Source of the DNA: Golubevia sp. BC0850
Lineage: Eukaryota > Basidiomycota > Exobasidiomycetes > Golubeviales > Golubeviaceae
DNA length: 64,000 nucleotides
Direction of reading: 5' to 3'
Assembly: GCA_012976225.1 (NCBI GenBank)
Contig: JAAVVG010000031.1
Coordinates: 62,001 to 126,000 of the forward strand
Made by a program: the position numbers and the translations under genes. The notes beneath the pieces are model-generated. The model did no database searches. It had not been told where the DNA came from and was given only the letters and a program-made list of their open reading frames with translations. This document shows, one piece after another, positions 1 through 64,000 of the stretch (positions are counted from its first letter, which is position 1; the number at the start of each line of letters is the position of its first letter).

Positions 1-74
1 GTTTCTCTTCACAACCAATCCCATCATTCTTCCTTTTCTAATTTACTTCAACAACCTTATCAATTCACTCAATC

Positions 75-1856
75 ATGACCAAGAAGATCACTGAAGCACC
101 TCTACCAGAGATGGGATTGGAATCCCTCTTCGGTGTCAAAGGAAAGGTAAAGCAAGAATCAGAATCAGAATCGCCAGTTCAGTAGAAGTAGAACCCCACA
201 CTTTCCTATATTACTTGCACTCATCCTCAAACCCCCTCCCTTCCTGATCTTTCTATCTTTCTATCAGATCGCACTCGTTACTGGAGGAGGAACTGGAATC
301 GGAAAGAGTGAGCACCATTTAACCTCCAATCACCTCGTCCTCCCCATCTTTCTAATCTTCTCCTCTCCCTCTTCTCCCTCTCCAGTGATGGCCGCTGCCT
401 TAGTCCGTAACGGAGCTAAGGTTTACATTGCATCTCGTAAACTTCCAGCAATTGAGAAATCAGCCAACGAACTCTCAGCTCTCTCACCTTCAGATTCTGG
501 AATTTCCGGTCCAGCTTGCATTCCAATTACCGCAGACGTTTCTTCAAAAGCGGGTTGTGATGATTTAGCTTCCAAGATTAAAGAGAAAGAAAGTCATTTG
601 GACATTTTGATTAATAATTCAGGTGCTACTTGGGGAGCTCCTTTGGATAACTTCCCAGAAGAAAAAGGTTGGGATAGGACTTTCAATTTGAACGTCAAGA
701 GTCAGTTCTATTTGACTGTTGCGTGAGTATGATTGGAGATTGAGAATGAAAGAAAAGGAGTATCAAATGGATTTAGCAGGTCTTATTTGTAGGAAGGCTG
801 CAGGTTGGTTGGAACAAGCGGAGATAGAGCAGGGAGCATGAGTCTATCTCCAATCTCTCTTGAATCTGTCTAACACTCCTCTCCCCTCATGCATTTACAC
901 TTTAAGTCTTCTTCCTCTACTTGAAGTTGGAAAGTCAAACACTAGTGAGTGTGTCTCTTCCCTTTCCACTATCTCCACAGCCTTTCTGACATTAAGCCCT
1001 TCCCCTTGTTCACTCCCCCGTACTTCTCAGAACAAGCATCAGTCATCATGATCTCCTCAGTCGCAGGATTCGTCCCAATGGCTGGAGGTCCTCTAGCTGC
1101 TCCTGGAACTGGAACTTTCAGTTGTAAGTTTATCAACCATTTCTAATTTCTATGAGCGAGCTTTGACTCCTCTTTCTGGGGAGATCTCGCTCTTGACCTT
1201 CTTGGGAGAATCTCTTTTCAGATTCCTTCTCCTAAGAATCTTTCCAGGAGGTCCAGCATCTGACCTCACCCTTCTCGAACGTTTCCACCTGCTTCTTTCT
1301 TTCCACCTCTCTGTCCCCCTGCCACCGTTACCTTCCTTCTTTCAACTCCAATCTCGGTATTCTACTTGACGACTTCTAGACCAACCCTCGAAAGCCGCTT
1401 CAATCCATCTAACCAGAACTCTAGCCAATCAATTAGCAGAGAAATACGTTTTGGTCAATGCTATTTGTCCAGGAGTTTTCCCTTCTTTAATGACTGCTTA
1501 TGGGTTGAATGAGAACAGGGAGTTATTCGATGAGAGTCAACCTACTGGTGAGTGGAGCACTTCATTCTTTGTTTCAATCCCTATCGCTTTCTCTCCCTCA
1601 AGAAGAAAGTTGGTCGAGAGAAGGATTCTTCTCTCTTGATTGATCTTCGTCCCATCCAAAGCCTACCCCGAGGTCTTCTGATCATCTTCTCCCCCCTTCT
1701 CCTCTCTCAAAACCATGATGAACAGGTCGTGTCGGTCAACCTCAAGATATCGGAGGTCTCGCGGTCTTCTTATGTTCGAGAGCCGCTTCTCATATCACTG
1801 GAGCTGCGATTCCAATCGATGGAGGTCAATCTATCCAATGGATGCCTCGTCTTTAA
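75..1856 (+). CDS. Short-chain dehydrogenase/reductase, copy 1
   Basis: This is an NAD(P)-dependent oxidoreductase of the classical SDR family, probably cytosolic, with unknown substrate. I read seven exons: 75-146, 268-307, 386-722, 907-944, 1031-1123, 1380-1547 and 1726-1856. They give 292 residues, the usual SDR length. The Rossmann motif TGGGTGIGK spans exons 2-3, NNSG follows in exon 3, and the catalytic pair sits in YQPSK at the start of exon 6. The C-terminal part has the usual SHITG and IDGG motifs. The fold resembles the RhlG/gluconate 5-dehydrogenase-like fungal SDRs, but the substrate cannot be read from sequence. A paralogue at 16950-18639 lies in opposite orientation; their largest exons differ at 16 of 113 residues. 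Both look intact. The ATG was chosen because it opens a conserved N-terminus shared with the paralogue ([19 protein letters not shown]). Confidence 0.85.
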
Positions 1857-4421
1857 GGGACCCTGTAGTTGCGAAATATTCTCCGAGGTGGAAGAAGTTC
1901 GAAAGGCAGGTGCAGAGGTGGCGGGAGTAGGGGGTGAAAGGGATGTTCATAAATTGAGATTCCGTACGTGTCAAACCATTTAAAGTGTCTTTTCTTTGGA
2001 TTTTGTTTTCGAAAATGCGAGATCGATTGTGAAACTTTGAAGATTGGCCTCCTTACGACTTGAAATTGGGTGGCGTTGGTGAGCTCCATCTCTCTTTCTT
2101 GCCTTTCTTACCCCTTGACAACCAGAGCTTTTAATCCGAAACCCTCTAATCTTAAAGCAACCGCCTCCAGTCAATCAATCTTCTACCTTCTATCTTCTTC
2201 AGAACATTCACTCATCTTCGACAATGACGAAAGATGAAGCATCTCCACGCCTGAACTTCAGAATCTGCAATCACTTCCAAGCCCACGACTGCCTACCTCA
2301 ATCTAAGCCAAGTCATCTCAGAGATTTCAAATCTGGTCAGAGAGTGAGAGATATCCTGGAGAGATACTTCAAGAAGAGTGGAAGATCAATCACAGACGAA
2401 CAGCTCGCTCAATACGAGCTGTGTCTTTGTCTTAGCAAGGAGGGCTCATGGAAAGGGAGCAGAGAGTCAAGCTTTGTTTGGATCTGACCAGGAAGATCAG
2501 AAAATCTGATTTGAAGGAGGGAGCTAGAATCTTTGTTAGAAAGGCCAATGGAGTGGTAGTTGAAGAGGAAGAAGAAGAGGAAGAGGAGGTCGAAGTGAGT
2601 TGCTGAGAAAGGGAGGCCGGCACAAGGGAGGGGAGGCGCTGATAGGAGATGGAGATCGAGGAGATGCTTAGCAAGTCATTGCTCTAGTGATATCATTTGC
2701 ATATTTCGATCTGAATATCTGCTGAACTCCATCCCTTTTGGCAAGATAGATGCTTCTTAGAGGCGTTGTCAGGGAGATCACAGCTCATCTTATGTACACC
2801 CTTCCCCTCCAATCTTTCCTTCTCCTCTCCTCTTGCCTTCTGAGAATGAGAACACATCTCATCTTCTGAAGCCGAGGCTAGCGTGGCTGAGAAGATCCGT
2901 CCTCTCACTCGTCAAGCAGCTGCGCCCAAGCCAGCCAAAGCCATAGAACCTACTTGTCGACCTGCTCGTCAACTTCCTCGTCAATCTACTCGGCAATCTA
3001 CCCAAAGATCTACTCGACAATCTACTCAAAGATCTACTCGAAAATCTGCTCCCCAACCTAGCCGCCAATCTACACGTCAACCCACCGGTAAACTTAAGAA
3101 GCAAGAAGGTCACCGAACAGTCCAAAGCGATCAAGATGCTTGGTGGAGACAAGTTCCTTTCTCAGTCAGACCTAGACGTAGCATTCTCAAAGAATCCTCA
3201 AAGAAGCATTTGGAGAAAAGTAAACGCTTCCATCAAGCTTGCTTTGAGGATGACTCCAAGAGGTGAGAGAAAGAACGTCGGAACCTTTCTTCGATTCTCG
3301 TTCGATCTTTGAATGTTTGCGTAGAGCAACGTCGAGAAGCCAACAAGACATTCAAAAAGAAATCGATACTGATAGATTCCATGAATGCAGTCAGACTGAT
3401 GCACTCTTGGGCAGTCGAAAAAGAAGGTGAGTTCGTCGGAGTATTGTTCGCTTTCTGTTTTGGTCGACTGCTGACCTTCATCTCCTGTCTCTTCTGCTTC
3501 ACACTTACAGATGACTCAGAACTTCTCTTCACGGATTCATCTGATTTAAAAGATGAAAATCCTTCTGCCAATCTTTCAGCTCTTGGAGGAGAAAAGAAAC
3601 GTTCGGTAATCAGAAGGGTCTCTGAACTATGGGGAAACAACCTTTGGAAAAACCAAAAGTTGAGGTCGGACACGAATCCAATCGCTCTCAATCATGCTTG
3701 GACGACTGGTCCTCTTCTTCAGATGGCGAGTTTGACTGCTCTCAGCACCTCCAATCCTACTTACACTGGTTATCCTCCCTGAGTCCCCCAAGCCTCAGAC
3801 AGTCTTTGAAGGATCGTGAGGCTTCTAGGGCCAGTAAAATTGCTGTCTCTGGTTCAGTATGGTCACAGACGACGGTCGTGCCAAATGCGGTTCCGATTCT
3901 TCAAGAACTTCTCAAATCTGAAGCTCCAGCCACCTCCCTAACTTCTCAACTTCTTCAGCCACCCTAGGACGAGCCTGTTCAACAGCAAGAGAATACTCCT
4001 TCTCCATCATCTCCGAACCCCATCGATGTGGCCGAACTTTCAAACAAAGCTCTACTATCAGACCTCAAGAGATCCCTCAAACGCAAACTCTCGGTTTCAG
4101 GACTGGAGGGAGGAGAGACGAAGAAAGTCAAGAAAGAGATGAAGAAACACTACAAGAGAGTGAAGAAAGTTTTGAAGAAGGAAATGAAGTCTGGAATCTT
4201 GGAGATGCTGGGATAGATGGTTTGGAGAGGAGGAGGGGCACTGACGGCGGATCTGTCAGGTAGAGGACAAGGGGCAAGGAAAAGGGGGTGGGGGGGGGAG
4301 TAATGGGGCAACGAAGAAAGAAATGGCTCTCTATCCTACGATTTTCCTCCCCAATCAAACGCATTTTTGTATCTTACGTCTCATCAAATCAATTCGTCAA
4401 CCGTCACGATTCCATCTTTCT
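1840..4421. repeat. Left arm of large inverted repeat
   Basis: This segment is the reverse complement of 14264-16960. For positions 2224-4421 the coordinates of matching bases sum to 18685, so there are no indels there. I saw no mismatch from about 2012 to 4421. Single-base differences occur at about 1975 and 2011, and more towards 1840, where the SDR coding paralogues diverge clearly. The inner end is sharp: the arms match through the T-rich CATCTTTCT at 4421 and then differ completely. The spacer between the arms is 9842 bp. The arm holds the 3' end of the SDR gene and a decayed Lys-rich gene. Confidence 0.92.
2224..4216 (+). pseudogene. Decayed Lys-rich gene of unknown family, left copy
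   Basis: I do not recognise the family. The first segment (2224-about 2442) reads as a plausible protein start (MTKDEASPRLNF...). It continues in another frame from about 2449 (MEREQRVKLCLDL, then an acidic run), as if one G had been lost from a GGG run near 2443. After a GTGAGT donor at about 2594, a segment at about 2860-3262 carries a degenerate RQST/QRST repeat rich in Arg, Ser and Thr. Further segments lie at 3315-3420 and 3512-3640. Another frame change near 3630 leads into 3640-3964, an in-frame TAG lies at 3965-3967, and a very basic tail (KKVKKEMKKHYKRVKK) ends at 4216. The phases of the 3262 and 3315 splice sites do not match. The simplest reading is a pseudogene; unusual splicing could explain some breaks. 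An identical copy lies in the other arm. Confidence 0.5.
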
Positions 4422-4887
4422 GGCACTCTCAGCTTCTGTGAATATGCTACTTTCGGGAGCTGCATCGTGATCTCATATCACCTTACATTTGTCCACCTTC
4501 TTGAATTCCTGGAATTTATTCGCATCTCGATTAAATACCCTAGAGAGTAGGTTGGATTTCTTGTCAAGCCACTTGGAAGGCGACAGAAGAAGAAGAAGCT
4601 CGGAGGGAAGAGAATTATTAATGGAGGCCATGCCGGAAGAGGCTGATGAAGAAAAGGAGAGTTTTACCATGTCATCAGCCAGTAAATTTTAGAGATGGTA
4701 GAGAGTGATGCTTTTACTTCCTTTTGATGCTGAACACGATATTGATATATTGATGAGTGCTGGGTTGGGAAGAGAAGAACCTGCGCTGCTACGATCTCTC
4801 TCCCTGGTTGGCGTCGTCCCCCTCCTTCCCTCTCATCCTCCTCTTCATCTTTTCTTCTTTCCTCTTGATTTGTCAGAGAGTGAGGTA
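4422..4887. other. Spacer without supported gene
   Basis: This stretch lies between the inner end of the left inverted-repeat arm and the next gene. A 67-codon ORF (4489-4692) is slightly coiled-coil-like (SRLNTLESRLDFL) but has no supporting context. The rest is pyrimidine-rich promoter-like sequence before the ATG at 4888. I see no other element. Confidence 0.5.
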
Positions 4888-7098
4888 ATGGGCAATCCTA
4901 TCCTTTCAATCCTGTTTCCATGTTGCGTCGCTCGACGACGAACAACTTCCTCAAGCCAGGAGCATCAAGATGAATCTACTCCCCTTTTGAATAAGAATAG
5001 AAAACTTCCTCAAGGCAAGGGAGAGACAGCTCAGGGTCAAGATGAAAATGAGCAGATTAATTTAGATAAAGGTGAGGAAGGAAAGGGGAAACAAAAGGAG
5101 AAGAAAGTTTGGTATGATGAAAGAGTTTTGAGAAAAATCATGGTCGATGTTCAAAGGTAAGTCTTACAGTCCAATGGAGCATAGAGAACTGATGATCATG
5201 GCTCAGTTCAAAGGAATGGGTTGGAGATACGATATGATATAGTTTCAGAAATAGCCATCTTGAATCCTCTGCAAGAGAGTCAGAGAATGCAGCATGACTC
5301 ACTCATCTATTCCCTGCTAACATGAATCCCTTTCTTCTCTTCAATCATCTTCTAAATTTCGTCCCTCTCTTACTCTTCATAGCTCATTCATTCCACTAGA
5401 CAAGGCTCAATTCCCATCCAATGCAACTGCAACCTCAACAACCGGTTCAACTTCTTTCCTCAATAATTCCTCCAACTCCAACAATCCTTCCAATACCCCC
5501 TCGAGTTCTAGAATCCCTTTACCTGAATTATCAACAAGAGATGATGTCGAAGCTGTCTCTAAGATTTACTTGGCTTCATTGACCAATGAAGAAGGTACCG
5601 GAGACAGCAGAAATTCAATCGCCTCTCCAGTAGATGTGGGAGAAGATGGCAACAACAGTTCTGGTTTTGCTATCATTGCAGGTCAAATTGTAGCATTACC
5701 TACAGCTAAGGAAACCAGAAATGGTTCAAGATCAAACAGCAAGAGAAGGAAATCTAATCATTCAGAAGGATCGAATGGGAGTAACTTTTCGGGTAGAGGT
5801 GGTTTACCTCGACCGTTGACTCTTGTTAGAAATGTTAAGTTGAATCTAAGTTCCAATTCAGAGACTGAAAGTGCGATGTTGGAGGTTAATGTTGAAAGAG
5901 GTAGAGGAAGGAGGAGGAAACAGAATGAAGAAGAAGTTATGACTGGATTGGGTCTTACAGAACATCAAGATGCAGAGTTGGATCGATTGGGGAACTTTAA
6001 TTCTACTTCTGGAAACAAATTGAGAGAGGCAACAGGATCTCAAGGTATTGATGCTAATCAAGTCGATTCAAATTCGAATCAAAATGGAAAGAAACCTTTG
6101 AGAGTGGTTGATATTTGGGCTGGAGATGATGATGAGACAAGTGAGGAGGGATTAGATGACGAAACTGGCAACGTCAATGAAAGTGTGGTGGAGAATAATG
6201 ATAATGAAGAGGTTGGAAGGAGGAAAGAAGAGGAAGATCATGAGGTGAGTTGAGCTGGGGCCTGATTGTACTTAGAAGAGGGCAATCGATGGAAACGAAC
6301 GAGTTGTCTGGTTGGAAGTCTGGGTTGGCTAAATTGAGGAAAACGCAGGGCGAGAGAGAGGAGAGCGGGCGAGAGCGACCCTAACCCTAAGCGCAAGGGG
6401 AGGAGGAGATGTAAAAAGGAAGCAAATTCTTCTCTCTCTTCTTACTTACAGCCCCTGATCATTAGTGTGATGATGCTTAATGAAGCTCAATTGAGAACTG
6501 AAAAAATGGTCTTCCGAGAATGGAGACATTCCAAGACAGTGTTGTTCTTTTACTGACCCTGTCTGCCTCATTCTGAAATCTTTCCTGTTTCCGATTATTA
6601 TTTTTCGTTTCTTCACAGTTCCTAAGCCTGACTCCTACAGCGACTAGATCCTCAACAAATTCATCAACTGCTACAACGCCTACTAAACCGAATCTAACTC
6701 TTCCGACTTCAACAACGTCAAATCCAACTCCATCAAATTCTTCGAACCCAAATTCCAATCCTGCTTCAACTTCAAATTCAATCTCAAGTCTTCCGAATCT
6801 TTCAATCACTCCAAATAAAGATCTGAGTATCACGATTCTACCAGCTTCTAAAACTCCAAAGAGTCGATTAATGGGAAGTGGTGGAAGTTCAATCGTCACT
6901 CCAACTACTGCTAGTAGCAAATCATCAATTCATACTCAGAGAGGTTTAAACATGTCTCAGGAGTTCAGTGGAGAGGTGAAGAAAGTTAAAAGGAGGATCT
7001 CAAATCATGAAATTGAGGATCAGTTCTTGAAGAAATTGGAAGAAATTGAGAAGAAAAGAGGAAGAGCTCATACCAAGGATCAGTGGGGTGAGATGTGA
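4888..7098 (+). CDS. Protein with possible N-terminal lipid anchor, weakly LAMTOR1/Meh1-like
   Basis: I read three exons: 4888-5156, 5383-6244 and 6619-7098, giving 536 residues with consistent phases. The protein begins MGNPILSILFPCC, where Gly2 and the Cys pair could be myristoylated and palmitoylated. It continues with a DESTPLL segment and a short helix (YDERVLRKIMVDVQRSFI) across the first splice junction. This order resembles fungal LAMTOR1/Meh1 (Ego1) anchors of TORC1 at the vacuole. However, the protein is several times longer than that family, so the assignment is weak. The middle is rich in Ser, Asn and acidic residues (DIWAGDDDETSEEG). The C-terminus is a basic helix followed by EIEDQFLKKLEEIEKKRGRA. 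It is the first gene inside the inverted-repeat spacer. The 374-bp second intron contains CCCTAACCCTAA, probably by chance. Confidence 0.6.
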
Positions 7099-7985
7099 TT
7101 AGCGCACTATCAAAGGGACGTCGCCACTCTTCGAATCCCCCTTTCGACCCACCCCTCAAGGATCAAGCTCTCACTTCCAGCTACTCCAAGGTAAATTCTC
7201 ACTTTTGAATAAGGCTCGCTGAACAAGGCTCGTCTTTCTCTCTGCTTTAAAATCACAACTTCAACTTTATCCTTCCCCTCGCAATTTCTGAGATCTCCCT
7301 TCTTTCCAACTTCAAGTCTTCTCAGATCAAAACCTCTCTTCAAGCAACCTAAAGAAAAGTACTCTATCGAATTCAAATGCAAATCCGAAATCAAATGCAC
7401 ACAATCTATCCAAAATGCAATATCAACATCATTCAAAAGCAAGAAGGGATACAACTCGCAAGCTCAAATCTCTGATTCTTTACTCTCTTTCAGCTTTCCC
7501 CTTCCCACCTTGAATCGAATCAAAAATAAAAATCACAGGCGCTCAACTCCGTTCCCGCTATACCCCCCTTTTCTTTTAGCCACTGGCACCACACAAACCA
7601 ATGTATCTATTCGCTAGAACTTCCACTCACTTTCGTTTTTCTTTCTTTCTTTATATCATACTCAAGGTCCCCTTCTTCTCATCACTTCTCCTTACCACCA
7701 ACTTTCATTTGAATCAATCTTGATTTCGGGGCTCTTTGCTTTTCGACGGGACGCATGCTCAATGCTCATTACTGTCTCGACGGACAGAGCTGTTGAAGGC
7801 GGCGCGAAGGATTTACTTGCATGAAAATGGCATGAGACTCGAGAGAAGATAAAGATGAGATAGCGATTCTGTAGAGTTGATGGTCTCGACGATTGGAAGA
7901 AGAATCGAACCTGTCGAGAGTGGGCAAGGTTTTTTAGCAACTGAGGTGATTACGCATCAGAACTAATGTACTCTGTCCCTCACCT
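7099..7985. other. Intergenic, no gene seen
   Basis: This is pyrimidine-rich sequence with several short ORFs that show no codon pattern or family motif. TTCGAATCCC at about 7128 resembles a tRNA B box, but no cloverleaf or A box could be fitted. The stretch also covers the possible degraded 3' end of the P450 gene on the minus strand. Confidence 0.4.
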
Positions 7986-9493
7986 TTCGGAATCTTCAAG
8001 CCATTGTACCACAGATCAGCCGTGCTAGTCCTAGGGGTGACAGATTGTCTGCAGGAAATGTGTTGACACGTGGCGTAAACTTCTCAGCTTAGGCAGCCGT
8101 TCCATGGCTGCTTTCTAATATTGAGGAGTACTCAACCTGGTGAGAATCTACCAAGAGTTTCCCGCACTATTGCTAGAGCTCTCAGAGGGAAAGGGTCAGA
8201 GCCTTCTCTCAAAGGCTCGTCTCTCGCTTCAATCTCCTCTCTCAACTTGGCTTGTTGATCTTGAAGATAAGCTGCAACTGCTAGAACAACTCTGACAAAA
8301 ACACTTTCAGTATCTGGATTGTGCCAAAAAAAAAGAATTGTCAATTTCAATTGGAGTTAGGACTCGTCGCATCGAGAACTCAGGACTCCCGCTTCAAGAG
8401 TAGCAGCACTCTCTGCGTCATAGCCTGCTCGGGCTCGAATGCGGTTTTGGAAGTATAAACCAGCTTAAGAGTACACTCGGGCCAACTTTCCCAGCCTCCA
8501 GCCTCTTCCACCTTCTTCTTAGCGAAACTTTCAAGCTCTTCGCAACCTTTCGTGCAATCCTCTCTAGTCATCCTGGCTTTCTGGGTGATACTTCTAGATT
8601 TCCAAAAAAAACCAAATAGTATAATAAAGGAATTGCGGCAAGCAAAATTCTGTTGAAAGAAGCCATCAACAACACTTCATGCACTGAGTGAAGAAGATTT
8701 GCGACTTGTGGAATGGTTTGAAGCTCTTCGTATGTTGGTGTAAGTCCATGAGAAAGTGATAACATTGTGAGAGTATCCCAATTGATTCCTAGTTGAAACA
8801 GATCGATCGTAGTAGATCTGGACTCGGAAAGTGACCCTGAGATGTAATCGACTGTCTCTCTCGAAGCGTGTCGAGCACCTGTAAGCCCTACATCTCTAGT
8901 CACCTTCATGTTGAGTTTCCTACAGGTATCTACTAGGGGATTGTCTGAAGAGCACATAGTAATGGGACTAAGGAAGAGGTGTGACGGAATCAAGACAAGG
9001 TCAGAAGCTCGAACGAAGCTCTCCAGAAGCGGGAAGTGAACTCCCTTGTTTTCCAATCGAAACTCTTGTTGATAGAAGAATACAAAAGGTCTTTCGCCGA
9101 GATGGATAGAATCTCTCGTTAAAAGCTCCGTAGCTGCGTTCTCGCCACAGATCACGTCCATTCTTGTCATGCCAAAGTCGACTGGGAAGACTTCTCCGTA
9201 TTTTGACTTCCATTCTTTCTTCACTAATTCTGTGAAAGCTCCATTCCATAGCCATGGGCTAGAGCCTAGAATTGGGATCGACGGCGGTCCTGGCCATGGA
9301 GATCTTCTATGGAGTGAAAACTTTAGAGGTTCGGAAAAGGGGGGGGGGATCTTCGTGAGCTTTTGGTCGCACTGATCTTGTGCGTGAACTCTGAGATGTA
9401 ACATCTACTCACTAAAAGGATCATGACGAAGATCAGCGTTACAACCAGTACTGGGCTAGCATCAACATCAAGGTTGTTGAGTCGAATTGTCAT
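7985..9493 (-). pseudogene. Degraded cytochrome P450
   Basis: On the minus strand, a start at 9493 gives a membrane anchor (VLVVTLIFVMILLVS). A GTGAGT donor and a second exon encoding the Pro-rich hinge (WPGPPSIPILG) and the first half of a P450 domain follow. Further segments at about 8571-8390 and 8330-8140 include QAKLREEI and the K-helix ExxR motif in AIVRETLGRF. A small segment near 8045-7990 reads ADLWYNGLKIPK, the usual strand after the K helix. I find no I-helix oxygen-binding motif and no FxxGxRxCxG haem loop downstream. The frame between the anchor exon and the hinge breaks at a run of ten C (G on the plus strand, about 9339-9348). I call this a pseudogene; a sequencing error in the homopolymer could explain one break but not the missing haem region. 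Confidence 0.6.
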
Positions 9494-10942
9494 ATCGTTA
9501 GGTTGAGCTTGGGAGAGAATGAGAAGTAGAAAGCGAGAATCCACCTCTTTAAAGGTGATGCGAATTGAGTACATTGGATTTGAGACTAGAGCATTTCGAA
9601 AAGATGAAAACCAAGCTAGTCAAGATCTTCTTCCGGAGGATTTTGAATAGCATCCAAGACGAAGGCAACAGAGCCAAAGACTTCCATCAATGGAATCCAC
9701 AACCTGAAACATTCCAAAGCATTTCTGACTAGTTTGTTTTAGAGAGTGAGATGTGAGATCGTGAGATCTTAAAACACTCGCTCTGGTTTGGGCGTCGTCT
9801 CCGTTTGTTCCAAACCTTCAATAACGGTTCAATGGCAACGTGGAAATCCGAATTGGCCAAAGTTGGGAACGGTGTGTGGACACGTGGAATGATCTACTTT
9901 TCTTTTTGATCTTGAGAATGACATAACTTTCGTCCAAAATAAGCTTCAATGGCTCGTGGCTCTGGAGCGTGCTGCTGGTGTGAAGGTTTCCTTCTTCTCG
10001 AGACAATGGCTTCGCAGAGCCGCCTTGGTAGAGTGGGGCACTTTTGTTGCTGGAATTCCGATGCTGGTAAAGAATAAGAAGCTCGTGGGCTTATGCTATG
10101 TCAGAATTGTCTTGTCTGCGCAGAATAAAGTGAAGAGATAGGGTGGCTCTGGGAAGAACTAAGAAGAAGACGAAGGGAAGAAGGGTTCGTTCGAACCACT
10201 CGACAACACTAGATCTGTTTCACCCAAAGATGAAAAAGTCATTTGGAATTTAATTTATAAATTTTTACGGAGAAAAGGAGTATGGAACAAAAAGAGAGAC
10301 TTGAGAACTTAGGAAAAGCAGATTTACACGACTGAGGTTCGGGGAGAGGACAGAGTCTTCGAGATCGATCCACATAGCAGAGGTAAACTTGATTTGAGGT
10401 GTAACGATCTCAAATGAGAGACTCTCTTCAAGAGATACAAAGAATAAAAGGAAAGGCGAAGAAAATGATGGGGGTAGAGAGGGGAAAGATTTCTTGGGAA
10501 AACTATGGAGACTAAAAAATGAGAGTGTAGTTCGCTGGAAATACTGATATTGTCCGCTTTGAGATAGAGAGAGAAAGGAAAGAGAAAGAGAAATAGTGGT
10601 AGATCGGCAATTTTGAATGTAGATGATGACTTTGTTTTTTTCGATCGATTATCCTTCCTCGGTAAAGATTTTTGATAAAACAACAAAGAATGAAAGGAGA
10701 AGAGAATCTTGATGGTTGGAGCAATTTGGAGGAGAAAGACTTTAGCGACAGTGTTGATTTCAGATAAGGAGGACTAGATTCGAGGTGCTTGAGAGGTTGT
10801 TGGCAAAGTGTTCGGGAGGAGATTTTTGAAGAGATAGACGACAAGACCAGCTTGTTTCCTTGTTCATGATCGTCTACCCAAGAATTAATCTTGTTTGGAT
10901 ATGGACTGAACTAAAAGGTTGAGAAACGGAAATCTTGACAAA
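9494..10942. other. Long intergenic region with a possible orphan exon
   Basis: There is no complete gene. On the minus strand near 9703-9628, a TTTCAG acceptor precedes an open segment reading WIPLMEVFGSVAFVLDAIQ and ending in a stop. This looks like the last exon of a lost membrane-protein gene, but I cannot place it in a family. The rest is promoter-like and AT-rich (10240-10300), with overlapping low-complexity ORFs on the minus strand at 10324-10844 that I do not believe. Confidence 0.35.
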
Positions 10943-12836
10943 TCAAGCATAAGGATTATGCATCGGAGGTTGACCATGATTCGCATCACCATAATGAGAT
11001 TGTTCTTGATGTTGTTGTGTAGATTCATAACCATTTCCGTATTCACTTTGACCTTCATAAGCACCTTGTTGACCTTGACCTTCATAACCTTGTTGACCTT
11101 CATACCCGGTACCATTCTCATAACCATAATAATGATTTCCAGCATTTGAACCAGGAGGAGGAGGAACATAACCACCATCTTCGTAATAACCTGGACCAGA
11201 TTGACCATAGCCATCTTGAAGAGGATATCCAGCATTTCCAGCGCCAGTAGAAAGAGCGATTTGACTTCCACCAAAGGTCATCGAATCTCTTGGTCCATAG
11301 GCTTCAGCGCCATTCTCTCCAGATCCATTCTCTCCATGTTGATTTGAGGCATAGACTCCTCCAACAACTCCAGCTCCAGCTGCTCCTGCAGCTAAGATTG
11401 AACCATCGTGGTATTGAGACGTCATTTGATCTCCATCTTGAGAACCGTGACCTCCATCTGAGAATTCGTCTCCCATTGCGAATCCAGCTCCTCCAGTTCT
11501 ACGGGCTGGTAGAGGTTGCATCGCTGCAGTATCTCCATCTGTCTTGAGTTCCGGCCATTTGATATCGGCTGAGGGAGAGGAGGGGATGGGAGATAGAGAA
11601 CGAAGAGATGGCAGAGGGTCAGTAAGGAGTAAAGTCGGAAATGTTGATTTGAAGCTCAAGTCACATTGATGAAGAAAGAAATGGAGAGACAGGAGACGTT
11701 GGAGAGGTGGGAGGATCGAGGCCCCTGATGGACCCGCTCCTCAGTCCTCACCCCTCCGCTCAACGCATATAGCCATTTCGAGGCGTTCCAATCGACACAT
11801 CTTTCTCAACTGAATCATCCCCAATTACCGCGCGCCCATTTGAACCTTGCCCCTTTCTGTACTCACTATCATCATCCTCATACCCAGTGAATCTCTTTCC
11901 ACCAAACTTCATGTAAAGGAAGATGGCAGCTCCCAAAACAGCCACGCCACCCACCACACTGACTCCGATGATCAAAGAAGTATGACTTCCACTATCAGAA
12001 TCACTATCATCACTTTCAGAAGAGTCTGAAGTAGCAGAAGGAACTGGAGCTACGGTGCTGGTGACATTGACGGTAGTGTTAAGACTTGCAGATAGAGCTG
12101 AAGCTTCCGCACTTGCTCTTGAAGCAGCTGAGACTGAAGATAGAGATGCTAATCTTGAAGCTGAAGAAGCAGAAGCCGCGTTGACTGAGGATCTTGAGGC
12201 TGCAGCTGCTGAATCGGAGGCTGCAGCTGCTGAGGCGTCTGCTCTTGAAGCTGAAGCTGCAGAGGCTGAAGCCACGGAGGCTGCAGATGCAGAGGCTTCT
12301 GAAGCGATTGAAGCTGATGATCTTGATGCTGCTGCTGCTGAAGATGAAGAAGCTGCTGCACCACCATTGAATAGACTTGAAAAGAAAGTATCGCCTCCAG
12401 TAGTTGTGGCTGCTGCACTGGTGGTTGCAGCATTACCTCCTCCAGCTCCTCCTGAACCAGAACCGGAATCGGAATCTGATTCATCGAAACCCAAGATTCC
12501 ATCATTTTGCCTTCTCTGGAAGTCCTCTACTGAGCCAGTCTGCCTCGGTTGAGCGGGTTGGTTCAACTGCCTCTGAGCAGGAGCAGGTTGTGGTTTAGGG
12601 GGAGAACGAATCTTCTTCTGAAAGGATGGTGAACGGATTTTTTGATGCTGCTGGTGGCGATTTTGTGATCGTTGATTCAATTTGTCAGGGTAATTGTGGG
12701 AAAGTTGAGGAACTCGTTTTAGGAGTAGGTGGTCTTGCTCATGCTGATTCTGTTGGATTGGTTGAGTGGCTTGAGCTAATTGAGATGTTAGTAATAGCGT
12801 CGTGGCTAGGAATGGAATTAGAGTTGATGATTTCAT
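10943..12836 (-). CDS. Mucin-like single-pass membrane protein
   Basis: I read two exons on the minus strand: 12836-11765 and 11568-10943, giving 565 residues. An N-terminal signal peptide (LIPFLATTLLLTSQLAQA) is followed by a Gln/Pro/Arg-rich stretch and then about 150 residues made mostly of Ser and Ala, which should be O-mannosylated. A single transmembrane helix (SLIIGVSVVGGVAVLGAAIF) leads to a cytoplasmic tail. The second exon continues that tail as a Gly/Tyr/Gln-rich region ending in HNPYA. The architecture matches Wsc/Mid2-type cell-wall stress sensors, but no WSC cysteine domain is present, so the role is inferred from layout only. The intron has a good branch site (TACTGAC) and a CTCAG acceptor. 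Without splicing the first ORF stops just after the GT donor. Confidence 0.65.
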
Positions 12837-14263
12837 TATTTGAATCTGGAGGTTGCTGAGATGGTAGGGAGGGTGAAAGAAATGTAGTAGGGGGTACTCG
12901 CTGGGCGTTTGAAAAGATGGAACAAAGGATGCTTGAATTGAGCGCCTGGCTCAAACTTGAAAGGTTGCTAAGACTTGAAAAGGTTGATTTGGATTTGAAG
13001 ATTGGATCGTTCAATTGTTCAAAAGGAGAAAGAGAAGTTTAAGAATTTCTAGAAAGTAGGGTTTGGTTTGGGAGGAGATTGCAATTCGATGAGCGTCGGA
13101 TGAGGTAACGGTCGCCGACCTCTGCTATTCTCAGCGATCTGACACTTCTCTGAGTACTTCTTCTATTCGCTTTGATTTCCATCAGATCTCGTCATAGATC
13201 CCCTAAGTGGATCTTCATCAGAGCGTCCACCCTGTCCCTATTCGCCCCTGGCCTATGTCTTCCCTCTGTAATTCCCTCTTCCGCTTGTCCTCCCAACTTC
13301 TTCCTCCTACTACGTACTTCACCTTTCACGCCTCGTCAGTGCTGTCATCAAATGCCACGTTGGGAGTATCAGGTGCCATCAGCGTCAGAATCGAGGTCGA
13401 ACAGTTAGGAGCCCCCTTAGAAGCTGTTAGCTTCTTGGCTTGCCAGTCCCTCCGACTTTTGTTTCCACCTACATCCATTGCATCTTCTTCTAATTCTATC
13501 TTCAACAGTGCAGTTTCAGATTTCTTAGAAATTGTTCTGCTCCTTCGATTATCTTCACGACTTCGTGACTTCGTTCCACTGCAACTCGAGGCTGCAGTTT
13601 TCGATGGGCAAGTAACTTTTTCGTGGGAAGATATGTAGCGCCTGCCAAATCGAATTCTACTTCTCTCTGCGTGAAATGCTGATTACCAAAATGAAGAATG
13701 GTTCAGGCCACGCTGAGGAAACATCAAAGGAGGGAGGTAATTCAACCTAGTCAGGGGGGTAACTCTATCGGATGAGAGAGCACCTTCGCTACTCAAATGT
13801 TCACAATCTTCGATCTGAAATAAGAATCATAAGTGATTAAAGCATTCTCAAAGTATTCCGATTCAGAATACCGACTCTTTCTTTATGAACATTGAAACTT
13901 GGCCTACCCGCCTACTCCCCACCCACGTCTCGAATCCCTCAAATCCTCGAGCATAATCAGGTGTTGATCCAAGACCTCTAGATTCAAAAGGAACCTCCAT
14001 CTTTTTCCAATTCACTCGGTCGACAGACGCCTTTGAAACTAACCCGCAACTCAGAGCTCAGGCGCTCAGAGATCAGAAACAGAAACGTAAAGGGGAAGAG
14101 AATGAAGTGGATGAGCTGCTCTCCAGTCAAGCTGCTCTCTAGAGGCTTCAAAGAAAGTGCAAAGAGACGAGCTTCAAGAAGGTGGACAAACAGAGGCTGA
14201 TGGAAGGCAGGGCGACGATCGCGCAATGAGTCAAGTCCGGAACGGAAATCTCAGGGAAGCTGA
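12837..14263. other. Intergenic, weak ORFs only
   Basis: The proximal part is the promoter of the mucin-like gene. A plus-strand ORF of 143 codons (13207-13638) starts with Met and has mixed composition, but it shows no recognisable motif and the opposite strand is open too, so I do not call it. The 13640-14263 part runs up to the inner end of the right inverted-repeat arm and holds nothing I can name. Confidence 0.4.
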
Positions 14264-14468
14264 AGAAAGATGGAATCGTGACGGTTGACGAATTGATTTG
14301 ATGAGACGTAAGATACAAAAATGCGTTTGATTGGGGAGGAAAATCGTAGGATAGAGAGCCATTTCTTTCTTCGTTGCCCCATTACTCCCCCCCCCACCCC
14401 CTTTTCCTTGCCCCTTGTCCTCTACCTGACAGATCCGCCGTCAGTGCCCCTCCTCCTCTCCAAACCAT

Positions 14469-16461
14469 CTATCCCAGCATCTCCAAGATTCCAGACTTCA
14501 TTTCCTTCTTCAAAACTTTCTTCACTCTCTTGTAGTGTTTCTTCATCTCTTTCTTGACTTTCTTCGTCTCTCCTCCCTCCAGTCCTGAAACCGAGAGTTT
14601 GCGTTTGAGGGATCTCTTGAGGTCTGATAGTAGAGCTTTGTTTGAAAGTTCGGCCACATCGATGGGGTTCGGAGATGATGGAGAAGGAGTATTCTCTTGC
14701 TGTTGAACAGGCTCGTCCTAGGGTGGCTGAAGAAGTTGAGAAGTTAGGGAGGTGGCTGGAGCTTCAGATTTGAGAAGTTCTTGAAGAATCGGAACCGCAT
14801 TTGGCACGACCGTCGTCTGTGACCATACTGAACCAGAGACAGCAATTTTACTGGCCCTAGAAGCCTCACGATCCTTCAAAGACTGTCTGAGGCTTGGGGG
14901 ACTCAGGGAGGATAACCAGTGTAAGTAGGATTGGAGGTGCTGAGAGCAGTCAAACTCGCCATCTGAAGAAGAGGACCAGTCGTCCAAGCATGATTGAGAG
15001 CGATTGGATTCGTGTCCGACCTCAACTTTTGGTTTTTCCAAAGGTTGTTTCCCCATAGTTCAGAGACCCTTCTGATTACCGAACGTTTCTTTTCTCCTCC
15101 AAGAGCTGAAAGATTGGCAGAAGGATTTTCATCTTTTAAATCAGATGAATCCGTGAAGAGAAGTTCTGAGTCATCTGTAAGTGTGAAGCAGAAGAGACAG
15201 GAGATGAAGGTCAGCAGTCGACCAAAACAGAAAGCGAACAATACTCCGACGAACTCACCTTCTTTTTCGACTGCCCAAGAGTGCATCAGTCTGACTGCAT
15301 TCATGGAATCTATCAGTATCGATTTCTTTTTGAATGTCTTGTTGGCTTCTCGACGTTGCTCTACGCAAACATTCAAAGATCGAACGAGAATCGAAGAAAG
15401 GTTCCGACGTTCTTTCTCTCACCTCTTGGAGTCATCCTCAAAGCAAGCTTGATGGAAGCGTTTACTTTTCTCCAAATGCTTCTTTGAGGATTCTTTGAGA
15501 ATGCTACGTCTAGGTCTGACTGAGAAAGGAACTTGTCTCCACCAAGCATCTTGATCGCTTTGGACTGTTCGGTGACCTTCTTGCTTCTTAAGTTTACCGG
15601 TGGGTTGACGTGTAGATTGGCGGCTAGGTTGGGGAGCAGATTTTCGAGTAGATCTTTGAGTAGATTGTCGAGTAGATCTTTGGGTAGATTGCCGAGTAGA
15701 TTGACGAGGAAGTTGACGAGCAGGTCGACAAGTAGGTTCTATGGCTTTGGCTGGCTTGGGCGCAGCTGCTTGACGAGTGAGAGGACGGATCTTCTCAGCC
15801 ACGCTAGCCTCGGCTTCAGAAGATGAGATGTGTTCTCATTCTCAGAAGGCAAGAGGAGAGGAGAAGGAAAGATTGGAGGGGAAGGGTGTACATAAGATGA
15901 GCTGTGATCTCCCTGACAACGCCTCTAAGAAGCATCTATCTTGCCAAAAGGGATGGAGTTCAGCAGATATTCAGATCGAAATATGCAAATGATATCACTA
16001 GAGCAATGACTTGCTAAGCATCTCCTCGATCTCCATCTCCTATCAGCGCCTCCCCTCCCTTGTGCCGGCCTCCCTTTCTCAGCAACTCACTTCGACCTCC
16101 TCTTCCTCTTCTTCTTCCTCTTCAACTACCACTCCATTGGCCTTTCTAACAAAGATTCTAGCTCCCTCCTTCAAATCAGATTTTCTGATCTTCCTGGTCA
16201 GATCCAAACAAAGCTTGACTCTCTGCTCCCTTTCCATGAGCCCTCCTTGCTAAGACAAAGACACAGCTCGTATTGAGCGAGCTGTTCGTCTGTGATTGAT
16301 CTTCCACTCTTCTTGAAGTATCTCTCCAGGATATCTCTCACTCTCTGACCAGATTTGAAATCTCTGAGATGACTTGGCTTAGATTGAGGTAGGCAGTCGT
16401 GGGCTTGGAAGTGATTGCAGATTCTGAAGTTCAGGCGTGGAGATGCTTCATCTTTCGTCAT
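14469..16461 (-). pseudogene. Decayed Lys-rich gene of unknown family, right copy
   Basis: This is the exact reverse-complement copy of the gene at 2224-4216, including the same apparent lost base, the same frame change and the same in-frame TAG (here at 14718-14720). Shared defects mean the gene was already broken before the arms were copied or homogenised, or the arms keep each other identical by conversion. The family is not recognised. The RQST-type repeat lies at about 15640-15750 and the basic tail at 14469-14660. Confidence 0.5.
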
Positions 16462-16562
16462 TGTCGAAGATGAGTGAATGTTCTGAAGAAGATAGAAGGT
16501 AGAAGATTGATTGACTGGAGGCGGTTGCTTTAAGATTAGAGGGTTTCGGATTAAAAGCTCTG

Positions 16563-16794
16563 GTTGTCAAGGGGTAAGAAAGGCAAGAAAGAGAGATGGA
16601 GCTCACCAACGCCACCCAATTTCAAGTCGTAAGGAGGCCAATCTTCAAAGTTTCACAATCGATCTCGCATTTTNNNNNNNNNNGTTGTCAAGGGGTAAGA
16701 AAGGCAAGAAAGAGAGATGGAGCTCACCAACGCCACCCAATTTCAAGTCGTAAGGAGGCCAATCTTCAAAGTTTCACAATCGATCTCGCATTTT
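16563..16794. other. Assembly gap with unmerged contig overlap
   Basis: Ten N at 16674-16683 separate two copies of the same 111-bp sequence (16563-16673 and 16684-16794). This is the pattern left when a scaffolder joins two contigs whose ends overlap but are not merged. The real sequence most likely has one copy. ORFs running across the N are artefacts. Confidence 0.9.
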
Positions 16795-16949
16795 TGAAAA
16801 CAAAATCCAAAGAAAAGACACTTTAAATGGGTTGACACGTACGGAATCTCAATTTATGAACATCCCTTTCACCCCCTACTCCCGCCACCTCTGCACCTGC
16901 CTTTCGAACTTCTTCTACCTTGGAGAATATTTCGCAACTACAGGGTCCC

Positions 16950-18639
16950 TTAAAGACGAGACATAAATTGGATCGTTTGGCCTCCATCGATTGGAATCGC
17001 AGCTCCAGTGATGTGAGAAGCAGCTCTTGAAGACAAGAAGACAGCTAAACCTCCAATGTCTTCAGGTTGACCGATACGACCTGGTTTTCATCAAAGAGAT
17101 TAAAAGTGAAGAAGCGTTAGATGGAGCCCAAAATCACAGTTACATGTGATGAACAGCACATTAGAAGAGAAGAGAGAACGATCTTCTGTCGAACTTTCTC
17201 TCGACAGAAAGCAAGAGAGCGATACTGAAACGAAACCTCACTCACCAGTAGGTTGACCTTCATGAATGAGCTCCGAATTGTTCTTCAAGCCATGAGCAGT
17301 CATTCCAGAAGGGAAAGTTCCTGGACATATGGCATTGACCAGAATGAACTTGTCTGCTAATTGATTAGCTAGAGTTCTGGCCAAATGGATTGAAGCAGCT
17401 TTGGATGGTTGATCTGAATGTTGAGTTGAGAGCGACGTTTCGCGATTAGAGTTTAGAGAAGCGGCGGGGGAGGGGAAAGGAGTGAGAGGATTTGAGAGTC
17501 AGATCCTGGGCTTGGGTCCTCCCAGAATGTAGAAGACAATGGATGATCTGACACCTTCCAACATCATTTAGAGCTCGGGGAGACGTTCTCCGAGAAGAGA
17601 GAATCTAAACATGAGAAGCTACTTACAACTGAAAGTCCCAGTACCGGGAAGGCCCAATGCCCCTCCAGCGATCGGCATGAACCCAGCTATGGAAGAGACC
17701 ATGATCACCGATGCTTGATCTGGGAAATGAAGAAAGAAGGATAGATGGAGGGATCAATCGATCAGCGAAGAAGTAGGCGGGTGCAGATCCGGAGAGAGCG
17801 GAAATGAGAAGGAAGCAGTTGGACTTACTGGTGTTTGACTTTCCAACTTCTAATAGAGGAAGAAGGCTAAAATAAGTAGAGGCGCAGGGCGGAAGAGGAT
17901 CAGAACGGAGTTAACGGAGAGAATAGGTACAGCTCTGCAAAGAGAGAAGGGAGAGCACACCCACTTCCAGTCCAATTTGCGGTTAAATCATACCTGAAAC
18001 ATCTATCCAATGCCTCTGATATCTTACTCACGCTACAGTCAAATAGAATTGACTCTTGACATTCAAGTGGAAAGTCTTGTCCCAACCTTTCTCTTCTGGG
18101 AAGTTATCCAAAGGAGCACCCCAAGCAACACCCGAGTTGTTGATCAAGATGTCTAGATTAGTCTCTTTCTCCTTGATCTTAGCAGCCAGATCATCACAAC
18201 CAGCTTTGGTTGAAAGCTCAGCTGTGAGTGGAATACAAGCTGGACCGGAGATACCTGAGTTAGGTGGGGAGAGAGCTGAGAGCTCATTTGCTGTTTTTTG
18301 AAGGGCCGGAAGTTTACGAGAAGCAATGTAAACCTTAGCTCCGTTACGAACCAGAGCGGCAGCCATCACTGCGAGAGAGAAAAGGTGGAGAGGACAGGGT
18401 TAGAGAGATAGAGGTCGAAATGGGTTGAGAAAGAGATGCTCACTCTTTCCTAATCCGACTCCTCCTCCAGTGACAAGCGCGATCTATTAGAAATAATTCA
18501 AAGAGAGAGGAGAAGTTGTTGAGCGGAAGAGGAAAATGGTTGAGAGACAGAGTGGGGTAATATTTACCTTTCCCTTGACTCCGAATAGAGATTCCAATCC
18601 CATCTCCGGCAGAGACGCTTCTGTAGTGTTCTTGCTCAT
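16950..18639 (-). CDS. Short-chain dehydrogenase/reductase, copy 2
   Basis: This is a minus-strand paralogue of the SDR at 75-1856 with the same exon layout (first exon 18639-18568, last exon ending with a stop at 16950-16952). It starts [17 protein letters not shown] and carries the same NADP-site (TGGGVGLGK), NNSG, YQPSK and SHITG motifs, so it should be an active NAD(P)-dependent oxidoreductase. Many differences from copy 1 are conservative (about 86% identity over the 113-residue exon, including V/A, I/L and S/T changes). The two genes are the outer parts of an inverted duplication. Their divergence contrasts with the identical sequence just downstream of both. A 5' neighbour on the same strand is the Zn2Cys6 regulator. 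Confidence 0.85.
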
Positions 18640-19267
18640 GATTGCTAAGGTAGTAAGTCGACGTGGTTAGGCTGTTGAAAGTGAAGAAAAGGTGCGCTTC
18701 CTTATAAAGGATGTCGGAGAAGATTGCTCCGTTGTCGGAAGGTCGAAGCAGTCGACGCTTCTTGCCCTCCCGCTTTGGGAAAGATGAACTGTCTATAGCC
18801 GATGACTATGATGAGATTCCAGAAAATCCGTAAAGCGTTGAAGATTCACTGGCAGAACTGTCAAGAACAATTGGAGTCCTTTCGAAAGTGAAGCCGAAAT
18901 AGTTGTTGAGATTGCAATTTCGTTCGATGAGAGTTGAATCTTGTCCAGCTGGAGAAGAGAGCTATTCATTTGAGAACGAGACTTCATGAACTGTGATTTG
19001 ATAGAGGACAGTTGAGGGAGAGAGAAAGATGGAGCGATTCGACTGTGCTTTCCGGCAATGCTTTCTCCCACACGCCCTCACCTTTTTCGTCTCCCATTTG
19101 TTGGAGAGTTTCTCAACTAACTCGTACAAAAGAGAATCGACCTAATCATTGAGTGCCTGAAAACAGAATTGAAATATCTATGAAAATGATAGCAAAGCAG
19201 AAACATATAACCAGATCGAAGAAAACGAGGATCCAAATCCCAAGATGAAACAGAAACTTGAAGTCGA
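18640..19267. other. Promoter of SDR copy 2 and 3' flank of regulator gene
   Basis: This gap lies between the SDR start (18639) and the stop codon of the regulator (19268), both on the minus strand. It should hold the SDR promoter and the regulator's 3' UTR. A short minus-strand ORF (18793-19071) has no motif. Confidence 0.5.
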
Positions 19268-21529
19268 TTAACCTTTGCCAGGATCGAACATTCCATCCAA
19301 CAGAGATCCCAAAGCTGATTCGCTAGTAGAGCTTTCGAAATTCTCAAAGATGTCCGACCAAAGATTAGTACCGGAAATAGGATGAGTATTTGAAAGAAGA
19401 TTGAAATCGTCCAAAGAAGCGATGTCCTGAATAGAAGAAGCATTTGGCATCGTCGAATTATTAGCAGACATATAAGAGATCGAGCTCATATTAGAGCTTG
19501 AAGAAAGGTTGGAACCAGAAGCTTGAGCTTGTTGGTCAAAAGACAATGAAGGACTTGGAATTCCAGCAGATTGTCTCGTGAGGCGATTCAAATTCTTCAA
19601 AAGGTCATGACTTCCATCTACGAACTTTTTGACCAAATGTTGGACATAAGTAAATTCCGAAAATTTTCTAGCTTCAGATAAAACTTGATTAATCCTATCT
19701 AGAGTTTGAGGTAAAGAACTTCCACCGAAATTGTGAGTACCACTTTCCTGAACTTTAGCTACGAAGACGATAGTTGAAATAACCATACTATAAGCATAAG
19801 CAGGACCATATCTCAAGAGATCCCAAGTTCCAAAGGTGGCTAAATCTTGAGGAGTAGAAGGTGAAGATCTTAAAGAGTCTAGAATGATCTCTGCAGTTTG
19901 CATAGCTCTTTCTGCCATTGCTCTCTTTGACGAAAGCAATCTTGATTCCATTTGCCTGCCCAATCTTTTCTCTTGAAGAAAATCAGGTTGGGTTCCTGGG
20001 ACTGCTCTGAATGCTGCTGATTCTAGAAAGAGAAATGCAAATCGGAAATGAAGTCTGAGTTCTGCTAGATGTTTCTCTGCTTCTCCAGGTGAATCTGTAA
20101 AGCACCAAGAGATCTGAAGGGAGGATTCCTTCAACCATTCCTTCAGAGCCGTTGAGAACCTTTCTTCTAGAGCTAGGGAAGCTTCATCTAGAGGTAGAGT
20201 TGCGTCGGATCCCATTAAATCGACCACATCGTGAAGGATTTCCCAAAGCTTGACCTGAGAAATGAGACGTTGGTCGTCTAATCTGACTCCGTGGGCGTTG
20301 CATGTTGATAGTAGCCACTGACTTGATTTCCTGATGACTGCATGTTGTCTTGTCATCGGCGGTCTTCCATGAGGTGTAATCGAAGCTTGATGATCGACGA
20401 GGTAAACCAGATAGTAGAGTCGAGCTTCTTCGTATGCTTGAAAGGATAGTGGAGTCCTCTTGTAGGAGAGATGAAGTCCTTGTTCCGTCGCAACTCTCAC
20501 TGCAGTTCCAGATAAGATCCAAGAAACCTCTGGTAACCAAAACGCACCAATCGTTAGTGCTCTTAAATCGTCGAGTGTCTGCTGTTGAGAGAAAGCTTGC
20601 ATTGCTGCTAACCTGATGAATTCCTTGTACACCAGAGTATACCGATGAGGTTGATTCGGTAACTGAGGAACATGAAGAGCTGCGACTGAGAGAACTGATA
20701 AAAGCAACAGAGATGAGCTGTTCCTTAATTCCTCGATCCATTCCTTGACAATCTCCTCTTGAAGCTGTACCCCTGGTCTTCGATTTGGATTGAGATTGTG
20801 AGACATTCTGACTATATGAAAGAGTTGATGATCCATTTGAGAAAGATAGAGAGATAAAAGACTTGCAGCTTCTTCTACTGACAGCAACCTCCTTGAGATG
20901 ATGTCCGTTTCTCTCTGCTTGGAAGCTCTAACCGGAAGAACTGACTGAGAGATCTCTTCACTGCTTGATGGTATAGTACTAGAAGAATGAGTTCCGGTTT
21001 CTATACTAGCTCTAGAAGATGGAGAATTCGATCCGATTCTTCGACGTTTGCTAGATGATGGAGATGCGGATCTGTCTGACCTTGAATGCCTAACCAGACT
21101 ATCCACTGTCTTTTGTAGAGAAGCGATTTGATCTTGCTGACCATGTAGAAGAGCTTCCAATTCGTGTTTCCATGCTAGATCCTTCTCTAGAATCCCTTGA
21201 ATGTTCTTCGAGAGGTGGCATTGCAAGTTCCTAGTCTCACATCTTGAGCACTTCTCTGCACCAGGTAAAAAGACGCACTTGATCTAGAGTTGTACAGATG
21301 GAAAGAAGGATAGGAGATGAAGGGAAAGAAGACTTGTCAGAACAAGATCGCAGTGTCGTCGCATGAGCAAAGGTAGGGCAGGAATGAGTTAGAGACTCAC
21401 CTTCATCTTTCGACATGCCTCGCAACTCTTGATCTTACGACTCAAAGATCGGACTTCCTCCGAACCATGAGTATTGGAGGGCGGTTGAGGAGGTTGTGAT
21501 GGCCCAGCTTGTGCTTGATTCTGCGACAT
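19268..21529 (-). CDS. Zn2Cys6 fungal transcription factor
   Basis: I read two exons: 21529-21401 and 21283-19268, giving 714 residues. The zinc cluster is split by the intron. The first exon ends KSCEACRKMK and the second starts IKCVFLPGAEKCSRCE, followed by LQC, giving the six cysteines of a Zn2Cys6 binuclear DNA-binding domain near residues 35-65. A short linker and a coiled coil (LEALLHGQQDQIASLQKTVD) follow, then a basic Ser-rich patch (SSSKRRR). The long middle-homology region of fungal regulators comes next (FHIVRMSHNLN ... WILSGTAVRVATEQGLHLS ... EARLYYLVYLVDHQAS). The C-terminus is Ser/Asn-rich. It is transcribed away from the PhyH dioxygenase at 22061 over a 531-bp shared intergenic region and lies upstream of SDR copy 2. 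It may control these oxidoreductases, which is inference from position. Confidence 0.88.
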
Positions 21530-22060
21530 GCTGAACTCAAGAATGGATTCAGTATCCTCTGTCTCCAGGGACCAGGGCAGCCCTTGATAGTATCGATGGA
21601 GAGGTTCTCGGACCTGTTGGATTGTGCTATCATTGCAAAGAAGGCGGGAAGAGCGAAGGATGAGGTTGGATGCTTGTCAGCGAAAGAGAAGTGAAAAAAG
21701 ATGGAAGGAGGCTCAGGCAGGTTAAGGATGATTGCTTCTCACCTAGATATCGGTGATCTAGAAAGTGTGGATAGAAGAACGAGATAGAATAGAGTGAATT
21801 TGATATAGCTGTTGGGTGGTTGGACAGGAAGGAAATTGCAAGCAAACTCGCTCTTCCTTACGCTCGGCTTTCCATCCGTCCTCGTGTGCTCCTTCCTTCC
21901 AAACCTTTCCCACTCAACCAACCTCGGACTTCTCTCCAGATGAAACTGCTTTCCTACACCCTTTATCGACAATCGGGTGGGACTACAAAAGTAGAGCTCT
22001 TCAATCTTGGAACGGTTTGACTCTCTCCCAACTTCTCCTTTCTCTTCAACTCTTTCAAAG
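21530..22060. promoter_or_regulatory. Shared divergent promoter, regulator / PhyH dioxygenase
   Basis: These 531 bp separate the divergent starts of the Zn2Cys6 gene (21529, -) and the dioxygenase gene (22061, +). CT-rich tracts precede the ATG at 22061. I did not find a clear pair of CGG half-sites. Confidence 0.5.
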
Positions 22061-23311
22061 ATGCAAGCTCCAATCTCAGCCGTCCCTGCTCCAGACTCTC
22101 TTAATCACGAGTACAAGCTATCTCAAGAACAAATCGACTCTTACCACAAGCAAGGTTTCCTGATCCTCAAAGATCTCTTCGATGAGACAACCACAAACGC
22201 AATCACTTCTTGGTCAAACGACGTTCAGAGTTGGCCTGAAGTCAAAGGTTGTAATTGGATGCCTTACAGAGAACGTAAGGCTGATGGAAAATCAGGACTT
22301 TGCAGGATAGAGAACTTCGCCGACTCCGTGAGTAAAACTTGACTGCGAGCTTCGTTCCAGTCCCGTCTTCTCGACACTTATCTATTTCTTCCTTCTTCTT
22401 TCGCCATTAACAGCACGATGGATTCTCAAAAATGTTCCGCGGAAAACGTCTACTCAGTGTTCTCAACCAGATTGGAAATCAGTCTATGATTCTCTACAAG
22501 GAAAAGATCAATTTCAAGTCGTCCATGGCTGGAGGATTCGATGCGCATTGTGATGCGCCCGCTTATGCGTCGGGTGGTGCAGAAAAACATCTCACTATCA
22601 ACATCGCTGTCGATCAAGCTACCATGGAGAATGGTTGTCTAGAGGTGGTTCCTGGAAGTCATGTCATGAATCTCCCACTCGGAGAAGACAACGCGAGTGT
22701 CTCTTCTCTTTGATTCCGAGGATCTTATTCTCTATTGTCTTACTGATTCCTTTCTTTCCCCCCTCCTCTCATCTCTCGCAGTGTATCTCAAAGGAGTGGG
22801 AATCCTCTCACGAATGGGTTCCAGTTCCTTTACAACCAGGTGATACTCTCATTTTCGGCTCTTTCCTCGCTCATCGTAGTGGTCCAAAGTGAGTCTCGTA
22901 ATTTCTTCACCTACTCTTTCTGTCCAGTTTGTATTCTGACTTACTTCACCCCTCGATCCTTCTCTCAGTCTCTCGCCCAAAAACCGAGCAGCTATCTACG
23001 TCACCTTCAACGCCGAGAGTGATGGAGATCTTCACAGCTCATACTATGCAGACAGAAGACTAAAGTGGCCTCCAACGTTCGAGAGAATTGAAGGACAAGA
23101 TTACTCCGAGGTGAGTTTGCAGTTGACCTTCTTCTGAAGTTCTGCTACGTTCTCAAAAACTGACGTTCATTTCTTTGGTATCGTTCTTCCCCTTAAGGGT
23201 GCTCTTCAATACGGATTCGGTTCTCCAATGGCAGGTGCTACGGTTCATAGTCGTCTCCAAAAGGAACTCTTCCAAAACCTCAACGCCGCCACTCAGACCA
23301 CCAAGGTCTAG
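22061..23311 (+). CDS. PhyH-family Fe(II)/2-oxoglutarate dioxygenase
   Basis: I read five exons: 22061-22327, 22414-22692, 22782-22888, 22969-23110 and 23198-23311, giving 302 residues. The protein has the phytanoyl-CoA dioxygenase fold: GFLILKDLFDE near the N-terminus, the iron-binding HxD in FDAHCDAPAY, ENGCLEVVPGSHVMNLPLG, then LQPGDTLIFGSFLAHRSGP supplying the distal His, and an Arg for 2-oxoglutarate in PKNRAAIYVTF. These enzymes hydroxylate small or lipid substrates; the substrate here is unknown. Intron 2 appears to use a GC donor (AAC|GCGAGT), the only phase that joins NLPLGEDN to CISKEWESS. The last 54 coding bases and the 3' flank recur inverted at about 58.7-60.7 kb. Confidence 0.85.
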
Positions 23312-25050
23312 TTGGACATTTTCAGCTCGGTTTCTCTTCACTGGTTCCCTAGCTCTTGTTTTTGTCACGTGAATTTGCTTTATCTTTTCGAATGTGATGT
23401 CTCTTGTTTCTTGATTCTTTTCTTTCGACCTCGAAAGGTTCGCAGTGTGAGTCGCTATCCTTGTCGGCACGGTGCTCACCAGATTCAGTCTCCTTTGTTT
23501 CGCAGTTTTTACTGGTTGAGATGTAAGCAGCTGTCTGATTTGCCAAAGTTGATCTTGTCCATTCTTCAACTCCTGCCTCTTCGATGTAAAGCTGCCAAAT
23601 ACACGTGTGCCTTCTGTGACCATTCAGAATAAGGGCAGTTTCATAAGCTTTTCAACATCCTACAAAAGTTCCAGACCTTACAGCGAAGGCCTCCTTCGCA
23701 GAATGTCAATCGAGGGCCAACTGGGTCACGTCGTTGGAATGGTCAGGCTTCACACAGAGAAAGAGGGGATGAGCACAAGCAAGAGCATGCATTCAAAAGA
23801 AAAAGAAGGTAAAAAAGACAAAAACAAAAAAGAAAGAAAAAGAAAAAGAAAAAGAAGGGTAATCAAAAACCAACACGAACACCGTTCTCAGAGGGTCGAC
23901 TCTGAGCGGATCGAAAAGGAAAGAAAGGGGGTGTGGATGTTTGCTGCACTTCGCCATCAGGATGTTAGTCCAGGTGGATGGATCGAGGAGCAGTTTTATA
24001 AGTTGTTGCGAATGTGTAGAGAATTATCGAAAGCGGAGTCGTCTCGTCGAGACGGCGTCAGAAGCAGGGGCAAGAGAGAAGTACGCCGTTAGGTATTTGC
24101 GGAAAAGGAGAACCGACCAAATCTTTCGCACACTTCGATAGACTCGGTGAGGCAAATCGACCCAAGGTCATTTCGTGCCAGTTGAATCTGCATACCCGAA
24201 AGTGCTTGGAAGTGTGAAGAACTTTTGACCTTTCTGAACTCTTCAGCAGAGGAAAGGGAAAGGTGCGTCGACGAAATCAGGTCCAGCCTACCAAAAAGTG
24301 TTTCAGAACTAAAGCGGCTTGACTCGGTGGAGTCGTCTTCAAAGTGCGAACTCTGAGTCTTTTACTCTTGGAAAGAGAGAAGCAAAGATTGCCGAATCAA
24401 ATCCAATCCTCATTCCTATAGACTCAGGTTTGAGACGTAGACGGCAATAGAGCTGTAAACCGGGGTTAGAGCTATGTGCGTGAAGCACTGAGAATGGTGG
24501 GGGCTTCTGAGTGGTTGGTCTTGGTCTCTAAAGGGAGCAGAAAAAGGAAAGAGGACAGAGTGGAATGGGATGAGGATGAAGGGAGGAAAGAAGTTTGTTC
24601 GAAAAGACCCTCTCCCTATAAGGGCTCTTTTCGATGGGCTGGAAACGACGTTGATTTCTTGAGGATGAGGCCAGGCCAGCTGATTCCATTCAAGGACGCG
24701 TCGGTCTAGCCTGGCTCAACAACCACCCAAAAATGTCTCGGCTTGAAAGCGGCTTAGTTCCATGAATTTGCACTCACACTCATCTTTCGAACTTCCACGG
24801 CCCGCCGGAACTAGAGCCAGATCTGCTGTGCAATGAGCCCTTCGTCGCCACTGAGTTTTGCCACACTCACATCTACACTAAAAGAACTTCGTGAACTTGT
24901 CTTCGCTACTCCCCGCTCCACCTCAGCCTTTGATCTCATCAGACAAGGAGTCCAGCCGAGAGTTACCCGAAATACTTCCGACAGCAGGAGGATTGGAATT
25001 GGCAAGCGAGAGAATTATCCTTCCAACCAAGACAAAGTCCCATCATCTTT
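23258..25050. repeat. Dispersed repeat, left copy
   Basis: This sequence begins in the last exon of the PhyH gene and runs downstream. It is similar (I estimate 80-90%, with indels) to the reverse complement of about 58690-60680. Both copies carry an open stretch reading MSIEGQ..VVGMV.LHTEKEGM, but substitutions there do not look constrained. A hairpin (24600-24633) and a recurring TATAGACTC motif are present. The left copy lacks a roughly 272-bp unit found in the right copy. I see no terminal inverted repeats, transposase or reverse transcriptase, so this is more likely a segmental duplication than a complete mobile element. Confidence 0.75.
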
Positions 25051-26753
25051 GGACTGGATTGATCTCCCCTTTCTCATTATCACTTAACTAAACGCCTAGT
25101 CTTTTGATCCACCTTTGATACTTATAGAAAAGGGGGCTGGAGATGAAGAGTTGATCAAGTGGCGGTTGAGTTGCTTGGACAGAGAGTTCATCTTCCATTC
25201 CACCATTTTGGAGAGAAGATGAATGAGATTCTGATTGACTTGAAGATAGAATCTGATGATGATGAGCAATCAGTGTTTTAAGAGGGGCTGGTTGGGTCGG
25301 ATTTCGATAGGATCTAAAGACTTTGGCTCATAAAAGTAAAAGGGGTTTCCTGAAGCCTTTTGGAGCTCTGCCTTCTGAAAAGGGGATAGTGTCAGCTGTT
25401 TGGCTAATTTTGAATCAGACGTTGAAAGCACGAAACGAGGGGAATTAGGATGATCTTTGAGATTCCTCTGAAGGGGATAGGGTTGCATCTTGAGAATCGT
25501 AACCTGGAATTTGCCTCTGTTGGATTCTTTGAGTCTCTTTCTTATTAGAAATTCTTTCCGGTCGGCTCCACTTCGTGAGAAGAGAGAAGTGGGATAGTCC
25601 CATCTTATTTCCTGGTTCTCTTTCTTTCCTTGAGCAGTCCAGGTTATTGGAAAATTGAACGAGTCCAATTCAGCCTGAATGAGATCTATACTAGAGTGCC
25701 TAAGGGGCTTACAAGTCTGTCCAAGGGTAGCACAGCTCTTTGGCTCTCGAATCATCCATTCCCTCCATAAATAAGAGTCAAAATTTGGTTTGGTTGATTT
25801 TTCAATCACTTTTAATTTTGCAGTCGACGGATGTTAGAATCATTTTGACCCTCGATGATGCAGCTTTCAAGTCGACGCTCAGGCCATGCACGTTGCTTGA
25901 CGGGAAGGCAGAACCTCGACTTTGAAAAAATTCGAGGTTCTTCTCTTTCTTTCCCCCACCAAACCATCTCCTCAATAGAAATGAGTCTTCAGTACAATCG
26001 TGAGTACAAAATCAAAAGAAAGCTGTATCAAGTTAGGCATCAGTCAAGACACTCTAGTCCAGCAAAACGCTCAGCTACGCGCGGAGTTGGAAGCAGCTTT
26101 CTTGGAGATAGACACTCAAAATCATCTTCATAAGTGAAAAGTGACGTCAAACAAGTGCTTTCCTTCTAAGATCCAAAGCAGTCTTTCTGCCTTCGATTTC
26201 TAACCCCCTAGCGTCACAGATCAACAAAGCTTCTAGAAAAAAATCAAAAAATATTCCCACCTAGCTTCCTCTCTTCCTTCTTTGAAAAATCATGAGCGCT
26301 CAGATCCCTAGTTTCTCATTTCTACTTTGACTGACTTGGTTGGTGATCTTCAATTTTGACACCTTCTCTCCTCTCTTCAATTTCCAATGCTCTACTTTCT
26401 ACCTTTTTAGTAGCGAGAATTCTTTCTCATATCACAAATTTTTCGAGAGCGAGTCTCAAGAGAGAACTTTTTTCCTTCTGCAGTTCTAAAGAAACAGGCT
26501 TCTTTGGCGGCTAGAGGATGCTGGACAGGAAGAAATCTTTGAAAATGGAGAAATCTTTGAAAAGAGTTACGACGTAAGAGTTGAACTCAAGTTTGGTGCC
26601 AAACAGAGTGGAGCAAATAGGTGTGCAGAAAGAGAAGAACAAGGCAAAGGGTGGAAACAGACACAAAAGTCTAGGGGTAACACAGCTTGAACTTTGAGTT
26701 CACGATGATGGATCCTCCAACAGCCAATTGTGATAGATGAAAATTCAGGCGAG
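25051..26753. other. Intergenic with one unassigned ORF
   Basis: This is mostly AT-rich noncoding sequence. It contains one 179-codon minus-strand ORF (listed separately). Several pyrimidine tracts at 26200-26480 have no recognisable gene around them. Confidence 0.4.
25270..25809 (-). CDS. Hypothetical protein, 179 residues
   Basis: This is a single open frame without introns, starting MIEKSTKPNFDSYLWREW and ending NQPLLKH. It has no signal peptide, transmembrane segment or known motif. Its composition (mixed, with ordinary hydrophobic spacing) is better than expected for a chance ORF, but nothing else supports it. A domain fragment of a longer lost gene is equally possible. Confidence 0.3.
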   Translation of the reverse strand: MIEKSTKPNFDSYLWREWMIREPKSCATLGQTCKPLRHSSIDLIQAELDSFNFPITWTAQGKKENQEIRWDYPTSLFSRSGADRKEFLIRKRLKESNRGKFQVTILKMQPYPLQRNLKDHPNSPRFVLSTSDSKLAKQLTLSPFQKAELQKASGNPFYFYEPKSLDPIEIRPNQPLLKH

Positions 26754-27501
26754 CTAGAAGTAAAGGTCATACACATCTTGGTCCTCTGTGGCTGCTCCGG
26801 AATGGAGATAAACTTTGCCACTCTTACTGCTATCGATGGTCCAGAAGAATTCATCCTTATGGGAAGCAGCATTAGGTTTAACGGGAGTTCCATCGTTCTT
26901 GTGTCCCACAAAATCTAAATTTGGAACTGGACTATCTTGAAAAGCGAAGAAATTCCTGAGTTGGGACTCGTTGTCTGAAAAAGAGCACTCAGAGTCAACG
27001 ACCAAAGACGTTGGACCAATTTGCTTTGAGCGAAGTGTCAAGCAATGCTTTGGGGTTGAGTGAGATTGAGTGGCGGGAGTCACATGTCCGAAGTAAGCTG
27101 TAGTTCAAAGAAGAAGATGAAGATTATGAGAGTCAGAGGTCAGAGGTTAGAGATCTTTAGCCGTAAAATTCGATCTCTTCCACGACTTCTCACTCACTAT
27201 TGTACTTGGACCTAATTGTTTGATACCCTATGTAGTTGGAGTCACACCTATAGAAATCAAATCTTGATGAAGAATCGATCTTCGATCCATCTTCGTTCAG
27301 AGTAGTCAAGAAAGTTGAGGAGTGACTTCCATCGAGATCTTTGACTTTCGATTCCGAAAGCTTAGCATAGAGAACTAGATCTGAGGAACGAGAATGGAAA
27401 GAAATTGGACGGGTTATGAAGTAATCGCACTCTACCTTTGGGGAGATGAGGTTCGAAAGAAAGAGAGAGGATAAGATTGGAAGTTGGAAGGGAAGTTGCA
27501 T
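26754..27501 (-). CDS. Small secreted protein, unknown function
   Basis: I read two exons on the minus strand: 27501-27198 and 27097-26754, giving 215 residues. The N-terminus MQLPFQLPILSSLFLSNLIS is a typical signal peptide, cleaved near SPKVECD. The mature part has four cysteines (VEC, YRC, KHC, SEC), which could form two disulfides, and beta-strand-like repeats ending DVYDLYF. The intron has a GTGAGT donor and a CTACAG acceptor in matching phase. A TATAAG-like sequence lies about 115 bp upstream. I do not recognise the family; the size and cysteine content fit a small secreted fungal protein. Confidence 0.6.
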
Positions 27502-27977
27502 TTTGACGACTCGCTGGATTGAAAGTTTCTGGGAGAAGATCAAAAGAAGATCACTGGAATCAGGACTTTGTGAGTAGTAGAAGAAGAGAAACAACGAAAA
27601 TGTAAGTGAGACCTCCTTATATAAGTGTTTTTTGCCACTCATTCGAAACCAAAAGGCCCGAGAACCAAATCCCAGACCCCTTCTTCCCCTATTCAACAAC
27701 CTCCTCCGATCTCCTGTCCATAACTCTATCTGTTCTGTTCTACTATCTCAGAGCTGGAGGAACAGATCCCTTTTCTAAGTAAGGGGCATCCCTTCGTGAA
27801 ACCACTTTTCAGCTTCAGCGGTCGACGAAGCTGGAAATACTGGAATACTGGCCTTTGAAACCTTTCAATTTGAAATGCAAACTCAGGATTGCAGAACGAA
27901 AAGAAAAGAGCGGACCTGTGTTGTTTTGACTTTGTGCATCATTATTTTCTCCCAAAATCATCTCCTCTCATGATCTC

Positions 27978-30959
27978 ATGATGGCCGTCTCAGCGACGTA
28001 TGGATTCTCATCCTTAACCAAGTACAACAGTTCAGCTCAATACTCTCTATCTTCAAACGATCAGAGCAAAGCTTCAACCTCGCAACCAATCATCTCTTCG
28101 ATCAATCCCACGAGCTTATCTCAAAGATTTAGAAAGGCCATCATCCAAGATGATCTACTCTCGGCAAGGAGGATTTATGAGAAGTTTATGGATTCAAAGG
28201 TGATGTCAAACCGAGATGAACAGGGCTACTATGAGCAAGAAGATGAGGAGGAAGATGAAGAGGCAGAGGGATACCAAGATGATGATGGTCAAGGTCCAGA
28301 GTTCCATCTAACACTTCAATCTCAATCACCTCCAAGAAGACCTTCTCAGATCTCGAATTCATCTACCATTCATGGAGAGAGGGGAGAAGGAGCTGGAAGT
28401 TATGGAGCAGGAGGACCTCATCTCAATCCAATCACCAATCACTCCTCAACTTTTAGATCTAAGCAAGTCTCTAAGCCTCAATTTCTACTTCCCAGACCCA
28501 TCTTTCAATCATCTCCAAATATTTCCAGCCAGACTCTAACAGCAAAGCAGCGGCAGACTCTATCTCAGCAGAAGTCTTTGGCTGATTCTAAGCACTTTGA
28601 CATCAGAAACGTCTCTAGATTAAATCCAACTTTCTCTGGTAATGTGAATTCACATCATAACAGTCTCTCCAATCTTTCCAGCTTCTCCCTCAATCATCAT
28701 AATCCTACGTCTCCTTCTAAGAGGAAAGAGACCTGTCAATCAAGAGAAGAGAGAACTCCGTCTTTGATTCTGGCTATTGAGAAGAAGGCTAGTATTGAAT
28801 TGATCGAATGGCTACTCGATCAAGGGCACGAGAGAATGGGTGAACCTAGTAGAGTGAGTTACTTTTCTTGTACTCACGCAAAGAACGAGAGCTGAAGTTT
28901 AGACGTTCGTCCTCCTCTGCCTCTTTCACCTCGTCAAGGATCTAGAAGATAATACCATCATAGCGGTAGCAGCTAATCATGGTAGAACTGATGTCATAGA
29001 ATTATACTGCCAGAATCCGAACCTAGACGTTCCTTCGTTGTTGGACTACAGCGACGGGAAGGGTAGAACTGCTTTACATCTAGGGGCTCTGAAAGGCTAT
29101 GCCGAAGTCGTTAGAGTGAGTAGAAGTGCGAAATCATATGACACAAGGGATTTGCTCCTCAAGCAACGTCGGGATCTTCCTATCCTCTCTCTTCTCTGCT
29201 CACCCACTTCCTCTCTTCAGCTTCTCGTCGATCTAGGAGCGGACATAGATCTTCCAGATAGAGAGGGAAACACAGCTCTTCATTAGTGAGCTTAAATATC
29301 TACTCAGCTTCTCAGTCTTTTGTCAAGCCTGTCTTGTTGATTCATTCCCCTTCCCTTTCCTTCCTCGCTCTCTCAGCGCCTCCTCTTGGGGTCATCTCAC
29401 AGTGGTTCAGACGTTGATTGAAAGATCTTGTTCTTTTGCTTCTAAGAATAATTCAGGGTTCACTGCTTCGGACTTCGCTTTCACTCATGGAGTTCAAGCT
29501 GCAGTCGAGGCCTTCGGAAGAGAACAATTCGATGTGATGAATAACATCAGAAAGAACAATAGGAGAAAGATTAGAGAAGAAGAAAAGGAGAAAGAATTCA
29601 GAGAACGGGAGAAAGAAAGGAGAGAAGGAGAGTTAATTGGTTACCAAGTTGGTTATGACGAGACAAGCAACAGCGGAGAGAATCAAAGTGGGAGTAGTAA
29701 TGCTGGACTAGGTCTCGGAATGACTCCCTCAGGTGTGAACCCCAGCGGAATCGGAACGCCAATCAGAAACAATCCTCTCAATCCTGAATCAGCAAGTTCT
29801 ACTTTCTCTCCCTATCAAAGGAGAAGTCAGGAAGAGGAATCGAGCGACGGCTTCGGAGATAGGGAAGGACGAGCAATGGTGAGTTCTTCCTCTTCTTTCG
29901 CTCGTAGCGGGAAAGGATGATGAGTCTGATCTGATTCTGCTTGGAATGGGAACTCATCTTGCCTCACTTTATCTCTTCACCTACCAGATCCCGCAGGGGT
30001 TCAGATCAAACTCCCAATCTACGTCTCGATCTCCAATCGCTATGAGGCACCATCCTTCCCTTCCTCAACTGTCAAGAGTCTTCAATTCCAGTTCGAATCC
30101 ATCTCAGTCATCTCAAGCTCGGACTTCCAACTCAAATTGCTTGACTTCTCTTCCCAAACCTTCCTCCTCCGACTCTTTATTCGATTCCTCTCTACCTGCC
30201 GGTTCTTCGAATCTGCCGACAAGTTTACCCCCACCGCTGCAAGGGAACTCCAATTCAAATACAAGTATGATGACTGGAAGCAATTCTTCAAGTACGATTG
30301 CTTCTGGGACGTCGGATAATCTAAGCCTAAGTTCTATCGCTAGCAAGATGAGATTGAAAGACAAAGCTGCTATGGGTGAATACTTAAGTAAAAATAACAA
30401 CAAAGATTCCAATCAAGGAGTCAGTAACAGCAGTACTCCCATCAAGAACAACAATGTCCAACGCTCTCCCATTGGAATCGGTAATTTCATCACTTCGAAT
30501 TCACCTTCCTTCACATCCTCCAATCACAATCTAAGTCCTCTCAATATTAAAAGATCCTATCAATCTCAATCTTCAAATTCCAACGAACCTGCAACGTCTT
30601 TATCTCTGAATCAAAAGAAGTCTTTTGATTCAAGCGCCTCCAGCAGAGTTCCAGACCATCTCAAGAACAACTTCGAAATCTCGCAAAGAAGGGAGCAAAT
30701 CGCTTCTGCCTCTAACGCTCCTAATCATGCCAGGTCTCGATCGGAAGGAGCTGTCACAGGTTCATCTTCACCATCTTCTGTGGCCAACGCAAATCGATCG
30801 ATGCCTTTGCCACCTGAAAGTCCAAGCAAACCAAGTAAAGTAGGGGGCAACACTTCAAAGCCGAACGTTTCGATATTGATGAGCAAGATAGATGGAAGGG
30901 AAAACAAAGAAGAGGATCGAGAAGCTGAAACGGCCCCACCCTTACCTCCCAAAAGTTGA
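27978..30959 (+). CDS. Ankyrin-repeat protein, possibly Avo2-like
   Basis: I read five exons: 27978-28853, 28939-29115, 29221-29285, 29377-29878 and 29988-30959, giving 863 residues. An N-terminal helix (SQRFRKAIIQDDLLSARRIY) opens an ankyrin region interrupted by a long acidic and Ser-rich insert. Repeats then follow: TPSLILAIEKKASIELIEWL, NTIIAVAANHGRTDVIELY, GRTALHLGALKGYAEVVRLL, GNTALHYASSWGHLTVVQTL and GFTASDFAFTHGVQAAVEAF. A charged coiled coil (REEEKEKEFREREKERREGE) and a long Ser/Asn/Pro-rich tail follow, ending in a proline-rich SH3-type ligand (TAPPLPPKS). The layout resembles the TORC2 subunit Avo2 and related fungal ankyrin proteins. That assignment is tentative; the ankyrin call is firm. 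Confidence 0.8.
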
Positions 30960-32232
30960 GAGTATCATCCACATCGTTGACGTGTCGATTCCTCTATTAG
31001 CATCTTGTATTTGTACTCATTATTATCATTCTAGCCTCAACCAGATTTTCAAGTACCTGAAAAAAACCTGGAATTTCAATGAAAAGCAATGTCTCAACCT
31101 CGCCTTCAAAGTTTCGAGACGTGCAGCAGAAGAAGCTTAGGCCTTCATGAGCAGTAGCATCCCTTTGGGGCAGTGAGGGCTCATAAAGGTTCTGACGATT
31201 GTGACGTCTAGATGTATGTACAAACGGAAGCATTGCCTATTTACAGTCTTTTCAAATCTTCAATCAGCAATTGCAGGCTAGGATTAGGGTTCTCTTGGAT
31301 GTCTGCCAACCTCGTCTTGTCCGGCTTTTTTTGGCCTTGAGGTTGGAACCTCGTCATCCTCGTCAACCTTGCTTCAATCTGAAGAGGACCATTTCATAGG
31401 ACGATAGCTGAGGAGAATCTTACTCGCTATCAACCTCATCAAGCCGTTTTGAAGCAACTTTGCGACGACTAGGGATGGATTTTAGAGGTTTTCGGGGTCG
31501 AAGGAAGAGATAGAATGGTGACGTTGATTTGTGATTAACAAGAGAGAAAAACAGTGTAAAAGGAACGGTGCGAGAATTTCGAAGTCTGAGTTGGTAAAGT
31601 AAAAGAAGCATCTCGGAATTGGAATTAGTTTGAAGCAATGATTCAGTTGATAAAGGTTCGATGGATAAGCTTTTGAAGATCAGATAAAGTGAAGAAGTCA
31701 AAGTTAAAAGAAGACTGAACGAGGAGGAAGGTTGTAAGGTCTTGGATTTGAGGATCTTGAGCTCCTGATTACACGAGATTGGAAGATTGAAAAGAATATA
31801 GAAAAGTAAGTTCTTGTAGCTTGAAAGAGCACTTTCATAGACTCAGGTTTGACACTTCAGTCGTCTTCCGGAACCTAGTTCCCTACTTTCTTCTCAAAGT
31901 AGAATCGACCCTTGAAACTGTCCTTCGGTATCTTGCAGAATAAAATTGAGTTTCTTGAGATCTCTTGAATCTTGAAGCTGAATTTACCTTCCTAGTCTAT
32001 TGGCTCCTAGACTTGCATATCCTCAAAATTCTTGCGTCTTGATTTTGAATTTCTCACTCTCCTTGAATTGGAAGTCTCCCCTTCTCTAATTTGATTTCTT
32101 TCCCCGCTCCTCATCCTCTAAGTTAGCAGACTCATCAACTAATTTCTCCTACTAGACCTCCATCTCCCCATCGCTTCTCTCCTCGCCCCTCTTTCTCCCT
32201 CTCTCCCTCTCTAACCTCTCTCACCTCCTCTC
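30960..32232. other. Intergenic between convergent genes
   Basis: This gap lies between the ankyrin gene (+) and the FAM210-like gene (-), whose 3' ends face each other. It is AT-rich with no credible ORF. A 16-base string at about 31837 (ATAGACTCAGGTTTGA) also occurs in the dispersed repeat near 24415. CT-rich sequence from 32160 leads into the 12-bp minisatellite. Confidence 0.5.
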
Positions 32233-32316
32233 TAACCTCCTCTCTAACCTCCTCTCTAACCTCCTCTCTAACCTCCTCTCTAACCTCCTCTCTAACCTCC
32301 TCTCTAACCTCCTCTC
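32228..32316. repeat. 12-bp minisatellite spanning a stop codon
   Basis: Seven tandem units of CTCTCTAACCTC (TAAC recurs every 12 bp from 32233 to 32305) end at the 3' edge of the FAM210-like gene. The first unit in gene direction supplies the last codons (RRGG) and the TAG stop at 32304-32306. Looser CT-rich partial units continue outward. Confidence 0.9.
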
Positions 32317-33266
32317 CTCAAAACCGCTCTTTCCTTAGCCTTCTCAGCAGCTTTCTTAACCACGTAATTAGGTTTACTCCAACCGATTTTAACCATAAAC
32401 TTAACGAAGCTAGGTAAAACGGCAGCAGTTAACATGACTCTAAAAGGAAGTAACAAAGTTTTATGAATGGTATAAGCCAAGACGATTTCAGTCCAAAGAG
32501 TAGTTGAAATCCAAGTTGACCCATTCCCATTGCCATTTGGATTAAGATTCGGAGGAGTAGATTTATTACTCAATCCATTATCTGAATTAGAAGTCTTTGA
32601 ATCAGAATGCAGAATAGAACCTTTCCTTAATTCTATAGCTTCTTTAGCTGCTTTTTGATTGTTCTCTTCTAATGATAAAATAGATGAAGAAGAAGGTTGA
32701 TCTGAAAGTTGTTCTTCCAATCCAACTTTTTTCCTAATCCAATTTTCCCATTCCTTAATATGTTCTGCTCCCAAGAAATGAATAGCCATGAAAGTGATTG
32801 AAAAATCTAAGAAAGAAGCGATCAGATAGACTCCTAAAGCCCACCAACCATATCTTCTTGATAAGAATCTCATCCTTTCTCTAAGTGTAGCTTTTGGAGG
32901 TGGTTCATCTGAATCTGGTTCTGGCTCTGGTCCTGAATTTTGATTCTCAGTCGAACTTTCACTTGAAATTGCAGTTGGATTTGAAGAAGTTGCTTTACTC
33001 CGCGAAAGTCCTGTTGAAGCTGTAGATTCAAATCTTGAGAAATTGAATGGAGAAACTCGAGAAAGGTTTCTGGGGATTAGAATTGGAGTGGAGACTGGAC
33101 TGAAAGAGGTTGAAGGAAGTTGTCGGAGATGGATTGAAGAATTTGAAGTGGTGCTACGAATCGATCGAAGTTGAAATTGAAGGTTTGAAGTTGAGGATAA
33201 TCGAGTTGGTTTGAATTGAGATGAGAGAGGTGAGAGTTGGGAACCTCGTAAGGAGAAGGAGCTCAT
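32304..33266 (-). CDS. FAM210/DUF1279 mitochondrial membrane protein
   Basis: This is a single-exon gene of 320 residues. The N-terminal 80 residues are Ser/Arg-rich with few acidic residues, as in a mitochondrial presequence. The DUF1279 domain begins near residue 128: RMRFLSRRYGWWALGVYLIA, SFLDFSITFMAIHFLG, and after a Ser/Asn-rich insert TEIVLAYTIHKTLLLPFRVM followed by SFVKFMVKIGW. FAM210 family members, including yeast Nat2, sit in the mitochondrial inner membrane; the precise role in fungi is not settled. The gene is divergent from ERG11 (581 bp between starts). Its stop codon lies in a 12-bp minisatellite. The first 110 codons are duplicated at 40364-40693. Confidence 0.82.
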   Translation of the reverse strand: MSSFSLRGSQLSPLSSQFKPTRLSSTSNLQFQLRSIRSTTSNSSIHLRQLPSTSFSPVSTPILIPRNLSRVSPFNFSRFESTASTGLSRSKATSSNPTAISSESSTENQNSGPEPEPDSDEPPPKATLRERMRFLSRRYGWWALGVYLIASFLDFSITFMAIHFLGAEHIKEWENWIRKKVGLEEQLSDQPSSSSILSLEENNQKAAKEAIELRKGSILHSDSKTSNSDNGLSNKSTPPNLNPNGNGNGSTWISTTLWTEIVLAYTIHKTLLLPFRVMLTAAVLPSFVKFMVKIGWSKPNYVVKKAAEKAKERAVLRRGG

Positions 33267-33847
33267 CTTGAGCGACTGCGAGGGAAAAGCGTATGGTCGG
33301 GATGAAAACGTGAAGATGGTTCAGAACATAGAAGTAGAAAAGAAGGAATGGAAGAGGAGAGGAAAGGCAAGGGAAGGGAAGCAGCGCAGCTCTATGTGTT
33401 GCCTTCACCTTTGCCCGCCAGAGCCAGATGCTACCTCTTGGGTCTCACTGCTGGGTTCTACTGTTGGGAGAATCATGATAGAGGAGCTGAACAGTCATCT
33501 TTCGAAGCCATCGATCCAGTCTAACCCCACTCTGCTTCCCCCTCTACTGCTGTGCTGTGCTGTCTGGGTAGTATGGTCCCTCCCCCTTCCCCTTTCCCCT
33601 TCGGATGCATCTGGTGCTAGTTGAATCTGTGTTTTGAACCTGATTTTGTCAATCAAATGATAACTCACGTTTATGACATTCATTCCCTCGTGCTGTTGCT
33701 GTTGCTGTTGCTGTTAGAAGCAAACTTCGCGTGGCCAGATTTTTACCAACCGATTGATTCAAAACCACTTGATTCCAAACCACTTCATCTCTCTCTCTTT
33801 CTCTTTCTCTTTCTCTTCCTTTTCAAGGACTCTTTGTTACTTTCAAG
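33267..33847. promoter_or_regulatory. Divergent promoter, FAM210-like / ERG11
   Basis: This 581-bp region separates two divergent starts. It has a CTGTTG microsatellite at about 33692-33715 and a CT-rich tract (CTTTCTCTTTCTC) just upstream of the ERG11 ATG. I could not identify a convincing sterol-response element. The whole region is duplicated at 40694-41274. Confidence 0.6.
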
Positions 33848-36565
<2,718 letters not shown>

Positions 36566-37132
36566 GGCATTTAGATCTATCTGGGAGACTGTATGAAAGT
36601 GGGCGGTAAGATGAAGATGGTCAACTCAAGGTCTGGAAGTCGGAAAGAAAAGAGTTACAATGACCCTGTAGAGGGATACGTCTTTCCTAGGATCTAAAAC
36701 AAGCTTATGAATCTACAAAATCAATGAACCTTCAAAAATTAGCAAAACTTACAACGGCCAAACTTTAATACCCAGCCTCCATTTATCCCTTCTTCTTCCT
36801 CCTCCCTCGAAAACTCCTGCTATTGCATCTCAAGTCTCCCTTCTTCCTCGCCCCTTTTCTCTTCTGCTTTCTTTCCCCCTTTTAGTCTTATCTTTCTGTG
36901 CCTCCAACTTGTTTCCGGTTTCTCCTTTCTTCGTCTCAACCTAAATAGATCAAAATCATTAAAACGGTCGTCCACTCTTTCGAGATCTTACTTTTCGAAT
37001 CTCAGCTGGATATCGGGATTCTGAATTCCATCAGTGATCTGCAGCGTGAATTTTAGATCGGCTTGAACTGACCACAAGGTGTGAAAATAGCACAGCCTCT
37101 CGAACACGCAGCGTGTCGTCAACAGGTATTTA
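36566..37132. other. Intergenic, 3' of ERG11
   Basis: AT- and CT-rich sequence between the ERG11 stop and the next plus-strand gene. It should contain the ERG11 3' UTR and the next promoter. No ORF or repeat is supported. Confidence 0.5.
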
Positions 37133-38400
37133 ATGAGTCTTCCGAACTCATCATTTCTCACTTCTCCTTCTCTGATCTCTTCCGGTAAAGATTACTACCC
37201 GTTTCGAACATCTTTAACAACTCTCACTTCGATGGGCAACTCTTCTAGCACACCCTACCAGCCAGCTTTCCCAGTGACTCTTCCTATAGGTGTACTCCCA
37301 GAGTTCACCCAACACCAAAGTCCAATACATCTGGAACTTGAAATTGAGCCTTGCAGAACATTCAAGAAGGGAAACGATCTGCAGACTGTCGTTCGGGTGA
37401 GTACGCAAACACAAGCGTAAAGAATCCATTCAAAGGTCTCTCATCCACAAGGCGTTCAGCCCCGGTAAGGCTGGTGGCTCACAAAAGTCATCGTCTTAGG
37501 AGCAGTAGGTAGACCTCGAGCTTCAAATCATTGGAACTTCTTCTGTACAACTTCTGAAACTTTTCTTCCATTTTGACCATTTGACTTTCTGACCTCGCAC
37601 AGGACTCTCACACTAAGCAACTGATCTTTACAATAGGTCCGATCATCAGAATAAACAAGAATTATGTCCAAAGTGAGCACATGATACGCTCATAGAAAGT
37701 GCGATGAAAAATCGATGTCCAAGCCTCAGCAAAATTGACGAGATGTTTATTTTCCCCTCTGGATGCTTTTTCCTCACTCATCTCTGGGTCTCCAGCTCTC
37801 TACTCGTCCTCCGAAGTTCCTCTTTTCACCTTGACCAGTACTGGATCTTCAAGCCGCAAGACAACATACATTTGTCACTTGGCACTGACTGGAGAAGAGA
37901 TTTATCGAGCTGTTGAGAGTACCGGTTCAAGCTCTACCGTCTGCATTTTCACCTTCAAGAATCTCTTGGGAGCACATCAACAAGACATGAGAATAGTCCT
38001 TCGAAAGAATGGAGTAATATCAGCCTGGAATCTCACAGTCGGAAAAGTCGCTTTCTACAAAGGTTGGAATAGAAAAGAGACTCATCAACTGAACGTCGAC
38101 CCCGGGATCGATGTCGCTCTGATGGTCATCTCAACTATGTGCTTGGTATGTTGAAAAGCACCATTATAGAGGATCGAGGAACTTTCTGTTGCCTCGAGTC
38201 AACAATTTTGCAGACTTGCTGTCAATTTGACTGATCTTTTTTTTCGTACTTTGATTTCCTCTGCCTCCCAACTCTCGAGTCGGTCCAGATCTCGCTCAGC
38301 AAACGCAGCAAACGTAGCAATGGCTGGAGGTGTAGCTGCGAGTATGAGTGCAAGTGCAGCAGCCGGTGCCGGCTCTTGCAATGGCGGAGGAGGGTTTTAA
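37133..38400 (+). CDS. LURP-one/tubby-C-like domain protein, 3' end unresolved
   Basis: Exons 37133-37396, 37603-37672 and 37796-38145 join in phase to give 228 residues. The order IHLELEIEPCRTFKKGNDLQ, TKQLIFTIGPIIRINKNYVQ, YICHLALTGEEIYRAVES, DMRIVLRKNGVISAWNLTVG and DPGIDVALMVISTMCL fits the beta-barrel of LURP-one-related (tubby C-terminal-like) proteins. In fungi these are uncharacterised. A second ATG at 37231 (MGNSSS) gives a myristoylation-type start and may be the real one. After 38145 a GTATGT donor is clear, but no acceptor gives an obviously better last exon. An Ala/Gly-rich open stretch near 38285-38400 is the best candidate by composition but not by phase. Confidence 0.55.
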
Positions 38401-38547
38401 ACACAGCAAACACAGGGTCGAGTGCCTACTCGATGATCACCTCAGTCACTGCATTGCCGAAAGGCTTTCGTCGAGAGAAGTGACATTTCAATTAACAAAA
38501 AACTGAAATCAGACTTCGAGTAGACGAGACACCTTGAGACTCTCCGT

Positions 38548-39582
38548 CTACACCGAGGTGTTCGGAAGGTGATTCAAAATAGTGATGAATGAACTTTTGA
38601 AACCATTTCCTTTTAAAAGTCTTGACATGTTCGAGAATCGGTTCCTTTTTTCTTCTTTCCCTCCTTCATTCTCCTTCGCCTCTCCTAACCATTTTCCCTC
38701 CTCAAAATCGCCAACGTCCCAGACTAGAAAAGGTCTTGAAGCGAGTTTCTTGACTCCGGAGAGACCTTTGAAGGTTCCTGAATACTCCACTAGAAAGTTA
38801 GAGGACTTGAGATTGAGACCGAAAGTAACATAGGCCTCAAGTAGATGAGGGCAGTAAGCCATCCAGATCACACTTTGAGCATTCAACATTCTGGCGGGAT
38901 TGTTAGATGCTCCCAAATGTAGTTTCTTCAGAGAGTGAGCCAGGAAGTGGAACGGAATTCTTCTGAGGTCTCTCTGTTCTGTGAGGGGGAAGTGAAGGAC
39001 ACTACCCTCGAGGATCAGAATCTGGAGGTTGCGACATTCTCCAAGAATGAATTTGATGATGATCTGTTGTACTTCATTTTTATTTAATTTCCTTCCGGAA
39101 GCAGTCCTCAATTGCTCCCAGAGCATATTTGTTCGCAGAGCAACCTGCTGGAGCAGCGGTGATGTTGAAGCTCTTGACCAACAGCTCTCTTTTCGAATCT
39201 CTTTGCAGAATATGGTAGAGAGATTGAAGATTAGCCTCCGAGAGAGAAGCGGTTTGAAGACGATGAGGAAGCCAGCGAATGTTACCCAGCCTAGAGGTCC
39301 CAGCAAGAGCAGAGAAGGCGAGATCTCTTGATCTGATGATAAGAAACACAAGAAAAGGACAGCGCGTGAAACTCTGGATTAGAAAAGTCGAAACGATCAT
39401 GCTTTGGAGGAAAGCACTTACCTTCTTCCCTCTTTTCTTTCTTCTCTTCATTCCTTCCCAACCTCGTTTCTCTCAGCCCAACTTCTAATCACTTGGACGA
39501 TAGAAGGAATCACATCTTTGATTAAAGCTTCGAAGGTCGCTGATTCCTCTTCCGGGCTCTTGATGGCGAGTGGCTCGCTCAT
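38548..39582 (-). pseudogene. F-box/RNI-like gene, interrupted
   Basis: On the minus strand a start at 39582 (MSEPLAIKSPEEESATF) opens a frame that meets TGA at 39448-39450. Reading on in the same frame reaches a strong donor (AAG|GTAAGT), and splicing to an acceptor near 39327 gives RSRDLAFSALAGTSRLGNI in phase. The frame then closes at about 39080, and a +1 frame continues with NEVQQIIIKFILGECRNLQI, HSLKKLHLGASNN and GLNLKSSNFLVEYSGTFKGL to the stop at 38548. The Leu-rich spacing fits the RNI-like proteins that are common and variable in basidiomycetes. Two independent breaks suggest a recent pseudogene, or sequence errors at A/T runs. Confidence 0.5.
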
Positions 39583-40126
39583 GCTCGAACTTGGAAATTG
39601 GAAGGCTGAGCGAGGGGAGAGAGAAAACGAGAAGTGGATCAAAACGGCGCTGACTTCAATCGTGTAGGCATCAGTCTATCGGTATATTGTCTATCTACCG
39701 ACCTTCTCTTCCCGGAAGCTGAAAGGAGCAAAGAGAGATGCGATCGTGAGGAGGAGGTCTTTTGGCTTTCGCGCTAACTGGAAAGTGTCACCCAATTTCA
39801 ATCTCGTTTATTCAGGACTTCTTCTCTGTGTAGAAGGCTCGATTCTTCAAACTCGTATCGCCAAAACCGGATTGATTGATTGACTGATTGTTCGAGGAGC
39901 AGAGAAAACGTGTGTGAAGACAAACAGAACTTGGAGAAAGATCGAAAGAATTAGCGTGGTTGGAATCGTGAAGTCGTCAACGAGGGGGAATAGTCAAAGA
40001 AAAGAACAAATAGAGAAATGAGAACGGAAGAGAGAACAGGGAGTCTGAGAAGAGATCGTAGAGATGTAGCTTTGAGGAGGAGAGATGGTTTGACGAGAAT
40101 GGGATCAAAAGACCGAAATACAAAGC
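39583..40126. other. Intergenic
   Basis: This gap lies between the start of the F-box-like gene and the original 3' end of the PPP1R37-like gene. No ORF of note; purine-rich towards 40100. Confidence 0.45.
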
Positions 40127-40693
40127 TCATCGAATTTGTCCAGCTACTTCTGCTTCCAGCTCCTTTGCACCATCGTGTTCAGCACCCTTGCTTGGGCTTG
40201 ACGGCGGCAGTTCAGTTTGGAGAAGATCTTTTCGAAGTTCCTCGCCTGAAACTGAACTGTTCGGAGAATGAGAATGAGGAGGTGAAGTTGAAGAGCCGAT
40301 ACTAGTACTCTCAGCAGTCGAGGAAGAGATCGAGGTCTCGGCTTGCTCTCCTTCCACCTGCTTATTTTGATTCTCAGTCGAACTTTCACTTGAAATTGCA
40401 GTTGGATTTGAAGAAGTTGCTTTACTCCGCGAAAGTCCTGTTGAAGCTGTAGATTCAAATCTTGAGAAATTGAATGGAGAAACTCGAGAAAGGTTTCTGG
40501 GGATTAGAATTGGAGTGGAGACTGGACTGAAAGAGGTTGAAGGAAGTTGTCGGAGATGGATTGAAGAATTTGAAGTGGTGCTACGAATCGATCGAAGTTG
40601 AAATTGAAGGTTTGAAGTTGAGGATAATCGAGTTGGTTTGAATTGAGATGAGAGAGGTGAGAGTTGGGAACCTCGTAAGGAGAAGGAGCTCAT
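40127..40693 (-). CDS. Chimeric ORF: FAM210 presequence fused to PPP1R37 tail
   Basis: This 188-residue ORF was created by the segmental insertion. Residues 1-110 equal the N-terminus of the FAM210-like protein, including the mitochondrial presequence, up to ESSTENQN. Residues 111-188 (KQVEGEQAETS ... EVAGQIR) are the displaced C-terminus of the PPP1R37-like protein. The fusion is in frame by chance and keeps the FAM210 promoter, so it could be transcribed. It lacks the DUF1279 domain. Whether a protein is made, and whether it enters mitochondria, is unknown. Confidence 0.6.
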   Translation of the reverse strand: MSSFSLRGSQLSPLSSQFKPTRLSSTSNLQFQLRSIRSTTSNSSIHLRQLPSTSFSPVSTPILIPRNLSRVSPFNFSRFESTASTGLSRSKATSSNPTAISSESSTENQNKQVEGEQAETSISSSTAESTSIGSSTSPPHSHSPNSSVSGEELRKDLLQTELPPSSPSKGAEHDGAKELEAEVAGQIR

Positions 40694-43600
40694 CTTGAGC
40701 GACTGCGAGGGAAAAGCGTATGGTCGGGATGAAAACGTGAAGATGGTTCAGAACATAGAAGTAGAAAAGAAGGAATGGAAGAGGAGAGGAAAGGCAAGGG
40801 AAGGGAAGCAGCGCAGCTCTATGTGTTGCCTTCACCTTTGCCCGCCAGAGCCAGATGCTACCTCTTGGGTCTCACTGCTGGGTTCTACTGTTGGGAGAAT
40901 CATGATAGAGGAGCTGAACAGTCATCTTTCGAAGCCATCGATCCAGTCTAACCCCACTCTGCTTCCCCCTCTACTGCTGTGCTGTGCTGTCTGGGTAGTA
41001 TGGTCCCTCCCCCTTCCCCTTTCCCCTTCGGATGCATCTGGTGCTAGTTGAATCTGTGTTTTGAACCTGATTTTGTCAATCAAATGATAACTCACGTTTA
41101 TGACATTCATTCCCTCGTGCTGTTGCTGTTGCTGTTGCTGTTAGAAGCAAACTTCGCGTGGCCAGATTTTTACCAACCGATTGATTCAAAACCACTTGAT
41201 TCCAAACCACTTCATCTCTCTCTCTTTCTCTTTCTCTTTCTCTTCCTTTTCAAGGACTCTTTGTTACTTTCAAGATGATTTTCTCTTCTTCTATCCTAGA
41301 GTCAACTCCATTAGCCAACCTATCACTCCCACTTCAAATTCTAGTCATCTCAATCTTAACCATCGTACTATCAGTAGCTTTCAACGTCTTTAAACAGAAA
41401 TGCCTTCCAAGAGATCCTTCTTTACCTCCCTTGGTATTTCACTATTTCCCTATCATTGGTAGTGCTGTCACCTATGGAATGGATCCTTACACCTTCTTTG
41501 AGAAGAATAGAGAATTGGTGAGTTTGGGCTCAAACCAAAGAGACAAATGGGCAAAGTTGTGATGGGCTATAGGCAACAAAGTAAAGGTTGATGTTTGGGT
41601 TTCATGACATTTTTCAGAATCGTTCTCAAGGAAAAAGAGAGAGAGGCAGGAGATGGCAAGATTTGGCAAGATCACAGAACCTCCATCGGAAGACTTCCTG
41701 TTCTCTAGGGCAAGAAGATTTCCAGCTCTCGAGACATCTCTTTGGAGAGAGAGAAAGTTGAGCTGAGCTTTTAAGATTCAATAAGAGACTAGCAGGTTGT
41801 TCTTTGAAGAGGTGCCATCAATTGAAGCTCTCAATCATAGCTAGATTGGGAATGGGGAAAGGAACATTCTAAATTCGGAGGGATCTCAAACTTTCATCTC
41901 CTCGCCTTGTTCTTCCTCTTTGGGTAGCTTCAGGCTCTGTTTATTCAGAAGATGAAAGATCATCTTTTGAACCGTGGCAGTGCAAAGCAGAGATTTGACA
42001 TGTTTGGGTTGAGAAGGTGGTTCTTCTCTTATCAGCTCGCCTTTTGCTCCAAGTCGATGATATCCTCCTCGATCTAGTTTCGAGATTCTTGTTTTCAGTA
42101 AAGAGATCCCTAAGATTACTCTCATGATTCAAATCTACTCGAACAACTTCCCATTCATCTCGAAAAGCTCTCTTCTAACACCCTTTTTCGAATGCTCCAT
42201 TCCCTCTTCTTCCGCTCTTTCTTAGCACGGAGATGTTTTCACCTTCATTCTCCTCTCACGTTCAATCACAGTGGCCTTAGGATCCAAAGGATCAAGCCTA
42301 ATTCTCAACGGAAAGCTCTCTCAAGTTTCAGCAGAAGAAGCTTACACTCACCTAACCACTCCGGTCTTCGGTAAAGAAGTAGTTCACGACGTTCCAAACT
42401 CAATTTTCATGGAACAGAAAAAATTCGTAAAGGTCGGTTTATCAACTGAAAACATGAAAGTTTACGTCGATCAAATCACAGACGAGTATAACGGTTTCTT
42501 AGCAACTGATTCCAAATTTCAACAACTCAAGAAGACTGGAGAGGGGAAAGTTGACATTTTCAAGAGTATGTGTGAATTAACTATTTTGACTGCTAGTAGA
42601 ACTTTACAAGGTAGAGAAGTTAGAGAAGGTTTAGATAAAAGTTTCGCTGATTTATATCATGATTTGGATTCTGGTTTCACTCCTATCAATTTCGTCATTC
42701 CTAATTTACCTTTACCAAACAATTTTAAACGAGATAGAGCTCAGAAAAAAATGAGTGATTTTTATAGAGGGATTTGTAAGAAGAGGAGAGAGGAGGGTGT
42801 TTTGGATGTGAGTAATCTTTTGAGGGACTCAAAGGTGTTTTGTAAGAAAAGAAACACCCGCTCTTTCAGAATGAAAAGAAACAGGTCTTCTAGACGAGGT
42901 AATCAAAACAGGAAACGATCATCTGAAATAGTCAACCCTTCTAACCTGAAGTCGAAATGGAGACTGACCTTTTTTCCTTTCAATTCCCCTTTCTCCTTCT
43001 TCGGTAGACGGAACACGACATGATCTCAGCTTTGATGACTCAATCTTACAAGAATGGACGTCACATTTCAGATTTAGAAATCGCTCATATGATGATTGCT
43101 TTATTAATGGCAGGACAACATACTTCTTCAGCAACTGGTTCTTGGGCAATGTTACGTTTAGCCTCTCAACCCAAAATCATTCAAGAGCTCTATGATGAAC
43201 AAATCTCAGTGTTTGGAACTTCTGAAGGTTCATCAGATGAGAAATTCAGACCACTAAATTATGAAGAACAAAAAGCCAAAACTCCAATTCTAGATTCAGT
43301 GATTCGAGAAACTTTGAGATTACATCCTCCTATTCATTCTATTATGAGGAAAGTTCTTTCTGATATTCCAGTTCCTCAAACTCTTGCTACTCCTATGGGA
43401 AGTAAGAAGACTGATTCTGCTTATGTCATTCCTAAAGGTCATTTCGTCATGGCTGCTCCTGGAGTTTCTCAAATCGATCCTAAGATTTGGAAAGATTCTA
43501 TGGATTTCAATCCAAAGAGATGGTTGGAATCTAATAAGGAAATTCAAGATGACGATGATGGTGAAACCGTGGATTATGGTTGGGGAAATGTTAGCAGTGG

Positions 43601-46600
43601 TGCCAACTCTCCTTATTTACCTTTCGGGGCTGGAAGGTGAGTAGTGACTTCAAGACTTTGAAAAGGAGGAGAGACGATTTTCACTTTCCTTCTCGGCTGA
43701 TTCGTTTCCAATCACCTCCGGCATTTCTTCTTCTCTTGCGGCTTGTTCAGGAGAATCTAGAATTCCGAGCCCAACCTGACCAGAGGATTGATTTGAAAGC
43801 TTGGATGTGATTCCAGAATCAGACTCATCATCTTCTTCATCTTCTTCCGAACCAATAGAGAAGGTCGGTGAAGAGAGAGAAGACTCGATCACGGGAGTAG
43901 AGAGCAGACCCGGAGATGGGATTTCGAGTTCTTGAAGTTGAGTTGAAAGCATGTCCGAAGGTTGATCAGCTGCTGCTTTGAGAGAAGAGGCGTCGATTGA
44001 GGGCACCGAAAGGTACAGATTCGAGAGTCGGCTTGAGATGGCTTCAAGAGAATCGTTGAGCGTGAGAGAACGATCTGTAAAGCAGTGAGTCGATAATCAG
44101 GGTCAGTCAAAGCACAGAAGCTTTGCGCAAGTAACCGTGTCAGCCTTCAAAACTCACCAAGAACATCACCCTCCTGCATCCCGCCAACGGCATTGACTAA
44201 TCTCTCTCTCAAGCCTTTCGCCTGTTCGACCAGATCATCAACGAAATCAGGTTTCTCTTCCATCACTCCAGCTTCCTTACCCTTTTTGTTACCGTTATCA
44301 CTGATCAACTCTTTCGTCTTCTCCCTCCTTCTCTCTTCTACACCTCTAACTAGATCGGTCAAGACTTCGTTACATTCTTCAGCAGCCTTGACTAATTCTT
44401 TTGCATCTTGATTTCTACCCTCCCTTCTGGCTTTGGAAGCTGATTCTTCAGCCGCTCTAGCAGCTTGGACCGCTCTTGCTCTTTCATCCTTTTCTTTTGC
44501 CGCTCTAGCTACCACAGACTTGTAGATAGGAGCAGCGATTGGCTGTTTGGAACCTCTTTGCAAAGCTTTGCGTTGAGCTTGCTCTGTGTTTCGAACACAA
44601 GATTGAAGGATGTCTTGAGAAAGTCTGGCGAAATCTGGATCGTTTGGCTGTTGAGGAGATGGGAAATGAGCGGGTCAGCTCCAGGATCACAACGTCCATT
44701 GATGATGATTTGTCTCTTCTCTCAACTCACAGGGATATTCAAATCTAAGCATCTCAAGCTCTGATTCATCTTCACGCTAACAGCTAGGGCCATTACTCCA
44801 GCTATATCGATACCAAAGTTCTCCGTTAGATCTAAATGGATGAGACTCTTAGCTTCCGGTAAGAATTCAGCTAAAGCAATTGCACCTTCAGAGCTCAGAT
44901 CGGTATCGTTCAAGAATAGCCTTTTGAGATTCGAGTTCAAAGTGAAAGCAGTTCTTAACCTAGTAATACCTTCCAATCCAGGCCCAGCACAAGGATTATG
45001 ACTAATGTCCAAAGTTTCAAGAGTTTCGTTAATCTTTAAAGCTTCAGCGATATGGATTAAACCACTCATCTCGATGTTGTTATCCGATAAGTTGAGCACT
45101 CTCAAAGTTCGATTCTTCTTCAAAACCTGAGATAGATAAACCACTCCATTTCTGATATCATTGGATTTCAAATCTAAAGTCAAAAGATTGCCAATTCTAG
45201 GAAGGTCTTTCAACAACCTCTTAGTCCTTTTTGCTTGATATAATGAAATAGCTTCTTCCTCTGACATTCGAGATGGAGCTTCAGATTTGATTTGCTCTCT
45301 CTCAGAGGCTGTTAACTGTCGATCTAATTCTTGAAGTGGGGAGATTAAGGCTGGAGAAATGGAGCCAGATTCTGCTGAAGCTTCTAGATAGGAAGATCCA
45401 TCTCTCTCCGAAGGTGACACTGGTAACCTTCTGGAAGTGATACCTCCTGCAGGAGAACTTGTGATGACTGGAAGATCTGGAAGAACAGGACTTGAGTAAT
45501 CGTCACTGCTGAATCGGCCCTTGGTAGAAGGGGCGCTATTAGCAGTCGATCTTTGATTCGACTTGCCATCTGGGAAGGTAGAGGATCTTGTTGGGTTGTT
45601 CGTAGAAGAAGAAGGACTTGCTGAATTCGGAAGTCTGTTCAATTGAGGAGATCCGTTTGCGTTCGCAGCTCCATTTCCATTGAGTCCAAATCTGTTCTCA
45701 TTTTCTCCATTGATAGAAGATCTCGAGTCAGGATGATCTTTCAACATTCCAGCCAAAGCAACCGCTCCCATTTGACCTATCCTATTCCTTCGCAAACTCA
45801 GATGCCTTAGATCAGAAGTTCTCACTCCTTGGGCTAATGTTTCTAGAGAGTTCGTTTTGAGTCCACAATTTTCTAACCTTAGGGAGATAATTGTTGAATT
45901 TGGAGGAGCGTCTGAAGATGAAACTGATCTGAGAAGTGGTGCTGAAGGCATTAAAGCTTCATTGTCGAAATCATCGAAATGCTCTTCTGACGTGGTGGCC
46001 GGACTAGAATTTGTTGATTGGTTCACGTTTGAAGTTGAGGTTGAGGTTGAAATGTCTTCTTCATCTATTTGACGAGCTTTCCCATTCGAATTTGAGCTAG
46101 GTTTCGTTGGCTTGCTTTCTGAAGAATCTTTGGGATGAGTTATCTGTAGAGAAGTTTCGTCTTTTGCAATGGCCTGTACTAACTGATCTAAAGCAGCTTT
46201 ATTAATGTTATTTTCACTTAAATCTAAATACCTCAGAGCTCTAGCTCTTCTCATGAAAATGGCGATGTACTTCCAACCATTGAATTTGATTTTCCTATTT
46301 GACGCAAGTGACAAAGTCGGGAGTGATCCAGAGATAAGAAGGGCATGAAGTAAAGGTTTCAAAGTCTGGTTGTATGCCATCGAAAGAGGGAGACGAAGGG
46401 GTGAGATTCGAATTCGATCAAAAATAGACATTGGAGATACTCACCTCATCGATCAAGTTACAGTTCTCGAGCACTAACTTTCCTAGACCGAAGTTCACGG
46501 ACAAGAAGTCTGCGATTGGTTCAATAGCATGACGATCTAAAGGGACGAAAGAAAGATCTAGAGTCCTGAGAGCCGGTGGACTTGATTGCGATGCGTCCTT

Positions 46601-47756
46601 CATAGAGTGTTATTTCATTGATGAGAAGATGGAAATCCATTAGTGTGGGGTCTTCTTATCCAGAAGGATGAGCAAAAAGATCTGGCATACAATCACCCTC
46701 TCGGCAGGAGGGCGGTACCCTAACTCTTGCCCCTGTGCCTTCTCATTTCCGACAGAGCAGCTTCAGACCTGATCTTGAACTCTTTCCTTCTTCGCTACTC
46801 ACTGAGAAAACACTCCTCATCTTCTTCAAAGGCATCTCCTCTCTAATCCTACAGAGATTCCTATAAAGACTTTCCAATTCATTCACGTTCCATTTCTTAT
46901 TTTCCCATTCCTTCAATTTCAGCCTATGTTCTCTTTCGATTCTAATTCTAGTGAAATCTTCTTCACTTGGAGCGATACCATTCGAGATGGGATAAGTCAC
47001 AGACATAGAAGTGATAGTGAATTGGACTCTCTTAAGAGGAGCTGCTGACAGGGTTGAATTCAAATTCGTCGAAGCGTTAGATTCTTCAGATAAAGTTGAA
47101 TTCTTGGAATCCTGTCTCTTGGGAGCAGGGAAGTTAGGTAGATCCTTTGAAATGTTAGCATCATTATTCCTATCACCTTTCCCTTCTTGTTGGGCTTGAG
47201 CTTGACTTTCTTCAAGAGGAGCTACAACTCCTGCAGCGATTCCACCTATCCTTCTGAAAAGCCCACCAGCTGCTTGAATGACATTGTTAGTTGCAACACC
47301 AGCTGCATTACTTCCAGGAGCCGTTGGATTTGGAACTGGAATCTGAACATTGACACCCTGTTGAGCTAATCTACTATTCAGAGATTGTAGAATGTCTCTA
47401 CGAAAAGAAAAAGTCTTTTGAGGAATTGGAGAAGGTTTCAGAATCGATTTTGGAGAGGAAGGAACTCGTCTCTTCCGGGCAGGTCTAGGTTTTGAAATAG
47501 GGTCTGGGGCTGCAGTTGCGATTGTAGCTGCAGTTGGAGTGATTGGAGTAGTTGTTGAAGTTGATGGAGAGTCGGAAGTTGATGGGAGAGGCTTATGTTG
47601 ATTAGAATTGATATTGGAAGTTTCAATAGGAGTTGAATCGTTGTTCATGGGATTAGAAGAAGTAGATGCTGATGCTGATTGAGATGATTGGACCTCTTGC
47701 TGTGATGATTGGGTCTCCATCTCCTTTGAAGCCGGCTCCTGAGCTGAAGAGCTCAT
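40127..47756 (-). CDS. PPP1R37-like protein phosphatase 1 regulator, split by an insertion
   Basis: Exons on the minus strand are 47756-46803, 46597-46445, 46365-44731, 44647-44158 and 44074-43678, then across the inserted segment 40363-40127. Removing the insert (keeping one shared A) gives 1288 residues. The N-terminal region has the PP1-docking RVxF motif in LKRVQFTITSMSV. LRRs follow: RTLDLSFVPLDRHAIEPIAD, ARALRYLDLSENNINKAAL, LRVLNLSDNNIEMSGLIHIA, LKRLFLNDTDLSSEGAIALA and LIHLDLTENFGIDIAGVMAL, as in vertebrate PPP1R37. A Glu/Arg-rich helix and an acidic Ser-rich tail end the protein. As assembled, translation enters the insert after SAEKESEN and stops at 43650, replacing the last 79 residues. 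It shares a 186-bp promoter with RAE1. Confidence 0.75.
40364..43677. repeat. Segmental duplication, inserted copy (3314 bp)
   Basis: This is a copy of 32937-36250 in the same orientation, inserted in the last coding exon of the PPP1R37-like gene. ATTTT occurs at both junctions (40364-40368 and 43677-43681), as expected for a 5-bp target duplication or for microhomology. The bases before 40364 and after 43677 belong to the interrupted gene: their codon arithmetic closes exactly when the insert is removed with one A retained. Confidence 0.93.
41275..43640 (+). pseudogene. Truncated ERG11 copy without haem exon
   Basis: This copy has the promoter, exons 41275-41517, 42226-42807 and 43008-43636 and the start of intron 3, all without visible difference from ERG11. 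The duplication ends 41 bp into intron 3, so the last exon with the axial Cys ([10 protein letters not shown]) is missing. Unspliced reading ends at GAGR followed by TGA at 43638-43640. A protein from it would keep the membrane anchor and substrate channel but could not bind haem as a P450. Transcripts would run antisense into the PPP1R37-like exons. It also carries the His at the Tyr132-equivalent position (42385-42387). Confidence 0.85.
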
Positions 47757-47942
47757 ATTGAATTAAAGCTTGAAGATGCCCAGTGTCAGTACAGGCAATA
47801 TTGATGTTAATTGGAGTGGAGTGTGTTGCGATAGGGGAAGGTTGTGGTGAGGATTCTTTGAAGCTCTACACTTCCTCTTCTCTAACCCTGATCCGACTTT
47901 CAACCCGACTGCTTTTTTTTCGATTCATTTTCCTTCATAAGG
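47757..47942. promoter_or_regulatory. Compact divergent promoter, PPP1R37-like / RAE1
   Basis: Only 186 bp separate the two divergent start codons, so the genes probably share regulation. CT-rich sequence precedes both ATGs; no specific binding site is claimed. Confidence 0.6.
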
Positions 47943-50233
47943 ATGTCCCTGTTCCAATTTTCAACGCCTCAACCCCAAAGTCAAGTTCAATCTCAAACTT
48001 CTTCACCTACTAGTCCTCCAGATATCGAAGTTCAGCAACCACCTCCAGATGGAATTAGTTCTTTGAGTTGGAGTCCTACAGCTGAGATACTGGCAGCAGG
48101 GAGTTGGGATAATCAGGTAAGTAACCTGTAAATGACTGAAAACAGGCTAATAACATGTTGAGAGGATCATAGGCTGGAGGAAGGAAGTGAAAGCAGAATC
48201 TGGAAACAGAAGGAAGAAGAAGAGAACAGGCTCTCAACGTTCTTGGGGTATCCTGCAGCGGAGTTCAGGTCTTATGTGGGAATATTGTAGCTACCTCTCA
48301 GTCGATCTTGCTCATCTAGATGGCCCAAGGTAGAGAAGGTTGAGACTGAGCAATCAAAGAGCTCTTCTCAATCCTCTCTCTATCTCTCTCTTGGAATCGG
48401 ATCGGAGTGGGCAATGTATCTGTCTGACAGCTTCTGAGTGATCACTGAGAAAGTACTCCCAGAGTGGTTGCTCTAAACAAGATTTTGGCTCAAGGTCACT
48501 CAATTTATACTCTGTTATCTCCTATTCATCCTTCTTACCTCTTCTTTCTTTCTTTCCCTTTGAATTAATAGGTCAGACTGTATCAGGTTAACTCAGATGG
48601 CTCTACAGCACCAGTTGCAATGACTGGATCTGAAGCTCCAATTCTAGATACTTGTTGGAGTAAGGTTAGTATCTCTTCTGTCTCTCTCTCTCTTTCCTAA
48701 CAAGCTTCTGTTTTAGAGTTCAGAACAAAAAAGATCAACTTAGATCTCTTGACTGAGACCAATTGAGACAGCATACGTGTCAGACCTGTCCCTTCACCAT
48801 TACTTCTCTCCCTCGACGACTTCTCTTTCTATTTTTGACTGGAAGCTTGCGACTCTTATTGACCCACAATTCTATCTCTTTATCAAATTCTTGCTCTTTT
48901 ACTCCACAGGACGGCAACCAGATATTCTCAGTAGGAGCAGACAAAGCAGGTAGAATGTACGATGTTAACACTCAACAATCAACACAAGTAGCAGCTCATG
49001 ATGCACCTATCAAATGCTGTAGAATGGTAGATCCACCTGGTGGCTCCAGTCTACTAGCTACTGGTAGTTGGGATAAGACTGTCAAGGTGCGTATCTCCCT
49101 GCCCCCCTCTCTCTGTCGTTTCCCTCGTGCACCTCGTCTCATCCTCTCTCTCTCTTTCTCTCGTCTTTTTTTATTCTCGCAGTTTTGGGATCTTCGTCAA
49201 CAAAATGCAGTAGCAACTACTCAACTCCCAGAGAGGATATACGCAATGGATGTCCACTACCCTCATTTAATAGTAGGTACTGCAGATCGTACTATACAAG
49301 CTTTCGATCTTTCAAGAAACCCAACGGAAGCTATAGTGAATATAACAAGTCCTTTGAAATATCAAACTAGGAGTATTGGTTGTTTCATTAAAGGTGATGC
49401 TAATGGTGGAAGAGGTTTCCCGGGTTATGCTGTTGGAAGTATTGAGGGTAGAGTTGGTATTCAATATATTTATCCAGAGGATAAACCGTGAGTGCTGAAG
49501 AGATTGATTGGGCAAGAAAGGAGAGAGAAGAGAGTCAGAAGAAAGCAAAACTGATGACACCCCCTCCCCCCCCCCTCTCCCCACTTCTGACTTCTCTTTC
49601 TCTCTAGTAAAACTTTCTCATTTAAGTGCCATAGAGATACTACTTCAAGAGGAAACATGCAATTATTCTCAGTCAATTCAATTTCCTTTCATCCTATACA
49701 TGGAACTTTTGCTAGTGCTGGAAGCGATGGAACCATCAGCTTTTGGGATAAGGACTCCAAGACCAAATTGAAATGTGAGTCCTCTCATCTTATCTTTCAA
49801 TGCTTCTCTCTCACTCAAAGCACCTGAAGGTCAGTCACTTCCTCCTGGAGCCATCGCTGACGACCTCCGCTTCTGCTTCTTTCCCGATCTATATAGCCTT
49901 CGACGCCAAACCTGGACCAATTTCAGCAACTGCTTTCAACAGAAATGGAAGCATCTTCGCTTATGCAGGTGGGTCTCTCTTCTTTTGTTTCACGAAATCC
50001 TTTCTCTTTGTCTCCTGAGAGCCTCTGGAATTGACTATTGTATCTCTCCCCGTGACTCACTCGCCCCTCTCTTCTCCACTTCTTATCGGCCCCAACCCCC
50101 TTTGCTCTTCTTCTTTGTCTCAGTCTCTTACGATTGGAGTAAAGGATACTCTTTTGCTGGTCCTCAACAGCCAAACCAAATCTTCTTGCATCCAACTAAA
50201 GATGAAGAAGTTAAGAAGAGACCAAAGAAGTAG
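47943..50233 (+). CDS. RAE1: mRNA export factor Rae1/Gle2, WD40 protein
   Basis: Seven exons (47943-48116, 48572-48664, 48910-49086, 49183-49487, 49608-49774, 49897-49968, 50124-50233) give 365 residues, the usual Rae1 length. Rae1/Gle2 is a seven-bladed beta-propeller that binds the Nup98/Nup116 GLEBS motif and works in mRNA export at the nuclear pore. Characteristic strings are DGISSLSWSPTAEILAAGSW, DGNQIFSVGADKAGRMYDVN, HDAPIKCCRMV, LATGSWDKTVKFWDLR, LPERIYAMDVHYPHLIVGTA, KYQTRSIGCF, EGRVGIQYI, CHRDT and FAYAVSYDWSKGY. The first 35 residues are Ser/Gln/Pro-rich. All splice phases agree. The only odd point is the 455-bp first intron. Confidence 0.95.
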
Positions 50234-50724
50234 AGGGTCAGAGAGGAAGGGGAGGAGAGGGCAGTCACTAATGCTAGCACTCGGAGATGAGAGAAGAATT
50301 TAGAAGAAAGGTCTCTTGGAGATAGGAAGGGAGAGGGAGTAAGGAAAGGATGTCCGAGACTCTTTCTGTTTTGAAGGCTCATGATTCCACAAATACAAAT
50401 GTACTAGTATAGTTTCTTTTCCCTGAACACGGCATACAAACCTATGTTCGATTCCCAAATCTGAAGTGCAGAGTGTAAGAACTAGAGAACCTGTTCAGTT
50501 ATCGGGAAACGAGAGAGGAGATAACAAATCCGTTAGCACCGTCGATGAGAAGAGCTTAGTTTTGGGTGTTGCCAATTCTCTTTCTCCCTCCTATCCACAT
50601 TTTTCTTTTTGTTTTCAAGCCCAACTTGTTGATAGTGAATCAAGAGAAGTGTCAAAGAATCGGATTCGGTCAAGGTCTTCTCATCCTCATCCGTCAACTT
50701 GGTTCTACTCTACTCCACCTCAGC
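50234..50724. other. Intergenic
   Basis: This is the RAE1 3' flank and the promoter of the next gene. ORFs that run through it in other frames have no motif. Nothing else is seen. Confidence 0.5.
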
Positions 50725-52416
50725 ATGACTTCCAATTCGCCAGTTGATCCCACGACATCATCATCCACTCCTCTCTCAGCTTTGTTCCTTCACACTCACA
50801 ACGTAGCTAGAAACCTGAAGCCTTCACCAGATGGAGAATTAGCCAACGCTTTACATGAAACTTTGCATTTCGCTTTAGATGGTGAAGAAGAAGATTGGGG
50901 GATTAGACAAAATCAAACTTCAGTAGCTGCAGGTTGTGGTGGTGAAGAAACTAAAGCATCCCAATCTGAATCTACCAATCCATCAAATGAAATAGGTTTC
51001 ATAACTTTGAAGAATTCCTCAGGTCAAGAATATCAATTACCAACAGCTAGACCTGGTTTCTTCCTTTCTTCAAACCCTTCAAGACCTTACATTTCTTATT
51101 CTTGGTCTCCAAAAAACAAGATCTTAAGTTTACCAAATCCAACTTTGATCTCAAACCCTACTCAATTAGATCCTTGTAGTCCTGAAAAGAGAAACGATTT
51201 CGATGTTACTGCTAAATTGTTCTTTTTGGGTGAACCTGGAGACAATGGTTTCGATCCTGGTTTCATTGATCAAGCTTTAAATCGGTTAACCTTAACTACT
51301 GGTCTAATCACTGTTGATACTCTCATCTTGGCATTTCCAGCTTTGAAATTGGACTCAAATTGGGGAGAGAGTAAGGGAGAACGGAATAGTCCTTGTGGTG
51401 GTGAGAGTGAAGGTGATGATCGAGGGAAGGAAGAAGAACCTCTAAGTCAGGAAGAATTGAACAGGTTGAACAGAGACATTCAGCATGTCAGGAGGCTTTG
51501 GGAGGTGAGTCTTGCGAGCAGAGCTGAGAGGTGACTGTTTGGGGGAGGAAGCTCAAGAGTCGACAGATAGAGCAAGGAGTAGGTCTTGAATAAGAGACGC
51601 ATAAGGGAGTCTACGATCCTAAGTCAGACATCAGTAGAGTAGAACTTGACAGCGAAGGGCTTCTCGAGTTAATCTCAACCCTGTTTGCCTTTTCTCATTC
51701 CTCTCTTTCCCCCTCCCTCTTCTTCCTTCTCCTTTCCCAGGCCGTCTCTCCAAACCCTCAATGCTTATCTCTAGGTCTATCAGATTTCTCTCTCCCATCA
51801 CTTCAAGCTCTATTCTCTTCCTTCTCTCCTCCTCCGCCTCCTCACAATTCTACCACCTCCAATTCTTCTTTGTCTGAAAACATCAAATCCTCGGAATCTT
51901 CTTCAAACAGTCATTCAACTTCGACAGTTCCAGTAGTAGCGCCTGCTTTAGAAGTAGAATCGACTTCAAGCGCATTTACAACTCCAAGTCAAACTAGAAG
52001 ACCAAGAGTTGTAACTATCAATGTTAAAGAAGACCCTTGTTCTTTTGATAGAGAATTGAGTAGTTGGTGTGAAGAAGAAGGGATGGGAGTTTTGGCTCAT
52101 GCTGATAGGAAAGGTAAGTATCAGATCATGTAGTTTTTTTAGTTTTTTTTTTGATGAAACTCGCTTCAAAAAAAGATCCTCGAATCTTCTTTTCTAACCC
52201 TTTCTCTTGTCTTCATCTTTTCTCCTCGAACCTTCAGATATCCTTCCAGAACACACTTTAAGTTCTTTACTATCAGAATTCATTTCAGATTTGCCACATC
52301 CAATTCCAACTGACAAGACTCTTCGAGCTAGATGGGTTTTGAAATACTCTGTCCTTATTGAACAGAGGGGGGTCTTAGCTGATAGAGGATACATTGTCTA
52401 TGCTGATACTGAATGA
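50725..52416 (+). CDS. Glutamate-cysteine ligase modifier-like protein
   Basis: Three exons (50725-51504, 51741-52113, 52238-52416) give 443 residues. The pattern fits the aldo/keto-reductase-like glutamate-cysteine ligase modifier (GCLM) family, which tunes the first step of glutathione synthesis. It includes FDVTAKLFFLGEPGDNGFD, GLITVDTLILAFPAL, LNRDIQHVRRLWEAV, LSLGLSDFSLPSLQALFSS, TINVKEDPCSFDRELSSWCE, MGVLAHADRKDILP and RWVLKYSVLIEQRGVLADRG. The catalytic tetrad of true AKRs is not evident, as expected for GCLM. A Ser-rich insert interrupts the barrel in exon 2. The start at 50725 was chosen as the first ATG of the frame after a clear promoter; an upstream in-frame ATG at 50566 lies in noncoding-like sequence. 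Confidence 0.78.
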
Positions 52417-52870
52417 GGCGAAACGCTCATGGAATAGACATCTCGTTTCTTCTCCTTTCCTGACAGGCCCTGATCAACTTGTTTGAGACCCTCTTCTTTT
52501 GTCTCTCTTCTGTGTTGTACTTTCGTCACTCTGGTATCTTCCTACTCAACAAGATGATCGGCTTTGGTTCAATAGATGTCAAACACTCGATCTTGAGTGG
52601 CTGTGGTCTGGATGGAAAACGTTTCTTGGTACGAGTACATGGATAAGCTAAATGTTTACAAGCATCATAGAGGAAAGAGGAACAAGGGAAAAAGAAGAGG
52701 GAAAATCGGGAGGTGATGCACAGAGATGAAGAGAGGACCGAATCAATGTTCTTTGAGAATAGACGAATGAGGAAGGAGGAGACAAATTCGAGCGACCGGT
52801 CATGTCGAGACAATTGAAGGAATTAGAAGAAGTTGAACGACACCAGAAAGGGGGGAAAGCCAAGAAAGTT

Positions 52871-54117
52871 CTACCTGTTGTATGCGTTCGCATAGCCTAA
52901 TTCAGGCAACCTTGGAGGACCTCCTCTTCCATTTGAATTCAATTGACTTTGAATAGCGGCATAAGGATCCCCCCCTCCTCCCCCTCCCGAGTTTCCATAA
53001 GCTCCATAATCATAACTCTGTCTAGCGTTTCCATCATTGAAAGGATTTGGATTATAAGAATCTCTCCTTTCGTAAGAGTTGTATGAATTTTGATGTTGAG
53101 GTTGTTTCATTCCATATCTTGCTTCAATATCAGCTAAAGTTCTTGTAGGTTGTCTAGCTGGTGATTCTGATCTACCACCTCCATAATTCGAATAACCTCC
53201 AGGTGCATTGTAACCGTCCTCATCATCGTATCCTCCTCCATAATTTCCATTCCCTCCATCCCCATATCTGTTGGATGAGAGAGCTGCACCTTCTCCTCCG
53301 AAATCATCATCATCATCGCCTAAAGGTTCGAATGCTGAATTCTCGGCGGGATGAACGAAAGGTGGGATTCGAGGTCCATTCTTTCGAGATTGTCTCCAGG
53401 TTCTCAAGAAGAGTAGAAGCGTTAGAAGCCAAGATACTGTGTCGGACGAGGGCCAAAAAGAATCAAGAGATCAGTAATGACAATGTCAACTTCAACCTTT
53501 CAACAGAAAAGACCGACAGGCCAACTTTCAAAAGGAGAACTCACCCCAGACAAACCAAGCAAAAGCGCTAGCAGCTTTCTTCGTCGTGCAAAAGCTAGGC
53601 AGAGCTTTCTGAAAATCTTCCTTGGATCCTGAACTTGGACTTTCGGCGTGAGGATCTTTACTTGCATCTTTACAGCCAGCGGAAGTGTAAGCTGAAATAG
53701 TAGCTGCTAACGCTCCAATTAGCCCAACCAAGGTCCAAACGCCATTGACTACCAATCCAACTCTCGCTTCTCCCAGCGCTCTGTTTAAGCTTTTCCCGTA
53801 TCTGTAGTTTGATCTTTCGTATAGGATCGGCACTAAGAGGAACATTGCCGAAGAAAGTAAAGCTGCGACTGAAAGAAAGAGTAAGAATCCTGTGAGACCA
53901 GATAGACCTCCTACCCATTTTCCTTGGAAGATAGCTAGAACGATGGCAGAGATTAAAAGACAGAATGCGAGGACTATCTGAGCTATTCGAGAGTAGAAGG
54001 AGAGCTGTGTGACTTTGTCCTGTGGGAGGTGAGAGGAGATTTGGATTGGAGATTGGGGTACGTCGTCAGAAGTCGGTAATGAATTAGCAGCGAGACAAAG
54101 ACTGTCATCAAAAACAC
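52871..54117 (-). CDS. MARVEL-domain membrane protein, 5' end unresolved
   Basis: Two minus-strand exons are clear: about 54117-53545 and 53436-52871, joined in phase at AWFVW|VSWLL. Four hydrophobic helices are visible: IAQIVLAFCLLISAIVLAIF, LTGFLLFLSVAALLSSAMFL, WTLVGLIGALAATISAYT, then SAFAWFVWVSWLLTLLLFL. This is the MARVEL topology of fungal plasma-membrane proteins related to Nce102/Fhn1. A soluble tail rich in Gly, Tyr and Asn follows (GNYGGGYDDEDGYNAPGGYS) and contains LADIEARYG. No in-frame ATG precedes the first exon before a stop, so a short upstream exon is missing from this model. The gene converges on the GCLM-like gene (454 bp apart). Confidence 0.7.
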
Positions 54118-54403
54118 CGCTAGTCAGACAATGTCACATTTGGAGATGTACGAATCGAAGGAGAGGTGCCAATCAGAGTATGCCAACACCGCCTCTTCTC
54201 TCTCTCAGGATGCTGCGTGTCACTCGTAAGAGAAGGCTTCTCGGAGCAGCTGTGAATCTTTCCATTGTGATGGTAAGACTCTCTTCAAATCGAATGGGAG
54301 GCAATTGCTTCAATTTCAAAGCTCCGGTGCGGTATCCTTCAACCCTCTCCTGTCCTTTCCAGTCAGGTTCTCTAAGTCATGTGAATCCCACTGATTGAGA
54401 CCT

Positions 54404-54610
54404 CTACTCATGTTCCATGCTCAAAGCTTCTGTTGAACTCACCTCATCGATTCCATCTGAATCCCCCCTCAAAGGACCAAGGTTACCAATTCCTTGAGAG
54501 AACTTGCTCTGTTTGTTACTTCCACCTGGACCTCCAGGTTGACCTCCCCTCTGATCCGCAGGTGGATCTAATTTGTCGAAGATCCTTTTTATTGATGTGA
54601 AGTCTACCAT
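54404..54610 (-). CDS. Small Gly-rich hypothetical protein
   Basis: The minus-strand start at 54610 gives MVDFTSIKRIFDKLDPPADQ, then a Gly/Pro/Gln stretch and GDSDGIDE before a GTGAGT donor at about 54442. A possible second exon near 54386 would add NLTGKDRRGLKDTAPEL and stop; otherwise the ORF ends at 54404. It is divergent from the Smr gene (100 bp between starts). The family is unknown. The donor and composition make it a likely real gene, but the end is not fixed. Confidence 0.4.
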   Translation of the reverse strand: MVDFTSIKRIFDKLDPPADQRGGQPGGPGGSNKQSKFSQGIGNLGPLRGDSDGIDEVSSTEALSMEHE

Positions 54611-54710
54611 AAACGAAAAGTCTTTGTTAAGATGGTGATGTGAGAGAATCGATGGCAGTGCACCGTGTTGCTCTTCATTTTAGCGTGGAATTGGAGCTAC
54701 TCGAAACCCC

Positions 54711-55574
54711 ATGTTCTCCTGGTTCAATTGGATCTTCTCAAGTGAATCTAAGCTCGAGAAAAGCGAAAAGCTGAGGTTAGATGCTAGAAAAGAAGGTTCA
54801 GAGATGGCAGTCGCCTTTGAAGCAGCTTCTGAATCCTATCAGAGAGGAGATGGCCAGAAAGCAAAGCTACTGTCGGTCAAAGCAAGGAAACACGAGATGA
54901 AGATGAAAGACTTGAATTCATCAGCTCAGAAGCTCATTTTTGAGCATTACAATGGAGATAAAGAGAGAGGGGGAGATCAGATTGGTGAGTAGAACGAACC
55001 TTTCTGGTCTGAGTCCATCTCCGAGTTGACGTTCTCATTTCTCAATTCCACCTTCACATACAGACCTTCATGGACTCCACGTTGCGGAAGCTGTTGAACA
55101 GGCAAGGCTAGGAATTGAACGAGCTCGCAGAAGGCGGGAGCTAGAGCTGAGAATCATCGTTGGAAAAGTGAGTACTTCGAGTAGCGAGCTTTGAAGCTGC
55201 TAGGGCAAGTTCTGATCCTAATATTCTTGCCCTTTGATCTACGAAACTCTTCAGGGTCTACATTCTCCTGGCCAGATAGCAAAGCTCAAGCCAGCTATTG
55301 AGAAGTTGGTGAAAGAGTAAGTGTTCAACAATCTCTACTCTCCCACTTCAGTTTTTCTCTTCGTCGCAGCTCTCTAGAATATCATCTGACCTTGATCACC
55401 GATCACCCTCTTATCTTATCTAGTCAAAAGCTGTCCTGTAGGCTTGATCGTTCCAACTCGGGAGTCCTTATAGTTGATCTGGACAGACAGTCAAGTTTCT
55501 CCCCGTTGCTCCTCATTCTTCTTCTGGTTTCGTTGTACCTCTTCTTTCACTATGCTATGAATCTTTTCAGATAG
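54711..55574 (+). CDS. Smr-domain protein with DUF1771
   Basis: Exons 54711-54984, 55064-55167, 55255-55316 and 55424-55574 give 196 residues. The N-terminal DUF1771 helices are RLDARKEGSEMAVAFEAASE and RGDGQKAKLLSVKARKHEMK. The Smr domain follows with DLHGLHVAEAVE, LELRIIVGKGLHSPG and LSCRLDRSNSGVLIVDL. Smr proteins bind nucleic acid and some nick RNA or DNA; the DLHGLH and GLHSPG motifs carry the expected conserved residues. The last exon continues past the domain into a hydrophobic stretch (FSPLLLILLLVSLYLFFHYA), unusual for this family. It may be a genuine tail anchor or an unspliced 3' end. Confidence 0.8.
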
Positions 55575-55671
55575 ACAGACTACGATTTGTTCTGATTGCC
55601 TGCAAGCAGAAAGAGGCAGTGCAGTATGTATTGTAGGTCGAAGCACGCAGCTCGCAGAAGAGCTCACAGAC

Positions 55672-58030
55672 ATGAACACCACTTCCTCAAGTCCAGTTCA
55701 GAGATCTAAAAACTCGAGCTCCGATCCGGAAACTGCGAAAGCTCATTCCAGAGAACCCTCAAGATCCAAACCTCAAGACCAGAAAGACAGAACTAGGGCC
55801 TTTACTTCTAGAAGCCTTATCTTTTTCTTTTGCACATCTATCCTCCTTCTTTTCCTCTACTACCGTTCTTCAACCTATTCTCAATTAAAGATGAAGTTCA
55901 ATCCTTTCTCCAAAGATCATAAGGAGGGTCAGCAGGCTCACTTCGAAGCACCAGGCGCTGAGGGAGAGGAAAAAGTGAATGTGGCTGTGAGTGTTCTAAG
56001 TTGAGATCTCAGCTCTGATGCGATGTATTCCTTCGGCTTGGATGGCTCAGATGATTTATGGAGAAGAATCAAGCAGCTGACAGTAGTTAAGCTGTCAAGG
56101 AAAGAAGGGGAGACGCAGACGGAAGTATGTGGAGCTGGACCTAGGAGGCTAGGCGATAAGCCCTATCAGAGAGCTTAGTAGAGAACAATACCCCTTCTAA
56201 ATCTCCAGAATTGTAGAGGTTTGATACTCTCGAACTCAGACCGCTTCTTGAGGGTAGAAAGAAGATCTCAAGGTCTGAGAGTCTTCGCTGCGTAGAATCT
56301 TCATCTGCAAGGCCGGTTGGTGCTTCTTGCTCTCGCCAATCTCATTTCTTTCCAATCGAGATCCATAGAATCTCAGAGAGCTCACTTCTTGGCCCTCGAG
56401 CTTTGCTTTCGATTGCTTAATCAGGTTCTCTCTTTCCTCTCCTATCCGCTGTAGTACTTCGTCAACTGGGGGATCTACGCCAGAAAGTACTTTCCAAAAG
56501 ACGTCCCAGTTGAGCACTTGACTCATCTGCTCTATGCATTTGCAGACGTCAGACAAGATACCGGTGAGGTTTTTTTGACTGACAAGTGGGCCGATGAAGA
56601 TGTGAGTTCCAAATTTCCTCGTCGCAGAAACCTTGCCTTCCCAGACCAACGATTCTTTCCTTTCGGGCTTTGCTCTTAGATCCACTATGATGGAGATTCG
56701 TGGAACGATCAAGGAACGCTCCTTTTCGGAAACTTCAAGCAGTGAGTCATCTGCGTGCTATCAAAATCTTTAGACCTGCGCTTCTCCGAAAGCCCACTTC
56801 CTTTTCTTTTCCCTTCCTATTCAATCCCATTATCATTCGATTGAACCAGACTCGCTTTACTGAAACACTCGAATCGAAAGCTCAAGCTACTCCTATCCAT
56901 CGGAGGTTGGACGTTCTCTTCCCATTTCCCTTCAGTTGCATCTTCACCCTCTAGTCGATCAAACTTCGTCAAGTCCTCCATCGAACTTCTCGAGAACTAC
57001 GGATTGGATGGATTAGACGTAGATTGGGAATATCCGAAGGATCCTAACCAAGCCGAGAATTACGTTTCTCTGTTGAAAGAATTGAGAGAGGGTCTAGATG
57101 AATGCTCGAGGAAGAGAGGACAAGGAAATGGAAAGTTCCTACTTACTATTGCTGCTCCTTGTGGAAAGGATCATTATGAGAAACTCAAGCTGAAGGAGAT
57201 GGATCGATACCTGGATTTCTGGAACTTGATGGCTTACGACTATAGCGGTGGTTGGGACAGTGTTGCTGGACACCAAGTGAGTAATCGAAATGAATCGAGC
57301 CCTCTTAAAGAGTCCCATCTTGACATGTTGTCTCTTTTTTCTATCGAGATGTGACTCTCCCAAGTCGACTCTAGGCTCCGAGCTGACACTTACCTCTTTC
57401 GCCCTTTCCTCACTATTCTCGTTTCGAAGGCTAACCTTCACGGCCCCTCCCCATCAACAGAAACAGCAGTTCAACATTATGTTTCATCTGGAGTTCCTTC
57501 CAACAAGCTCGTGATCGGACTTCCTCTCTATGGAAGAGCATTCGAAAACACAGATGGAATCGGAAAACCGTTTTCTGGCATCGGAGAAGGAAGTTGGGAG
57601 GCGGGAAATTGGGACTACAAATCTCTTCCCCTTCAAGGATCAAAGGAACACTTCGATCAGAAACTAGGCTCTACCTATTCCTACGATGAAGCCAAAAGAA
57701 AGCTGATCAGTTACGACAGTCCAGACTCGGTGAAGATGAAGTTGGACTGGATCAAGCAGAAAGGCTTGAAAGGTTCAATGTTTTGGGAACTGAGTGGAGA
57801 TGCAAAGGGAGAAAGAGGTCTGGTTGAAATGTCTGCAAGACAGGTGAGTCTAAGAAGGCACTCAGGCTTCAGATGAGCTCGCTCGCTCGCTACGAGTCTA
57901 GCCCTCCTGACAGTTCTTTGCCTCTCTTTTTCTTTTCACCTCTCAGCTCGGAATGTTAGACTCTTCTCTCAATACCGTCGACTATCCACATTCCAAGTTC
58001 GAAAACATGAGAAGTGGCTTCAAGTCATGA
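55672..58030 (+). CDS. GH18 chitinase
   Basis: Six exons (55672-55986, 56455-56601, 56680-56741, 56850-57276, 57430-57843, 57947-58030) give 482 residues. The glycoside hydrolase 18 barrel shows [59 protein letters not shown], the catalytic [10 protein letters not shown] (final Glu is the acid), [28 protein letters not shown] and [13 protein letters not shown]. It cleaves chitin beta-1,4 links. The first start gives a hydrophobic segment ([17 protein letters not shown]) that could anchor the enzyme as type II. A second ATG at 55894 ([13 protein letters not shown]) would give a cytosolic or unconventionally secreted form, as in Ustilago Cts1. Intron 1 is 468 bp. Confidence 0.9.
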
Positions 58031-58689
58031 TACCTTTTGTGCACATTCTTGTCCCATGTTGCCTTTGGCCTTTCCGTTTCCCTTTCCAGTCGAATTGGCA
58101 AACTAATTAACATCCCTTCAGATGTACATGAACATACGCATTCTTAGTTTCCAGTCATCGATTCTACTCCACCGTTACGATCCTATCCAGACTTAGAAGC
58201 GGACTGATGCCTGCTCACATAGACACGGTAGCTCAAGCTGCCCAGGAAAGGGAAAGGTGGAGTTTAAGCGTTCAAGATCTTCTCCCTTGTTCGTTTACTC
58301 AACTCTCGTGTTCGACCTCTCATAGATTGGGATTCACTGATCTTGCGTCCTTTCTCGCGGACCAGATTCTGGATCATCTAGATCTCATGAGAACTCCTGT
58401 GGTATAGTATGAGAGCCAAGTGGGGACGTCGATCGACTCTGTCGCTCAATATTGAGCTTGGCACACGCTGATCTCGAGAACTGAGAGAGCTAAACTTGGA
58501 AGAAGTGACCCATGGTGAAGGGTGAAGTTGACTGTTCTGAGCTCTACTCAAACCAAGAGGGAGCAGGAGATTCCGTTCTGAAACTTGGCACCACACCCAT
58601 CATAGCTGACCCTCTCCTGATCCAGTTTGAAGACAGAAAATGAGAGCGAAAGAATGCCGCGCCAGACCTGGTCATTCTTCCCAGACGAA
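58031..58689. other. Intergenic between chitinase and dispersed repeat
   Basis: Contains the chitinase 3' flank. Short ORFs on both strands have no motif. Similarity to the left repeat fades out around 58690. Confidence 0.4.
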
Positions 58690-60680
58690 ACAGTTGATCA
58701 AGTTTTCATCGGAAGCTCCCTTTTCTATGAGTGGCAAGATTGGAAGGAGAATTCTCTCGCATAACGATTTCAATCCTCCTGCGGCCGGAAGTATTCCGAT
58801 AACTCTCACCTACATGATCTATCTTGAGGAGACCAAAGGCTTAGGTGAGAGGGGGAGCAGTGAAGAAAGATTCACGAAGTTCTTTTCTGAGTGTAGATGT
58901 GAGGTTGGCAGAACTCAGTGGCGACGAAGAGCCCATTGCACAGCAGAACTGGCTCTAGTTCCTGAGGTTCGTGAAACATTCAAAGGTTCAATGTGAGTGA
59001 AGATTCATCGAACCAAGCCGCTTTCAAGCCGAGACATTTTTGGATGGTTGATGAACCAGGCTGGACCCACGCCTCCTTGGATGGAATCAGCCTCCTGGAA
59101 AAGATCAACGCGTTCCAGTCCATCGAAAAAAGCCGTTATGAGGAGAAGGTCTTTTCGAACAAAGTTCTTCCCTCCCTTCATCCTCATCCCATTCCACTCC
59201 ACTCCTTTCCTTTCTTTCTTCTGCTCTCTTGAGTGAAGACCAAGATCAACAACTCAGAAGCCTTCATCATTCTCAGTGCTTCACGCACATAGCTCTAGCC
59301 CCCGTTTATGGCTCTATTTGTCGTCTGATGGATGCACCTGAGTCTATAGAAAGGTGGAGTGGATCTGTATCTGTCATCTTGCCTCTCACTCTCTGCGGTT
59401 TCAAGGATCGGAAACTGAACCCCATCATCACACACCTCCTTCACTGACCTTGGAATGGATCTGTCAGCCTCAGAAACCCCTCGAGAAAGTCTAGCATCCT
59501 CCGGAACAATCAGAGTCAAGGCAAAGTTCAACCTTCGAAAGGCCACCTCGTTTCTGCACGTAGCTCTAACCTCCGTCTGCGGCTTCATGGCCGTCTACGT
59601 CTCAAACCTTAGTCTATAGAAAAGAGGATTGGATTCGATTGGGCGTTCTTTGCTTCTCTCTCTCCAAGAGTAAATGACTTAGAGATCGCACTTTGAAGAC
59701 GACTCCGCCGAGTCAAGCTGCTTTGCTTCTGAAACACTTTTTGGTAGGCTGGGCCTGATTTCTTCGGCGCACCTTTCCCTTTCCTCTGCTGAAGAGTTCA
59801 GAAAGGTCAAAGGTTCTTCACACTTCCAAGTGCTTTCGGGTATATAGATTCAACCAGCACGAACGACCCTGGGTCGATTTGCCTACCCGAGTCTATAGAA
59901 GTGTGAGAAAGATTTGCTCACTTCTTCTTTTCCGCTAATATCTAAAGGGGATGGCGTCCTATACTTCCAACCCCTTTTTTCCTTCTCGATCCGCTCAGAG
60001 TCGACTCTCTGAGTACGGTGTTCGTGTTGGTTTTTGATTACCCTTCTTTTTCTTTCTTTTCTCTTTTGTCTTTTTCCCCTTTTTTCTTTTGAATACATGC
60101 CCTTGCTTGTGTTCATTCCTTCTTTCTCTGTGTGAAGCTTGACCATTCCAACGACGTTGCCAAATTGGCCCTCGATTGACATTTTGCGCACGAAGCCTTC
60201 GCTGTGAACGTCTCGAACTTTGCGGGATGCTGATAAGCTCATGAAAGTGATCTCCTTCTGAAGAGTTCCAAAATCTTGCCGAGAGATGGAAGTCAAAGCT
60301 GTGATTCGCAGGTCGAAATGAGGATTTGAAAGGCACACATTTGGCAGCTTTACATCGAAGAGGCAGGAGTTGAAGAATGGACAAGATCATCTTTGGCAAA
60401 TCAGACAGCTGCTTACATCTCAACCAGTAGAAACTGCGAAACAAAGGAGACTGAATCTGGTCAACACCGTGCCGACAAGGATAGCGACTCACACTGCGAA
60501 CCTTTTGAGGTCGAAAGAAAAGAATCAAGAAACAAGAGACATCACATTCGAAAAGATAAAGTAAAGCACGTCACAAAAACAAGAGCTAGGGAACCATTGA
60601 AGAGAAACCGAGCTGAAAATGTCCAACTAGACCTTGGTGGTCTGAGTGGCGGCGTTGAGGTTTTGGAAGAGTTCCTTTTG
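58690..60680. repeat. Dispersed repeat, right copy (inverted)
   Basis: This is the reverse-complement relative of 23258-25050, ending at 60680 inside sequence matching the last codons of the PhyH gene. That shared edge means the PhyH locus is the likely source. This copy has an extra unit: TATAGACT motifs at about 59345, 59616 and 59888 divide it into blocks of about 272 bp, and the block at about 59345-59616 has no counterpart on the left. It also has an insertion of about 80 bp near 60240-60320. No coding capacity for mobility is seen. Confidence 0.75.
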
Positions 60681-61006
60681 TAATGAACTGGAGCGTCTAC
60701 AAGAAAAAGCCTTGATTTCCTAAATCCTGCTCACGATAAAGGGTCTCTTTCAACACTAAGTGAAGAAGATCCTCAACATCTTTTCTTTATCGGGAATTTA
60801 CTAATGAATCTTCATTTCTTGGCAAGCCAAACTTTTCAATTTCTTTCTAAAGATGTGTTTAAGTCGAAAACCTAAGTGGTTTCAAGTTGCTATAAGTTGC
60901 TATCTACAGACCCCACCTTCTCTCAACCTTTTGCTCTTTTGAGATGAGCTTTTCTCTGATTCCTTCCGAGCCCTCTTCTCTACAGCTCATCTTTTACTTG
61001 TCGCCC
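60681..61006. other. Intergenic, 3' of GAL1
   Basis: Lies between the edge of the dispersed repeat and the GAL1 stop codon. AT-rich, no ORF. A direct repeat AAGTTGCTAT occurs at about 60886-60905. Confidence 0.45.
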
Positions 61007-63617
61007 TCAAACCTGATAAATACAAGCCCCTCCTCCAGGCTGAGTCACCAAAAGAGCATCATTGAGACCACTCTCGGTTAGATCTGGCCATCTTTTCTGG
61101 TAGAATTGAGTTTTGAGGGAATCAAGAACTTGCGGTAGAGCTGAAGATGGCACTAAATGAACTGTTGATCCTCCCCAACCAGCTCCTGAACAAGCGAGAA
61201 GAAAGAGGGGAACGGAGAAAAGTGTCAGCAAACGTTATATTCAACGTCGACTTATCTTCTGCCTCAGAACTGACCAGTGAACCTGCTTCCCAAACTCCCA
61301 TTCTCTCTCGAGATCCTAACAACTTCTTCAATCTCATCACAACTGGCTTGATAGTTCTCCTTCAAGCTTCTCTGTGAAAGATTCATCAGATCTCCAAGGT
61401 TTTTATAGACTCCTTCTCCACTTTGAGAGGTCGTAGCATCAAGACAAATTTTTCTGAATTCCAAGACTCTGAGAGCTTCAGTTAGGACATGAATGACTCG
61501 TTTATAGAGAGAGAAAGCGGATGCTCGGACTGTATGGGTGGAAGGAGAGACACGTGAGATTAGTTGAGAGGTTAGAAAGATGATGACTTTTGCAACTCCT
61601 ACATGATACATAGATCAAATGTGTTACTCACTTGGGAACTTAGTAGTAAACACCTTCTCAAACTCTTCACCTTCCAACCCAGTCAACTCCTCAACTTCTT
61701 CTCTCTTCAGCTCTCCTTTCGGTAAATTCTCTTCGACAATCTTTAAGAATTCTTGAAGTTTCAAGGATTCTTCATCTAGATTCGACCCATCATTCGAGGA
61801 AGGTTTATTTTGAGCGAAGTAAGTTTCCAGAAGGACCTTCAAAGTGAAATTACCAGTTTCTGGAACTTGAATTCCAAGTTTTTTAGCTAAAGCATAAGTT
61901 GCCATTGAAAGTTCTGCTACTCTAAGATTGTACTGAATTGGACCTGAGACCTGTGAGAAGGGGAAGTCAGAAGTGTAAGAGGGAAGAAGAAAGGGTGGCG
62001 AGACAAAGAAGATGAGAGACAGCGGACAAGCAGCTTTCTTCGAAGATAGAAGAACGTTACTCACCTTCTTGTCACTGACTACCAAAGTATTAGCAATAAC
62101 CCAAACACATCCTCCATCTCCTTGGATCTCGGGCAACTTGGTAGGTACGACTTTCAACTTTGGGTAGAAAGAAATGTGAAGAGCATGGTTTGGAATTCCA
62201 AAGATTGAAGCTGCTTGGTCCATTCTGAAAGGGAAAGGAGAGAAGTTCAATAGAGATGCCAATATGAGGGAAGAAAAAAAGATGGAAGAGCGAAAAATTG
62301 AGACCGGTATAACGGTTTTCGGGAGGAAGAATCGGCGTCAGTCGATCTTGCCTTTCCGAAGTGTCTCTTTCCTCAAGAAAGGTTTTCTCTGGCGATGAAG
62401 AGATGAAGCCAAAGAGAATGGTGAAGCATCGTTGATGACTTACCCTCCAGAAGCTACTCCAACAAGACGTTCTGCATGAACGAAGGTTTGAGAGAACGAA
62501 AAAAGATCAGAATGTGGAAGTGGAGCAAGGAAGTGAAGGCAAGAGAATTGCTTTGAACTCGACTCAAGTGTCTCCTGGGTTCTACGATAGAGCTTGATTC
62601 AAAACTTTTAAAGACTAGTCTTATCTTTGAAAAGACCTGAGAAGACTGAGGGCAGGAGAGCTCAAATCGAACACCACAGCTCAATCTTCTCTACGTTCTC
62701 TCTCTGGACGACACTTGACAAGTCACCTATCTCCCACCTCAAACTGTAAAAGTTTTCGCCACTTCCATTTCGCTCTCTCAGTTTCTTCCCTAACTTTTGG
62801 ATTTCATATGCTCGAGCTCTCCCTGGTCCTGTTGAACTCACCACTTTCAATAGCCACTTCTCCCATCTCATCCCTCTCAACAACTTCTCTAGCACCAAAA
62901 GATTGTAGGATGACCAAACTTGAGCAAACGGTCATAGCAGCTGAGCTAGAAAGAGAAGATTCAGGAGGAATGGAACCATCTACCAAAATCGAGATTGAAG
63001 TTGGAAGGTTGCCAGATAGTAGATTAGATGGTAAATGTGGTAGAAGTCCCTGGAAAGGAATGAATGTGAACATAGATGGAACCAGAAAGTCAATATCATT
63101 TCTCTCACAAGATCAACTCTGATACCATGAGGTGGTCACACGACTGAAGCTAGAAGAGAATCATAGAAATACTAACCTTATAGGCCACCTTGAAATAATT
63201 TGCCCATCTCTCATCTCCTTCATGAACTAAAGAAACACTCTCTGGATCTTTTGGATCAGCTAAGAATTCACATGGATGGAATCTTGAATTTGTATTGGCT
63301 AATCTGAACTTGATTTGTGATTGTGGAGTTTGAGAAGTTGTGTTGGAATTGGAATGTTCAACATGAACTGCCATTAGAATATCAGCTTCGATTGCCGCTG
63401 GTAAAACTGAAAACCCTTGATGATCGATATGTTCTCCAATGATGTTAACTCTTCCAGGAGCTCTAGCCACAAAATCTGGTTTCTCACCAAACTGATTATG
63501 AAAATTGGTTGCCAACCGATCCCAACGTGGAGCTGAATTCAACACTGAAGAAGTTGATGAATAAATTTTGCTCAAGTCAGAGACTAGTGGTACTAAATCA
63601 GATCTTGAAGCTGTCAT
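61007..63617 (-). CDS. GAL1: Galactokinase
   Basis: Seven minus-strand exons (63617-63177, 63049-62842, 62471-62444, 62224-62065, 61950-61632, 61598-61275, 61185-61007) give 552 residues. The enzyme phosphorylates galactose with ATP in the Leloir pathway. The galactokinase signature is in ARAPGRVNIIGEHIDHQGF, the GHMP ATP-binding loop in PPESSLSSSAAMTV, the catalytic-site string in RLVGVASGGMDQAASIFG, and GHMP motif 3 in RFTGAGWGGSTVHLVP. The third exon is only 28 bp (RLVGVASG). Intron 6 uses GTCAGT as donor; intron 1 uses GTTAGT. All phases agree. The length is normal for fungal galactokinase. No other GAL gene is visible in the window. Confidence 0.93.
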
Positions 63618-64000
63618 GGCTTAAATTGTCGAAATGAGATTGAGAGGAGGAGGAGGCTGGGAAGAAAGGAAGGTCATGACGGAGCAATAGCTTCAGGGTG
63701 GAGAAGCGGAGCATGGCACCTAATACCGTTACTTTCTATTTTCACTCGACTCAAAGCTTTTATCTCTGAAAAGATCTAGCTCTTCAGATTTCAATTCAAT
63801 TCATAATGATCATTCCCAAAGCCAGGTCGAGGAGCTTGAGGAAGGGCATCTCAGCTCCCCAATGTGCCCCTGCCTCGCACTCCGATTTTACAAATCCTCC
63901 TGCTCAGAAACAAATCACATTCCTTTCCAACAATCTTTTCCATAGGATCAAAATACTACTACCATCCCTATCCTATCCCAAAACATCCTCCCAACTTCTC
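63618..64000. promoter_or_regulatory. GAL1 upstream region
   Basis: Upstream sequence of the minus-strand GAL1 gene up to the window end. No ORF is supported and no regulator site is claimed. An ATG at 63807 on the plus strand begins an open stretch that leaves the window and may be a divergent gene. Confidence 0.35.

Follow-up and report, generated by a model that had tools for sequence, protein, structure and literature searches.

How did a piece of two neighbouring genes come to stand, letter for letter, within a third? The question arises from a 64,000-nucleotide stretch of fungal DNA (the window), in which positions 32937-36250 and 40364-43677, when compared directly, show 0 differences over 3,314 bases. 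The match is maximal, as extension by one base on either flank breaks the identity, and the second segment lies in direct orientation relative to the first. An earlier note on this DNA had described a 3.3-kb segment recurring without difference, which the comparison bears out, and had set it 7,427 bp away; that figure is the start-to-start offset, whereas the gap from the end of the first segment to the insertion point is 4,113 bp. Chance is no issue for an identity of this length: screened for direct repeats that contain exact words of 25 bases, the 64 kb yield, apart from this pair, a 12-bp tandem array (32223-32316) and a 111-bp contig overlap and nothing else. The 3,314-bp identity bounds the divergence of the two copies at about 0.09% (95%, rule of three), a limit from which no date follows, and the copying of the 3.3-kb piece into a third gene appears very recent. 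The gene content of the window, which includes a Fungal_trans domain, a GH18 protein and CYP51, is that of a fungus, one that seems basidiomycete-like.

Positions 32937-36250 are taken to be the donor because that segment sits in two whole-looking genes, assigned from their exons and from Pfam and PDB matches. On the minus strand, an open reading frame (ORF) at 32304-33266 encodes a FAM210-like protein of 320 residues (PF06916, Pfam match 3.2e-18). On the plus strand, CYP51/ERG11 at 33848-36565 has four exons (33848-34090, 34799-35407, 35581-36209 and 36397-36565) that encode 549 residues with one terminal stop, and exon 3 finds CYP51B and lanosterol 14-alpha demethylases as its top matches in the PDB. 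Both donor genes look intact. The donor segment comprises the 5' part of the FAM210-like gene, the upstream region shared by the two genes, CYP51 exons 1-3 and 41 bp of intron 3; its ends are arbitrary with respect to gene structure, one falling within a coding region and the other within an intron. The first acidic residue of the FAM210-like protein stands at position 80 and is preceded by nine Arg or Lys residues, an N-terminus that fits a mitochondrial presequence. A 12-bp tandem array at 32206-32316 (CCTCTCTAACCT, 9.5 copies) overlaps the final codons of the native FAM210 ORF, whose end is at 32304, and continues past it; the array lies outside the copied segment. The insert matches one donor within the 64-kb window. 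Searches for relatives of CYP51 exon 3 gave 5 pattern matches in viral_contigs and 22 in genome_contigs, with none confirmed.

The recipient is a leucine-rich-repeat (LRR) gene on the minus strand, for which we give a provisional model at 43650-47756 from ORFs with leucine-rich repeats, an upstream ORF with an RVQF motif (47019-47030) and splice sites, the splice-site check covering the last intron only. One of its ORFs matches LRR_6 in Pfam at 7.5e-15, and the best PDB matches are LRRC34 and ribonuclease-inhibitor-like proteins. It had earlier been described as PPP1R37-like; the searches show leucine-rich repeats that resemble those of LRRC34 and ribonuclease inhibitor, and RVQF in the upstream ORF, and the name PPP1R37 itself is presumptive. 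The interruption of this gene's last exon by the second segment is confirmed: the exon, which begins at 44074, now reads into the insert and stops at 43650, so that the interrupted gene retains its leucine-rich repeats and has lost its tail. The separated C-terminal tail, 78 codons plus stop, is assigned to 40127-40363 on the minus strand. A search for relatives of the LRR ORF returned one pattern match in viral_contigs, which was not confirmed, and no uninterrupted relative.

The assignment of the tail depends on how many bases are removed to restore the empty site, and three lengths, 3,312, 3,313 and 3,314, were compared. The exon arithmetic given previously is correct in that 635 kept bases and one carried base make 636, or 212 codons including the stop, but arithmetic alone leaves the frame undecided. 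Removal of 3,312 bases brings a stop at codon 17 of the tail, and removal of 3,313 lets the tail run through 78 codons to its stop. Openness is insufficient for the choice, because removal of 3,314 also leaves 72 of the tail's codons open; an open frame as long as the 78-codon tail occurs in 1.7% of 5,000 base shuffles. We chose 3,313 because codon usage favours that frame. The tail scores +22.9 bits in the 3,313 frame, and the five remaining frames score between -7.0 and -30.1, in a test whose training ORFs include parts of the same LRR gene and whose stop penalty is a chosen value. In a second test, which leaves stops unscored and uses three training sets, the 3,313 frame is the best of the three minus-strand frames each time. 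Training without the LRR gene gives 26.4 for 3,313, as against -3.1 for 3,314 and 16.3 for 3,312, the last with four stops; training on FAM210 and CYP51 only gives 15.0, -31.9 and -6.0, and training on the LRR gene only 27.6, -14.3 and -8.0, in the same order. As a control, the true frame wins for 52 of 59 held-out 78-codon pieces from five ORFs, some training ORFs being plain open frames rather than verified genes. Removal of 3,313 bases is thus well supported as the right length, though short of proof.

The same choice governs the reading of the junctions. At the left join the sequence is CTGCTT/ATTTTGATTC, where the donor has CCTGA/ATTTTGATTC (slashes mark the breakpoints); at the right join it is GAGACGA/TTTTCAC, where the donor runs on as GAGACGA/GAAAATT. 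ATTTT therefore stands at both ends of the insert, as had been noted. At the left junction (40364-40368, plus strand) it is donor sequence, donor positions 32937-32941 also reading ATTTT, and it is target sequence as well if the empty site has ATTTT once. At the right junction (43677-43681, plus strand) the A is common to the donor end and the target, and TTTT comes from the target. If 3,313 bases are removed, the empty site would carry a single ATTTT, and the left ATTTT would be a 5-bp microhomology between donor and target; codon usage supports this without proving it. With the same support, again short of proof, the left ATTTT would also be the first copy of a 5-bp target repeat, the second having arisen by re-entry at its start. 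If 3,314 bases are removed, both microhomology and repeat would vanish. The same picture would also arise if the break was blunt and lay left of ATTTT, with a match by chance. Because the donor has the left ATTTT as its own sequence, the repeat is inseparable from the microhomology and is not independent evidence of transposition, so that ATTTT is not clean evidence of the target-site duplication to which it had been likened, its place in the empty site depending on the frame. Five or more shared bases occur at 0.72% of about 200,000 random joins in the window; at the right join the common sequence is 0-1 bp. On its two sides the insert meets the target at one point, to within 5 bp, which is what the rejoining of the two ends of one break would give. 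The six bases directly past the right end of the donor (36251-36256), GAAAAT, are the reverse complement of the target ATTTTC at the right join, possibly by chance.

These features are best accounted for by a templated insertion during the repair of a single break in the LRR gene's last exon, a reading to which we assign a probability of about 0.7; the insertion is probably real, local and very recent. A double-strand break or broken replication fork in that exon would have released a left end (...CTGCTTATTTT), which may have annealed at the ATTTT in the FAM210 gene, 7.4 kb off, on the same chromosome or its sister. The annealed end would then have primed copying through the FAM210/CYP51 upstream region as far as CYP51 intron 3, where the new strand would have quit its template. 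Its rejoining with the second end of that break would have taken place where ATTTT begins, the sequence in common being no longer than 1 bp. We infer the break, the order of the steps, the enzymes and the existence of the junctions in the cell from the arrangement of the assembled sequence. In favour of templated insertion are the direct and exact 3,314-bp copy, its arbitrary ends, the five bases shared at the left join and the 4,113-bp gap; against it, the insert is longer than the local events described in vertebrates, the right join shares only 1 bp, microhomology and repeat hinge on the frame, and the scaffold shows an assembly flaw. A contribution of long purine/pyrimidine tracts at the breakpoints was considered and rejected: a 15-base purine run (36233-36247) precedes the right end of the donor, and no tract of at least 18 bases stands within 5 bp of any of the three tested breakpoints.

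The most serious rival, which we nevertheless consider improbable, is an artefact of assembly or amplification, in which one segment entered the assembly two times or neighbouring segments were fused in chimeric molecules. The sequence is a scaffold, with a 10-N join at 16674-16683 flanked by the same 111 bases on both sides, left unmerged (16563-16794), as a k-mer assembler, a type that we surmise, might leave an overlap between contigs. The earlier note makes no mention of this overlap. A second exact long repeat in the window, of 2,410 bp and inverted (2012-4421 and 14264-16673), ends at this join, and amplification chimeras are described as using short complementarity (PMC1855051). On the other hand, an artefact would need two false joins, independent of each other, that depart from and return to one target point within 5 bp, and an assembler would probably not be misled by overlaps as short as 5 bp and 1 bp. 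In the data set of PMC1855051, which yielded about one chimeric junction per 22 kb, direct joins over less than 10 kb make up only 11 of 475 amplification chimeras, and complementarity of at least 2 bp is given for 90.9% of such joins. Were the duplication an artefact after all, duplicated gene calls in this genome would need to be treated with caution.

The 2,410-bp inverted repeat was tried as a second clean case of insertion and rejected, since next to it lies an inverted pair (70-2011 and 16795-18644) that is older and diverged; in 150-base steps over positions 1-1950 the identity of this pair is 56-95%, and its left arm has an adh_short match. Gene conversion, a recent inward extension and an assembly effect are alternatives for the origin of the 2,410-bp repeat. 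Another diverged inverted duplication pairs 23258-25026 with 58740-60680 at 59-96% identity over 13 steps of 150 bases, ten of them above 80%; a Pfam search with one ORF from each arm found no match.

A second rival, still less probable, divides the event in two: a 7,427-bp unit (32937-40363) would first have been duplicated in tandem at ATTTT, and 4,113 bp would then have been deleted from the second unit. The end product would be identical letter by letter to what is seen, and the ATTTT on both sides would be explained without target duplication. However, the tail of the second unit is entirely absent beside the insert, and chance would have had to bring the end of the deletion to within about 5 bp of the unit boundary, out of some 4 kb.

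Transposon capture followed by insertion, whether by a Helitron, by a TIR DNA transposon or Pack-MULE with terminal inverted repeats around its cargo, or by an integrase acting on gene DNA, is very unlikely. Gene fragments with introns are typical transposon cargo, a 5-bp target repeat is present if the frame is right, and the minus strand of the insert starts with TC after A, in the style of a Helitron 5' end. Helitrons have a 5' TC and a 3' CTRR and insert between A and T, but the opposite end of the insert's minus strand has AAAA before T rather than CTRR. The insert is moreover donor sequence from end to end. Among the outer 41 bases, the best 12-mer match for terminal inverted repeats is 8 of 12, which 212 of 300 random segments equalled or exceeded, in line with the previous finding that the segment lacks the ends of a known element. 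Least tenable is retroposition or cDNA integration, which, on the 3,313 frame, would account for a short repeat at the target but is refuted, as the earlier note had argued, by the introns that the copy keeps, CYP51 introns 1 and 2. The copy also keeps the upstream region between the divergent genes, and it has no A tail. What remains is a copy made at the level of DNA from ordinary gene sequence, as originally proposed: the copy is exact, the donor looks intact and the recipient is interrupted.

The templated insertion favoured here leaves two new reading frames beside the shortened LRR gene. On the minus strand, FAM210 residues 1-110 run in frame into the 78-residue tail, giving a fusion ORF of 188 residues (40127-40693) that sits under the copied upstream region and that the earlier note had passed over. 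On the plus strand, a truncated CYP51 copy at 41275-43640 (the native coordinates shifted by 7,427) retains the first three exons with the donor splice site and has no exon 4, which presumably carries the heme-ligand cysteine; unspliced past exon 3, it reaches a stop after 494 residues and ends in FGAGR. The copied upstream region may drive transcription of both the fusion ORF and the truncated CYP51. A bolder reading, which we regard as speculative and rather doubtful, is that a new expressed gene arose from a single accident of repair in the very recent past. The two-way upstream region would then drive a 188-residue fusion that carries a serine-rich tail, taken from a putative PP1 regulator, to mitochondria; the regulator itself would have been shortened by this insertion, and a truncated CYP51 added. 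If the insertion is real, it is a fresh local repair insertion, still identical to its source, in which donor, target and both joins are readable, and a single accident can break a gene, copy an upstream region and create an in-frame fusion together. If it is also segregating in the population, it would offer a natural snapshot, in a fungus, of gene birth via a kilobase-sized local templated insertion.

The event had first been judged unusual. This overstates the case, because local copying and insertion with microhomology and short target duplications is a described class in the vertebrate survey of Pace et al. 2009 (PMC2671141). In the repair-mediated duplication set out there, one end of a break pairs with an ectopic microhomology; it is then extended and joined back to its partner end. 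The joins of this class bear microhomology, filler, a deletion or a target duplication, and no poly-A. Among the 39 loci examined with donors less than 5 kb away, three combine microhomology with target duplication, and two more have these and filler. The present case likewise has a nearby donor that is not a repeat within the window, and its 4,113-bp gap falls inside the <5-kb class, whereas the 7,427-bp start-to-start distance falls outside it. PMC2671141 gives microhomologies of 2-9 nt and target duplications of 4-21 nt; here both would be 5 bp on the best-supported frame, and there is no poly-A. The events of that survey involve vertebrate transposable elements, whereas here a fungal coding exon is the target. 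The main difference lies in size: the largest insert reported in PMC2671141 is 619 bp for the local (<5-kb) class and 3,424 bp for distant donors. At 3,313-3,314 bp the present insert, if real, is about five times the longest local event of that survey, a difference from a size range and not from a mechanistic requirement. On this comparison the type of event is already known, and the present example would be longer than the local vertebrate cases described. In Drosophila, duplications are reported to be mostly shorter than 500 bp, and interspersed ones to be commoner than tandem ones (PMC6380325). Among the matches listed in a literature search with fungal terms, no title concerned a kilobase-sized local templated insertion in a filamentous fungus, from which we do not claim absence.

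Related processes have been described in other organisms. In human templated sequence insertion polymorphisms (PMC5110952), sequence is likewise copied from elsewhere and inserted; those cases have distant donors and are known polymorphisms, whereas ours has a local donor and comes from one fungal assembly. Yeast RPA, Rad27 and Dna2 mutants also copy nuclear DNA into a break with short microhomology (PMC11724301), there at induced breaks in mutants and here in one natural-looking insertion. In baker's yeast, microhomology/microsatellite-induced replication (MMIR/MMBIR), which is Pol32-dependent and Rad52-independent, is described as producing duplications and 13 chimeric ORFs, three of them in-frame fusions (PMC2518615). 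The segmental duplications in that assay are around 115 kb, with larger and smaller ones, compared with 3.3 kb here, and the microhomologies are 5-10 bp, compared with 5 bp on the left, on the best-supported frame, and 0-1 bp on the right. As in that yeast system, a duplication that would have arisen by extra synthesis yields a chimeric ORF while the original genes of the donor look whole.
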